This document shows, in pieces, positions 1 to 44,361 of a stretch of 44,361 nt of DNA. This DNA is from Candidatus Rokuibacteriota bacterium (GTDB taxonomy: Bacteria > Methylomirabilota > Methylomirabilia > Rokubacteriales > CSP1-6). The number at the start of each line of letters is the position of its first letter. Positions within the stretch are counted from its first letter, which is position 1. Where the stretch lies: assembly GCA_030647435.1 (NCBI GenBank), contig JAUSJX010000126.1, positions 1 through 44,361 of the forward strand. The letters run 5' to 3'. The notes beneath the pieces are model-generated. The model did not search any database. It worked only from the letters and a program-made list of their open reading frames with translations, and was not told where the DNA came from. A program made the translations under genes and the position numbers.

Positions 1-40
1 AGCCTGCTCTATTCACGAACGCGTGTTCCGCGTCCTATGC

Positions 41-126
41 GCCCCCTCACCCTGTCCCTCTCCGGGGGCGAGGGGATCGAAACGGCTCCCTCTCCCTCGG
101 AGAGGGAGAGGGTCGGGGTGAGGGTG
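41..126. repeat. REP-like GC-rich inverted repeat downstream of lptFG
   Basis: An imperfect inverted repeat has a left arm at about 44-63 (CCCTCACCC..CCCTCTCC) and a right arm at about 99-124 (GGAGAGGG..GGGTGAGGG), separated by roughly 35 bases. It lies just past the 3' end of the LptF-LptG gene. It looks like a dispersed intergenic palindrome and could act as a transcription end or mRNA-stabilising hairpin for the minus-strand gene. No T-tract follows, so it is not called an intrinsic terminator. Only one copy is visible, so calling it a dispersed repeat is inference. Confidence 0.45.
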
Positions 127-152
127 GCGCATGTGTTCACGCATAATCCGGG

Positions 153-2459
153 CTATGTCCGGACTTTGAGGAAGAGGGCGCTGCCCAGGCCGAGAAAGAC
201 AACGTTAGCGGTCCAGGCCGCCAGCGCCGCCGGCAGCAGATCCGCTCGTCCGAAGGACAGGGCGATCGAGTGCACCACCCAGTACCCCACGGAGATCACG
301 ATCGCCACGCCGATGCCGACTGCCCGGCCGCTGTTCCGCGGAGAGACCAGGGCGAACGGGATGGCCACGAGCGCCATGATCACGTGGACGAGCGGGAAGG
401 ACAGCTTCGCGTAGAGTTCAACAAGGTATCCGCGCACAGGATGGCCGCTCTCCCGGAGCCGCTTCACGTAGGCACGCAGCTCGAGGAAGCTCATGCTGTC
501 CGCCGGCTTCTGGAGCTGGGTGAGGTCATTGATGTCTTCGGGCATGTCGACCATCCGCTGATCGAAGCTCTCGGACTGAACCCGGTCGGCGGCGTCGACG
601 CGGCGCAGGACCCCCTTCCTGAGTCGCCAGCCGTCGCCGGTCCACTGCGCAGCGCCGGCATCCAGCCGATCCAGGAGGCGAAAGTTCCGGTCGATGTTCA
701 GCACGAGCAGGCCATCGAGAGATTGCTGAGCCGGATCGAGCAGCGCGATGTGAATGAATCGAGTGTCCGACAAGTGGTACCAAATCTGACCTTGCTGCTC
801 GAGGTGGCGGGGCCGCAGACCCCGGATCTTGACCCGATCCACCTCCTCGGCCTTCGAGGTGATGCCCGGCAGCACCGCCTCCTGGAAGATCAACGCCCCC
901 ACGCTGATGCACAGGGCCAGGGCCAGGACGGGCGCGCTGGTCCGGTAGAGGCTCACGCCCGCGGCCTTGAGCCCGTCGAGCTCCCGCTGGCGCGTCAGCG
1001 ACAGGAACAGGAAGACCGTCGCGACCAGCACGATGATCGGGAGCCCCTTGTAGAGCTCCCGGGGCACCAGGTAGAGGAAGTGCTGGGCGATGTAGCTGAG
1101 TGGCGGCTTGATCCGGAGAAACCGGTCCAGGCTCTGGAGGATGTCCACGAGGAGGCTCAGGACGGCGCCCACGAAGCAGCCGATGCCGAGGAACAGCAGG
1201 TACCGGCGCAGCAGGTACCGGTCGATGATGTAGCTGGAGGCCCGCGGGCCGCGGAGGCGGGCGGAGCGCGAGGCCCACCTCGGCCACCCGATCCAGCCGG
1301 GCCAGCCGCGAGGCAGCCTTGCGGTAAGCCCCCAGAGACGCTCCCCCCAGGCCGAGGGGATCCCGAGGGCCGCCAGCCGCAGCAGGCCGGCGCCCAGGGC
1401 CAGGAACAGCGCGTTGGGCAGCCAGATGGCCAGCCCGGCCGGCAGCCGGCGATTGAGCGCCATCCCCTCGAGGGAGGTGATCAGGATGTAGTACGACGCG
1501 ACGATGCCGAAGCTCGCGGCGAGGGCCACCGCCCGCCCGCCCCGGTGGGAGCGGATGCCGAGCGCGAAGCCCACGACCACGAACACCAGCGCGGCCACCG
1601 GCAGCGCCAGGCGCTTGTGCAGCTCGACCCAGTACGGCGCCGCGGCCGTGGCGTCGAGCGTGGCGGCCGTGTCGATCAACTGCCCGACCGGGAGCTGTTT
1701 CTCGGGCTTCTCGGGCTCGGCCACGCGCGAAAGCAAGGACTCCAGCGGCAGCTTCATGTCGTAGAGGCTGAATGCGGTGTACCGGAAGCGCCTCGGGTCG
1801 GCGACATCGGTCTCATTGATGGACCCGTCGATGAACCGGAGTGTGACCCGCCGCTGTCCCTCGTCTGTGAGCAGCCGCCCCTCCCGCGCCAGGATAATCC
1901 GTGACAGGGCCGGGTTGCGTTCGTCCGACACCAGCACTCCCGTGAACGCCACCTGCGAGGCGCTCAGCTCCTCCACGTAGATGACGAGGTTGCCGAAGCT
2001 GGCGGAGAAGGTGCGCTCCTGGATGCCGGTCGTGGCCCGTGTCTGCAGGATCTTGAACAGCTGGCGTTGGAACGCCCCGGTCGACCAGGGCGTGGCGACC
2101 AGGGTGAGCCAGGCGATGGCCAGCGTCACGACCACCCCCGCCGCCAGGAAGGGGCGCAGCAGCCGGAGCGGGCTCACCCCCGCCGCGTTGAGGGCGGTTA
2201 CCTCCAGATCGCTCGCCAGCCGGCCGCACGCCAGCAGCACCGCGACCAGCAGCGCCATGGGCAGCGTCAGGGCCAGGAACGCCGGCAGCATGAAGAGCAG
2301 CAGGGACAGCACGAGCTGGAGCGGGACGTTCTTGGTGATCACGAGATCGGTCAGCTGGTAGATCCGGTCGATGACCAGAAAGAAGGTGAACACCCCCACG
2401 CCGATGGCGAAGGGCCCGCCCAGCTCCCTGAGGACGTAGCGATCGAGGATTCGCGTCAC
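153..2459 (-). CDS. lptFG: LptF-LptG fusion, lipopolysaccharide export permease
   Basis: The protein of 768 residues carries two complete YjgP/YjgQ-family permeases in one chain. Residues about 1-365 look like LptF (start region ILDRYVLRELGGPF, several membrane segments, a periplasmic jelly-roll, and membrane segments again). Residues about 408-768 look like LptG (YIIDRYLLRRYLLF, then ELYKGLPIIVLVATVFLFLSL). An Arg/Trp/Pro-rich linker of about 40 residues joins them. In the known Lpt system, separate LptF and LptG (each about 360 residues) form a heterodimer with the LptB ATPase and pull LPS from the inner membrane. The start codon is GTG. No lptB, lptA or lptC is in the window. The gene closes the polysaccharide region. 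The family call is firm; a natural fusion rather than a missed stop or frameshift is inferred from the unbroken frame. Confidence 0.9.
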   Translation of the reverse strand: MTRILDRYVLRELGGPFAIGVGVFTFFLVIDRIYQLTDLVITKNVPLQLVLSLLLFMLPAFLALTLPMALLVAVLLACGRLASDLEVTALNAAGVSPLRLLRPFLAAGVVVTLAIAWLTLVATPWSTGAFQRQLFKILQTRATTGIQERTFSASFGNLVIYVEELSASQVAFTGVLVSDERNPALSRIILAREGRLLTDEGQRRVTLRFIDGSINETDVADPRRFRYTAFSLYDMKLPLESLLSRVAEPEKPEKQLPVGQLIDTAATLDATAAAPYWVELHKRLALPVAALVFVVVGFALGIRSHRGGRAVALAASFGIVASYYILITSLEGMALNRRLPAGLAIWLPNALFLALGAGLLRLAALGIPSAWGERLWGLTARLPRGWPGWIGWPRWASRSARLRGPRASSYIIDRYLLRRYLLFLGIGCFVGAVLSLLVDILQSLDRFLRIKPPLSYIAQHFLYLVPRELYKGLPIIVLVATVFLFLSLTRQRELDGLKAAGVSLYRTSAPVLALALCISVGALIFQEAVLPGITSKAEEVDRVKIRGLRPRHLEQQGQIWYHLSDTRFIHIALLDPAQQSLDGLLVLNIDRNFRLLDRLDAGAAQWTGDGWRLRKGVLRRVDAADRVQSESFDQRMVDMPEDINDLTQLQKPADSMSFLELRAYVKRLRESGHPVRGYLVELYAKLSFPLVHVIMALVAIPFALVSPRNSGRAVGIGVAIVISVGYWVVHSIALSFGRADLLPAALAAWTANVVFLGLGSALFLKVRT

Positions 2460-2507
2460 GGCCCGTCCATCCGACCCCGCAGGTCAGTCCGTAGCGACTG
2501 ACCGCGT

Positions 2508-3509
2508 CTACCGCCCATTCGTCGCGACCCGGTGCATCAACCGCACGGGCTCATCCGTCTGGACAAAGTCCGGGCGCGTGCCGAGAACCCGCCGGATGGC
2601 AAGAGAGTTGAGCGGTGGCACGAGCCGCTCCGAGCGCAGGACATTCATGAACACCTTGCCCCCTTGGGCCTGGAGGTCGGACACCTGTTTGGCGCCTAGG
2701 GGATCCGTATGGAGAATCTCGGGCAACCGCCCGAACACGGCCTTCGTGCTTTCCACCGTGACGCGGGTGTCGAGCAGGCGGACCATCACCATCATCTCCG
2801 GGTATCGCCCCTTCGCCCGCGCAGCGGCCTGCATCTGCTCCCCCCTGTTCACGAAGAAGATCACGTCGTCGAAGGACCCGTGGGCATGGATCCAGTCGGC
2901 GAGCCGACTCACCAGGTCGACCTTGAAGCCCACGGTCAGCACGGCGCGGCCGCGGACCAGCGCGTACAGATCGGAGAATCGGGGCAATGGCTCTCCATTC
3001 TTGAGGAGCGCCTGGGCGAGCCGAGCGGCCGGGACCTCATCGATCCTCCCCTGCAGCGTCGTTTCCCTCCGGAGGTCCCGGTCGTGCAGCACGAACATCT
3101 CGTCGTCGCTGGAAGCACGGACACTGATCCCGACGATCGGGACGCCGGCCGCCACAGCTCGCGCCACCGCGGCCCGACTGTTCTCGGGCGCGCCGAATCC
3201 TTTCGCGCGGTGCGCGACGACGAACGTCCGATGACAGCCGGGATCCCGGACGCACGCGGCAATGTCGGCAGCCGACGGCCTCGGCAGCTCCGCGAACGCC
3301 CACCCGCCACCCACACCCAGAGAAGGCAGAATAAGCAGGCTCCACGATAGGACAAGCACGACCAGGGCCGTCGAACAGGGCGGGCGCGACCGTGATAGGC
3401 CCCACTTCGGGCTGTGCGGCTCGGCTTCGGGCCACCGCGCAACGGTCGGGGACGCGTTCTGGAGCCTCATCCGATAGTGTTCTCCTTGCATCCATCCTCG
3501 CCAGGCCAT
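2508..3509 (-). CDS. GDPD-like membrane-anchored protein with lost metal ligands
   Basis: This 333-residue protein has an N-terminal hydrophobic segment (about residues 47-68) followed by a glycerophosphodiester phosphodiesterase-like TIM-barrel region. The two catalytic-type histidines are visible: VAHR near residue 100 and LHDRD near 142. Where family members carry the metal-binding ExD after the first strand, this one reads VGISV (G127, S129). The later IExK glutamate position reads VGFK (G194). It may therefore bind a ligand without hydrolysing it, or use a different chemistry. A second possible start lies at 3470, 11 bases after an AAGGAG box. The gene sits 48 bases upstream of lptFG and may be co-transcribed with it. 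The fold is moderately certain; the function is not. Confidence 0.7.
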   Translation of the reverse strand: MAWRGWMQGEHYRMRLQNASPTVARWPEAEPHSPKWGLSRSRPPCSTALVVLVLSWSLLILPSLGVGGGWAFAELPRPSAADIAACVRDPGCHRTFVVAHRAKGFGAPENSRAAVARAVAAGVPIVGISVRASSDDEMFVLHDRDLRRETTLQGRIDEVPAARLAQALLKNGEPLPRFSDLYALVRGRAVLTVGFKVDLVSRLADWIHAHGSFDDVIFFVNRGEQMQAAARAKGRYPEMMVMVRLLDTRVTVESTKAVFGRLPEILHTDPLGAKQVSDLQAQGGKVFMNVLRSERLVPPLNSLAIRRVLGTRPDFVQTDEPVRLMHRVATNGR

Positions 3510-3561
3510 TCATGCCCCCGTGAAAGGACTGGGTTCGCCTGACCCTGTCGCGATTGAGACG

Positions 3562-4080
3562 CTACTCCACCAGCACGGGCACGGTTAGAACGCTCGCCTT
3601 CTTCCCACTGAACCAGGCGACAAGCTCTTGAACCATATCGAACTGGAGACGATACCGTCCAGGCTTCTCTGGCGCCACTACCAAAGCATCGAGGGTCATG
3701 GTTTTGCCGGGATGCAGATCGCCTTTGAGCCGTGTTCGAACCCCATCGGCCACGACCACTCCCCCCTCCACGTCGAACCAGTGATATGCCAGCGCAATGG
3801 TGTTTCGCCCGTCCGAAGTTGCTCTGGCCGGCCACGGCTCCATGCCGGCATTCTTGATCCTAATGACAGCCGTCATCTTTGACCCCGCCTTGACGCGATC
3901 CGGTACCTTCACCGGCTCGTAGACCACGTCCATCCCGATGGATGATAAAGGCTTCGGCTCCAGGACAGCCGGCGGCGTCGACTCCCCACAGCCTGCAAGG
4001 AGCGCAGTCACGACGATCACACAGGCTAACACCCACGAATGTTCCGGCAGACCACGAAGCCGCCTACTGCTTTTGCCCAT
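3562..4080 (-). CDS. Lipoprotein with Ig-like carbohydrate-locus domain
   Basis: This is a predicted lipoprotein of 172 residues. A hydrophobic signal segment ends in a lipobox LLAGC (Cys about 31), so the mature protein should be lipid-anchored. The rest is one beta-rich domain with the spacing of an Ig-like or CARDB-like fold: a VRIKNAG-type strand, the W of PWPA, AYHWFD, a DGVRTRL turn, PGKTM, and an aromatic FDMVQELVAWF strand. Similar domains occur as C-terminal modules of enzymes in polysaccharide clusters, but here the domain stands alone. The role is unknown; an accessory role in surface glycan assembly is inferred from its position between the sugar genes and the GDPD-like gene. Confidence 0.65.
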   Translation of the reverse strand: MGKSSRRLRGLPEHSWVLACVIVVTALLAGCGESTPPAVLEPKPLSSIGMDVVYEPVKVPDRVKAGSKMTAVIRIKNAGMEPWPARATSDGRNTIALAYHWFDVEGGVVVADGVRTRLKGDLHPGKTMTLDALVVAPEKPGRYRLQFDMVQELVAWFSGKKASVLTVPVLVE

Positions 4081-4174
4081 CTAAATCGGACCCGGTTTCC
4101 TCGACACAACGGAAGCGCGAGAAGCCCTATTTCGGGGAACAGGTATGGCGCCAGCGACGAACTGCGATCCTGGC

Positions 4175-4450
4175 TCAACTGCGGCCCTCAGATTCCGACC
4201 GTACGGAGCGAATGGTCATGCCGCAGCCCTCTCCGCCTCCACCGGGCCTGCGCGGCGGCCCACACCCGAGCAGCTCGACGAGCCCCTCGGTGTTCTAGCG
4301 CTCGATGAGCTCCTCGATGATTCGCCGCGGCTGCGCCGCCTCGAGGTTCCGGAAGCTGTAGAGGTAAATGCATTGTCCCTTCAGCGTCCGGATGAACCGC
4401 GCCATGACGCCGTTGAACTCCGGTTCGCCCACGCACGACAGATCGAAAGA
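4175..4450 (-). pseudogene. IS3-type transposase C-terminal relic
   Basis: The minus strand reads from about 4450 as GEPEFNGVMARFIRTLKGQC, then YLYSFRNLEAAQ and RRIIEELIER. A TAG at 4296-4298 follows, then NTEGLVELLGCGPPRRPG in the same frame. This matches the end of the rve integrase core of IS3-family transposases, where ERFIRTLKEQ and RYNTEWL are typical. The TAG sits at the tyrosine of that RYNTEWL motif. The N-terminal HTH, most of the DDE domain and both terminal inverted repeats are missing. It abuts the end of the fucose-synthase-like gene and marks an old insertion or rearrangement at this edge of the locus. Confidence 0.6.
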
Positions 4451-4463
4451 CGCTCGCGCGGGG

Positions 4464-5414
4464 TCAAGTCACACGGGACCTCCTCCCCCGCCCTTCACTC
4501 TTCAGGTACGCCTGCGACTCATAGAACCACCGCACCGTGCGCTCGATTCCTTCCCGAAGCGGTGTAAGCCGGAACGAGGGCAGCAGGACCTTCACCTTCC
4601 CCATGTCCAGACACTTCGACAGCGCGCCGACGTACCGGCTCGTGTCGTATTCGATGCGCCCGGCGGGATAGCCGACGACCTCACAGATCACCTCCGCGAA
4701 ATGGCGGATCGTGTGCTCCTCCCCGGCCCCGATGTTTACCAGATCGTTGTCTCGCGACTCCGCCAGCCGGTACAGCGCGTCGACGAAATCGTCGAGGGAG
4801 ATCACCTCGCGTTTCTGATGGCCGTCGCCCCACAGCACCACCGGCTCGTCGAATTCCCGGCCCCGGATAATCTTTTGGATCAAGTCAAAGATGAAATGCA
4901 TCTGCCGGCCGTCGGTGTGGTAACCGGGCCCGTACAGCGTCGAAGGCACCGCGTAGAAATAGCGAAGGCCAAACTGCTTGTGCAGCGCGAGCAGGCCCGC
5001 GTATAGCATGCGCTTCGTCATCGCATAGGTGTACAGGCTCTCGATCGGCTCCCCGAGCATGTAATTCTCTTCCCGGAGCTCCGTGCCCGGCGCGTAGGAG
5101 CAGCTTGTGCCCATGCAGATCATCTTGGCCTGGGGCTGGCGCCGCTGCCACCACTCCAGCACGTTCGTGTTGATCAGTTGGTTCAGGACCCATTGCTCGC
5201 CGGGATGGCGCAGGCAGAAGTCGCCGGCCTGCGTCCAGGCTGCCAGATGGTAGATCTGATCGTAGGAAACGGGCTCCAGGTGGTCCAGGCTCTCACGGCG
5301 CGTCAGATCGCAGTTGCGCGAATTCAGCCGCGTCACCCGGTGGCTCCGCTCCTCGAGGTATCCGCAGAGCGCGCGCCCGAGGAATCCCGAGGCCCCAGTT
5401 ACCAGAATTCGCAA
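4464..5414 (-). CDS. GDP-fucose-synthase-like SDR epimerase/reductase
   Basis: This is a 316-residue extended SDR. The NAD(P)-binding loop TGASGFLG is at residues 7-14, and the catalytic S/Y/K set appears in GTSCSYAPG and YTYAMTK. The Cys in GTSC and a His in LYGPGYH stand where GDP-L-fucose synthase (Fcl/WcaG) has its Cys and His for 3,5-epimerisation. The likely substrate is therefore a GDP-4-keto-6-deoxy sugar, with the GMD-like enzyme at 13033-14004 as upstream partner. In a heptose locus the substrate could be the GDP-6-deoxy-heptose intermediate; this is inferred. The start is TTG, one base after the stop of the preceding methyltransferase gene, so translation is probably coupled. Confidence 0.85.
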   Translation of the reverse strand: MRILVTGASGFLGRALCGYLEERSHRVTRLNSRNCDLTRRESLDHLEPVSYDQIYHLAAWTQAGDFCLRHPGEQWVLNQLINTNVLEWWQRRQPQAKMICMGTSCSYAPGTELREENYMLGEPIESLYTYAMTKRMLYAGLLALHKQFGLRYFYAVPSTLYGPGYHTDGRQMHFIFDLIQKIIRGREFDEPVVLWGDGHQKREVISLDDFVDALYRLAESRDNDLVNIGAGEEHTIRHFAEVICEVVGYPAGRIEYDTSRYVGALSKCLDMGKVKVLLPSFRLTPLREGIERTVRWFYESQAYLKSEGRGRRSRVT

Positions 5415-5415
5415 C

Positions 5416-6618
5416 TCAGGCCACTCCGGGATCGACCGGAAAGTAGAATTCCACGCCCCGTTCCAAGAGCCCCCTGTTCCGCTCGAGGATCTCGCGCTTA
5501 AAATTCCACGCCAGCACGTAGTAGATGTCGGGAGGCTCCATGAGCTCGCTCTCCATCACCACCGGGATGTGCATGCCGGGCGAGTAGAGGCCCCGTCGCA
5601 GCTCATTCTTCTCCACTAGGCACTCAATGTAGTTCGTCCCCACGCCGAAGTAGTTCAGGAGCGTGTTGCCCTTGACGGGAGCACCGAGTCCGAACACCCG
5701 CTTGCCTGCCCGCTTCGCCCGCTCGAGGTATTCGAGCTCCTCCTCCTTCTTGCGAACGATCCTCCGGGAGAACTCCCGGTAGGTGCCGATGCGATTGCTG
5801 CCGTCAACGTCCTCTCGCCGCCGCATCTCCAGCAGGCGCGGGCTCGGTTGGCGTTGCCCCCGGTGCCCGACGAAGCCGACAATCGAGCCGCCGTGGATCG
5901 GCGCCAGGTACGCGTCGAACATGGCCAGCCCGTGGCGGTTCAGCAGCACCTCAACGGTCTCCAGGGTGTAGTAGAGCAGGTGCTCGTGGTAGATCTGGTC
6001 GAAGGCCAGGTTCTCCACGATCCGCTTCATGTAGAGAAACTGCACGACGAAGACACCATTCTCCTTCAGGCCCTCCCGGATCGCCTCGGTGACGAAATGC
6101 AGCTCCTCCAAGTGGAAGAACACGCCGGCGGCGTTGATCACGTCGTATCGCCGCCCGATCTCGCGCATCGTTTCGAGGTTGAAGAATCGGTTGAGGGTCG
6201 GTACCCCGGCCTGGACGGCGATCTGCGCGGTCGTCTTGGACGACTCCACGCCCAGCACCTCGTAGCCGAGGGCCTGGAAGTGCTTCAGCTGGGTGCCGTC
6301 GTTCGAGCCGATGTCGAGCACCGACTTCGTGTGGGCCCCCCGCAGAAACCGAGCATCCACCTCCTCGGCCACCCTCCGGAAGTGCTCGCTGAGCGACCTC
6401 GTCACTCCGGAGAGGTAGGTGTGGTCGCCGAACATGACCTCTTTCTTCACCGTGTAGTCCAGCTGCACCGTCGCGCATCCGTTGCAGTAGATGGCCCGCA
6501 GCGGATAGAACGGCTCGCGCCCAATCTCCTCCTTCTTCAGGAAGTGATTGCACCAGGGCTGGTGGCCCAGATCCACGACCGGATCCAGGTCCGCCGAGTC
6601 GCAAACGCGACAGAGCAT
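5416..6618 (-). CDS. Sugar C-methyltransferase with N-terminal zinc motif
   Basis: This 400-residue enzyme resembles NDP-sugar C-methyltransferases of the TylCIII/NovU type. An N-terminal zinc-binding module carries both pairs (CRVC at the start, CNGC before ATVQL). The SAM domain follows with LDIGSNDGTQL as motif I, then a C-terminal domain with GLGAPVKGNTLLNYFG and the HIPVV strand. The start is set at the ATG in 6616-6618, which overlaps the TGA of the upstream SDR gene by one base (TGATG); a longer in-frame form would run into that gene. It probably adds a methyl group to C-3 or C-5 of a keto-sugar nucleotide made by the neighbouring SDR enzymes. The exact sugar is unknown. Confidence 0.85.
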   Translation of the reverse strand: MLCRVCDSADLDPVVDLGHQPWCNHFLKKEEIGREPFYPLRAIYCNGCATVQLDYTVKKEVMFGDHTYLSGVTRSLSEHFRRVAEEVDARFLRGAHTKSVLDIGSNDGTQLKHFQALGYEVLGVESSKTTAQIAVQAGVPTLNRFFNLETMREIGRRYDVINAAGVFFHLEELHFVTEAIREGLKENGVFVVQFLYMKRIVENLAFDQIYHEHLLYYTLETVEVLLNRHGLAMFDAYLAPIHGGSIVGFVGHRGQRQPSPRLLEMRRREDVDGSNRIGTYREFSRRIVRKKEEELEYLERAKRAGKRVFGLGAPVKGNTLLNYFGVGTNYIECLVEKNELRRGLYSPGMHIPVVMESELMEPPDIYYVLAWNFKREILERNRGLLERGVEFYFPVDPGVA

Positions 6619-7550
6619 CAGACGTTGCCGTAGCGGGTGTTGCGCAAGATCGTGTAGCCCTTCACCAGTTCGCGGATGCCGCGCTCCAGCGACCACTCCG
6701 TCTTGAACCCAGTCTGGGCCAGCCGCGCGTTCGAGACGATGTAGTCTCGCTTGTCCGGGTCCTCACCGACCGGCGCCTCGAGATAGACGAAGTTCGGCAG
6801 CACCTTCTTGATCTCGGCACACAGCTCGAGCTTGGAGAGGTTTGCCTCGTTCAGTCCCACATTGTAAGGCTTCCCCCGCATGACCTCGAAGTTCTCGATC
6901 GCGAAGGCGAATACCCGGGCCACGTCGCGGACGTGGATGTAGTTCCGTTTGAAGTGGCCCTCGAACACCACCACCGCCCGGTCATGCACGGCCCGGTAGA
7001 CGAAGTCGTTGACCAGCAGGTCGATCCGCATCCGTGGTGACATTCCGAAGACGGTCGCCAAGCGGAACGTGATGCTGTTCTCCCGCTGCAGCACCGCCTT
7101 CTCCGCTTCGACCTTGGTCACCCCGTAGAGCGAGATCGGCCGCAATGGCGTCTCCTCGGTGCAGAACCTGTCCTTCTCGCCCACGCCGTAGCCGCTGTTG
7201 GTCACCGGCATGAGGATCCACTGCTGGCGGCTCGCGAGGCGGCACAGCATCTCCACCGCCTCCTGGTTGATGCTCCGGGCGCCCGCCGGATCGCGGTTGC
7301 AGAGCGGGGCGCCGACCAGGGCGGCCAGCGGCACGATCACGTCTACCTTCGCCACCAGCTCCCGCATCAGCGGCTCCTCGCGGCAGTCTCCACGGACCAC
7401 GTCGAACGAGTCGGAGGCGCAGCACTCGGCGAGGCTGTTCTGGCCGAACATGAAGTTGTCCAGCACCGTGACCTGGTGCCCCTCACGCAGGAGGTGGGGG
7501 GTCAGCACCGAGCCGATGTAGCCGCCGCCGCCCGTAATCAGGATCCTCAT
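6618..7550 (-). CDS. NAD-dependent sugar epimerase/dehydratase (SDR)
   Basis: This 310-residue extended SDR opens with the Rossmann loop TGGGGYIGS at residues 6-14 and has a catalytic YxxxK in SLYGVTK. Further support comes from the FRLATVFG strand, the NYIHVRDVA segment and a PYNVGL motif typical of sugar-nucleotide epimerases. It probably acts on a GDP- or NDP-heptose or related sugar, since it follows gmhA and its start overlaps that gene's stop (ATGA at 7547-7550). Its own stop overlaps the start of the C-methyltransferase gene. Whether it epimerises, dehydrates or reduces cannot be read from the sequence. Confidence 0.8.
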   Translation of the reverse strand: MRILITGGGGYIGSVLTPHLLREGHQVTVLDNFMFGQNSLAECCASDSFDVVRGDCREEPLMRELVAKVDVIVPLAALVGAPLCNRDPAGARSINQEAVEMLCRLASRQQWILMPVTNSGYGVGEKDRFCTEETPLRPISLYGVTKVEAEKAVLQRENSITFRLATVFGMSPRMRIDLLVNDFVYRAVHDRAVVVFEGHFKRNYIHVRDVARVFAFAIENFEVMRGKPYNVGLNEANLSKLELCAEIKKVLPNFVYLEAPVGEDPDKRDYIVSNARLAQTGFKTEWSLERGIRELVKGYTILRNTRYGNV

Positions 7551-8128
7551 CGCCCGTCACCGTCGGCGAAGGCGTCCTCGACGCGCTCGCAGATAAAGTG
7601 ATAGAGGACGATGTGCATCTCCTGGATGCGCGGCGTCGACCGCGAGGGCACATCCAAGAGCACGTCGCTCAGCCCGGCCAGGAGCCCTCCGCCCTCGCCG
7701 GTCATGGCGATGACCGAGAGGCCGAGCTGCCTCGCGGCGCCGGCGGCGGCGACGACATTCTTGGAGCGACCACTCGTCGACAGGCACCAGAGCACGCTCC
7801 CCGGCTGACCGAAGGCCTCCACCTGGCGGGCGAACACGGACTCGAACGAGACGTCGTTCGCCCACGCCGTCAGCACCGACGCGTTGGCGGAGAGGCAAAT
7901 CACCGGCAGCCCCCTGCGCTCCCGGAAGAATCGGCCCACCAGTTCTCCTGAGATATGGAGCGCGGCCGCGGCCGAGCCGCCGTTGCCGCACACGAGCACC
8001 GGCTTGCCGACTCGGAGCGCCGCTACAATCAGGTCGATGGCCTGGCGTACCCGGCCCGCGAATGGCTCGCGCCCGAGCTGCTGCAGGGGCTTGACGAGAT
8101 CGGCGATCTGCGTCTCCAGTTCACGCAT
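7547..8128 (-). CDS. gmhA: Sedoheptulose-7-phosphate isomerase GmhA
   Basis: This 193-residue SIS-domain protein has the GmhA phosphate-binding loop CGNGGSAAA, followed by HISGELVGRF, where the His and Glu stand at metal-binding positions. A second phosphate loop, LSTSGRSKNV, and a C-terminal EMHIVLYHFICERVE helix match phosphoheptose isomerase. It converts sedoheptulose 7-phosphate to D-glycero-D-manno-heptose 7-phosphate in the cytosol, the first step of heptose nucleotide synthesis. It lies 23 bases after hddA, so the two steps are probably co-expressed. Length agrees with the family (about 190 residues). Confidence 0.9.
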   Translation of the reverse strand: MRELETQIADLVKPLQQLGREPFAGRVRQAIDLIVAALRVGKPVLVCGNGGSAAAALHISGELVGRFFRERRGLPVICLSANASVLTAWANDVSFESVFARQVEAFGQPGSVLWCLSTSGRSKNVVAAAGAARQLGLSVIAMTGEGGGLLAGLSDVLLDVPSRSTPRIQEMHIVLYHFICERVEDAFADGDGR

Positions 8129-8151
8129 GACGTTTCAGTCTCTCCGACGCC

Positions 8152-9132
8152 TCATGAGTGGATGATACCGCTCCCAGGAGAATTGATGCTGAAGCGGATC
8201 TCGGTGTGGTCCTTGAGCGCTTCGCGGACCTTGGCCTGCCGCTCTTCGGGAACGAAGAGGAGCATGAAGCCGCCCCCACCGGCGCCGAGCAGCTTGCCGC
8301 CGAGGGCGCCCGCGCTCAGGGCCCGTTCGTACATCTCGTCGATCGCCGGGCTGCTGACGGCCGGATCGAGGACGCGCTTTTCCCGCCACGTCTCGTCCAG
8401 CAGTTCGCCGAACGCCGCCAGCGACCCGTCCCCCGTGAGCACGCCGTGGGCCTTCTCCACCAGGGTCAGCATCCGCTTCAGGTTGCCCTCGATCCGGTGC
8501 AGGTTCTCGATCTTCCTCTTCTCGATCTCCCTCGCGCGCCGCGTGATCCCGGTGAAGAAGAGCAGCAGCGAGCCGTCCAGCTCCTGCAGCTTGGCCTTCG
8601 AGACCGCGACCCGGTGGACCACGAAGTTGTCGGCGCCCGAAAACTCGATGACGTTCAGGCCGCCGTAGGCGGCGATGATCTGGTCCTGGAGCCCCACCGC
8701 CTCCCCAAGGATCTCACGTTCCACGTGGATGGCCAGGCTGGCCAGCTCGCCCTTGGGGATGAACCGGCCCTGATAGGCGTTCAGGGCGTTGATCATGCCG
8801 ACTGTGAAGCTGGACGACGATCCGAGGCCCGAGAACGACGGCAGGTCCGCGGTGAGACTGATCTCGACGTCCCGCTCGATCCCGAAGTACCGCAGGATCT
8901 CACGAAAGGGAACATGCTCGATCTCGGCTAGGCCGTTCACGCACTCCACCTTCCGGTAGGCCAGTCGGATGGAGTAGTCGAAGAGCTTCGAGGGGAAATG
9001 GCTCACCGAGTGGTAGATAAACTTGTCGATGGCGGTCGCCAGCACCGCTCCCCCGTGCTCTCTGAAGAACTCCGGGAAGTCAGTGCCGCCCCCGAAGAAG
9101 CTCACCCGCAATGGCGTCTGGCAGATGATCAT
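8152..9132 (-). CDS. hddA: D-glycero-alpha-D-manno-heptose 7-phosphate kinase HddA
   Basis: This 326-residue GHMP kinase carries the N-terminal PLRVSFFGGGTDFPEF motif typical of HddA. The ATP loop is LPSFSGLGSSSSFTVG and a C-terminal glycine-rich motif reads GKLLGAGGGGFMLLF. In the GDP-heptose branch HddA phosphorylates heptose 7-phosphate at C-1; GmhB and HddC then give GDP-D-glycero-alpha-D-manno-heptose. Neither of those two genes is in the window. The partner gmhA follows immediately. This kinase points to the GDP-linked alpha branch used for capsules, S-layer glycans and some O-antigens, rather than the ADP-linked LPS-core branch (HldE). Confidence 0.88.
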   Translation of the reverse strand: MIICQTPLRVSFFGGGTDFPEFFREHGGAVLATAIDKFIYHSVSHFPSKLFDYSIRLAYRKVECVNGLAEIEHVPFREILRYFGIERDVEISLTADLPSFSGLGSSSSFTVGMINALNAYQGRFIPKGELASLAIHVEREILGEAVGLQDQIIAAYGGLNVIEFSGADNFVVHRVAVSKAKLQELDGSLLLFFTGITRRAREIEKRKIENLHRIEGNLKRMLTLVEKAHGVLTGDGSLAAFGELLDETWREKRVLDPAVSSPAIDEMYERALSAGALGGKLLGAGGGGFMLLFVPEERQAKVREALKDHTEIRFSINSPGSGIIHS

Positions 9133-9148
9133 CCCCTCGCCCGTCCGT

Positions 9149-10045
9149 CTACGCCTTCCGGAGAATCAGGTGGATCCCGCCACCATCCTCCGGCCGCCAG
9201 TCCTTCAACGACAGCCCGTTCCCCCGAACCATGTCCCGGCGCGTGAACCCATGCGGCTTCACCTCGACCAAGCCACGCGTAGTGAACTGAGCCAGCCACC
9301 AGTCCCCCGGCTTGAGCGTCCGATGATACACGGCACCGGTCAGCGGATTGCCGTCCGGAAGCAGATCAACCGAGCCGATGAAGTACCCCTCCGGCTTCAG
9401 ATGCCGGTGGATGTTACGGATCAGGCCGTCCAGCGCCTCTTCGGGGATATGCTCCAGAACCTCCCAGGCCGTGATCACATCGAAGAGGAACGCGCGGTCA
9501 TGCCAGTCGGTGACCAGGAACGGCTTGGTGATGTCGCAGGTGAACAGGTGAAAGGGGATCGTGTCCCACTCCCCCGACCGGAGCCGCTTCGACGTGTCCG
9601 ATCCCTCCAGCCCGATCGCGATGTGGCCGTCCTCGAGAAATGACCGCACCATCCCGCCGCCCGCGCATCCCAGATCCATCACCGCGATGCGCTCCGGGAA
9701 GCCCAGGGTCTCGTACAGCTTGAGGTTGAACCGGTAGTTCACCGAGTTGTCGAATACTGTGCCCCGCGGGTAGCGGTGGTCATCGCTCCCATGAGCCACC
9801 GGATAGTCCGACTTCACCTTCAGCCGGAGTCCCTCGTTCGCCGTCCAGTAGGCGAGGTACTGCTGTTTCCACAACGTATTGGCGCGTCGCTCTTCGGCGC
9901 TTTGCCGCCGCGGCGACAGTACTTTGTCCACGATCTCTACGGCGTGAAAGAAGAGCGGGGTGAGCACCGGCGGCTGCCGGGTCAGCATATATGTCTTCGC
10001 CTTTCGATAGTACCGTGTCGCCAGCCCCACCAGGGCCTCTCTCAT
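9149..10045 (-). CDS. Class I SAM-dependent methyltransferase
   Basis: The protein has 298 residues when started at the ATG in 10043-10045, which overlaps the TGA of the preceding glycosyltransferase gene (ATGA). After an N-terminal helical stretch of about 100 residues there is a Rossmann methyltransferase domain: motif I VMDLGCAGGGMVRSF, an acidic LEGSD after strand 2, and FDVITAWEVLEHIPEE as motif post-II. Part of the C-terminus reads GDWWLAQFTTRGLVEV. It probably methylates a sugar or glycan hydroxyl; the substrate is unknown. It ends 16 bases before hddA and belongs to the same run of closely packed minus-strand genes. Confidence 0.8.
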   Translation of the reverse strand: MREALVGLATRYYRKAKTYMLTRQPPVLTPLFFHAVEIVDKVLSPRRQSAEERRANTLWKQQYLAYWTANEGLRLKVKSDYPVAHGSDDHRYPRGTVFDNSVNYRFNLKLYETLGFPERIAVMDLGCAGGGMVRSFLEDGHIAIGLEGSDTSKRLRSGEWDTIPFHLFTCDITKPFLVTDWHDRAFLFDVITAWEVLEHIPEEALDGLIRNIHRHLKPEGYFIGSVDLLPDGNPLTGAVYHRTLKPGDWWLAQFTTRGLVEVKPHGFTRRDMVRGNGLSLKDWRPEDGGGIHLILRKA

Positions 10046-10773
10046 ACCCTGAACTCGCTCTTCAATTCTAGCAGGCCACGATACGCTTTCACGCATTCCC
10101 AGAGGAACCGGTTCGACGGCAATCCTCGGCTCACCCCGAACTTCCGCCGTCGGTGCATCACCCGAACCTGCTTGATCGCATAGTTGTTCAGCTCGGCCCT
10201 CAGCAAGAGCTCCGCGTTCAGCAGGGTTGGCATGCACCGAATCGTCGGGAGGAGTTCCCGAACCACCTCCCGCTTCACGAGCCGGAACGCCGAGTTGATG
10301 TCACTGTAATGGACGTCGAAGACGACGCGGGCGATGTAATTGAAGACCGCCGACGCCGCCTTGCGGGCGAAGGCGTCCTGGCGCCCGATCTTCGCCCCGT
10401 GAACAACGGAGAATTCGTTCGCGAACGGCACCAGCTTCCAGAACTCCGACGCCACGTACTGCCCGTCGGAGTCGGTGAAGAACACCCACGGGCATTGGGC
10501 GGCTAGATAGAGCCGCCTGGCGGCTGCCGCGAACCCGTCCTTCGTGTCGTTGTAGCGGACTTGAATGAACGGGTACTTCTCGGACATCCGGCCCAGGATC
10601 TCGCGGGTTCCGTCGGTGCTGGCCCCGTCGTCGAAGAGGAATTCGGAGCCCTCCGGTAGGTACCGAAAGACGTCCTGGACCCACTCCTCGATGACGTCCT
10701 CGATGATGTCGGCCTCGTTGCAGACCGGCATGAGGATGGACACCGGTCCGGGCACCGTCCGTTCGCCTTTCAT
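10042..10773 (-). CDS. GT2 glycosyltransferase, polyprenyl-phosphate sugar synthase type
   Basis: This 243-residue GT-A enzyme has SILMPVCNEADIIEDVI at the start, an FDDGASTDGT strand (the usual first Asp of family 2) and a TDSDGQY metal-binding DxD. A lysine/arginine-rich stretch near the end reads HRRRKFGVSRG. Size and motifs fit the DPM1/GtrB-type group that charges a polyprenyl phosphate with one sugar; no C-terminal membrane segments are seen. The start overlaps the stop of the large membrane protein gene (ATGA at 10770-10773). That is the expected pairing of a lipid-linked sugar synthase with the GT-C enzyme that uses it. The transferred sugar is unknown. Confidence 0.8.
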   Translation of the reverse strand: MKGERTVPGPVSILMPVCNEADIIEDVIEEWVQDVFRYLPEGSEFLFDDGASTDGTREILGRMSEKYPFIQVRYNDTKDGFAAAARRLYLAAQCPWVFFTDSDGQYVASEFWKLVPFANEFSVVHGAKIGRQDAFARKAASAVFNYIARVVFDVHYSDINSAFRLVKREVVRELLPTIRCMPTLLNAELLLRAELNNYAIKQVRVMHRRRKFGVSRGLPSNRFLWECVKAYRGLLELKSEFRV

Positions 10774-13007
10774 CGCGTCCCCTCCGTCGCGCTCTTTGGC
10801 AGCCGCACGACGATCGACTGCCAGGCGATCAGGAGCATCCGCGGGTCGTGTGGACTCCGCAGCACAGGATCGAGCGAGCTTGTGAACTTCACGACGTTTC
10901 GGCCTGCCCGCAACGAAAAGGGCTCGGTGACCAGCATCCTCTTCGTCTCCGAGGAGCGCACCGGCTGGCCGTTGACGGCGACCGAGATCGTCTCCCCGTC
11001 GCGCCGCCACAAGTAGCGCGTTTCCAGGCTCACCTTGACGCCCTCCGTCCGGCTATCCACGAAAACCGAGCACGACCGTCCGTCGTTGCCGCACCACCGG
11101 TGCGTACGCTCGCTTCCCGACCACCCTTCCCCAGGACTCAGGGTCAGGTCCGAGTCGGCGCCCTGATAGAGCACGAACCACGGGTTGATGTCGTACTTGA
11201 TCTTGTAGTCGGTCGCCTCGACGAAGAATATGTCCCGGGCGCTGCTCCGCGCCGCGGGTGTCATGGCCAGATAGTAGTCCTGGCTCAGAAACCCGACGGG
11301 TCTCCCTCCGTAGGGGAACCGCTGGTATACTTGTGGCTTCCGCATCGTAAAGTAGTTGATCCAGAACAGCGTGAAGTTGTCGGTGTCGAGCACGTTGATG
11401 CCCTTCACGAAGGGGAGGCTCTCGATCTTCTTCAGCTCTACGATCTCCTCGGGCAGGACGAAAGCCTGCTCGGCCATGAAGCGCACCAGGTCCTTGTCGC
11501 TCTTCACCGACGCAACAGCAACGGCGATGAAGCAGACGCCGGCGAAGAGCACCTTCAGCCGGCTGTCCCGCCAGGATGTCGTCTGGAAGCCCAGCGCGAG
11601 CCCGAGGAGCGTCACCCCGCTGAACGTCGCGGTAATCTTGGAGCTCCGATAGCTTCCCAGGATGCCTCCCTCCGATCCGACGACGGCGAAGTACAGCCCG
11701 ACCAGGAACAGCGGCACGAACAGCCCGAGCAGGAAGCTGAGGTGCGTCCGGCGCTCCATTCCTCTCGCTGCATGGACCACGGACACGACGAACGCCGCGA
11801 CGGCCATCGCCACGAACCAGGCGCGGCCTGAGGGCATTTGGCCGGCGAGGAAGATGCGCGCCGGATCCGGACCCACGGCGTCCGACGAGACCACGCCGCC
11901 ACCGACGAGGACGTCGGGGCTCAGCCAGGGGATGAACCAGCCGTTGTTCCCCCCCGCGAGCCAGCTGAGCGCGATGCCGATGCTACGGAGACGGAAGGGG
12001 TTCAGCAGTAGGCTCACCCCGAGCAAAACGAGCACCACGGCCGCCAGCTTCAATCCCTTGGACAGTCGCCGCGCTACCACCTCGTGGACCGCAGTATACG
12101 CCACCAGCAGCGCGCCGATTACCAGCAGCATGAAGTGGTAGGTCAGCAGCAGCCCTGAGAAGAAGATGACCACGGCCGGCGCGAATGGCAGGTAGTCCCG
12201 GACCGTGCTCCCCTCGCGCAGCGCGAAGGTGTGCAGGAACAAGAGGGCCAGCATGAGCCCCATCGAGATCATCTGGCCGCCGAAGCTCTGCCAGACCGTA
12301 TAGACGACGACCGGATTGATGGCGTAGAGGAGCGTCACTCCGATCGCGCTGGCGCGGGAAAAGGCCAAGCTCTCGCGCGCCAGCAGATAGAGGAACGGGA
12401 TGCCCTGGCAGGCGAGGACGTTCATGACCAGGCTCTGCAGCTTGTAGGGCTCGGAGCTCAGGATGGAGCTGGCGAAGGCGACGATGGCCGAGGGCCCGAA
12501 CCACACGTCGTCGGACGTCCAGGCAAAGTGTCCGCCCTGCCCGAGGAAGCCGACCTGGCTGTTCCGGGCGAACTCCTGCAAGAAGCGCGAGGCTCCCGCC
12601 AACTCCGCGATGTCGAGGTTGCCGAGGGACAGCGAGGTCGCCTGCCCGTGCTTGGCCAGGAAGGGAATCGAGACCACGACGAATCCCACCACCGTCAGCG
12701 CGGTGATGAGGCCGACCCTGGCGTTGCAGATCTCGCGGACTTCGGCGGGAGCCCGAAGCACCCCTACCGCGTAGAGCGCGAGCAGGATCACGGGGAGGGC
12801 GAGGACGGAGAACGCATAGGCGCTGATCGGGGCCAGATTCGACCGGTAGCCGTAGTAGGTGACGAAGACGACGTAGCAGTAGCCGATGGACGGCGCGAAC
12901 GCCAGCGAGTACCTCTTCAGTGGCCGGGGCAGCCAAGCGAACGAAAAGGGCAGCCCGCAGACGAGTAACAGCAGCCACGAGAGGACAGAATAGTAGTAGT
13001 ACTCCAT
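10770..13007 (-). CDS. Polytopic membrane protein, GT-C glycosyltransferase-like
   Basis: This 745-residue protein has roughly a dozen hydrophobic segments in its first 530 residues and a soluble C-terminal tail of about 210 residues. The tail is rich in beta-type sequence (an RYLWRRDGETISVAVNG stretch and a FSLRAGRNVVKF strand). An acidic LDIAEL motif follows an early membrane segment, at a place where GT-C enzymes keep their catalytic acid. No known family is recognised with certainty. The start ATG at 13005-13007 begins MEYYYYSVLSW. Its stop overlaps the GT2 gene, so it may transfer a lipid-linked sugar onto the glycan in the periplasm. A Wzy-like polymerase is the main alternative. Confidence 0.6.
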   Translation of the reverse strand: MEYYYYSVLSWLLLLVCGLPFSFAWLPRPLKRYSLAFAPSIGYCYVVFVTYYGYRSNLAPISAYAFSVLALPVILLALYAVGVLRAPAEVREICNARVGLITALTVVGFVVVSIPFLAKHGQATSLSLGNLDIAELAGASRFLQEFARNSQVGFLGQGGHFAWTSDDVWFGPSAIVAFASSILSSEPYKLQSLVMNVLACQGIPFLYLLARESLAFSRASAIGVTLLYAINPVVVYTVWQSFGGQMISMGLMLALLFLHTFALREGSTVRDYLPFAPAVVIFFSGLLLTYHFMLLVIGALLVAYTAVHEVVARRLSKGLKLAAVVLVLLGVSLLLNPFRLRSIGIALSWLAGGNNGWFIPWLSPDVLVGGGVVSSDAVGPDPARIFLAGQMPSGRAWFVAMAVAAFVVSVVHAARGMERRTHLSFLLGLFVPLFLVGLYFAVVGSEGGILGSYRSSKITATFSGVTLLGLALGFQTTSWRDSRLKVLFAGVCFIAVAVASVKSDKDLVRFMAEQAFVLPEEIVELKKIESLPFVKGINVLDTDNFTLFWINYFTMRKPQVYQRFPYGGRPVGFLSQDYYLAMTPAARSSARDIFFVEATDYKIKYDINPWFVLYQGADSDLTLSPGEGWSGSERTHRWCGNDGRSCSVFVDSRTEGVKVSLETRYLWRRDGETISVAVNGQPVRSSETKRMLVTEPFSLRAGRNVVKFTSSLDPVLRSPHDPRMLLIAWQSIVVRLPKSATEGTR

Positions 13008-13032
13008 AGCCCCAGGCCCGTCCGACCCCGTC

Positions 13033-14004
13033 CTACAGAGTCGGAACCCGAACCCGACGACGCCAGTACTCGAGTGTATCCAGGAGGGTCCGCTCGAAGG
13101 AGATTGCGGGCTGCCAGCCGAGCTCCTTGCGGACCTTGGAGGCGTCACCGAGGAGGTGGGGTACGTCGGAAGGACGGAGCCGCGCGGGGTCCTGCTTCAC
13201 TACAATTCCCGAGACTCTGGCTTCACGCAGGAAAAAGTCGAGAACCTCCTGGATCGTCCAGCTCCGGCCGGAGCAGAGGTTGTACACCTCGCCGGGCTCT
13301 CCACGCTCTAGCAAGAGCCAGTAACCCTGGACGATGTCACGCACGTCAGAGTAGTCCCGCCGGGCCTCAAGGTTTCCCACATGGACCACCGGCTCGCGGA
13401 GCCCCGCCTCGATCTCGGCGATCTGCTTGGCGAAGTTGGAGGTCACGAAGACGTCGCCCCGGCGGGGGCCCTCGTGGTTGAAGGCGCGGGAACGGACGAT
13501 GGGCAGGCCGTAGCTCTTCCAGTACTGGTAGCCCATCAAATCCTGTGCGACCTTGCTGACCGCATAGGGGGAGAGCGGGCGCAGCGGGTTCGTCTCCTTG
13601 ATCGGTAGCTCGTCCTCATGGACCAGACCATATTCCTCGCTGGAACCGATCACGAGAAACCGAGGCTTCTTCGGGCGAACCCGGATCGCCTCCAGGAGGT
13701 TCACCTGACTCACCGTGTTCGTGTAGAACGTCTCAGCCGGCGTCTGCCAGGAGGCCGCCACGAAGCTCTGGGCGGCCAGGTGGACCACGTAGTCCGGATT
13801 CGCCGCCTCCACCAAGCCCTGCACCGAGGAAAGGTCGCGGAGGTCGGACTCGATCAGCTGGATCTGCGATCGGAGGTGCTCGATGTTCTCGGTCCTGCTC
13901 CGCCAGCGAATCGAACCGATCACCTCGACCCCTTTGCCCAGGGCATACTCGGCGAGATGACTACCGACGAACCCGGTGATACCAGTGATCAGCACTCGCG
14001 TCAT
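13033..14004 (-). CDS. GDP-mannose 4,6-dehydratase-like SDR
   Basis: This 323-residue extended SDR starts MTRVLITGITGFVGSHL. It has SSEEYGLV and SPYAVSKVAQD carrying the catalytic Ser/Glu and YxxxK. The stretch RSRAFNHEGPRRGDVFVTSN is a hallmark of the GMD/Rmd branch, followed by RRDYSDVRD and YNLCSG. The likely reaction is dehydration of a GDP-mannose-type sugar to the 4-keto-6-deoxy form. Close relatives act on GDP-manno-heptose in capsule loci that also carry gmhA and hddA, so GDP-heptose is a realistic substrate here. The start at 14002-14004 was chosen over longer forms because the Rossmann strand begins there. Confidence 0.85.
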   Translation of the reverse strand: MTRVLITGITGFVGSHLAEYALGKGVEVIGSIRWRSRTENIEHLRSQIQLIESDLRDLSSVQGLVEAANPDYVVHLAAQSFVAASWQTPAETFYTNTVSQVNLLEAIRVRPKKPRFLVIGSSEEYGLVHEDELPIKETNPLRPLSPYAVSKVAQDLMGYQYWKSYGLPIVRSRAFNHEGPRRGDVFVTSNFAKQIAEIEAGLREPVVHVGNLEARRDYSDVRDIVQGYWLLLERGEPGEVYNLCSGRSWTIQEVLDFFLREARVSGIVVKQDPARLRPSDVPHLLGDASKVRKELGWQPAISFERTLLDTLEYWRRRVRVPTL

Positions 14005-14070
14005 TGCCACGCCATTGCTCCTAAGAGGAAAGAACGGCATCTCACTTGTCTGCCTCCCGTTACCCGTCTC

Positions 14071-14310
14071 AGCGCTTAACGATCTCGATCGTCGGACATG
14101 GGGAAATAATACCACCTCCCCTGTCGAGCGACTCTCTTTCCCTTTCGAGGAATTCCCTCTTGAAGTGCCACGGCAGCACAAGGTAGTAATCCGGCTTCAT
14201 TGCTCTCGACTCGCCCTCGCTGATGATCGGGATGTCCGTTCCCAACGCCCGTGCGCCATGTTTCCCCAGGTTCCGGTCGGCCGCATGCTCGATGATGGTG
14301 TTGTCAAGAA
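14071..14310 (-). pseudogene. C-terminal remnant of a sugar methyltransferase
   Basis: Downstream of the intact methyltransferase gene the minus strand reads an open stretch ending DIPIISEGESRAMKPDYYLV, LPWHFKREFLERE, and GGGIISPCPTIEIVKR before a TGA. It aligns without gaps to the last 70 or so residues of the upstream enzyme (HIPIISEREARSMKPDYFLV and onward). Homology fades upstream of about 14310. Just before it, at 14384-14370, lies an AGGAGG box and an ATG that opens only a 16-codon frame (MRYEGVCF..) ending in TAG. The relic is the tail of a second, diverged paralogue whose body has been deleted. Confidence 0.65.
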
Positions 14311-14383
14311 ATGCAATATTACTAAAAAGGATCGCACACCCTCCAGATAAAACATACCCCTTCGTAACGCATAGCGCCCTCCT

Positions 14384-15622
14384 TCAAACAATCTCAATTT
14401 CTGGAAATGGGAAGATCATCTTTCCTCCGTTTGCCAGATATTCTTTTTCACGATCGAGTATTCCAGCTTTAAAGTGCCAAGGTAAAACGAGGAAATAGTC
14501 CGGTTTCATCGAACGAGCCTCGCGTTCGGAAATGATTGGGATATGTGTCCCGGGGGTGAAACAACCGAACTTATCCGGGTTGACGTCCGCGATCGCAGGG
14601 ACATCCCGCTCCGAGAACCCGCAGAACTGCAAGACCACATTGCCCTTAGTTGACGCCCCGTAGCCAAGCACTGTTTTCCCATCGGCGACCAATGCGCGGA
14701 TCAAACGAACCAGGTCCTCGCGATGCCGAAATGCCCTCTCTTCGAATTCGCGGTATGGTCTCGGTGTGCTGAGTCCCATACGCTCTTCCTGTTCAAGAAG
14801 CCAGTTGATCACCGCGTCATTCGCCTTAACCTTTCGATTTCCCACCTTAGCCACGGAAACCGCAAAACTGCCGCCATTCACCGCGTTCATCACAACATCG
14901 ACGATCTTGAGCCCCGCCATTTCCATGATTGTCTTAACTACGCCGAGCGAGTAATACTCCAAGTGTTCGTGGCAGATGGTGTCGTACGAGTTGAGACGTA
15001 ACATCGACGGCATGTAGCTCTGCTCAAAATGCCAAATGCCGTCTTCAGCAAGCACTGATTCGATCTCGCAAGCGAATTTTGCGGGGGCTTCAAGATCGTA
15101 AAACATCGCTATCGAGGTGATGATTTTTGCAGGCTTCGACTGAACGGACCGGTAGGCTGCCGAGGAGAAAAAGTCCGGAACGAGTCTAATATCGTTGCTG
15201 TAATACTGTCCGAACTTCCGACCCGTCGGGTCGATTCCGACTCGCTGTATGCCGGGGGTGCGGTAAGCCCTGAGCGTAGTCGCATCGTTGCTGCCGATGT
15301 CGAGCACTATGTCTCCTTGACCCAATGGTATCGTCCGCTCTAAGTAGCGGACCTTTTCTGTCAGATGATTCACCATCGACTGGTTCAGCCCCGACCGATA
15401 CCCGTAGCTATTGCCATACACTTCGTCAAGATCATAGGAGTGCCTCAGCTGGAGCAATCCGCTGTCGGGGCACCACACTAGCTCCAAAGGCCCCGACGTC
15501 ACCTCCACGTCGCGGCTATTCGGGAAAACTCCCGTCAGCACCTGATTACCCAGGTTGAGTACCGAAACCAGACGGCTACTACCACTGATGCGACATTCTT
15601 TGATCTCACGGTAATTCGTCAT
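14384..15622 (-). CDS. Sugar C-methyltransferase with CxxS zinc-motif remnants
   Basis: This 412-residue protein is of the same family as the enzyme at 5416-6618. The SAM domain has VLDIGSNDATTLRAY as motif I. The C-terminal domain includes GYGASTKGNVVLQFCG and HIPIISEREARSMKPDYFLV. Its N-terminal zinc module is altered: both expected CxxC pairs read CxxS (C10-R-I-S13 and C51-P-D-S54), each explainable by a single T-to-A change (TGT/TGC to AGT/AGC). It may no longer bind zinc tightly or may be decaying. It lies 25 bases after the tri-modular glycosyltransferase gene, in the AT-richer part of the locus, and is followed by the tail of a paralogue. Confidence 0.82.
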   Translation of the reverse strand: MTNYREIKECRISGSSRLVSVLNLGNQVLTGVFPNSRDVEVTSGPLELVWCPDSGLLQLRHSYDLDEVYGNSYGYRSGLNQSMVNHLTEKVRYLERTIPLGQGDIVLDIGSNDATTLRAYRTPGIQRVGIDPTGRKFGQYYSNDIRLVPDFFSSAAYRSVQSKPAKIITSIAMFYDLEAPAKFACEIESVLAEDGIWHFEQSYMPSMLRLNSYDTICHEHLEYYSLGVVKTIMEMAGLKIVDVVMNAVNGGSFAVSVAKVGNRKVKANDAVINWLLEQEERMGLSTPRPYREFEERAFRHREDLVRLIRALVADGKTVLGYGASTKGNVVLQFCGFSERDVPAIADVNPDKFGCFTPGTHIPIISEREARSMKPDYFLVLPWHFKAGILDREKEYLANGGKMIFPFPEIEIV

Positions 15623-15647
15623 GAATCACACTCCATTGGCCAACTCA

Positions 15648-18600
15648 CTAATAACCTTTCTCAACTAGGCCAAAGCGTGTAAGAAGCTCCGTCGGGGGCG
15701 CGTCGTTGCGTACAAGTCCTTCGTCATATGCCCGTTGATATATCTTTACGAACTCGCCCAATTGGGCCTGGAATTCTGCTAGATGCTTATGCCTTCTAAC
15801 GAATCTTTCAAAGGAAAAACGATCCCGATTTCCCGCGCCATCATCGAAATATATCACCGGAAGAAAATGCAACGCCCCCGGAAGATTGTGCACCCGCCAC
15901 CGATCCACCTCTGCTGGATCGGCCCCTCGCAACTCCGCCAACTCATATAACTCCGGAAGCCGTTCAAGAACCCACAACGGCGCGTGCTTTACCCACGATA
16001 CGTTCATATTGACCACTACACATGGCTCGCCGATCCAATACCCCATTTCCCGGAACATGTAATTGCAGACGTAATAAGATGTTGGAATACAGGTCAATAA
16101 TGATGAGAACGGCTGCCCAACGATATCCTGAGAATAAGCTTTGATCGCATGGTCCCGCCTAAAAACGAGACAATAAATCGCTGTAAAAAAGTTTTCGCTC
16201 ATGGTTGCAAGTTCAGCAATCGGAGCGCAGCGGTCCTCACTGAGTGGAGTAATAGGGATCGCGCTTGAGACAAATTCATCGATATCTTCGATAGTCCGCG
16301 GCGCATCATGGTGCGTATAGGCGTAGTTGAGATAGATTAACGCAAGATTAGGTCTTTCAACAATGACCCCTAAGATCTTTTCTAGCGCGCCCGCCTGCAA
16401 GATATCATCGTCCCCGAGTAGCCATACGAATCGCCCGCGGGCATGGTGCACGGTTTCTCGCAAATTCCCGAGCATCCCAACGTTCACCGGGTTTCTAAAA
16501 TACCGAAAACCAGGAAACCCACGGTATTGAGCTGCGACCCTTTCGGTATTATCAGATGAGGCATTATCGCAGACTACAATCTCAACCACGTCGGTATAGG
16601 GCGAGACAAACTTCGTTAGCTGTTTAAGGCTCACATCCAGCCATTCCGACCGGTTGTACGTTGTGATGCATATTGACAGCAACGGCGAGTAAAGCTTCGG
16701 CGCTAGCGGCATCGCCGGGTTTGGTTGAAATGGCGCGACCGACCGGTCCGCCAGAACAGCCAGCACTTCCCGGCTGTAAGCCCGCCACGTTTTGAACGTC
16801 CTTGATGTTGCCTCGCGACCGAGCCGTTCTCTTTCGACCTCGTCATCGATGAGTTTCCTTATTGCCTCGGCCAACTGGGCTTCGTCTGCCGTATCTACGA
16901 GAATACATCCACCCCCTTGGGCAGCCTCGACCATTGCTCCCCGGTCCCGGCAGATGCACGGTTTCCCATGCCACAAGCTTTCGAGAATCGGCAGCCCAAA
17001 TCCCTCTTCGAGTGATGGATAAACAGTAAAATGACATGCCGAATATAACTCCCTCAATCGTGCATCATCGACATGGCCGATCCACTTTATTGCCGGGTTT
17101 AGACTGATATATCCTTCAACTTCCTCGCGTAGGTCATCGGCCACCCGGCCAACCACTGTCAATTCCGCCTTTCTCGTACTGTGTTCCATGGCGGCGAGGA
17201 ATGCCCTAAACATCTTAGCGTGGTTCTTCCTTTTCTCAATCGTGCCCACGCTCAAGATACTGATGACGTCGCCCGAGGGCTCTTCATACCGAGTCGTTCG
17301 CGGTACATCGATAAACTCTCCCGGGAGACTTATTGCGATCACCCGGTCGTCCAAATCGATCAGACGCGTTTTTTCGCGAACCAAGAAGTCGCGTAAATCC
17401 ATTCTGCTATGCTCCGAGATCGCAATCACGAGGTGAAACCGATCCAGCGCCCCCATATAAGCCGTATGGAGTGTTGTCGCTAGCGGAGAGCAGCATTCCG
17501 GCATCTTGTATGGAATCGCATCGTAAAAGAGAATCGAGGAGCGTATCCCTAAGCTTGCGGCGTACTGAACGACACAGGGGAGATCTGGCCCGGAAGGGTA
17601 GGCCGTCAACTCCGGAATCAGAAGCCATGTACTGGGCTTATCGGCAAAGTCATCGGATAAAGTCCAAGCATTGGGGTCAGGGCCGGACCAGCGCGCGAGA
17701 TATTCAAGGTCCGCATGTGTAGGTGGAACGAAAACCGATTTTTGCGCATCCCATTTCACCGGCACGAGTTCAACTCCCTCAGCGATTAAAGACTTTGCCA
17801 GAAGGCGTGTTACCCTCTGAATCCCCGTGTTGTACGGAAATATACAGGTGTGCTCGACCCAATATAGAATCCGCCTGACCTTGCTGACTGGATCGGAAAT
17901 TTCGTCGAGCAGCAGAGAGATTTCCGTCGCGTACGCGTCCCACGTCTTTATCTTTCGGGTTAATGCCTCTTGAGCCAAATCGCGCCACTGGTTCTCATCA
18001 GTCGCCAATCGCTCCATTGCCGTCGCGATTTGGTCAACCGATCGGACATCAACCTGCAAGCATCCCCCTTCGCGGGCTACCTCATCCATCGCGCCAAACT
18101 TGGCGCATACGCACGGCTTGCCGTGCCACAAACTCTCCAAGATCGGTAGGCCAAAACCTTCCTCGATTGACGGAAATACCGTGAACTTACTGCGCCGATA
18201 CAGCTTTACAAGCTCCACATCTTCGACATACTGGAGGTAGCTGATTTTTGGGTTACGCTGCGTGGCTTCCAGGACGCGCTCCGCAACCGCCGGATGCAGA
18301 TGCCCTACGAGAACCAGGCGAAGTGAACGTTCGGGATACTTGACACAGAGCCGATTGAAAGCATCAATTAACGTGATCTGATTTTTGTGAGGTTCTACTG
18401 TCCCGACTGACAAAATCATGGTCTCCGCAGAGTCCTGCTCTAATCGCTGTGCCCTTGGGCTCTCTGGAATTTCTCCCGGCAAACTAACTGGCCGAACAGT
18501 AGGCAATGTTCGGTCGTCGAAACAAATGAAGGTTCTGAGATAAGCGACATAATCATCCGCTGAAAACTCCGAAATCGGTATAATCAAATCTGCCATTGCT

Positions 18601-19109
18601 ATATGTTGCATGTATGCTGCGTGGGCTTCTGCAGCGGTCGCGTACTCTGGAAGTTTTAGCGGAATTGCATCGTAGAAAATGAACGCAGACCTCAACCCGT
18701 AATGCCTTGCGTAGAGTATTGGATCGAGCGTAGGCGGCGACTCGTGATATGTGATGTGGGTCACCTCTGGCACGATAAGCCACCCTTCACCAGCGACGAA
18801 GTGTGGTGCCTCGTGCAATTCGCAGACTTCGCCCACCGCGGGATATTGCGCAAGAGAGGTTCTGTCTAGTTGCGGGCCGCTGAATCGAGAAAAATGCTCG
18901 AGCTCGTCCCTAGTTACCAAGACAAGACTCTTTCGCTCAGAATTCCACCCTACAAACACGACATTTTTATCGTTATTCATAAGAGCGCGCGCAAGACAGC
19001 GCGTGACCCGTTGCATCCCGGTATTCGACGCATACTTGGCTGTATGGTCGATCCAGTAATAAATCGGGTTCCTTTTCATGGTCTGATTGTTCTCCAATCC
19101 ATATTCCAT
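15648..19109 (-). CDS. Tri-modular glycosyltransferase (GT4-GT4-GT2)
   Basis: This 1153-residue cytosolic protein contains three transferase modules. Module 1 (about residues 15-400) and module 2 (about 410-795) are internal duplicates. Both start with YYW/LYW-(I/V)-(D/E)HT followed by NTG(M/I)QRVTR, and both carry ILSVGT(V/I)E..KN and the GT4 donor motif EEGFGLPILESLWHGKPC. Module 3 (about 805-1150) is family 2, with LSICITTYNRSEWLDVSL, CDNASSDNT and LLGDDDIL as its DxD. It could add two sugars of one type and one of another to the growing chain, as a multi-linkage polymerase. A start at the internal Met of MKRNPIYYW (19079) is possible. It lies between the FkbM and C-methyltransferase genes; its G+C is clearly lower than the core genes. 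Confidence 0.87.
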   Translation of the reverse strand: MEYGLENNQTMKRNPIYYWIDHTAKYASNTGMQRVTRCLARALMNNDKNVVFVGWNSERKSLVLVTRDELEHFSRFSGPQLDRTSLAQYPAVGEVCELHEAPHFVAGEGWLIVPEVTHITYHESPPTLDPILYARHYGLRSAFIFYDAIPLKLPEYATAAEAHAAYMQHIAMADLIIPISEFSADDYVAYLRTFICFDDRTLPTVRPVSLPGEIPESPRAQRLEQDSAETMILSVGTVEPHKNQITLIDAFNRLCVKYPERSLRLVLVGHLHPAVAERVLEATQRNPKISYLQYVEDVELVKLYRRSKFTVFPSIEEGFGLPILESLWHGKPCVCAKFGAMDEVAREGGCLQVDVRSVDQIATAMERLATDENQWRDLAQEALTRKIKTWDAYATEISLLLDEISDPVSKVRRILYWVEHTCIFPYNTGIQRVTRLLAKSLIAEGVELVPVKWDAQKSVFVPPTHADLEYLARWSGPDPNAWTLSDDFADKPSTWLLIPELTAYPSGPDLPCVVQYAASLGIRSSILFYDAIPYKMPECCSPLATTLHTAYMGALDRFHLVIAISEHSRMDLRDFLVREKTRLIDLDDRVIAISLPGEFIDVPRTTRYEEPSGDVISILSVGTIEKRKNHAKMFRAFLAAMEHSTRKAELTVVGRVADDLREEVEGYISLNPAIKWIGHVDDARLRELYSACHFTVYPSLEEGFGLPILESLWHGKPCICRDRGAMVEAAQGGGCILVDTADEAQLAEAIRKLIDDEVERERLGREATSRTFKTWRAYSREVLAVLADRSVAPFQPNPAMPLAPKLYSPLLSICITTYNRSEWLDVSLKQLTKFVSPYTDVVEIVVCDNASSDNTERVAAQYRGFPGFRYFRNPVNVGMLGNLRETVHHARGRFVWLLGDDDILQAGALEKILGVIVERPNLALIYLNYAYTHHDAPRTIEDIDEFVSSAIPITPLSEDRCAPIAELATMSENFFTAIYCLVFRRDHAIKAYSQDIVGQPFSSLLTCIPTSYYVCNYMFREMGYWIGEPCVVVNMNVSWVKHAPLWVLERLPELYELAELRGADPAEVDRWRVHNLPGALHFLPVIYFDDGAGNRDRFSFERFVRRHKHLAEFQAQLGEFVKIYQRAYDEGLVRNDAPPTELLTRFGLVEKGY

Positions 19110-19165
19110 GTTTCAGATCGTCTTATTAAGTCGGTTGTTGTAGCTACTTCGAAGAGCCGACATTC

Positions 19166-20563
19166 TCAAACTGCGCTCTGTCCTTGGCGATGCTCTGTCT
19201 CGCTACGTATTCTCGCTCTCAGCGCTTCGACATCAACGACCGCTTGCATCGATTCAATAACAGCGAATCTCCCAACACGCTCCCCCGAGTGATTTCCAGT
19301 TGGCGCCTGAACCGCCGGCGAGAGATTCGATGTCGGGGGGGTGTCCGCGCCGCGCGGCGGGTCGAGGGAGTCTGCATTGAGCCCTACCATCGACGCCTCA
19401 GGTGTCACCGATAGAAACTGCCTGATGCGCCACCGCAACCGGGGCCAACGCATCATCAGCCTTCGTGCAAGCCGACGCAAAGCGGGACGGTTCGCTGCCC
19501 GGCGCCCTGCCGCTCGCAGCGGTTCCCTAGGCATTCGCACTAGATAGCTCCACGCGCCAAGCAATATGTGCACGCTCAGAACAAACCGGCGTTTAGCAGC
19601 GCGCAGCGGGGCAGTCATACGCCAAGAGCGGCTGTTGTAATACAACTCTATTGTGCCGCGCAGTTCGGTGGCAACCCGGCGCTCTTCAGCGAGCTGCCCG
19701 CGCAGCCCATCGGTTTCCCGGGCAAGCCCCTCGCGTTCGGCTTCCGTCCGTCCCACGCGCTCGCGCAATGTCTCGGCATCACGCCGGGTCTCTTCGAGCT
19801 GCCCGCGCAGCCCATCGGTTTCCCGGGCAAGCCCCTCGCGTTCGGCCTCACGACGCGAAGCGTGCTCTGTTGCCCGCCACTCCTGATAACGGATGTAATG
19901 GTCAAAATAATTAGGGGGAATGGAGAACATGCTCTTGAGCGTCGCATGTTCGGTCGCGACGTAAAAACGATTCAATCCATCGAAATATGCGAACTCGTAC
20001 CCCCGGTTCGTCAGCAGGTGCTCCCACTGTTTGTGCGTGGTAACTTGCGAATTTGGTTCCGTCGCTTCGACAAGAATGATGTGTGGCCGAATGTCCGTAA
20101 GGCTGATACCGCGTAAGACTTCCGCTTCAGCTCCCTCGACATCGACCTTGAGGAAATGCACTTCTTTCACACCGGATTCAGCGCAAATCATATCCAGCGG
20201 CTTTGCGAGAATCTCATATTCCCGCACTTCGAAACCCTGCGCGGCATGCTGTCGCGCAAAGTTTACGTCCGCGGTCGACATGCCCGTGTCTCGGACCTCA
20301 AAGAATCTCACATTGCCAGTTTGCGACGATGCCGCAAGCTGCAAGTTGATGTCCTCCGGCCTGTCCGCAACGAGCTTCTGAAACCAGTGCTCGACGGGTT
20401 CAATGTTGATACCGCGCCACCCGCGCTCGTAGAACGCCTTGGTTACCGAATCGAACAGTGGGTCCTGTGCGCCAACATCAATATAGAAGCCTTTGTCGAC
20501 CCCTTTCAGGGCCCGAAAGAGCATGACATCTTCGTAGTTCTGGGCGTAGGAAATGAACGTCAT
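19166..20563 (-). CDS. FkbM-family methyltransferase with coiled-coil extension
   Basis: Of 465 residues, the first 215 or so form an FkbM methyltransferase: MTFISYAQNYEDVMLFRAL, YIDVGAQDP as motif I, and the FLKVDVEGAEAEVLRG signature. A charged coiled coil follows (about 225-310), in which AEREGLARETDGLRGQL occurs twice, 35 residues (five heptads) apart. The segment after it contains YNSRSWRMTAPLRA, a motif often seen at the ends of locus glycosyltransferases. The C-terminus is basic, then low in complexity. FkbM enzymes O-methylate sugars; with a coiled coil this could be a chain-capping enzyme held at a set distance from the membrane. That role is inferred by analogy with WbdD. Confidence 0.82.
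   Translation of the reverse strand: MTFISYAQNYEDVMLFRALKGVDKGFYIDVGAQDPLFDSVTKAFYERGWRGINIEPVEHWFQKLVADRPEDINLQLAASSQTGNVRFFEVRDTGMSTADVNFARQHAAQGFEVREYEILAKPLDMICAESGVKEVHFLKVDVEGAEAEVLRGISLTDIRPHIILVEATEPNSQVTTHKQWEHLLTNRGYEFAYFDGLNRFYVATEHATLKSMFSIPPNYFDHYIRYQEWRATEHASRREAEREGLARETDGLRGQLEETRRDAETLRERVGRTEAEREGLARETDGLRGQLAEERRVATELRGTIELYYNSRSWRMTAPLRAAKRRFVLSVHILLGAWSYLVRMPREPLRAAGRRAANRPALRRLARRLMMRWPRLRWRIRQFLSVTPEASMVGLNADSLDPPRGADTPPTSNLSPAVQAPTGNHSGERVGRFAVIESMQAVVDVEALRARIRSETEHRQGQSAV
19690..19849 (-). repeat. Two 55-bp direct repeats, 105-bp period, inside the FkbM gene
   Basis: The segments 19690-19744 and 19795-19849 are nearly identical (one obvious difference, cttc versus cctc near the end). 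Both encode AEREGLARETDGLRGQL. The 105-base period equals exactly five heptads, so gain or loss of a unit would keep the coiled coil in register. Near-identity at the DNA level points to a recent duplication or gene conversion. Confidence 0.85.
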
Positions 20564-20621
20564 AGATACGCAAGCTCAATGGTGGGTAGAAGCCAAGCAG
20601 ATTCGATAAAAAATATCCTTG

Positions 20622-21200
20622 TCATAAGTCGACGCAGTGAATGTAAAGACGAGTTCCCGCCACTCGTAATTGTTCACGCACCCGTGCCGCCTGCGTGTCA
20701 ACCTGCGACTGTAGCGCGGCTTGTGCCGCCCCCACCCGCGCCGCGCCCTCTTCCCGGACCGCTGCGAGCGCCTGCTCCAATCCCTCGGTCCGCCCCCCCA
20801 GCTCCGCCACCCGTGCCGCCTGCGCCTTCAAGCCCCCATGCAAGGCGCGAAGCGCAGCAAGACTGGCGTTGTTGAAGACACGCTGGTCCCGGGTAATGAT
20901 TTGAGCAACCCGAAGAAACAATCGGGCAATAACTATAGCCAGCCCTCGCTTGATCCCTTGCTGTCGGGTCATCGAAGGCAGACTCAAGCCAACGCCGTGA
21001 ACCTCCTGCGCGGCCGTAAGGACTTCGTCAACGACGCCGCCGTTCGCGGGGGTGGGAGCTTGGCCCGCTGGATTTGCTTCGCTCGCGTGCTTCGCGCCCT
21101 GCGCCCGCCGCAGGCGCACTTCTTCACGGATACCCTGCATGAGCTCATCAATGGTAACTTCAGAATTCGCCATATGGAAAGGCCGTGGTCCCGTCGTCAT
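20622..21200 (-). CDS. Orphan coiled-coil protein of the polysaccharide locus
   Basis: This 192-residue protein has no recognised catalytic domain. The N-terminus contains VTIDELMQGIREEVRLRRAQ, a motif I associate with the first part of locus methyltransferases and glycosyltransferases. A Pro/Ala linker and an amphipathic stretch (RGLAIVIARLFLRVAQIITR) follow, then an Ala/Gln/Glu-rich coiled coil from about residue 115 to 180. The protein ends shortly after (LYIHCVDL), so it looks like the front half of a larger enzyme left without its catalytic part, or a dedicated scaffold. A later start at 21173 (MANSEVTIDELM) is as likely. It sits between wzt and the coiled-coil FkbM gene, and a partnership between the two coils is plausible. 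Confidence 0.6.
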   Translation of the reverse strand: MTTGPRPFHMANSEVTIDELMQGIREEVRLRRAQGAKHASEANPAGQAPTPANGGVVDEVLTAAQEVHGVGLSLPSMTRQQGIKRGLAIVIARLFLRVAQIITRDQRVFNNASLAALRALHGGLKAQAARVAELGGRTEGLEQALAAVREEGAARVGAAQAALQSQVDTQAARVREQLRVAGTRLYIHCVDL

Positions 21201-21216
21201 TTTCCCCGCGTTGATC

Positions 21217-22023
21217 TCAGTGCCCCAGTTTGGACTCGCCGCCGATTGCGCTGGAAGCTCGATCGCCAGACTCAGAGTGAGAACGCACCTCGTGAGTGTA
21301 TGCTTTCACGACCGTGGCCGGGTTCCCTTTCATCTTCAGCAGCCCAGCATCCAGCCACACCGCTTCGTCTGACCAAGACTGAACCAGCTCGGGATCATGG
21401 CTCACGAGGATTATTGTCTTGCCTGACGCCTTGAAATGACCCATCCGGTCAATAGATTTTTGACTGAAGGCTGCATCTCCAACCGCCAGAACCTCATCGA
21501 TCAAGAGCACGTCCGGATCCACATGGACGGCTACCGAGAACCCAAGACGCATGTACATGCCGCTGGAATACGTTCGGACGGGATCGTCTATGTACTCCCG
21601 GAGTTCGGCAAACTCGACGATCTCATCAAGCTTGGCTCGAATCTCCCGCTTTGTCAGACCGAGGATGATTCCATTGATCATCACGTTTTCCCGTCCGGTC
21701 AGCTCGGGGTGAAAGCCGGCACCCAGCTCAATGAGGGCCGCCACCTTGCCGTTCACGGAGATTGTCCCCGCATCAGGCTTCAGGATTCGACTGATCACCT
21801 TAAGCAACGTGCTCTTTCCGGAACCGTTTCGACCGATGACCCCCAAAGTTGCCCCGCGTTCTACCTTCAGGTTCACATCCCTCAGAGCCCAGATGACATT
21901 CTTGGTGGCATCCTTTCGGTGCCACAGGTCCCGCAAGAAATAGGACTTCAACGTCGTAGCGAGCGGACGCTCGGTATGCCGTCGATACTTCTTTGATACG
22001 CCCAATAATTCAACGGCGACCAT
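21217..22023 (-). CDS. wzt: Polysaccharide ABC exporter ATPase (Wzt/KpsT type)
   Basis: This 268-residue ABC ATPase has Walker A GRNGSGKST (64-72), signature TYSSGMYMRL (151-160), Walker B DVLLIDEVLAVGD (171-183) and the switch His in VSHD (about 209). The EVLAVGD motif and the preceding GAGFHPELTGRENV are hallmarks of the Wzt/TagH/KpsT group, which powers export of undecaprenyl-linked or phospholipid-linked polysaccharides. The chain stops about 50 residues past the nucleotide domain, so the Wzt C-terminal carbohydrate-binding domain is absent. Export should therefore not depend on reading a terminal cap through Wzt. The gene follows wzm with a three-base gap. Confidence 0.93.
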   Translation of the reverse strand: MVAVELLGVSKKYRRHTERPLATTLKSYFLRDLWHRKDATKNVIWALRDVNLKVERGATLGVIGRNGSGKSTLLKVISRILKPDAGTISVNGKVAALIELGAGFHPELTGRENVMINGIILGLTKREIRAKLDEIVEFAELREYIDDPVRTYSSGMYMRLGFSVAVHVDPDVLLIDEVLAVGDAAFSQKSIDRMGHFKASGKTIILVSHDPELVQSWSDEAVWLDAGLLKMKGNPATVVKAYTHEVRSHSESGDRASSAIGGESKLGH

Positions 22024-22026
22024 CCG

Positions 22027-22764
22027 TTACACCTCTTCGGCGAAGACGTCCCTGCGCGCCCCGAAAACAGCCAGGCCGATCGCCAGGAACGCAACGGACA
22101 AGCCGGTCAATATCATTAAGCTGGCCATCGAAGGGATCCGATTAGAAAAGAACATATCTTGATATGCCGTGATCAATTGAGCCATGGGGTTAAACTTCAC
22201 CACGGGACGATACCTCTCCGGCACCATCCCAACGGGGTAAAGGATTGGCGTAACGAAGAACCAGATCATCAAGAAGTTCGGCACAACATGAAGAAGGTCA
22301 CGGAACTGAACCGCGAGCGACGACACGATCAGCGCCAGCCCGTAGGTGAACAGCAACTGAATAGAAAGGATCCAGGGGAAGAAAAGTAATGGCCACGACA
22401 GTTTTATTCCAAAGAAGATTAAGAAGAGGAGAAGGATCGGAATGCTCAAAAGATAGTGCACCATGTTGGAAGCGACGTACACTAACGGAAACATCTCCGA
22501 AGGGAGGTAGACCTTTTTGATAAGCCCGCCATTACTGATAATGGAGTTGGTGGCTTCATTCAGTCCTGACGAGAAGCAGTTCCACGGAAGAATCCCGGAC
22601 AGGAGAAAGACGGAGTAGTGCTCCATGTCAACACGGAAGTACACCGAAAAGACCCAAACGTAAACCACCATCAGAACCAGCGGGTTGACAAACGACCACA
22701 GAAATCCCAGAGCGGTTCCGCGATACCGGGCTTTGAGTTCCCTCAAGATTAAGATCTGAACCAT
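22027..22764 (-). CDS. wzm: Polysaccharide ABC exporter permease (Wzm type)
   Basis: This 245-residue ABC-2 permease has about six membrane segments. It shows the amphipathic N-terminus LILRELKARYRGTALGFLWS typical of Wzm/TagG/KpsM proteins. Further family features are the FSSGLNEATNSI segment, the NGGLIKKVYLPSEMFPL loop and a PILYP turn before the last helices. With Wzt it moves a lipid-linked glycan across the inner membrane. No C-terminal or N-terminal truncation is seen. The gene opens a new group after a non-coding stretch of about 265 bases, so a promoter probably lies just upstream. Confidence 0.92.
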   Translation of the reverse strand: MVQILILRELKARYRGTALGFLWSFVNPLVLMVVYVWVFSVYFRVDMEHYSVFLLSGILPWNCFSSGLNEATNSIISNGGLIKKVYLPSEMFPLVYVASNMVHYLLSIPILLLFLIFFGIKLSWPLLFFPWILSIQLLFTYGLALIVSSLAVQFRDLLHVVPNFLMIWFFVTPILYPVGMVPERYRPVVKFNPMAQLITAYQDMFFSNRIPSMASLMILTGLSVAFLAIGLAVFGARRDVFAEEV

Positions 22765-22783
22765 GCCACGGTATCGGTAAAGC

Positions 22784-22829
22784 TGAGTTGCTGACTCAAT
22801 TATGTTTATTTATCGTCCTTTTCTGGCAA
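22784..22829 (-). promoter_or_regulatory. Candidate promoter with small inverted repeat before wzm
   Basis: Upstream of wzm an AT-rich patch stands out from its GC-rich surroundings. On the minus strand TTGCCA (22824-22829) is followed after 19 bases by CATAAT (22799-22804), a usable but over-spaced sigma-70-like pair. Directly downstream lies TGAGT-N5-ACTCA (22784-22798), which could bind a regulator or form a weak hairpin in the leader. Both readings are tentative. Confidence 0.3.
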
Positions 22830-23031
22830 TGGCGCGGCCAAACCACTCGCGGATCTTTCGCTTGTTTCAGGTCCCATAGTACGGCGGGAAGGGCCCGCCG
22901 CCGCTGCTCCGTGCGCTCCCGACCCGGATGCAAGGCGTCCGGATCACGAACCGGTTGTCCACGTGGCCGCCCGTCGCCGGCGCGCCGGGAGGGACGCCCG
23001 GGAGAGTCACCGGACCTTCCTCGAGGAGCCG
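22830..23031. other. Non-coding interval between GT4 gene and wzm
   Basis: No gene is supported here. It includes a short GC hairpin, GGCGGG-N5-CCCGCC (22883-22899), lacking a T-tract on either side and so only a weak terminator candidate for the upstream GT4 gene. On the minus strand, just before the AT-rich promoter patch, KIREWFGRAIARKGR can be read up to a TAA. That may be the tail of a lost gene, but an in-frame TGA lies a few codons upstream. Confidence 0.4.
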
Positions 23032-24201
23032 TTACGATCGCGCAGCACCGGACACCGGCCCCTCTGAACACCGAGCTCTTGACACCTCGTCGATCACCCC
23101 GGAGATCTCCGCTCCGGTCCTCTTCCAGCTAAACGCCTGCGCCCGACGCACGCCCCGCTCCCGAAGCTCCTCCCGCAGCTCGCCATCTGACAGCACGCGG
23201 TACATCGCATCCGCCATGCTCGCGGCATCATAGAGATCAACGAACAGCGCCGCGTCCGCCGCGACCTCGCGGAGCGCGGGGATGTCCGAGGTGACGACCG
23301 GCGTCCCGCACGCCATCGCCTCCAGCACGGGAATGCCGAATCCTTCCCCGAGGGACGGCAGCACGAAACAGGCGGCGTGGGTGTACAGCCGGCGGAGCGC
23401 GGCCTCCGTCAAGTAGTCGAGGAAGGTCACGGCGTCACCCAGGCCCAGCGTCTCAACCCGCTCCCTCACCGCCCGCACGTACGCCGGCCGACCGTGGCCC
23501 CGGCTGACCAGGCGACACGGACGGCGCCACCGAAGGATCGCCACAGCGTCCAGCAGCCTGAGCAGGTTCTTGTGGGGAAGCAGATTCCCGACGTAGAGGA
23601 CATACGCGTCCCGATCACCGCCGGGTGAGTCATCGAATGCCTCTCGACGGTACACGGTGGCGTCGTATGCCGGATGGAGGATCCGAATCTTCTCGAGCGG
23701 AACCCCGTAGCGCTCGCTGATGTGCAGCCGGGTGTTCTCCGAGTCAGCCACGACCATCGTCGATGCGCGAAGCACTCGAGGCACGAGCAGGCGGAAGTAG
23801 TATTGCTGACGCGGGTACTCCGCCGGAAAGCACAACGGCAGCAGGTCGTGAACCACGGTGATCTGAGGCATGGAGGAGCCCACTATTCTCTCGGGCACGG
23901 TGTTGAGGAGAACGGTCACGCCCGCAACACGGGCTTTGAGCCGAAGCAGGCTCTGGACCCAGAGCGCCCGGAGGAAATGACCCCGCGCGCCGTAGTCAGG
24001 ACGCGAGCAGACGGGCACCCGGCCGATCCGAGCCTTGAGCGATGGGAAGGCTTCCGGGTGGGAGGTGTAGATGACGAGGTCTCCCCAGCGCTGATCGAGC
24101 TCGCCCACCAGCTTGATCGCGTACACTCCGAGGCCGGTGGGATTCTCCCCCACGATGGAGGCGTTCACGCCGACGCGGGTACCCCCATTCGCCGAGGTCA
24201 T
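23032..24201 (-). CDS. GT4-family glycosyltransferase
   Basis: This 389-residue GT-B enzyme has an N-terminal acceptor domain with ENPTGLGVYAIKLVGEL and VVHDLLPLCFP. Its donor domain has YVLYVGNLLPHKNLLRLLDA, the E-x7-E stretch SLGEGFGIPVLEAMACGTPV, and DIPALREVAADAALFVD. It is mannosyltransferase-like (compare WbaZ/WbdB-type enzymes), but the sugar cannot be told. The start ATG at 24199-24201 precedes the first strand (RVGVNASIV); longer in-frame forms add low-complexity sequence. It is the first gene of the polysaccharide locus in transcription order, and its GC-rich codon use contrasts with the exporter genes that follow. Confidence 0.87.
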   Translation of the reverse strand: MTSANGGTRVGVNASIVGENPTGLGVYAIKLVGELDQRWGDLVIYTSHPEAFPSLKARIGRVPVCSRPDYGARGHFLRALWVQSLLRLKARVAGVTVLLNTVPERIVGSSMPQITVVHDLLPLCFPAEYPRQQYYFRLLVPRVLRASTMVVADSENTRLHISERYGVPLEKIRILHPAYDATVYRREAFDDSPGGDRDAYVLYVGNLLPHKNLLRLLDAVAILRWRRPCRLVSRGHGRPAYVRAVRERVETLGLGDAVTFLDYLTEAALRRLYTHAACFVLPSLGEGFGIPVLEAMACGTPVVTSDIPALREVAADAALFVDLYDAASMADAMYRVLSDGELREELRERGVRRAQAFSWKRTGAEISGVIDEVSRARCSEGPVSGAARS

Positions 24202-24419
24202 GCGGATCGCACACTCATGGTCACCCGGTGGCGATTGTATATGCTTGAGCCCCCCTCTGCTGTCAACTTCCCCCCCTTCGCACGCTGGAAATCGCAACCC
24301 AACGGTACACCGCAAATAGGGATCTCGGCGCTATGTCCTCCCCAAAAGAATCAAAAGCTGATTCTGGAGGCCCTCTGTGCCAGCCAGCGAACGGGCCAGT
24401 ACAGGAGGGGGCAGCTGGA

Positions 24420-24965
24420 TTAACGCCAGAGGTCGGCGAGGGGCAGGGCGAGGCCGGGCCAGTCCGGATGAGACAGGGACGCATCGCCTTCTCCCTGGAC
24501 CACCAGCGCATAGGCTCCGGCCTCCGCGCGATAGCACTCAAGCCGGAATCCCTCCGGGTCCACCAGCCAGTAGTGGCGAATTCCAAGGGCGGCGTACCGC
24601 CGGGCCTTCACGGTCCGGTCGTGGTCGCGGGTGGAGGGGGAGAGAATTTCCACGACCAGGGTCGGGGGGCCCTCGATCCCCCGCTCTGACACCTGAGTGG
24701 GGTCGGCGACGACCACGAGGTCTGGCTGGACTACGTCGTGGGGCGTCAGGATGAGATCGAGAGGGGCATTGAATACCTCCCCGAGGCCCCGGGCTTCGAA
24801 GTAGGCTTCGAGCCTCCGCTGGAGCCGCTTGGAGATACGCTGGTGGAGCGGGCTGGGCGCGGGCGTCACGTAGAGGTCTCCTTCCACGAGCTCGTAGCGC
24901 TTCCCATCGGGAGGGATGCGGGCGTAGTCGGAGTAGTCGAGCTTTTGCTTGAGTCCTGTGATCAT
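24420..24965 (-). CDS. Uma2-family (DUF820) nuclease-like protein
   Basis: This 181-residue protein has the PD-(D/E)xK-type fold signature of the Uma2 family: YELVEGDLYVTPAPSPLHQ, VVQPDLVVVADP, then PTLVVEILSPSTRDHDRTVK and YAALGIRHYWLVDPE. The Asp in PDLVV and Glu in VVEILSPS are the presumed metal ligands. Members are abundant in cyanobacteria and other large genomes, often in several copies. Their biological role is not established, although a nuclease activity is assumed. The start ATG at 24963-24965 follows a GGGGAGAG ribosome-binding box. It stands alone in the accessory strip between the polysaccharide locus and the toxin-antitoxin pair. Confidence 0.85.
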   Translation of the reverse strand: MITGLKQKLDYSDYARIPPDGKRYELVEGDLYVTPAPSPLHQRISKRLQRRLEAYFEARGLGEVFNAPLDLILTPHDVVQPDLVVVADPTQVSERGIEGPPTLVVEILSPSTRDHDRTVKARRYAALGIRHYWLVDPEGFRLECYRAEAGAYALVVQGEGDASLSHPDWPGLALPLADLWR

Positions 24966-25609
24966 CGCTCTCCCCTTTCTGGGGGTATGATACCACCCTC
25001 GCTCCCCCCCGGCGCACCGCCGGTGCCCCGCACCCGCTCCTTGCCTCTGCGGCCGTCGTCGGCGCACGATCGCCGGGACCGAGCGCGGGATCCGGCCACG
25101 GACGCTCACCTGCGCCGGGCGATGCTGCTGTGCCGGTGTTCCCGCAGGCGGGGTCGAGGGTGTCAGGTGCGCTGGAGTCCCGCCGCACGGGTCCCCACGA
25201 TGCGGACCCCCCGTTTGTGTTGGCTATGCGCTCTCGATTCGAATCGATACCCAAGTCCTCTCGTGGTTCAAATCCCAGGGGCCGGGCTATCAATCTCGAA
25301 TGAATGCCCTGTCGCGTGCGTACATGGAGGCTCACTCACAAGACATGAGGTTTAGGCTCAAGGGAGGAGTGGAAGATTATGAACATAGCCATCCAATACT
25401 AACGAGGCTTTCGCCTCAGACCGACGAGTTGTATTGCCATGAGATCAAGCGCGTGAGTGGACACGCAAAGGGCCCCGGCCGTGGGACAACGGGCTGCGCC
25501 CGATGGCTGGCGCCACCGCGATCTGTGCGCCCCGCTCGCGGCGCTGCTCGGGCCGCTCGCTCCGCGTCCCTCAACGCACCACGTCAAATTCCTTGGGCGT
25601 TCCGACGAG
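24966..25609. other. Accessory intergenic stretch without a supported gene
   Basis: No reading frame here resembles a protein. It contains a 14-bp perfect palindrome TCGATTCGAATCGA (25234-25247), a tRNA T-arm-like string GGTTCAAATCCC (about 25266-25277) without a foldable tRNA around it, and a short hairpin GAGGC-TTTC-GCCTC (25404-25417). It may be the decayed end of an integrated element. Confidence 0.4.
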
Positions 25610-25628
25610 GTATGATGCTTTATCATAC
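25610..25628 (+). promoter_or_regulatory. Palindromic operator of the mazEF-like module
   Basis: GTATGAT-N5-ATCATAC is a perfect inverted repeat with 7-bp arms. It ends 14 bases before the antitoxin ATG and just upstream of its GGAGGGG ribosome-binding box. Position and symmetry fit the autoregulatory operator of a ribbon-helix-helix antitoxin. The AT-rich arms may overlap the -10 region. Confidence 0.6.
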
Positions 25629-25642
25629 TGTGGAGGGGTGCC

Positions 25643-25885
25643 ATGAGCAGTATCAAAGTTGCCATCACTATCGACAGCGAAACGCTGGAGCGCGTTGACA
25701 GCTTAGTTGCAAAGAAGGTTTTCCCCAACCGCAGCCGAGCAATCCAGTCGGCCGTAGCCGAGAAGCTCGCGCGGATGGAGCGCGGCCGTCTGGCGTCTGA
25801 ATGCGCAAAGCTCGATCCTAAATTTGAGAAGGCGCTCGCTGAAGAAGGCTTAGGGCAGGATCTCGACGCTTGGCCCGAATACTAA
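25643..25885 (+). CDS. Ribbon-helix-helix antitoxin (MazE/CopG-like)
   Basis: The protein has 80 residues. The N-terminal part ([20 protein letters not shown], then [16 protein letters not shown]) has the strand-helix-helix pattern and the NRSRAI turn of ribbon-helix-helix DNA-binding antitoxins. The charged C-terminus (residues about 50-80, ending LDAWPEY) would wrap and inhibit the toxin. It lies just upstream of, and overlaps by 16 bases, a MazF/PemK-family toxin gene. A palindrome sits 14 bases before its start, so it probably represses its own operon. It is one of only three plus-strand genes in the window. Confidence 0.85.
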
Positions 25886-26208
25886 GAGGCGAGCTTCGCT
25901 GGGCCGACCTCAACCCGGTCCGCGGTCGCGAACAAGCGGGTTTGCGTCCGGTATTAATCCTCAGCCACGACGTGTTCAATGAGCGCTCCGGCACTGTCAT
26001 TGTAGCGGCGTTGTCAAGCCAGCCTCAGCGCGCCGGTTTTCCGCTGACTCTCGAGCTTCAAGCGGCAAAGCTGCCGAAACGCTCGTGGGTCAAAATCAGC
26101 CAGATTCGCACACTTGCCGTCGAACGCATCGGGGCAAAACTCGGCCGTGCTTCACCCGAGGAGATTTCGCAAGTCGTTGAGGGTCTCAACGAGATCATCG
26201 GAATCTAA
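25870..26208 (+). CDS. MazF/PemK-family mRNA interferase toxin
   Basis: This 112-residue toxin has the family opening [19 protein letters not shown], then [21 protein letters not shown] with the core strands. [11 protein letters not shown] follows, carrying the Ser/Lys and Gln-Ile-Arg positions common in MazF. MazF toxins cut single-stranded RNA at short motifs and are held inactive by the partner antitoxin. The start is TTG at 25870, overlapping the antitoxin's end by 16 bases, so translation is coupled. Length matches the family (about 110). The cut site specificity cannot be read. Confidence 0.88.
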
Positions 26209-26363
26209 CCGATGCAGCCGACTGTAAAAAGCGGCAGCTGATCGCAAACGGGCTCTTCGTCGAAGTGAGTGGGTGAAAACAGGGGGTTGAGGGTGCGGGA
26301 ACCCGCTCTGGCAGCGGTCGGAAAGGCTGAGGCGGTGGCGCGAGCATCGGGCATGATACGCGC

Positions 26364-27383
26364 ATGCCAACACTGCGACGACCGCGCCGGCTGTGGGATA
26401 CGTATCGCTTGGCGGGATTCCGACCGAGTTCGACGGTCGTGGGGATCTTCGGGGACCCGCAAACGCGCGTGCTCACCCTCACCCGGCGGTCAAAAAAACG
26501 GCCTGCGGGACCTAGTGATCTGCGCGTGAGCGCGATCACGGAGTCGCGGATGCGCCAGCTCGTGACCCAGGTCCAGGACGCGGGCCTCTCGGCCCGGCGG
26601 ATCAACTTGGCGCTCTTGGTGCTCAAGATGATCCTGCGCACGGCGGTGCGGCGGCGCTTCATGCGGGAGGACCCCACCGAGCATGTCCGTGGTCTCCGGG
26701 AGCCCACGACTGAGGCCGATCCGCTTGACCCGGACATGGTGACGGTGTTTCTCGCAGCGTGCCCACCGTGGTGGCGCCCGTACTTCACCGTGGCGTTCTG
26801 GACGGGCGCCCGCCCGAACGAGCTGGCGGCGCTCAAGTGGGGCGATGTGGATGCCGCACGCGGCATCCTGCGCATCCGGGCGGCGCGCTACCGCGGCACG
26901 GAAGGCCCGCCCAAGACCGCCAGCAGCGTGCGCGACATCGACCTGTTCCCGGCCGTCACGGATGCGCTGAAGGCCCAGAAGGCCCAGCAAGCCGCCGAGC
27001 GTCTCAAGCGCGGCCGTGGGGCGCCTGCGACGGGGCAGGATTACGTCTTCACCGGGGCGCAAGGGGGCCTGCTGAACGTGAACGCCCTCCGGGACAGGGT
27101 CTGGTATCCCACACTCACGACAGCCAGCCTGAGCCGCAGGACGATGTACCAGACCCGGCACACGTTTGCCTCAAATGCCTTGGCCGCGGGCGAGGCGCCG
27201 TCCTGGGTGGCGGCGATGCTGGGGCATGCGAGCCCCGAGATGCTGTTCAGCGTGTACGCGCGCTACATCCCGAACAGGACGCGGCGAGACGGCAGCGCGC
27301 TTATGCACCGGATGGAGGGGACGAAGACGGTCACCACACCTGCGGAGGGGGCCGCTGCGGTACTCCCGAAATACTCCCGCTGA
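26364..27383 (+). CDS. Tyrosine recombinase (phage/island integrase)
   Basis: This 339-residue integrase has a SAM-like core-binding domain (about residues 50-115). In the catalytic domain the first Arg is in TGARPNELAALKWGDVD (R150), Lys in PPKTASSVRDID (K184), Arg in YQTRHTFAS (R265), His in LGHASPEM (H288) and the nucleophile Tyr in SVYARYIP (Y298). The usual first His of HxxR is Tyr262, a substitution I have seen in some integrases. The N-terminal arm-binding domain is short or missing. The gene ends 49 bases from the 3' end of tRNA-Leu and points toward it, the classic layout of an element integrated at a tRNA. Confidence 0.88.
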   Translation: MPTLRRPRRLWDTYRLAGFRPSSTVVGIFGDPQTRVLTLTRRSKKRPAGPSDLRVSAITESRMRQLVTQVQDAGLSARRINLALLVLKMILRTAVRRRFMREDPTEHVRGLREPTTEADPLDPDMVTVFLAACPPWWRPYFTVAFWTGARPNELAALKWGDVDAARGILRIRAARYRGTEGPPKTASSVRDIDLFPAVTDALKAQKAQQAAERLKRGRGAPATGQDYVFTGAQGGLLNVNALRDRVWYPTLTTASLSRRTMYQTRHTFASNALAAGEAPSWVAAMLGHASPEMLFSVYARYIPNRTRRDGSALMHRMEGTKTVTTPAEGAAAVLPKYSR

Positions 27384-27432
27384 CGTCCGGGCCGACCGAG
27401 TACACTAAACAACACGCCCGCTTAGCAATCAT

Positions 27433-27517
27433 TGGTGCCGAAGGGGGGATTTGAACCCCCACGGGTTGCCCCACACGCCCCTCAAACGTGCGCGTCTGCC
27501 AATTCCGCCACTTCGGC
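27433..27517 (-). tRNA. leuU: tRNA-Leu (anticodon GAG)
   Basis: The minus strand folds as a class II tRNA. The 7-bp acceptor stem is GCCGAAG (27511-27517) with CTTCGGC (27437-27443), followed by discriminator A and an encoded CCA (27433-27435). The D region reads TGGCGGAATTGGCAGACGC. The anticodon stem CACGT/GCGTG holds the loop TTGAGGG, giving anticodon GAG. A short variable arm (TGGGGCAACCCG) follows, and the T arm is GGGGGTTCAAATCCCCC. It reads CUC/CUU leucine codons. It lies 43 bases after the OppC-type permease gene, at the end of the secG transcription direction. In E. coli the tRNA-Leu(GAG) gene leuU also follows secG. Confidence 0.95.
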
Positions 27518-27560
27518 CCGGCGAAGGCAAAGTATGCCGTGGCCGCGAGCGGCTTGTCAA

Positions 27561-28457
27561 TCAGCGCCCGAGCCGGCGCACGCGTCCCACCGCCGACTGG
27601 CGCAGCCGCGGGTCGAGGGCGTCGCGGATCCCCTCACCCAGCAGGTTGTAGGAGAGCACGGTCACGAGGATGGCGAGCCCCGGGTAGAGCGTCAGCCACC
27701 AAGCGTACGTGATCAGGTCCTTGCCGTCGTTGAGGATGTTGCCCCAGGTCGCGTAGGGCGGCTGGACGCCCAGGCCCAGGAAGGACAGCCCGGACTCGGT
27801 CAGGATGGCGGCCGGGATGCCCAGCGTCATCGCGACCAGCACGGGCGCCAGCGCGTTGGGCAGGATGTGCTTGAAGATCACGCGCAGCGCGCCGGCCCCG
27901 ATGGACTCCGACCAAATGACGAACTCCCGCTCGCGGAGCGCCAGGAACTCTGCGCGCACGAGGCGGGTGACGCCCATCCAACCGGTCAGGCCGATCACCG
28001 CCATGATGGTCCAGATCGAGGGCTTGAGAAAGGCCAGCACGGCCAGCAGCAGGAAGAAGCGCGGGAAGACCAGCATGAGGTCCACGAGCCTCATGATGAA
28101 CGCGTCCACGATGCCGCCGTTGTAGCCCGCCGCGGCGCCCAGCAGGATGCCGATCAGCACCGCGATCCCCACCGAGACGAAGCCGACCGCCAGCGAGATG
28201 CGGGAGCCGTAGAGCAGGCGCGAGAGCACGTCGCGCCCGATCTGGTCTGTGCCGAGCCAGTGCGTGGCGGACGGCCCCTCGAGGATCCTCTTCATGTTGG
28301 GCTTGTTCGGGTCCCACGGCGCCAGCGCCGGCGCCAGCACCGCGATCACGACCAGGATGCCGACCACGACGGCGCCGCAGCAGGCCAGCTGGTTGCGGGA
28401 GAACGTGCGCCAGAACTGGCGGATCTCCCCTCGCCGGGCGCGGGCCGCCAGGCGCAT
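27561..28457 (-). CDS. Peptide ABC transporter permease (DppC/OppC type)
   Basis: This 298-residue inner-membrane permease has the OppC N-terminal segment, a first membrane span around residues 28-48, and the conserved WLGTDQIGRDVLSRLLYGSR motif. Five further spans follow. The EAA-type coupling loop ESIGAGALRVIFKHILPN lies before the last third. It forms the membrane pore with the DppB-type protein encoded upstream, and its gene begins one base after that gene's stop. The two ATPases (DppD/DppF) that would drive it are not in the window and must be encoded elsewhere or shared. Confidence 0.92.
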   Translation of the reverse strand: MRLAARARRGEIRQFWRTFSRNQLACCGAVVVGILVVIAVLAPALAPWDPNKPNMKRILEGPSATHWLGTDQIGRDVLSRLLYGSRISLAVGFVSVGIAVLIGILLGAAAGYNGGIVDAFIMRLVDLMLVFPRFFLLLAVLAFLKPSIWTIMAVIGLTGWMGVTRLVRAEFLALREREFVIWSESIGAGALRVIFKHILPNALAPVLVAMTLGIPAAILTESGLSFLGLGVQPPYATWGNILNDGKDLITYAWWLTLYPGLAILVTVLSYNLLGEGIRDALDPRLRQSAVGRVRRLGR

Positions 28458-28458
28458 C

Positions 28459-29451
28459 CTAGCGCCGCCGCCGCCGCGCCGAGAACCGGATGCGCGGGTC
28501 CACGAGCCCGTAGGCGAGGTCGGCGAAGAGGTTGGCCAGCAGCGTCAGCGTTGCCACGATGACGAGGTTGCCCATGACCACCGGGTAGTCGCGTGAGAAG
28601 ACCGACTGGACCATGAGCTGGCCCATACCCGGGATGGCGAAGATGCTCTCGATAATGACGCTGCCGCCGATGAGCCCCGGCAGCGAGAGCCCGAGGATGG
28701 TCACCACCGGCAGGAGCGCATTGCGCAGCGCGTGCTTGCCGATGACGACGGGCTCGGGCAGCCCCTTGGCCCGCGCGGTCTGCACGTAGTCCTGGCGGAT
28801 CACCTCGAGCATGCTCTGCCTCATGTAGCGCGAGAGCCCCGCCAGGCCGCCGAAGACCACCACGAAGACCGGCAGGACCAAGTGGCTCAGCAAGTCCCAC
28901 TGCTTCTGCCAGAAGCCCAGGTACTCGTGGTTGAGGGAGCGCAGCCCGGAGATGGGCAGCCAGTCGAGCTGCACCCCGAAGAGGATCATCAGCAGGAGCG
29001 CCAGCCAGAAATCGGGCGTGGCGAAGCCGATGAAGACGAAGATCGTGGTGACCTTGTCGAAGAGCGAGTACTGGCGCGTCGCCGCGGCGACGCCGATCGG
29101 GATCGCCAGCGCGACGATGATGAACATCTGGATGAGGTTGATGAAGAGCGTGATCGGCAGGCGCTCGCTGATCTTGGTCAGGACGGGCTTGGCGTCCGGC
29201 TGGAAGGACCGGCCGAAGTCGAGGGCCGCGAGGCGGGTCAGCCACCGCCAGTACTGGACGTGGATCGGCTGGTCGAGGCCGTACTCCTTGTTCAGCCGCT
29301 CGATGAGCTTGGAGTCCTGCCCCGACTCTTCCCCGCGCAGATAATCGAAGGGCCCGCCCGGCGCCAGCTGGATGACCATGAAGGAGATGAAGGTGATCCC
29401 GATCAGGAGCGGGATCGCCAGCACCAGCCGGCGCAGGGCGAAGAGCGTCAT
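28459..29451 (-). CDS. Peptide ABC transporter permease (DppB/OppB type)
   Basis: This 330-residue permease starts with the typical OppB segment [20 protein letters not shown] and the APGGPFDYL motif. It has six predicted spans and an EAA loop reading [20 protein letters not shown]. It pairs with the following OppC-type subunit. Its ATG abuts the TAG of the binding-protein gene with no gap, so binding protein and pore are translated from one message. Confidence 0.93.
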
Positions 29452-31113
29452 CTAGCCCGACGTATACCGCTGCAGCTGCTTCGGGACGAACCAGTCGATG
29501 AAGTTGTAGCCGATGCCTGCCGGCTCCGGCTTGATCCCTCGCACCCGCGAGGACACCGCGGGCAGCGCGTCCTTGAAGTACAGGAAGATCAGCGGCTGCT
29601 CCTCGGCCAGGATCTCCTGGATGCGCCGATACGTCGCGACCCGCTCCTGCTGGTGGCAGGAGGTGCGGCCCTTCTCGAGGAGCGCGTCGACCTCAGCGTT
29701 CGAGAAGGAGATCTGGTTGAGCTGGTCGGGCCCCATCTGGGAGGAGTGCCAGATGGGGTACTGGTCCGGGTCTATGCCCGTGCCCCAGCCGAGGATGATC
29801 GCCTCGAAGCGCTTCTGCTTGATGTACTCCTTGAGGAAGGCGGCCCACTCGATGGTCTGGATGTCAGTCTGGATGCCGATCTCCTTGAGCCACTGCTGGA
29901 TGAGCTCGGCGACCTTCTTCCGCTCCTCGTTGCCCTGGTTGGTCCGAATGGTGAAGCTGAAGGGCTGGCCTTCCTTGTTCCGCAGGATGCCGTCGCCGTT
30001 CCGGTCCGACCACCCCGCGGCGGAGAGGAGCTGCTTGGCCTTCGCCGGGTCGTACGGGTAGCGCTTGACCTTGTCGGTATAGGCCCAGGTGCCGGGGCGC
30101 AATGGCCCCGTCGCCTCGCGCGCCAGCCCCATGACCACACCCTCGATCAGCTCCGGCTTGTTGATCGCATGGGCAAAGGCCTGCCGCACCCGCCGGTCGG
30201 CGAAGCGCGGGTCCTTGAGATTGAAGCCGAAGTAGGTGTAGCCGCTGCCCGGGTAGCGGAACTTGTTGTAGTCCTGCTTGAAGGCCGGGTACTCAGTCTG
30301 GCGCGCGTACTGGATGGCCGTGAGATCGGCCATGTCCACGCCCTTGGCCTTGAGCTCCAGGAAGATGGTCGCCTGGCTCGGGATGACGCGGTAGACGATG
30401 CGGCCCAGGTACGGCCGCCCCTCGACGTAGTAGTCCTTGTTGGCCACCACCACCACCTTCTCGCCGCTCTTCCACTCCTGGAACCGGTATGGCCCGGTGC
30501 CGACGGGCTGCGTGTTCTGCGGCGCCTCGCGCAGCTTTCCCTCCTCGACATACTTCGCGAGCAGGTGCTTCGGCAGCATGGCCGTCCCCCAGCTCCCGAC
30601 GGCTTTGGCGTACGGCTGCGAGTAGATGACGCGGACCGTGTACGGGTCGAGCACCTGGATGTCCCGGACCAGCTCGAAATCGTCCCGGTACGCGGTCGGG
30701 GTCTTCGGGTTCATCATGGTCTTGTACGTGAAGTGCACGTCCTCGGCGGTAAACGGCTTGCCGTCGTGCCACTTCACGTTCTTCCGCAGCTTGAAGGTCA
30801 GGTTGAGGCAGTCCTTGCTGAACTGCCAGGACTCGGCCATCGACGACACCCAGTTCAGATCCTTGTCGGTCTGCACCAGCCCGTCGTAGATGAGGTTGCC
30901 CACGGCGTGCGAGGGCGCGTCCGTGGTGATGTTGGGGATGAGGCCGGTGATGTCGCCGATCGAGGCCTGGACGAAGGTGTCGCCGGAGACGGGCTTCTCG
31001 CTCGCGACCGGCGTCTGGTCGGCGGCGACCGCGGCCTCGTGCCCGAAGCTGCCGCCGAAAGCGAAAAGCGTGGCGAGCGCCAGCAGGACCGTTCCACGCG
31101 CGGCGCGCATCAC
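29452..31113 (-). CDS. Extracellular solute-binding protein family 5 (peptide)
   Basis: This 553-residue periplasmic protein has a signal peptide (GTVLLALATLFAFGGSFG, cleavage near AVAADQ). SBP_bac_5 features follow: SWQFSKDCLNLTFKLRKNVK, WHDGKPFTAEDVHFTYK, PVGTGPYRFQEWKSGEKVVV, DRRVRQAFAHAINKPELI, and WGTGIDPDQYPIWHSSQMG. It captures oligopeptides or similar solutes for the permeases encoded downstream. Its GTG start at 31111-31113 (or the adjacent ATG at 31110) overlaps the secG stop, an unusual coupling of a nutrient transporter to a translocon gene. Confidence 0.93.
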   Translation of the reverse strand: MMRAARGTVLLALATLFAFGGSFGHEAAVAADQTPVASEKPVSGDTFVQASIGDITGLIPNITTDAPSHAVGNLIYDGLVQTDKDLNWVSSMAESWQFSKDCLNLTFKLRKNVKWHDGKPFTAEDVHFTYKTMMNPKTPTAYRDDFELVRDIQVLDPYTVRVIYSQPYAKAVGSWGTAMLPKHLLAKYVEEGKLREAPQNTQPVGTGPYRFQEWKSGEKVVVVANKDYYVEGRPYLGRIVYRVIPSQATIFLELKAKGVDMADLTAIQYARQTEYPAFKQDYNKFRYPGSGYTYFGFNLKDPRFADRRVRQAFAHAINKPELIEGVVMGLAREATGPLRPGTWAYTDKVKRYPYDPAKAKQLLSAAGWSDRNGDGILRNKEGQPFSFTIRTNQGNEERKKVAELIQQWLKEIGIQTDIQTIEWAAFLKEYIKQKRFEAIILGWGTGIDPDQYPIWHSSQMGPDQLNQISFSNAEVDALLEKGRTSCHQQERVATYRRIQEILAEEQPLIFLYFKDALPAVSSRVRGIKPEPAGIGYNFIDWFVPKQLQRYTSG

Positions 31114-31424
31114 TTCCGCCCCGGCGCGGGGACGCCGGGGGCAGCGGGCACCGTCGGCTCTGCCGGCGCGGAGGCCGGCATGATCGTCGTCGAGCGGTTG
31201 TGGGCCAGCACGGCCAGCGAGAACGACGTCACCATGAAAGCCACGGCGACCACCGTCGTGATCTTGCCGAGGATGGTCGGGGTGCCCATGGAGCCGAACA
31301 CCGCCTGGCTGCCGCTGCCCCCGAAGGCCGAGCCGATGTCGGCGCCCTTGCCGGCCTGGAGCAGCACCATGCCGATGATGACGAGGCTGACGATCACATG
31401 GATGATCACGAGCAAGGTGAACAT
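31110..31424 (-). CDS. secG: Protein translocase subunit SecG
   Basis: This 104-residue protein has two membrane spans. The first is LLVIIHVIVSLVIIGMVLLQ, followed by the family signature GKGADIGSAFGGSGSQAVFG and a second span after ILGKIT. The C-terminus is a Pro/Ala-rich tail of about 30 residues. SecG associates with SecYE and assists SecA-driven export. The gene follows tpiA after 7 bases, a very common arrangement, and its stop overlaps the start of the peptide-binding protein gene. Confidence 0.95.
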   Translation of the reverse strand: MFTLLVIIHVIVSLVIIGMVLLQAGKGADIGSAFGGSGSQAVFGSMGTPTILGKITTVVAVAFMVTSFSLAVLAHNRSTTIMPASAPAEPTVPAAPGVPAPGRK

Positions 31425-31431
31425 GGGCGGG

Positions 31432-32211
31432 TCACTCCTTCGATGATCCGCCCCTGGAGGCGGACTTCTTCGCGATGGTGATGAAGCCTTGCGCCTGGAG
31501 CGAGGCGCCGCCCACGAGTGCGCCGTCGATGTCGGGCTGCTGCGTCAGCGCCGCCGCGTTGTCGGGCTTGACGCTGCCGCCGTAGAGGATGCGCAGGGAC
31601 TGGGCGGTCTCCTTCGAGGCGAGCTCGGAGACGAGCCCGCGCAGGTAGCCGTGGACCTCTGCGGCCTGGGCGGGCGTGGCGTTGACACCGGTGCCGATGG
31701 CCCACACGGGCTCGTAGGCCAGGACGGAGCGGGCGATCTCGTCGGCACCAAGCCCGGCCCATCCGGCGCGCAGCTGCCCCTCGACCACGGTGAAGGTCAG
31801 CCCCTGGCGCCGCTCCTCCGCGGTCTCGCCGACGCAGAGCAGCGGCTGGAGCCCGTGGCGAAGCGCCGCCGCGACTTTGCGGGCGATGTCGTCGTCGGTC
31901 TCGTGGAAGAGGTGCCGGCGCTCCGAGTGCCCGAGGATGACGAAGCGGCAGCCCAGCTCGGCGAGCATGCCGGGCGCGATCTCGCCCGTGAAGGCGCCCG
32001 TGTCCTCCCAATGGCAGTTCTGGGCGCCCCAGCCGATGGACGAGCCCGCCAGCACCTCCGCCACCGCAGGCAGCGCCGTGAACGGCGGACAGAGCGCCAC
32101 TTCCACGCCGCGCGGGCGCTTGAGCCCGTCGCGCACTCCCGAGGCCAGCGCCCGCGCCTCGGCGAGCCCGCCGTGCATCTTCCAGTTGCCGACGACGAGG
32201 GGTGTCCGCAT
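31432..32211 (-). CDS. tpiA: Triosephosphate isomerase
   Basis: This 259-residue TIM barrel starts MRTPLVVGNWKMHGG, where Asn and Lys are active-site residues. The catalytic His is in VILGHSERRHLF, the catalytic Glu in LAYEPVWAIGTGVNAT, and the phosphate loops are RILYGGSVKPDNA and ALVGGASL. It interconverts dihydroxyacetone phosphate and glyceraldehyde 3-phosphate. The ATG at 32209-32211 overlaps the pgk stop by one base (TGATG). Length is normal for the family. Confidence 0.97.
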   Translation of the reverse strand: MRTPLVVGNWKMHGGLAEARALASGVRDGLKRPRGVEVALCPPFTALPAVAEVLAGSSIGWGAQNCHWEDTGAFTGEIAPGMLAELGCRFVILGHSERRHLFHETDDDIARKVAAALRHGLQPLLCVGETAEERRQGLTFTVVEGQLRAGWAGLGADEIARSVLAYEPVWAIGTGVNATPAQAAEVHGYLRGLVSELASKETAQSLRILYGGSVKPDNAAALTQQPDIDGALVGGASLQAQGFITIAKKSASRGGSSKE

Positions 32212-33398
32212 CAGGGCGCCTCGCCGAGGGCCGCCACACCGGGCAGCACGCGCCCCTCGAGGAACTCGAGGAAGGCGCCGCCGGCCGTCGAGATGTAGCC
32301 GATGCGGTCGATGACGCCCGCCTGCCGCACCGCCGCGATGGTGTCGCCGCCGCCGATGACGGAAAAGGCGCCGCACCCGGAGACCGCGCGCGCAACGCCG
32401 AGAGTGCCCGCCGCGAAGGCCGGCTTCTCGAAGACGCCCATCGGCCCGTTCCAGACGACGGTCTTGGCGCCTTGGAGCGCGGCGCCGAACTGGGCCACGG
32501 TGAGCGGGCCGATGTCGAGGCCCATCAGCTCGTCGGGGATTTCGCGCACGCCCACGGTCCGGATGCCGTCCGCGCTGTCGGAGGACGGCGCCACGACCAC
32601 GTCCACGGGCAGCCGCACCCGCACGCCGAGGCTCCTGGCGCGCGCCAGGATGCCGCGCGCCTCCTCGAGCCGCTCGGCCTCGAGGAGCGAGCGGCCGACG
32701 CCGTGGCCCAGCGCCGCGAGAAAGGTGAAAGCCATGCCGCCGCCGATCAGGAGGGCATCCACTCGGGTCAGCAGGTGCTCGACCAGGGCGAGCTTGTCGG
32801 AGACTTTCGCCCCGCCCAGCACGGCGGCCACAGGCCGCTCGGGCCGCTCGAAGATCCGCCCCAGCGCCTCGAGCTCGCGCGCCATGAGCAGCCCGGCCGC
32901 GGCGGGCTGGAGGAAGCGCGTGATCCCCTCGGTCGAGGCGTGCGCCCGGTGCGCCGCCGCAAAGGCGTCGTCGACGTAGACGTCGGCAAGCGCGGCTAGC
33001 CGGCGCGCGAACTCGGGGTCGTTGGCCTCCTCGCCCGGGTGAAAGCGCAGGTTCTCGAGCAAGACGATATCGCCCGGCTTGAGGGCGGCCGCGGCCGCCT
33101 CGACCTCGGGCCCGGCGCAGTCGGGCAGGAGCGGCACCGGTCGGCCGAGCAATTCATCGAGCCGCGCGGCCACCGGCGCGAGCGAGTAGCGCGGGTCGAC
33201 CTTGCCCTTCGGGCGCCCCAGGTGCGAGGCGAGGATGACCGACGCCCCCGCCTTGAGGCAGTGCTCGATCGTGGGCACGACGGCGCGGATGCGCGTGTCC
33301 TCGGCGACGCGGCCATCCTCGAGCGGGACGTTGAGATCCACCCTGAGGAAGACGCGTTTCCCCGCGAGGTCCAGTTGATCGACGCTGAGCTTGGGCAA
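32211..33398 (-). CDS. pgk: Phosphoglycerate kinase
   Basis: This 395-residue kinase has the N-domain substrate motifs KRVFLRVDLNVPLEDG, ILASHLGRPKG and ENLRFHPGEE. The C-domain nucleotide motifs are VLGGAKVSDKLALVEHLL, VWNGPMGVFEKPAF and SVIGGGDTIAAV. It makes ATP from 1,3-bisphosphoglycerate in lower glycolysis (reversible). It lies 15 bases after gap and is coupled to tpiA. All the hallmarks are intact. Confidence 0.97.
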   Translation of the reverse strand: MPKLSVDQLDLAGKRVFLRVDLNVPLEDGRVAEDTRIRAVVPTIEHCLKAGASVILASHLGRPKGKVDPRYSLAPVAARLDELLGRPVPLLPDCAGPEVEAAAAALKPGDIVLLENLRFHPGEEANDPEFARRLAALADVYVDDAFAAAHRAHASTEGITRFLQPAAAGLLMARELEALGRIFERPERPVAAVLGGAKVSDKLALVEHLLTRVDALLIGGGMAFTFLAALGHGVGRSLLEAERLEEARGILARARSLGVRVRLPVDVVVAPSSDSADGIRTVGVREIPDELMGLDIGPLTVAQFGAALQGAKTVVWNGPMGVFEKPAFAAGTLGVARAVSGCGAFSVIGGGDTIAAVRQAGVIDRIGYISTAGGAFLEFLEGRVLPGVAALGEAP

Positions 33399-33413
33399 GC
33401 TGCCTTGGTCCGG

Positions 33414-34418
<1,005 letters not shown>

Positions 34419-34480
34419 GATGCGCTCCTTGGTGACGATTATTGAGGATTGGCGGCGACTTCCGCCTCACGAGAGCCCTA

Positions 34481-34509
34481 ATTATAGGCGGCGGCAGTCG
34501 CCGCCGCAA
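34481..34509 (-). promoter_or_regulatory. Sigma-70-type promoter of gap operon with internal palindrome
   Basis: On the minus strand TTGCGG (34504-34509) and a perfect TATAAT (34481-34486) are exactly 17 bases apart, about 62 bases before the gap start codon. The spacer and -35 edge hold a perfect inverted repeat, GCGGCGGC-N4-GCCGCCGC (34488-34507). That could be a repressor operator, or a GC-rich cruciform limiting open-complex formation. A further GGCGG/CCGCC hairpin lies in the 5' leader. Confidence 0.75.
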
Positions 34510-34560
34510 GCACAGCCAAAGACACAACTGAGGCGGCAGCGAACAACACCGCAGGGCGAC

Positions 34561-34677
34561 GAGAAGGGTCCAGATGCGAGGCGGCGCCCGAGAGCTGCGG
34601 GCGAGGCGTACTCCTGTACGTTGAGCCCGCAGCCGAGGGCGGCAACGAAGCAGATGGGCCCTTATCGGCGGCCTGCT
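34561..34677. repeat. Structured intergenic element after comF
   Basis: This GC-rich stretch carries the hairpin CGTAC-TCCT-GTACG (34607-34620), flanked by GAGG and TTGAG, and ends AGCAGATGGGCCC.. CGGCCTGCTC. From memory, similar strings recur between genes in several GC-rich diderm lineages, so it is probably a dispersed intergenic element rather than a gene. No frame here is protein-like. It lies between the comF stop and the gap promoter and may also terminate comF transcription. Confidence 0.35.
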
Positions 34678-35448
34678 CTAGAGGGCCCGGGCGACGGTCA
34701 GGACGCCGACGGCGACCGCCCCTGCCCGGTAGAGGCTGCGGGCGCACTCCCCCGCCGTGGCGCCGGTGGTGAGCACGTCGTCCACGAGCACGACGTGGCG
34801 ACCGGCGATCAGCTCGGGCCGGCGCACGGCGAAGGCGTCGCGGACATTCCGCCTTCGCGCCGCGGCGTCGAGATCGGTCTGGGGCTGGGTCGGCACGGCC
34901 CGCAGGAGGGCGTCGACCACCACCGGCACGCCCCAGGCGCACTCGAGGCGCCGGGCCAGGAGCAGCGCCTGGTCGTAGCCCCGCTCGCGCGCGCGGCGGG
35001 GGTGGAGCGGGACCGGCACGAAGGCGTCGGGTGCAGCGCCCGGCAGCGCGGAGAGACCCAGCCCGGCGAGAAGGTCGCCCAGCGGATTCGCCAGCCCGCG
35101 CCGTCCGCCGAACTTGAAGGCGTGGATCGCCTCGCGCGCGAGGTCGCCGTAGAGCAAGGCCGCGCGCGCGTACGCGAATCGCGGCCGGCGGCTCCGGCAG
35201 GCACCGCAGAGCCCCTCGATACCGAGCGGGGCGCCGCAGCACCGGCACCAGGGCGGCGCGATCCGCTCGAAGCCTTCCCAGCAGGCGCCGCAGAGCGGGT
35301 CGCGCCGGCCGGCACCGAGCATCCCGTCGCAGACCGGGCAGAGCGGAGGGAAGACGAGGTCGAGGGCGGCGGTGACCCACGGCCGCCAGCCGTGAGCCTC
35401 GCCCGCCGCTACGGGCGCGACGTGTTCCAGCCGCGGCATGACGGGCAC
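34678..35448 (-). CDS. comF: ComF-family phosphoribosyltransferase-like protein
   Basis: The protein has 256 residues. The N-terminus has an eight-cysteine double zinc ribbon (CPVC, CGAC, CRCC, CGAC). The phosphoribosyltransferase fold follows, with PVPLHPRRARERGYDQA and the PRPP-binding loop VVLVDDVLTTGATAGE. ComF proteins are needed for natural transformation in several bacteria, handling incoming single-stranded DNA together with helicases; the exact chemistry is not settled. The start lies inside the end of the preceding TPR-protein gene (40 bases of overlap), so the two are co-translated. A slightly later Met at 35439 is possible. Confidence 0.9.
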   Translation of the reverse strand: MPVMPRLEHVAPVAAGEAHGWRPWVTAALDLVFPPLCPVCDGMLGAGRRDPLCGACWEGFERIAPPWCRCCGAPLGIEGLCGACRSRRPRFAYARAALLYGDLAREAIHAFKFGGRRGLANPLGDLLAGLGLSALPGAAPDAFVPVPLHPRRARERGYDQALLLARRLECAWGVPVVVDALLRAVPTQPQTDLDAAARRRNVRDAFAVRRPELIAGRHVVLVDDVLTTGATAGECARSLYRAGAVAVGVLTVARAL

Positions 35449-36692
35449 CGGTCGATCCAGCGCCCGTGCTCAGCCCCGCACGCGCTACAACGGTAGGGCC
35501 AGTCGAACGCGCCGCTGAGCGTGAGCGCCCGCCGGTATTCCTCGAACGCCTCCGCCGTCTGTCCGCGGCGCTCGAAGATCGCACCGAGGACGGCGTGGAG
35601 CCCGGGCAGGTTCGGCTCCCGGACCTCCACCTTCTGAAACTGGTCGGCGGCCTCGTCCAGCATGGCGAGCTCGAAGTAGACGCGGCCGAGGGCGAAGGCC
35701 AGCGGCACGCTCTCCGGCACGCGCGCGCTCGCGGCCTGGTAGAGCGCGATCATCCGCGTCGGGCGGCCCTCGATCCTGTACGCCTGCTCGAGGCGGGCCA
35801 GGAGCGGCAGCTCCGGATGGGTCTCGACCGCCCGCTCCCACGCGCGGAAGGCTTCCCGGCTGTCGCCCGCCGCGACGTAGGCGTCTCCGAGCGCGACGGC
35901 GGCGGGCACGAAGTCGGACTGGGAGCGTAGCGCCTCGCGGAAGCGGGCAATGGCGGGCTGAACCTGGCCCTCCGCGAGAAGCGCCCGCCCGAGCTCGTAC
36001 TGGATGCCGGCCAGCATCGCCTGTTCCGGGCGCCGCTCGCCCGAGCCGAGGGCGACGATCCGCTCCTGCGCGCCCAGCGCCCGCTGCCACTGCCCCTCGG
36101 CCACGGCGAGATCGCGCAGGGCGCGGAGCGCGGCCACGTGGTCGTGGTCGTGGGCCAGCAGGCGCTCGAGCAGGGCCGCGGCCTCCCCGGGGCGGCCCGT
36201 CCGCCGGAAGTCCTCCGCAGCTGCTAACACGAGCTCAGGCCGCTCCTCGCCCCGGAGCGCGTCCAGGTGGTGGACCAGGGCCCCTTTGGCGTCGCCGCGC
36301 TCGAGCGCGAGCTCGCCCAGCCGCGCGTGCGCCTGCGCGTGGCCGGGATCCCGCTTCAACAGCTCCTCGTAGATCTGGAGCGCCGCGTCGGCGCGGCCGG
36401 AGAGCTGGGCGTCGACTCCACGGTGGTAGACGTCGGCAAGGGACTCGGCGCGCCGGGCCTCGCGCGCGCGCTGGTAGTCGCGGTAGGAGCGTCCGAGGTC
36501 GCGGACGAGGCCGAGGAGCAAGACCAGCACCGCGCCGGCGAGAAACGCGCCAACCACCAGCGCGGCCAGCGGGACCTCCCAAGCCCAATCGGCGGCGACG
36601 ACGACGCGGACGCGCGCGGTGTTCAGTGAGGCGAGGTACGCGACGGCGGCGCCGAAGCCGAGAGCGAGCAGGACGCCGAAGCGGACGGACAC
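35409..36692 (-). CDS. LapA-LapB-like fusion: membrane, TPR and zinc ribbon protein
   Basis: The protein has 427 residues from a GTG start. Residues 1-65 hold two membrane spans separated by a short beta-like stretch (SLNTARVRVVV, then PLAALVVGAFLAG), matching the LapA/DUF1049 pattern. From about residue 75 a series of TPR repeats follows (for example DAALQIYEELLKRDPGHAQA, and FALGRVYFELAMLDEAADQF). The end is a rubredoxin-like zinc ribbon, CSAC..CPSC. The last two parts are the architecture of LapB (YciM), which in enteric bacteria controls LpxC breakdown by FtsH and so LPS amount. E. coli LapA and LapB are separate; here both appear in one chain. It follows dksA by 23 bases. Confidence 0.82.
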   Translation of the reverse strand: MSVRFGVLLALGFGAAVAYLASLNTARVRVVVAADWAWEVPLAALVVGAFLAGAVLVLLLGLVRDLGRSYRDYQRAREARRAESLADVYHRGVDAQLSGRADAALQIYEELLKRDPGHAQAHARLGELALERGDAKGALVHHLDALRGEERPELVLAAAEDFRRTGRPGEAAALLERLLAHDHDHVAALRALRDLAVAEGQWQRALGAQERIVALGSGERRPEQAMLAGIQYELGRALLAEGQVQPAIARFREALRSQSDFVPAAVALGDAYVAAGDSREAFRAWERAVETHPELPLLARLEQAYRIEGRPTRMIALYQAASARVPESVPLAFALGRVYFELAMLDEAADQFQKVEVREPNLPGLHAVLGAIFERRGQTAEAFEEYRRALTLSGAFDWPYRCSACGAEHGRWIDRCPSCRGWNTSRP

Positions 36693-36715
36693 GGCTGGAG
36701 AGCCCCCGGGCGGCG

Positions 36716-37081
36716 CTACCCGGCGGCGGTGCGCTCTTCTTCTTCGATGAGCCGCTGGCAGTCGATGCAGTAGCGGGCGAAGGGCAGCGCGTCGAGGCGC
36801 TTGTCGGAGATGGCCTCCCCGCACCGCTCGCAGTCACCGAAGTTGCCTCCGTCGATCTTCTGCAGCGCGGAGACGACCTCTTTCAGGACCCGGCGGTCGC
36901 CGTTGCTCAGCTCGAAGAGGAACTCGCGGTTGTAGGACGTCGCGGCCTGGTCGCCGATGTCCTTCGTGGAGTCGTCCTCGGGACCCTTGGCGTAGAGCAC
37001 GGTCTTGCCCACGCCTTCGGAGAGCTGGCGATGCTTCTCCTCCAGCTTCTTCTTGAACTGGGCCAAGCGATCCTTCCTCAT
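36716..37081 (-). CDS. dksA: DksA/TraR-family zinc-finger protein
   Basis: This 121-residue protein has an N-terminal helical hairpin (LAQFKKKLEEKHRQLSEGVG to about residue 75) and a C4 zinc finger, CERCG and YCIDCQ, at residues about 85-110. This is the DksA/TraR layout. DksA binds the RNA polymerase secondary channel and, with ppGpp, resets transcription of ribosomal and biosynthetic genes. The hairpin tip acidic pair cannot be placed with confidence, so it may be a DksA paralogue. It sits 73 bases after rsfS. Confidence 0.87.
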   Translation of the reverse strand: MRKDRLAQFKKKLEEKHRQLSEGVGKTVLYAKGPEDDSTKDIGDQAATSYNREFLFELSNGDRRVLKEVVSALQKIDGGNFGDCERCGEAISDKRLDALPFARYCIDCQRLIEEEERTAAG

Positions 37082-37154
37082 CGCTGTCTCCTCCGCGACA
37101 CGGCGGTCGGGGGCCGGAATTAGTGGCGAAGGCTACCACGCTCCCCAGCGGAAA

Positions 37155-37526
37155 TCAATCGCCGGCGGCCGCTCCCCGCTCCACGGTGAGGAGCGGCGCG
37201 TCGCCCCACAGGCGCTCCAGCGCGTAGAAGTGCCGCGTCACTCCGACGAAGACGTGCACGATGACGTCGACGTAGTCCAGCAGCAGCCACCCGCTCTCCG
37301 CGCTGCCCTCCTGGTGTCGTGGCCGCGTACCCGCACCCTTGAGCGCCATACGCACGGCCTCGACGATGGTGCCGGCCTGCGTCGTCGAGCGCGCGCTCGT
37401 GACGACGAAGAAGTCGGCGACCGTGGACAGGCCCCGGAGATCGAGGATGACGAGGTCCTCGGCGTTCTTGTCCAGCGCGGCGTGGGCCGCCAGGCGCGCG
37501 GTGGCTTCAGCAGAGAGGGGTGCCAT
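37155..37526 (-). CDS. rsfS: Ribosomal silencing factor RsfS
   Basis: This 123-residue protein has the RsfS/Iojap signature: DKNAEDLVILDLRGLSTVAD followed by FFVVTSARSTTQ, then EGSAESGWLLLDYVDVIVHV and FYALERLW. RsfS binds ribosomal protein L14 and blocks subunit joining when nutrients are low. The ATG at 37524-37526 overlaps the nadD stop by one base (TGATG). The nadD-rsfS pair is widely conserved. Confidence 0.93.
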   Translation of the reverse strand: MAPLSAEATARLAAHAALDKNAEDLVILDLRGLSTVADFFVVTSARSTTQAGTIVEAVRMALKGAGTRPRHQEGSAESGWLLLDYVDVIVHVFVGVTRHFYALERLWGDAPLLTVERGAAAGD

Positions 37527-38149
37527 CAGGGTGCCGGGCGGTACAGGCGGTGTAGGCGGATGTAGGCGGCGACGGGCTCGGGCATCCTGTAGGCGAGACT
37601 CCTGCCGTCGCGCGCGCGGCGGCGCAGGTCCGACCCCGAGATCGGCAGCGAGGCCGCGCGGTAGAGCACGGGGCCGTCCGCGCTGCCGAAGGCAGATAGT
37701 CCAAGCTCGTGGAGGACCTTCTGGGCCGCCGGCGCCTCGGGCTCGAAGTCGGCGCCCGTGCGCGGTACGACGACCAGACGCGCCAGGCGGGCGACCTCCC
37801 GGGGCTCCCGCCAGCTCAAGAGGTCGAGGAAGGTTTCCGAGCCGATCAGCAGGTAGAGATCGCCTTCGCCCCGAAGCGCCTGGAGCGTGTCCACGGTGTA
37901 GGAAGGTCCCCGGCGGCGGAGCTCGACGTCCGAGACGGCGAAGCGCGGGTGCAGGCTGACGGCCAGCTCGGTCATCCGGTACCGATGCTCGGCCGTCGCC
38001 AGCTCGGCCGCGGGCTTGTGGGGCGGGACGGCGGCCGGCACGAAGAGCACGCGGTCGAAGGCCAGGGCCTCGCAGATCTCGTCGGCGAGGAGCAGGTGTC
38101 CGAAGTGGATCGGGTTGAACGAGCCGCCGAAGACGCCGACCTTGGGCAC
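37526..38149 (-). CDS. nadD: Nicotinate-nucleotide adenylyltransferase
   Basis: This 207-residue nucleotidyltransferase has the GxFNPxHxGH motif in VFGGSFNPIHFGHLLLA, FVPAAVPPHK, and LLIGSETFLDLLSW. The C-terminal ISGSDLRRRARDG stands where the family has ISSTxIR. It joins nicotinate mononucleotide to ATP to make deamido-NAD. It starts 8 bases after proA and is coupled to rsfS. Confidence 0.94.
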   Translation of the reverse strand: MPKVGVFGGSFNPIHFGHLLLADEICEALAFDRVLFVPAAVPPHKPAAELATAEHRYRMTELAVSLHPRFAVSDVELRRRGPSYTVDTLQALRGEGDLYLLIGSETFLDLLSWREPREVARLARLVVVPRTGADFEPEAPAAQKVLHELGLSAFGSADGPVLYRAASLPISGSDLRRRARDGRSLAYRMPEPVAAYIRLHRLYRPAP

Positions 38150-38157
38150 CTGGGCCG

Positions 38158-39423
38158 CTACTCCCGCACCTGTCCGTCACCCATCACGACGAACTTGGTC
38201 GTGGTCAGCTCGCGCACGCCGACGGGCCCGCGCGCGTGCAGCCGCGAGGTCGAGATGCCCATCTCGGCGCCCATGCCGAACTGCGAGCCGTCCACGAGGC
38301 GCGTCGAGGCGTTGACGAGGACCGCGGCGGCGTCCACCTCACGAGTGAAGCGACGGCTGTTCCGGAGGTCGGACGTCACGATGGCCTCGGCCAGCCCGGA
38401 GCCGTGGCGCCGGATGTGCTCGATGGCGGCGTCCAGTCCGTCGACGACCCGGATCGCGACGATATAGTCGAGATACTCCGTGTCCCAGTCGGCGTCCGTC
38501 GCCGGCCGTGCGTCGGGCACGAAGCCCCGCGTGCGGTCGTCGCCGCGCATCTCCACCCCGGCCTCGCGCAGCCGCGCCGCCACCTTCGGCAGGAAGCGTG
38601 CTGCCACCGCCGCGTCCACGAGGAGGGTCTCCATGGCGTTACACACGCTCACGCGCTGCGCCTTGGCGTTGACCGCGATGGCCGCGGCCATGTCGAGGTC
38701 GGCGCCCGCATCCACGTAGACGTGGCACACGCCTTTGTCATGCTTGAGGACGGGCACCGTGGCGCGCTCGGCGACAAGCCGCACGAACTCCTCGCCGCCG
38801 CGCGGGATGATGAGATCGACGAAGCGGTCGAGCGTGAGCATGGCCATGACCGCCGCGCGGTCGGCGGTGTCCACGACCTGCACCGAGTCCGCGGGCAGGC
38901 CGGCCTTCTCCACGGCCTTGCCGAGCACGTTGACGATGGCGGCGTTGGACGCGAGCGCCTCGCTGCCGCCGCGCAGCAGCACCGCGTTGCCGGACTTGAG
39001 GCAGAGGCCGGCGGCGTCGGCCGTGACGTTGGGGCGCGACTCGTAGATGAAACCGATGACGCCCAGCGGGACGCGGACGCGCGAGATCTCGATCCCGTTC
39101 GGCCGGCGCCAGGCCTCGACGGTCTCGCCCACGGGATCGGGCAGCGCGGCGATCTGTCGCAGGCCCGCCGCCATCTCTTCGATGCGCGCCTCGGAGAGCG
39201 TCAGCCTGTCGATGAAGGCCGAGGTGAGCCCGGTCGCCCGTCCGCGTTCGAGGTCGGCGCGGTTGGCTTCGAGCATGGGGGCCGTCTTCTCCTCGAGGCC
39301 GCGGGCCATCTGGAGCAGCGCCTCGTTCTTGGCGCGGGTGGAGGCAAGGGCCAGCGCGCGGGCCGCCTCCTTCGCCGCCCGCGCCTTCGCGGTCACGTGC
39401 GCCGTCACGTCCATGGTCAGCAT
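38158..39423 (-). CDS. proA: Gamma-glutamyl phosphate reductase
   Basis: This 421-residue aldehyde-dehydrogenase-fold enzyme has VPLGVIGFIYESRPNVTADA, CLKSGNAVLLRGGSEAL, the catalytic Cys in DKGVCHVYVD, and the end motif GPVGVRELTTTKFVV. It reduces glutamyl 5-phosphate to the semialdehyde, the second step of proline synthesis. The start lies 7 bases inside the end of proB; Met at position 4 (MDVTAHV) is an alternative start. Confidence 0.95.
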   Translation of the reverse strand: MLTMDVTAHVTAKARAAKEAARALALASTRAKNEALLQMARGLEEKTAPMLEANRADLERGRATGLTSAFIDRLTLSEARIEEMAAGLRQIAALPDPVGETVEAWRRPNGIEISRVRVPLGVIGFIYESRPNVTADAAGLCLKSGNAVLLRGGSEALASNAAIVNVLGKAVEKAGLPADSVQVVDTADRAAVMAMLTLDRFVDLIIPRGGEEFVRLVAERATVPVLKHDKGVCHVYVDAGADLDMAAAIAVNAKAQRVSVCNAMETLLVDAAVAARFLPKVAARLREAGVEMRGDDRTRGFVPDARPATDADWDTEYLDYIVAIRVVDGLDAAIEHIRRHGSGLAEAIVTSDLRNSRRFTREVDAAAVLVNASTRLVDGSQFGMGAEMGISTSRLHARGPVGVRELTTTKFVVMGDGQVRE

Positions 39424-40559
39424 CCTCCCGGGCCGGAGAGCACCACCAGGTTGTCCCGATGGATGACCTCGGCAAGCCCCTTGTACCCCAGGGCCTTCTC
39501 GATCTCGGACGTCTTCGCGCCGCGGATCTTCCTCAACTCGCCCGCGTCGTAGTTGACGAGCCCGCGCGCGAACTCCTGTCCGTCGGGCTCGCCCAGCGCC
39601 ACGACGTCGCCGGCGCTGAACTCCCCCTGGACGCCCAGCACGCCCGACGGCAGCAGGCTCTTACCCTTCTCAGTCAACGCTTTTCGCGCCCCGGCGTCAA
39701 CGGTAAGCCGCCCCCGCGGCGGGACGGCGAACGCGATCCAGCGTTTGCGCGCCGCCAGCCTGTCGTCACGGGGCAGGAAGTAGGTCCCCAGCGGCTCGCC
39801 CTTGAGCAGGCGGCCCAGCGTGCCGGGCTCGCGGCCGCTCGCGATCACCATGGGGATGCCGGAGGCGCCGGCCTTCTGGGCCGCCTCGAGCTTGGTGGCC
39901 ATGCCGCCGACCGAGACCCGGCCGACTTCGTCGAAGCAGAGCTTACGGATCTCGTCGGTCACGGCTTCGACCGTCTCGATGCGGCGCGCCGAGGGATCGC
40001 GCCGCGGGTCGCCGGTGTAGAGGCCGTCCACGTCCGTCAGCAGCACCAGCAGGTCGGCGTCGATGAGGTGGGCGACGAGGGCCGCCAGGTTGTCGTTGTC
40101 GCCCACCTTGATCTCGTCCACGGCGACCGTGTCGTTTTCGTTCACGATGGGCAGCACGCCGAAATCGAGCAGCGCCAGCAGCGTGTTGCGGGCGTTCAAG
40201 TACCGGCCGCGGTCGCTGATGTCCTGAGAGGTCAGGAGCACCTGGCCGACCTTGATGCCGTGACGCTTGAAGGCCTGCTCGTAGTGCCACATGAGCGCCG
40301 ACTGCCCGACGGCCGCGGCGGCCTGCTTCTCCGGGATCGAGCGCGGCCGGGACGTGAGGCCCAGGCGCGCAATGCCCGCGGCAATGGCGCCCGACGACAC
40401 GAGCGCGACCTCGCGGCGCTCGGCGACGAGCGCGGCGATGTCTCCCGCCAGCGCCCTGATGCGCTTGGCGTCGAGCCCCTCGGCCGGGCTCGTGATCAGG
40501 CCGCTGCCGACCTTGAGCACGAGACGCCGCGCGCGCGTCAGCCCGCGGCGGGCGCCCAT
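39417..40559 (-). CDS. proB: Glutamate 5-kinase with PUA domain
   Basis: This 380-residue kinase has an amino-acid kinase domain (RRLVLKVGSGLITSP, ALVSSGAIAAGIARLG, FGVLPIVNENDTVAVDEI, LLTDVDGLYTGDP). A C-terminal PUA domain starts at about residue 285 (RGRLTVDAGARKALTEKGKS, then GVQGEFSAGDVV). It phosphorylates glutamate, the controlled first step of proline synthesis. The start overlaps the end of obg by about 22 bases. Confidence 0.95.
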   Translation of the reverse strand: MGARRGLTRARRLVLKVGSGLITSPAEGLDAKRIRALAGDIAALVAERREVALVSSGAIAAGIARLGLTSRPRSIPEKQAAAAVGQSALMWHYEQAFKRHGIKVGQVLLTSQDISDRGRYLNARNTLLALLDFGVLPIVNENDTVAVDEIKVGDNDNLAALVAHLIDADLLVLLTDVDGLYTGDPRRDPSARRIETVEAVTDEIRKLCFDEVGRVSVGGMATKLEAAQKAGASGIPMVIASGREPGTLGRLLKGEPLGTYFLPRDDRLAARKRWIAFAVPPRGRLTVDAGARKALTEKGKSLLPSGVLGVQGEFSAGDVVALGEPDGQEFARGLVNYDAGELRKIRGAKTSEIEKALGYKGLAEVIHRDNLVVLSGPGGC

Positions 40560-41557
40560 ATGTGGCTCGTCAGGATCTTGGCAATATCGCGCAGCAGCCC
40601 GTCGAGCCCGAATCCCGTGACCGACGAGATCGCGTGGAAGGAGAGCCCCTCGGCCGCGCAGAAGGTCTCGAGCGCGCGGCGCCGCTCCTCGGTCCCGGGC
40701 AGCTCGGCCTTGCTCCCCGCCACGATCTGGGGCCGCGCCGCCAGCTCCCCGGAATACGCGGCGAGCTCCCCCTGAATGACGCGCCAGTCCTCGACCGGGT
40801 CACGGCCGGAGCCCGGGTCGAGATCGACCAGGTGCACGAGGACGCGCGTCCGCTCGGTGTGGCGCAGGAAGCGGTGGCCGAGCCCCTTGCCCTCGGCGGC
40901 CCCTTCGATGAGCCCAGGCAAATCGGCGATGACGAAGGAGCGGTGCTCATCCACCCGGACGATGCCGAGGCTCGGCTGGAGCGTGGTGAACGGGTAGTCC
41001 GCGATCTTCGGTTTGGCGGCCGACAGCCGCGAGACGAGCGTGGACTTTCCGGCGTTGGGGAATCCGACGACGCCCACGTCGGCCAGGAGCTTGAGCTCGA
41101 GGTGAATCCAGCGCTCCTCGCCGGGGCGCCCGAGGTCGGCGCGGCGCGGCGCGCGATTGGTGGAGCTGGTGAACCGCGCATTGCCGCGCCCGCCGCGCGC
41201 GCCGCGCGCCACGAGCACGCGCTCGCCGGGCGCCGTCAGGTCTCCCAGGCGCTCGCCCGTGGCGCGGCCCGACACCACGGTGCCGAGCGGCACGCGCAGG
41301 ACGGTGTCCTCGCCGGACGCGCCCGTTTTGTTGGCGCCCTTGCCGTGCTGGCCGCGCTCGGCGGTGTAGTGCCGCTGGTAGTGGAAGTCGAGGAGCGTGG
41401 TGATGGACGGATCAGCTTCGAGGAAGATGCTGCCGCCGGCGCCGCCGGCGCCGCCGTCCGGGCCGCCGCGGGGAATGAACTTTTCCCGCCGGAAGCTCAC
41501 GCAGCCAGCGCCGCCGTCACCGCCCTTGACGAAGACGTCGATCTCGTCGACGAACAT
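40538..41557 (-). CDS. obg: GTPase Obg (CgtA)
   Basis: The protein has 339 residues. The glycine-rich Obg domain fills residues 1-158 (FVKGGDGGAGCVSFRREKF, GGPDGGAGGAGGSIFLEAD). The GTPase domain has G1 GFPNAGKST, G2 in YPFTTLQPSLG and G3 DLPGLIEGA. There is no C-terminal OCT extension, unlike longer Obg proteins. Obg binds the large ribosomal subunit and links its assembly to the stringent response. It follows rpmA by 27 bases in the standard rplU-rpmA-obg order. Confidence 0.96.
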   Translation of the reverse strand: MFVDEIDVFVKGGDGGAGCVSFRREKFIPRGGPDGGAGGAGGSIFLEADPSITTLLDFHYQRHYTAERGQHGKGANKTGASGEDTVLRVPLGTVVSGRATGERLGDLTAPGERVLVARGARGGRGNARFTSSTNRAPRRADLGRPGEERWIHLELKLLADVGVVGFPNAGKSTLVSRLSAAKPKIADYPFTTLQPSLGIVRVDEHRSFVIADLPGLIEGAAEGKGLGHRFLRHTERTRVLVHLVDLDPGSGRDPVEDWRVIQGELAAYSGELAARPQIVAGSKAELPGTEERRRALETFCAAEGLSFHAISSVTGFGLDGLLRDIAKILTSHIWAPAAG

Positions 41558-41584
41558 CTCAGGCCCCGGGGACGCCGGGCGCGA

Positions 41585-41842
41585 TCAGGCGGGCTGCTGG
41601 GCGATGCTGACGTACTTGTCGTCGCCCTTGCGCTCGAAGCGAACGTAGCCGTCGGAGGTGGCGAACAGCGTGTGGTCCGTGCCGAGCCCGACGTCGACGC
41701 CCGCCTTGAAGCGGGTACCGCGCTGGCGCACGATGATGCTGCCCGCCGTCACGAACTGCCCGCCGAAGCGCTTGACGCCCAGTCGCTGCGAATTCGAGTC
41801 GCGGCCGTTGCGGGAACTGCCGACACCCTTCTTGTGAGCCAT
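41585..41842 (-). CDS. rpmA: 50S ribosomal protein L27
   Basis: This 85-residue protein begins [20 protein letters not shown] and contains [19 protein letters not shown] and the [14 protein letters not shown] strand, all characteristic of L27. Its N-terminal tail reaches toward the peptidyl-transferase centre. No extra N-terminal cleavage extension is present. It starts 4 bases after rplU. Confidence 0.98.
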
Positions 41843-41846
41843 CGCG

Positions 41847-42158
41847 CTATGCCTCGATCTTGGTGATGCGGACTGCGGTCATGATCTGCCGGTGCCCGCG
41901 GTGCCGGCGGTAGCCCTTCCTGCGCTTGAACTTGACCACGAGGACCTTGGCGCCCTTCTTCTCGGAGACCACCTGGCCCGTGACCTTCGCGGCGGCAAGC
42001 GCCTTGGGCTCAACGGTTACCTGCCCGTCGTTCTCGACCATGAGCACCTGCGTGAACTCCACGGGCGAGCCGGCCGCCTTGTCGAGGCGCTCGACCTTGA
42101 TCACCTGGCCCGGAGCCACCCGGTATTGCTTCCCGCCCGTCGCGATGACCGCTTCCAT
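41847..42158 (-). CDS. rplU: 50S ribosomal protein L21
   Basis: The protein has 103 residues from the ATG at 42156-42158, starting [20 protein letters not shown]. It ends with the L21 tail [16 protein letters not shown] and ITKIEA. A longer in-frame start is rejected because L21 always begins at this Met. An AGAGG box lies 7-8 bases before it. It is the first gene of the rplU-rpmA-obg-proB-proA-nadD-rsfS run. Confidence 0.98.
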
Positions 42159-42200
42159 TGCCCTCTGACCTCTCTTCGGATGAAATTTGAGCGAGCGCCC

Positions 42201-42230
42201 ATATGACCACAGGACGGGCCCGAAAGTCAA
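42201..42230 (-). promoter_or_regulatory. Candidate promoter of the rplU operon
   Basis: On the minus strand TTGACT (42225-42230) gives a near-consensus -35 box, with TCATAT (42201-42206) 18 bases downstream as a weak -10. It lies 43 bases before the L21 start and just after the selenoprotein stop. The -35 is convincing; the -10 is not. Confidence 0.45.
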
Positions 42231-42243
42231 GCACGACGCGACG

Positions 42244-43110
42244 TTAGCTGTTCGAGCTCTCGCTCAGCGGCTTGCCGCGCCACATGACCGGGGAGGTCTC
42301 CCAGCGGTACGGCAGCTCGACGTGCCCTCCGGGGGTCGTGATGGACGCCAGCGCGGCAAGCGTGTCCCGCAGGACGGCCAGCTGCTTGTCGCGGTTTCCC
42401 GGCTCGCCCAGCATGCTGCCGCGAGGGAAGCGTGCGTGCGCCCAGCGGGGAGGCATGACACGCCCGGTCGCCCCCGGGTTGTTGGAGAGTGAGATGGTCG
42501 GGATGCCCCAGGCCTCGATCTCGCGCTGCACCAGTCCGCCGGACTGGTGGCAGATGGGTCAGACGGGTACGAGGAGAACCGCGTCCGCGCCCTCGGCCTT
42601 GAGCCGCGAGGCGATCTCGGGCGCCATGGTCTCGGCGATGTCGGCCGCCCGGGTGCAGTAGCCCATCAGGCTATAGTGGGTCGGCGTGAGACCGCCGATC
42701 TCGCCGCCCGCTTCGAGCTCGCGCAGCCGGTCCAGCGGGAAGATCGTGTTCATGTCCGCACGCGCGGTCTCGTGGGGGAAATGCTCGTGCGAGATGGCGA
42801 GCGTCTGGATCGCGGTCCCGGCCGGGATGGCGCGGAAGCTCCAGTCCCCGTCGGGAGCCTTGCCGTCGAAAGGGAGGTCGTGGCCCGTGCGGTAGAGGCC
42901 GCCCGTGGTGACCACGCCGATGCGCAGGGCCGCGAGCGGCTTCATCAGCGGCGTCCAGGGCGTCTCGGTGAAGGCCGGCCAGGGATAGCTCTTGAAGGCC
43001 GACGCGTAGTCGTGCTGCTCGATCAGCGGCGCGGCCCCGGGCCACCACGCGGCATAGCGCGACCGGAAATCGGCGATCCAGCGCGTATCCGCCTTGGCGC
43101 GCGCGGTCAT
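42244..43110 (-). CDS. Selenoprotein B-type (glycine/proline reductase family) with in-frame UGA
   Basis: The protein has 288 residues if the TGA at 42559-42561 is read as selenocysteine (Sec184). The reading frame continues through it without shift: AEGADAVLLVPV-U-PICHQS, then GGLVQREIEAWGIPTISL. The UxxC motif (Sec184, Cys187) and the surrounding sequence match the GrdB/PrdB-related selenoprotein B family of glycine, sarcosine, betaine and D-proline reductases. This is the stand-alone form found in non-fermenting bacteria, whose substrate is unknown. A strong hairpin begins 6 bases after the UGA. The ATG overlaps the stop of the sigma-factor gene (ATGA). A simple gene caller would split it in two or call it broken. 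Confidence 0.85.
42526..42553 (-). promoter_or_regulatory. Bacterial SECIS-like hairpin
   Basis: On the minus strand CTG-C-CACCAGTCC, loop GGC, GGACTGGTG-CAG forms a 12-bp stem with one bulged C. The loop starts 19 bases after the UGA codon and opens with G. Distance and loop G fit the published rules for bacterial SECIS elements that recruit SelB and Sec-tRNA. The hairpin lies inside the coding sequence. Confidence 0.75.
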
Positions 43111-43757
43111 GCGGCCGCCATGTAGCGCGAGAGGCGCTCGCGCAGGAAGAGACGCGAGCGGTGCACGCGTGACTTCACCGCGGGCAGGCTCAGACGCAGC
43201 GTCTCGGCGATCTCCGGGTTCGACAGCCCTTCCACATCATGCATGAGGAAGGCCGTCCGGTAATCGGCGGGGAGGTCGTTGATCGCCGTCGTCAGCACCG
43301 TCCTGAGCTCAGTCTGGAGCGCCGGTTCCTCGACCTTGCCCGACCAGTCGGCGACCGGCTCGACATGTTGGCGGTGCTCGTCGAAGGCGGGCTGGAGATC
43401 GTCCCACAGCACCTCGTTGCGCCGGCCGCGCCGCCCGCGAAGCTTCTGGTACGCCGTGTTGGCCGTGATCCGGTACACCCAGCTGCCGAAGGCCGACTCG
43501 CCCTTGAAGGTGTCGATCTTGCGCGCTGCGGTCCAGAGCGCGTCCTGGGCGACCTCCTCGGCATCCTGCTCGTTGCCGGTGATGCGGATGGCCAGGCGAT
43601 AGACGCGGTCGCCGTAGGTGTCGAGCAGCAGCTCGGCCGCCCCGGCATCGCCCCGGCGCAGCCCTTCCAGGAGGGCAGCGTCGCGATCGACGCGCGGGGC
43701 TCCGGCCGGCCGCGGCTCGGGTTCGGTCATCGTCTCCGCTTGTGGGACGCTCATCAT
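43107..43757 (-). CDS. ECF-type RNA polymerase sigma factor
   Basis: The protein has 216 residues from the ATG at 43755-43757, which follows an AGGAGAG box. Region 2 reads YGDRVYRLAIRITGNEQDAE, EVAQDALWTAARKIDTFKGE and SAFGSWVYRITANTAYQKLR. Region 4 reads INDLPADYRTAFLMHDVEGL and SNPEIAETLRLSLPAVKSRV. The arrangement fits a SigE-like ECF factor. No anti-sigma gene is adjacent; instead its stop overlaps the selenoprotein start, which suggests that the two are made together. A longer start at 43787 is possible but lacks a ribosome-binding box. Confidence 0.92.
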   Translation of the reverse strand: MMSVPQAETMTEPEPRPAGAPRVDRDAALLEGLRRGDAGAAELLLDTYGDRVYRLAIRITGNEQDAEEVAQDALWTAARKIDTFKGESAFGSWVYRITANTAYQKLRGRRGRRNEVLWDDLQPAFDEHRQHVEPVADWSGKVEEPALQTELRTVLTTAINDLPADYRTAFLMHDVEGLSNPEIAETLRLSLPAVKSRVHRSRLFLRERLSRYMAAA

Positions 43758-43831
43758 GACTCTCCTGTGCCCCGCCGCGCGGGACACGCTGGTCGTCGTC
43801 AGCTCAAGACTGGGGGCTTAAGACCGGGGGC

Positions 43832-44361
43832 TCAAGACCGGATGTACAGGGTCAGGTGTCGCTTGAGCTCGTCCACGCATTGCTCCATCACCGTGATGTC
43901 CTTTGTCACCTTGCTCATGAGGATGGCGCCCTCGAGGCTTGCCACGAGGAAGTGGGCCGCCCCCTCGGGATTGCAGTCTGCGCTGAGCCGCCCGGACGCC
44001 TGACCCTGGCGCAGCGATCGCGCCAGTGTCGCCCGCCACTGGACGAAGATCTCGGCCAGCCGCTGCCTGAAGCCCTCGTGGACGTCGGACAGCTCGGAGG
44101 CGAGATTACCGATGGGGCAGCCTCCGACGCAGTTGCGCTGGCGCAGGTTGTCGAGAACACGGTCGAGGAAGCCGTGGATCTGCGCTACGGGATCGCGATC
44201 GGGATCAACGAAGGACGGTTCAAGGGTGCGCTCGAGAAAGCCGCGCACCAGCCGGTCGATGATGGCGTAGCAGAGCTCTTCCTTGCTCTTGAAGTGGTAG
44301 TAGAAGTTGCCCTTGCCCACGCCGCTCTCGCGGAGGACATCGTCGAGCGAGGTGCAGTGGT
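43832..44361 (-). CDS. TetR-family transcriptional regulator (5' end outside window)
   Basis: About 176 C-terminal residues are visible. The readable start is TSLDDVLRESGVGKGNFYYH, followed by FKSKEELCYAIIDRL, the recognition end of a TetR DNA-binding domain. An all-helical ligand domain follows (CVGGCPIGNLASELSDVHEG, VASLEGAILMSKVTKD) of the YcdC/TetR_C_6-like kind. The stretch after GNLASELSD resembles regulators that sense small toxic or reactive compounds, but no ligand can be named. The gene stops 74 bases before the sigma-factor start and its first codons lie beyond the right edge. Confidence 0.88.
   Translation of the reverse strand, partial: HCTSLDDVLRESGVGKGNFYYHFKSKEELCYAIIDRLVRGFLERTLEPSFVDPDRDPVAQIHGFLDRVLDNLRQRNCVGGCPIGNLASELSDVHEGFRQRLAEIFVQWRATLARSLRQGQASGRLSADCNPEGAAHFLVASLEGAILMSKVTKDITVMEQCVDELKRHLTLYIRS

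Follow-up and report, generated by a model that had tools for sequence, protein, structure and literature searches.

What does one polypeptide with three glycosyltransferase modules make, and which proteins does it work with? The question is raised by 44,361 nucleotides from a Candidatus Rokuibacteriota bacterium (the whole stretch is here called the window), in which such a gene shares a gene run with the exporter genes wzm and wzt. ABC-exported O-antigens are made by polymerases, with one module per linkage type in WbdA, and multi-module precedents are WbdA (two or three modules), WbbB and ORF6-O7 (PMC11231755). It is mostly from Klebsiella and E. coli that terminators and polymerases of the pathway are known, and the field names the freedom of module recombination as an open question (PMC11231755). 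Our answer, given with considerable confidence, is that the GT4-GT4-GT2 protein polymerizes, by three linkages, a glycan that contains a C-methyl deoxysugar and is exported by an ABC transporter in a polymerase-terminator system. It would be a new module arrangement inside a known class of machine, outside the WbdA family by the features tested and most likely working as that family does.

Architecture of the trifunctional protein

The ORF (15648..19109, minus strand) starts with ATG and encodes 1153 aa with zero internal stops. Pfam finds two Glycos_transf_1 stretches in it (E 1.6e-50) and one Glycos_transf_2 stretch at residues 812-931 (E 5.8e-21), and relatives carry the same modules, in agreement with a sequence-only reading that had placed a GT2 behind two GT4s in one chain. 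The window's assembly consists of 176 contigs, and an assembly or frameshift error could in principle have fused separate genes; but the same module order recurs in several independent assemblies, one of them a sequenced plasmid record, and no stop interrupts the frame, so we give such an artefact practically no credence.

Module 1 (aa 14-405; 17895..19070, minus strand) is a GT4 by Pfam with a GT-B-like AF2 model, block pLDDT being mostly 60-91, and its EX7E motif is read at E317-E325 (EGFGLPILE; 18135..18161, minus strand). Module 2 (aa 411-788; 16746..17879, minus strand), a GT4 by Pfam, module alignment and AF2, has the motif at E702-E710 (again EGFGLPILE; 16980..17006, minus strand). Foldseek as well finds the GT-B fold that, with EX7E, characterizes GT4 enzymes in both. 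Module 3 (aa 808-1150; 15660..16688, minus strand) has the GT-A core and DXD of a GT2 by Pfam and its acidic motif D900-D901-D902 (16404..16412, minus strand), its C-terminal half being badly modelled; it does not resemble either GT4 module and is the best conserved of the three (48-57% identity to relatives). The sequence-only reading had named missing catalytic residues in one GT4 as evidence against itself; EX7E is intact in both GT4s and the DDD of the GT2 is kept.

In the AF2 model of the whole chain (pLDDT 69.8, pTM 0.47), based on four sequences, both GT-B-like modules are well built and the GT2 is built in part, with an unreliable C-terminal half. Foldseek ranks 8qoy, the Cps multienzyme of Actinobacillus pleuropneumoniae serotype 3, first for this model and single GT4 enzymes next. 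The Cps protein is likewise a multi-module polysaccharide synthesis enzyme, but it makes capsule, and the two chains share 12% identity and a low whole-chain TM-score.

Relatives and the origin of the two GT4 modules

Relatives with all modules are encoded in a Syntrophobacter MAG (L016), a Gallionellales MAG (L017), a plasmid of Rhodovastum atsumiense G2-11 (L014), the single named strain with a full trio, and a Nitrospirota genome (L082), and a Geobacteraceae MAG (L018) has a related protein whose 5′ end is cut. Overall the trio is 42-51% identical between the window and these relatives; module by module the Syntrophobacter protein reaches 47-56%, and the Nitrospirota copy, at 45%, comes from one genome out of 396 searched in that phylum. 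No other full-length copy was found among 95 genomes of the window's own phylum at E 1e-40, and in the phylum of the Syntrophobacter MAG (1/395) and the class of the Gallionellales MAG (1/369) the known genome alone scored. Matches so few and scattered across the phylum searches indicate a protein that is rare, patchy and shared across phyla. Viral contigs yielded zero relatives of it, and a viral origin was rejected on that ground.

The two GT4 modules have 154/397 residues identical (39%, E 6e-87) and share their opening motifs, NTGMQRVTR and NTGIQRVTR, as well as EEGFGLPILESLWHGKPC, all literally as the sequence-only reading had quoted them. In DNA the main match is 184 nt at 65%, short enough to point to an old split. 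In the tree, one group (95/89) unites module 2 sequences from different phyla, and the closest sequences to the window's module 1 are those of module 1 in the Syntrophobacter and Gallionellales proteins; by this evidence the two GT4s form position-specific lineages across phyla, which split before the protein spread. A recent tandem duplication was rejected, as forcing the window's modules 1 and 2 together costs a delta lnL of 81 (p 1e-4), and the same constraint on the two modules of the Nitrospirota L082 protein was rejected as well. The outcome of a sister test of the two lineages depends on the taxon set: a single clade is compatible with the earlier set (p 0.29) and marginally disfavoured once Nitrospirota rows are added (p 0.039), when module 2 is nearer the C-terminal GT4 of Pseudomonas-type double-GT4 proteins. 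That GT4, as represented in the Pseudomonas syringae-type protein (L043), is of the same subfamily as module 2 (36% identity) and its gene clusters with GMD, wzm and a wzt whose product bears a carbohydrate-binding module (CBM), but its N-terminal partner is from another subfamily and the GT2 module is absent. Of the earlier claim of internal duplication, then, the kinship of the modules stood and a recent tandem duplication did not; an older internal duplication is possible, as is assembly of the protein from two older paralogues.

Could some modules be active and the rest structural relics? An Azospirillum relative (L063) has a truncated, decayed GT4 part (22-34% identity) and a GT2 still at 44%, and therefore the whole trio is not always needed. 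In two other relatives (L015 and the Nitrospirota locus L034) unassigned sequence of about 180 aa stands where module 2 would be, an insert of about 175 aa separates modules 1 and 2 in Rhodovastum, and in the window H replaces R in the EPRKN motif of module 1. Set against this, EX7E and DDD are intact in the full-length relatives as in the window, and we consider the relic explanation improbable.

Export genes, the coiled-coil partner and WbdD

Upstream of the trio gene in the same run, by three genes, is that for a Wzt-like ABC ATPase of 268 aa (21217..22023, minus strand) and, by four, that for a Wzm-like ABC-2 permease (22027..22764, minus strand; Pfam), and so the window contains a multi-module glycosyltransferase beside Wzm/Wzt, in keeping with the polymerase for ABC-dependent export that the sequence-only reading had proposed. 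By domain searches this Wzt is without the Wzt_C carbohydrate-binding domain; another Wzt_C gene is on host contig C12. A 192-aa protein with a predicted coiled coil (20622..21200, minus strand) matched no known family in family and coil searches, and comparison with a 220-aa Rhodovastum protein yielded nothing. A separate GT4 (23032..24315, minus strand; Pfam) is a candidate adaptor or primer glycosyltransferase.

Between the 192-aa protein gene and the trio gene is that for a 465-aa protein (19166..20563, minus strand) with an FkbM methyltransferase domain (Pfam, E 2.2e-25), a heptad pattern at residues 227-313, for which AF2 gives a single helix at 220-309 with low overall confidence, and an amphipathic tail, SRSWRMTAPLR. 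It is a candidate terminator or scaffold; it had no PDB match at E 0.01 and hence none to WbdD. A coil, an SxSWRxTxPLR-like motif and basic helices accompany trio or shorter GT4-x-GT2 loci in several genomes. Their carrier is a stand-alone FkbM protein in the window, the product of an FkbM gene next to the trio in Rhodovastum and an FkbM-GT2 fusion in the Nitrospirota locus L034, where the order is wzm, wzt with Wzt_C, a sulfotransferase-like gene (read by eye), the FkbM-coil-GT2 fusion, GT4-x-GT2, a sugar C-methyltransferase gene (CMT1, considered below; 73% identity), GT4 and GMD. Coil and tail are fused in frame ahead of the trio in Syntrophobacter (tail SKSWRVTAPLR) and in the other Nitrospirota genome, L082. 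There a single 1800-aa chain consists of WbdD, coil, tail, GT4, GT4 and GT2, with residues 9-481 matching the crystal chain of O9a WbdD (4uw0; 388 bits, E 9.5e-115), and the gene order is wzm, wzt with Wzt_C, the 1800-aa chain, CMT1 (76%), GT4 and GMD. One conserved trio thus has three partner formats, fused WbdD, fused coiled-coil tail and separate FkbM-coil gene, and these are natural swaps with which the roles of coil, cap and transporter binding module can be probed.

In polymerase-terminator systems an extended coiled-coil protein is the distinguishing mark (PMC11231755), with the terminator at its far end and its membrane-near end recruiting the polymerase (PMC11231755; PMC3482155). Since the single chain of L082 has just this terminator-coil-polymerase arrangement, the trio is very likely a polymerase. 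The alternative that its modules make a fixed oligosaccharide, be it core, a Wzy-pathway O-unit or a protein glycan, draws on several neighbourhoods. By eye, a gene near the Syntrophobacter trio resembles that for an initiating transferase of WbaP type, and no wzm/wzt were found in the flanks of the Rhodovastum relative or in the 3′ flanks of the Syntrophobacter and Gallionellales genes, the 5′ flanks of both being cut by contig ends; Rhodovastum and Azospirillum clusters encode DUF4214 proteins, those of Azospirillum type I secretion proteins also. However, wzm and wzt adjoin in the window and both Nitrospirota loci, and the WbdD fusion requires a polymer end for capping, so that we think a fixed product unlikely.

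Among the closest parallels to the polymerase reading is WbdA/WbdD of E. coli O9a/O8 (K. pneumoniae O3/O5), likewise with a multi-module polymerase, a coiled-coil methyltransferase partner with membrane-near C-terminus and Wzm/Wzt export, and WbdD itself sits on the trio in L082. In contrast, all WbdA modules are GDP-mannose-dependent mannosyltransferases whereas the window's third module is a GT2, a distinction drawn from features and not from direct sequence comparison; unlike WbdD the window partner is an FkbM protein without kinase, and its Wzt is without CBM. ORF6 of K. pneumoniae O7 (methyltransferase-kinase, CBM, coiled coil, GT2, GT2) joins a terminator and a coil to polymerase modules within a single polypeptide, as the L082 protein does and, in part, those of Syntrophobacter and L034, but its two GT2 modules use TDP-Rha and work with a stand-alone ribofuranosyltransferase. 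WbbB of K. pneumoniae O12 and Raoultella terrigena also has three modules per chain for ABC-dependent O-antigen assembly, though of families GT99, GT102 and GT103, one of them being a Kdo terminator. WsaE of Geobacillus stearothermophilus combines a methyltransferase cap with two glycosyltransferase modules and Wzm/Wzt (PMC2943079), but for an S-layer glycan with dTDP-Rha as donor.

By position, the window's FkbM-coil protein occupies the place of WbdD. We tentatively propose, at a little short of an even chance, that FkbM/coiled-coil proteins are a second, unrecognized class of terminator which swaps with WbdD on the same GT4-GT4-GT2 polymerase, and that the window's transporter works without a carbohydrate-binding checkpoint. 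In the literature available for searching, no paper was found that treats FkbM as a terminator or describes a fusion of WbdD with a polymerase. FkbM as a chain cap is itself a hypothesis that we hold with about the same reserve: among the terminated systems reviewed all have a CBM on Wzt (PMC11231755), and as the window's Wzt has none, termination by FkbM can be put forward only conditionally. The main rival to an FkbM cap is scaffolding or in-chain methylation. The trio would then polymerize as in K. pneumoniae O2a, with no terminator and with transporter:polymerase stoichiometry setting chain length, and the FkbM-coil protein would be scaffold and in-chain O-methyltransferase. The O1/O2 transporters are without CBM (PMC11231755); the window's short Wzt matches a galactan Wzt/RfbE model (201 bits, under the model cut-off of 400), and short Wzt proteins are also encoded in CMT1-bearing Phyllobacterium and Rhizobium clusters, the latter with FkbM genes. 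But an extended coiled coil with a methyltransferase is the terminator signature, L034 pairs its FkbM-coil protein with a CBM-bearing Wzt, and in L082 WbdD replaces the FkbM-coil protein. We regard the O2a-like reading as possible, and as somewhat more doubtful than the cap.

In the polymerase-terminator reading the repeat unit would be built at the inner membrane on a lipid carrier, each module forming one of its linkages, the FkbM/coil/tail protein would probably tether the polymerase to the membrane, FkbM may cap chains by O-methylation with the coil setting their length, and Wzm/Wzt would export the product. The linkage assignment that the sequence-only reading called for reaches as far as a mechanistic guess, predicted from family mechanism alone: as retaining GT4s, modules 1 and 2 would form alpha linkages from GDP-alpha-sugars, and as an inverting GT2 module 3 would form a beta linkage from a GDP-alpha-sugar donor.

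The probable donor sugar and the low-GC block

The gene directly after the trio gene in the window, CMT1 (412 aa; 14384..15622, minus strand), encodes a protein with Methyltransf_13/14 domains and full-length homology to MtmC/TcaB9, the marks of a 3-C-methyltransferase whose sugar substrate is predicted; its best PDB match is D-mycarose 3-C-methyltransferase (4rv9, E 1.3e-58). CMT1 accompanies every trio copy, at 412-414 aa. It also directly follows the trio in the Syntrophobacter, Gallionellales, Geobacteraceae and L082 genomes, is one gene upstream in Rhodovastum and is behind the shorter GT4-x-GT2 protein in L034. Identity to the window copy is 72-76% in L016, L017, L018, L034 and L082, and 67% in L014. 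C-methyltransferases of this family from the window's own phylum are just 44-53% identical to it, and therefore the window CMT1 is closer to copies from other phyla. The patchy spread across phyla and the tight conservation of this enzyme together offer a means of predicting which uncultured bacteria are makers of C-methyl deoxysugar polymers.

In Phyllobacterium a 71% homologue of CMT1 is encoded beside GMD, manC-type and ABC-exporter genes, and, according to the title of a reference in PMC5644692, the O-polysaccharide of Phyllobacterium trifolii contains 3-C-methyl-D-rhamnose. Further along in the window (13033..14181, minus strand; likely true start 14004) is a gene for a short-chain dehydrogenase like GDP-4-keto-6-deoxyhexose reductase (RMD), with an SSEEYG motif. 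Pfam calls it a GDP-mannose dehydratase; this was rejected, the product being nearer the RMD reductase (2pk3, 281 bits) than GDP-heptose 4,6-dehydratase (7us5, 213 bits). GMD genes are near the loci in L016, L034 and L082 and on alphaproteobacterial plasmids; a search of the rest of the host genome found no canonical GMD, and the donor route is therefore incomplete. Taken together, CMT1, the RMD-like reductase and the relatives' GMD genes suggest a GDP-3-C-methyl-6-deoxyhexose, for instance GDP-3-C-methyl-D-rhamnose; a sugar of this kind, made with the neighbouring CMT1, probably serves as one donor or more. A GmhA/HddA pair is present also and may provide an alternative GDP-heptose route.

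The run from wzm through wzt, the 192-aa protein gene, fkbM and the trio gene to the C-methyltransferase gene (14384-22764) has a GC content of 0.50-0.63 and GC3 of 0.56-0.69, against 0.65-0.74 and 0.89-0.97 in the flanking oppABC, gapA and lapB-like genes; from its low GC the block is probably foreign, and its acquisition from elsewhere is likely. The sequence-only reading had not mentioned this block, nor the FkbM/coiled-coil and C-methyltransferase partners. By gene and tRNA calls a phage-type integrase gene (26364..27383, plus strand) is beside a tRNA-Leu, the two together spanning 26364-27517, and is a possible island edge; a second tRNA-Leu end or att repeat was searched for and none was found, and the integrase is at most a candidate agent of the block's acquisition. 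Between the block and the flanking genes in composition are the sugar genes at 2.5-14 kb.

Relatives of the triple glycosyltransferase

In a Nitrospirota genome a single 1800-aa chain (locus L082, 7588-12990) joins a WbdD methyltransferase-kinase, a coiled coil, two successive GT4 modules and a GT2, and is very probably an all-in-one polymerase-terminator. The Rhodovastum plasmid counterpart (L014, 13348-17280) has an insert of ~175 aa that separates modules 1 and 2, both GT4, and that by eye looks like a decayed GT4 N-terminal half. The same plasmid locus also has a second FkbM-coiled-coil gene, whose partner is a 1090-aa multi-glycosyltransferase gene (1822-6376). The 1957-aa protein of an Azospirillum plasmid (L063, 5000-10873) contains four DUF4214 repeats, GT4 parts that are decayed remnants and a GT2 with 44% identity to module 3.

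Other genes of the glycan region

At 4464-9132 the window encodes GmhA, an HddA-like kinase and two epimerases, together with a second C-methyltransferase (27% identical). These genes possibly constitute a GDP-heptose or 6-deoxyheptose route, for which no HddC is evident. Between wzt and fkbM is the gene for a 192-aa protein (20622-21200) that begins 'TIDELMQGIREEVRLRR', has a predicted coiled coil and matches no known family. Both the window cluster (3562-4080) and that of a Syntrophobacter MAG (L016, 8921-9709) encode an NBR1-type Ig-like protein; the two proteins share 40% identity, and their N-terminal regions resemble those of lipoproteins.

Cluster border and a probable further exporter

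At window positions 26364-27517, tRNA-Leu(gag) adjoins a phage-type integrase, and it is here that the lower-GC glycan genes give way to core genes of high GC. Outside the window, a further Wzt_C domain, the carbohydrate-binding domain of Wzt, is encoded on another contig of the host genome (contig C12, 251999-252397; L070), and so the host probably encodes at least one additional ABC glycan exporter.

Follow-up and report, generated by a model that had tools for sequence, protein, structure and literature searches.

A predicted selenocysteine-containing relative of GrdB and PrdB, probably stand-alone, in a conserved TetR-ECF-rplU block of uncultured Rokubacteria

Near one end of the window (the whole stretch of DNA analysed here, a 44,361-nucleotide contig of a Candidatus Rokuibacteriota bacterium; GenBank assembly GCA_030647435.1, contig JAUSJX010000126.1), two open reading frames lie in the same frame of the minus strand and are parted by nothing but a TGA. 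Is this TGA a stop, or is it decoded as selenocysteine (Sec), and, if it is decoded, does the joined protein act by itself or as a subunit of D-proline or glycine reductase? The correct reading matters for annotation, as the standard code (table 11) splits the gene into two separate ORFs. The host, which we take to belong to the Methylomirabilota by GTDB naming, is represented by a genome (G000) of 5.79 Mb that is assembled as 176 contigs, has a completeness of 98.48% and a contamination of 2.07%, and includes the window as contig C126.

The gene and its in-frame TGA

The preliminary description of this DNA had joined the two open stretches into a protein reading VLLVPV-U-PICHQS, and translation reproduces both the shared frame and the joined product, which has 288 residues with U184 lying within VLLVPVUPICHQSGG (Table 1). 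The filter passed five coding-like frames of the window that are joined across a TGA, and among these the Sec gene has the strongest 42-nt fold (-18.6 kcal/mol, versus -8.4 to -12.1 for the other four). One of those four, at 41587, is just the stop codon of rpmA.

Table 1. Positions of the features in the window and in the related loci discussed in the text.
Feature	Sequence	Position	Strand	Remarks
Predicted selenoprotein gene, PF07355 / selenoprotein-B related	window	42244..43110	-	288 aa with U184; ATG at 43110, single in-frame TGA 42561-42559, terminal TAA ending at 42244
TGA decoded as selenocysteine (the U in UPIC)	window	42559..42561	-	conservation; Cys replacement in homologues
SECIS-like hairpin	window	42526..42553	-	stems of 4 and 8 bp parted by one bulged C; GGC loop (42538-42540); fold and covariation
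ECF sigma factor gene	window	43107..43757	-	stop overlaps ATG of Sec gene by 4 nt (ATGA)
TetR-family regulator gene	window	43832..44361	-	cut by window edge; longer G001 copy matches Pfam TetR_N and TetR_C_13
rplU (ribosomal protein L21)	window	41847..42158	-	first gene of downstream rplU-rpmA-obgE-proB-proA
GrdB-like gene with one TGA	C106 (L055)	match 48354-48827
PF09338 subunit	C106 (L055)	49042-50214
DUF5940 protein	C106 (L055)
GrdA with one TGA	C106 (L055)	51846-52286
FMN reductase gene and Sec-form relative	L077	4226-4873 and 4887 onward		Alkalicoccus urumqiensis

An assignment to the GrdB/PrdB-related family had been proposed, and at that level it agrees with the profile scores: the protein reaches 54.4 bits against Pfam PF07355 (GRDB; gathering cut-off 22, scored with C for U). 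All five NCBIfam matches fall below their own cut-offs. The best of them is PrdB (TIGR04483), at 163.1 bits versus an equivalog cut-off of 300; selenoprotein B (TIGR01918) is a narrow miss at 62.4 versus 65.45 bits (again with C for U), and GrdB (TIGR01917) reaches 50.4 versus 602.2 bits. In an alignment of 29 homologues, with U written as C, U184 and C187 are invariant in all 29 rows, as are H108, D119, P125, P182, R196, E199, T205, P221, R222, P229, and G235. A structure model built from 25 sequences (mean pLDDT 91.3, pTM 0.91) places U184-C187 in an alpha/beta domain, at the start of helix 187-200 and following strand 177-181. A phmmer comparison with solved structures gave chance-level matches only (best E 0.31), Foldseek found nothing in the PDB at E <= 0.001 (best E 0.031), and the top VIA-align matches (best Z 8.0) are common alpha/beta folds, the LacI type included.

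All four components of the Sec machinery, whose absence had been named beforehand as a refuting condition, are found in the source genome. Its tRNA-Sec (71.3 bits; ARAGORN anticodon tca) lies together with selA and selB on contig C56, and selD is on C98. (The selD match, G000:C98:94090-95046, has one in-frame TGA itself, so SelD is probably a selenoprotein too.) Across the family, selA is above the cut-off in 51 of 57 genomes; it is present in 14 of the 15 genomes that carry an orthologue of the window gene, the exception being a genome that is 77% complete.

The homologues carry the same codon at the same site. Searching 40 genomes, with the source genome among them, yielded 63 matches spread over 29 genomes; 61 of these matches contain exactly one TGA, and the two without it are fragments (query residues 34-143 and 213-271) that do not reach residue 184. 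When 30 of the 63 matches were fetched as loci, the TGA lay within a UxxC motif in every one; 29 of these 30 fit the pattern used in the search, and L037 has its UxxC in another context, GUGSCHRCG. Orthologues at E <= 1e-60, present in 15 of the 57 family genomes and 59-100% identical, have one TGA in all 15 cases, always as UPxCHQS. A scan of named genomes gave 27 loci, 17 with TGA (six of them on the same contigs as loci of the 40-genome search), 8 with Cys (TGC or TGT), and 2 that are fragments outside the site. The eight Cys forms among the 25 informative loci should not be read as a frequency, since the scan patterns contained a Cys codon at the site. The Cys forms come from one Desulfobacteraceae MAG and seven proteobacterial loci. 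The check proposed beforehand, an alignment of homologues at the UGA position, thus came out in favour of read-through, with TGA in the close relatives and Cys in eight distant ones. Because selA is present in six of the eight Cys-form genomes, the Cys state is unexplained by loss of the Sec machinery. In one Cys locus, L085 (Rhizobiaceae MAG, 5001-5699), an in-frame stop lies ahead of the site, about 70 codons into the match, so that either the gene is broken or the sequence is in error, perhaps.

A tree built from 45 proteins groups the 12 Rokubacterial orthologues in a single clade (100/100) and requires two changes for the Cys state; several rows sit on long branches, which makes the deeper joins unsure. 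(Eight rows, namely six same-contig duplicates, L087, and L088, had been dropped, and L085 was left out.) In comparisons with seven orthologues, dN/dS is 0.12-0.25 after the TGA and 0.17-0.54 before it. The later part has the lower value in six of the seven, the exception being the nearest orthologue, that of G001 (0.25 after versus 0.17 before). By these ratios, selection on the predicted coding sequence downstream of the TGA is purifying.

Two groups of observations concern the wider family. The Rokubacteriaceae loci L028, L029, L030, L031, and L033 form a Sec paralogue group with UxxCTHT instead of UxxCHQS, whose members extend about 135 residues further past the UGA than the product of the window gene. 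The neighbours of paralogues and distant relatives are varied: rhodanese and CoA-transferase genes adjoin the Cys form of Lacisediminimonas (L080), TauD and amidohydrolase genes lie close to the C66 paralogue, and in Alkalicoccus urumqiensis (L077; Bacillaceae, selA present) a Sec-form relative begins 13 nt behind a gene for an NADPH-dependent FMN reductase, possibly an electron donor pair. Across seven loci of Cys homologues and paralogues no common partner was found, and neighbour genes were dropped as a clue to the substrate.

The hairpin downstream of the TGA

The preliminary description had also drawn a 12-bp hairpin with a GGC loop, 6 bases downstream of the TGA. Folding finds this element as 28 nt with 12 pairs (4 + 8) interrupted by one bulged C; its first paired base is the sixth after the TGA, within the distance range expected between a UGA and a bacterial SECIS hairpin, and the same stem is present within a larger fold of 71 nt. 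Its energy is unremarkable. Over 71 nt z is -0.11, and over 42 nt the native fold is equalled or bettered by 48 of 1000 synonymous recodings, so that energy was dropped as proof of a SECIS. Some Sec relatives fold, at their most stable, no better than their recodings do (for L074, 805 of 1000 are as good). Because energy by itself is weak, the case for the hairpin rests on its kept register and on covariation.

Both can be measured. The six apical pairs, taken in a fixed register, are formed in 144 of 150 cells across 25 distinct Sec genes, whereas synonymous redrawing of the codons at the codon usage of the window gives 99.3 +/- 4.3; none of 5000 redraws is as high. In the eight Cys genes the register pairs number 31 of 48 versus an expected 23.8 +/- 2.2 (P 0.0006), a partial excess that is possibly a relic; L079, which is among these Cys forms, reaches a strong fold through other pairs (5 of 1000 recodings as good). 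Within the 8-pair helix, 91.5% of cells in the 25 Sec sequences are paired versus 75.0 in shuffles, and 30 cells show changes on both sides versus 9.3 in shuffles, these sequences being kin and their cells no independent events. The helix covariation score is 0.397 versus 0.088 when shuffled, and at most 0.061 when the helix is slid by 1-3 columns; further pair types in the helix show no excess over shuffles (8 versus 8.4). Changes of G-C to C-G, and of U-A to A-U or G-C, accompany amino-acid changes (HQS/GGL to THT/GGV or NQA/VGL), which argues that pairing is kept even where the protein differs. By conservation and covariation, the predicted hairpin goes beyond chance. At gathering scores, Rfam reports one tRNA in the window and nothing else.

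Gene neighbourhood and possible partners

The Sec gene lies in a block whose downstream members, judged by the look of their sequences, are putatively rplU, rpmA, obgE, proB, and proA. Besides the window, the gene order TetR-ECF-Sec is found in 12 of 12 Sec-bearing loci (11 of them distinct, since L117 is the L068 contig), and rplU-rpmA-obgE comes next in 11 of them, L048 being the exception because its contig stops after the Sec gene. From the 42 genomes that have no match at E <= 1e-60, 12 loci were fetched, and all 12 read TetR-ECF-rplU, with 89-193 nt between ECF and rplU, except for 402 nt in L114. This last locus (G062, 2560-2680) holds the scar of a Sec gene between ECF and rplU: 31 residues can still be recognised at its start, the UGA-bearing middle has disappeared, and the genus mates G010 and G061 have the whole gene. 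Because the block occurs both with and without the Sec gene, and because an ECF orthologue (E <= 1e-40) is present in 55 of the 57 family genomes versus 15 of 57 for the Sec gene, the TetR-ECF-rplU-rpmA-obgE-proB-proA block is best described, on these gene orders, as fixed and the Sec gene as an optional cassette within it that has been lost at least once. The coupling to the ECF gene that had been put forward stands as far as adjacency and the ATGA overlap are concerned, and from this overlap the two genes are likely to be co-transcribed. It does not stand as a specific partnership, and the ECF sigma factor was rejected in that role on the same distribution. A short open frame separates the ECF gene from the Sec gene (or from what is left of it) in L012, L013, and L114, and an LFPLGLGD or LFPLGFAD stretch recurs close to the beginning of this frame; the overlap of the two genes in the window leaves no space for it.

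Among the neighbours read at the window end and in related loci there is no GrdA, GrdC, GrdD, or PrdA, in keeping with what had been remarked for the window. Farther afield, PrdA (TIGR04480) has no match in the source genome (98.5% complete, 176 contigs) and is above its cut-off in none of 25 genomes, with weak matches in two; PF09338 (GrdE/PrdA-type subunits) is found in seven of the 25 and GrdA (PF04723) in five. This search took in six of the 15 orthologue carriers (G000, G001, G010, G013, G014, and G015). The sister genome G001 (99% complete, orthologue 95% identical) has neither PF09338 nor PF04723, and the same is true of G010, G013, and G015; G014 has PF09338, and GrdA is absent from it. 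In the source genome the PF09338 and GrdA matches lie on contig C106 only, with none on the window's contig. The grd-like locus on C106 (L055, 43000-53500; Table 1) is separate from the window gene.

The enzyme had been called stand-alone. This holds at the locus and in G001, where known partners are lacking; it does not hold for the source genome as a whole, which has GrdA and GrdE on C106, and a partner may act in trans there. Because four carriers keep the orthologue and have neither PF09338 nor GrdA, the Sec gene likely acts by itself.

Alternative readings, mechanism, and known systems

Three other explanations deserve weighing. If the TGA were a true stop, the gene would be decaying or split by a nonsense mutation. 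A standard stop does break the frame and leaves the halves as separate ORFs under table 11, and the absence of the gene from 42 of 57 family genomes, together with the scar in L114, also speaks for this reading. Such decay is nevertheless extremely improbable, given a TGA shared by all 15 orthologues across the full range of identity and by distant paralogues, low dN/dS on either side of it, a covarying hairpin, and substitution by Cys elsewhere. On this comparative evidence the TGA is a Sec codon and not a nonsense mutation. A second possibility accepts Sec and makes the protein no enzyme at all but a redox sensor that regulates the ECF sigma factor, as an anti-sigma-like partner. The Sec gene lies directly downstream of the ECF gene and overlaps it; upstream translations of eight orthologues, inspected by eye, reveal no classical anti-sigma gene between the two; a UxxC motif could sense oxidants; and a paralogue in G021 adjoins an ECF homologue too, oriented towards it (G021:C8, ECF homologue 13520-14083 on the plus strand, Sec paralogue 14356-15051 on the minus strand). 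An ECF orthologue that occurs in nearly every family genome, most of which lack the Sec gene, makes a sensor of this kind very unlikely, as does the finding that no ECF gene stood out beside paralogues and distant relatives (seven loci, ten proteins in Pfam).

The protein could instead be a true D-proline or glycine reductase subunit with its partners encoded elsewhere in the genome. PrdB is its best family match, and C106 has TGA-bearing GrdA, GrdE-like, and GrdB-like genes. However, the score lies under the cut-offs of PrdB, GrdB, GrdF, GrdH, and TIGR01918, the C106 locus possesses a GrdB-like gene of its own, G001 retains a nearly identical orthologue with no PF09338 or GrdA, and PrdA is above its cut-off in none of the genomes searched; a subunit role is quite unlikely. 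Taken together, the observations make it highly probable that the window encodes a Sec-decoded, GrdB/PrdB-related, stand-alone oxidoreductase carried as an optional cassette. As judged from sequence comparison, this is a real Sec-containing redox protein of a known family, present without the usual partner proteins in some uncultured Rokubacteria.

How such an oxidoreductase might work can be outlined from its motif and superfamily. Co-transcription of the Sec gene with its ECF neighbour is probable, and codon 184, a UGA, is on the comparative evidence decoded as Sec with the aid of the downstream hairpin and the SelA/SelB/SelC/SelD set. Sec184 and Cys187 would constitute a redox pair at the start of a helix that follows a beta strand. 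The selenol of Sec184 would attack a small substrate, a selenenylsulphide would form between Sec184 and Cys187, and a cellular thiol system would reduce it again. With no pyruvoyl subunit (PrdA/GrdE) and no acceptor GrdA, the protein would be an oxidoreductase that acts alone, distinct from the amino-acid reductases of Stickland fermentation. We tentatively propose, as a possibility somewhat less favoured than its opposite, that the selenoprotein-B superfamily contains a class of stand-alone, single-subunit Sec reductases that need neither a pyruvoyl nor a GrdA partner and, in bacteria other than strict anaerobes, work apart from Stickland fermentation; that the present carriers are not strict anaerobes is our assumption. 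If this is true, many environmental proteins filed as PrdB belong to that class and are misnamed. Because carriers have the gene and no PrdA over the cut-off, a D-proline reductase function of PrdB-like selenoproteins is not to be assumed. The question of their role without PrdA is real, yet not peculiar to this locus; the window gene offers a clean single-protein case for what the selenoprotein-B domain does alone.

A search of the literature for this Rokubacteria gene found no paper on it; related proteins are in print. The marine metagenome sets include 42 PrdB-like UxxC Sec genes from the Sargasso Sea (PMC1088965) and 235 Sec and 110 Cys PrdB-like homologues, filed under pfam07355, from the GOS collection (PMC2398784). 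As described in the portions of these papers used here, they resemble the window gene in the UxxC motif, in their filing as PrdB, and in the occurrence of Sec and Cys forms. They are, however, reads filed as PrdB, whereas the window gene has a known context in which PrdA was not found. A 2026 review (PMC13188914), in the passages relied on here, cites one reference (Deng et al.) both for a survey of >44,000 groundwater MAGs and for a MAG of the Methylomirabilota in which 63 selenoprotein genes are predicted. That selenoprotein-rich MAG shares the phylum of the window's host, but neither a gene family nor a locus is given for it in those passages. Compared with PrdB itself (TIGR04483), window residues 49-271 align to profile positions 17-235 of 238; the protein differs in scoring below the cut-off, in having 48 residues ahead of the match versus 16 in the profile, and in a genome that lacks a PrdA match. 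With GrdB, GrdF, and GrdH (PF07355, TIGR01917/01918) it shares the C-terminal part bearing UxxC, at a score above the Pfam gathering threshold, but those models span 431-435 positions versus 288 residues here, and the window locus has no GrdE or GrdA. PrdB-like UxxC selenoproteins and selenoprotein-rich Methylomirabilota are thus already in print, and the window gene adds one member to them.
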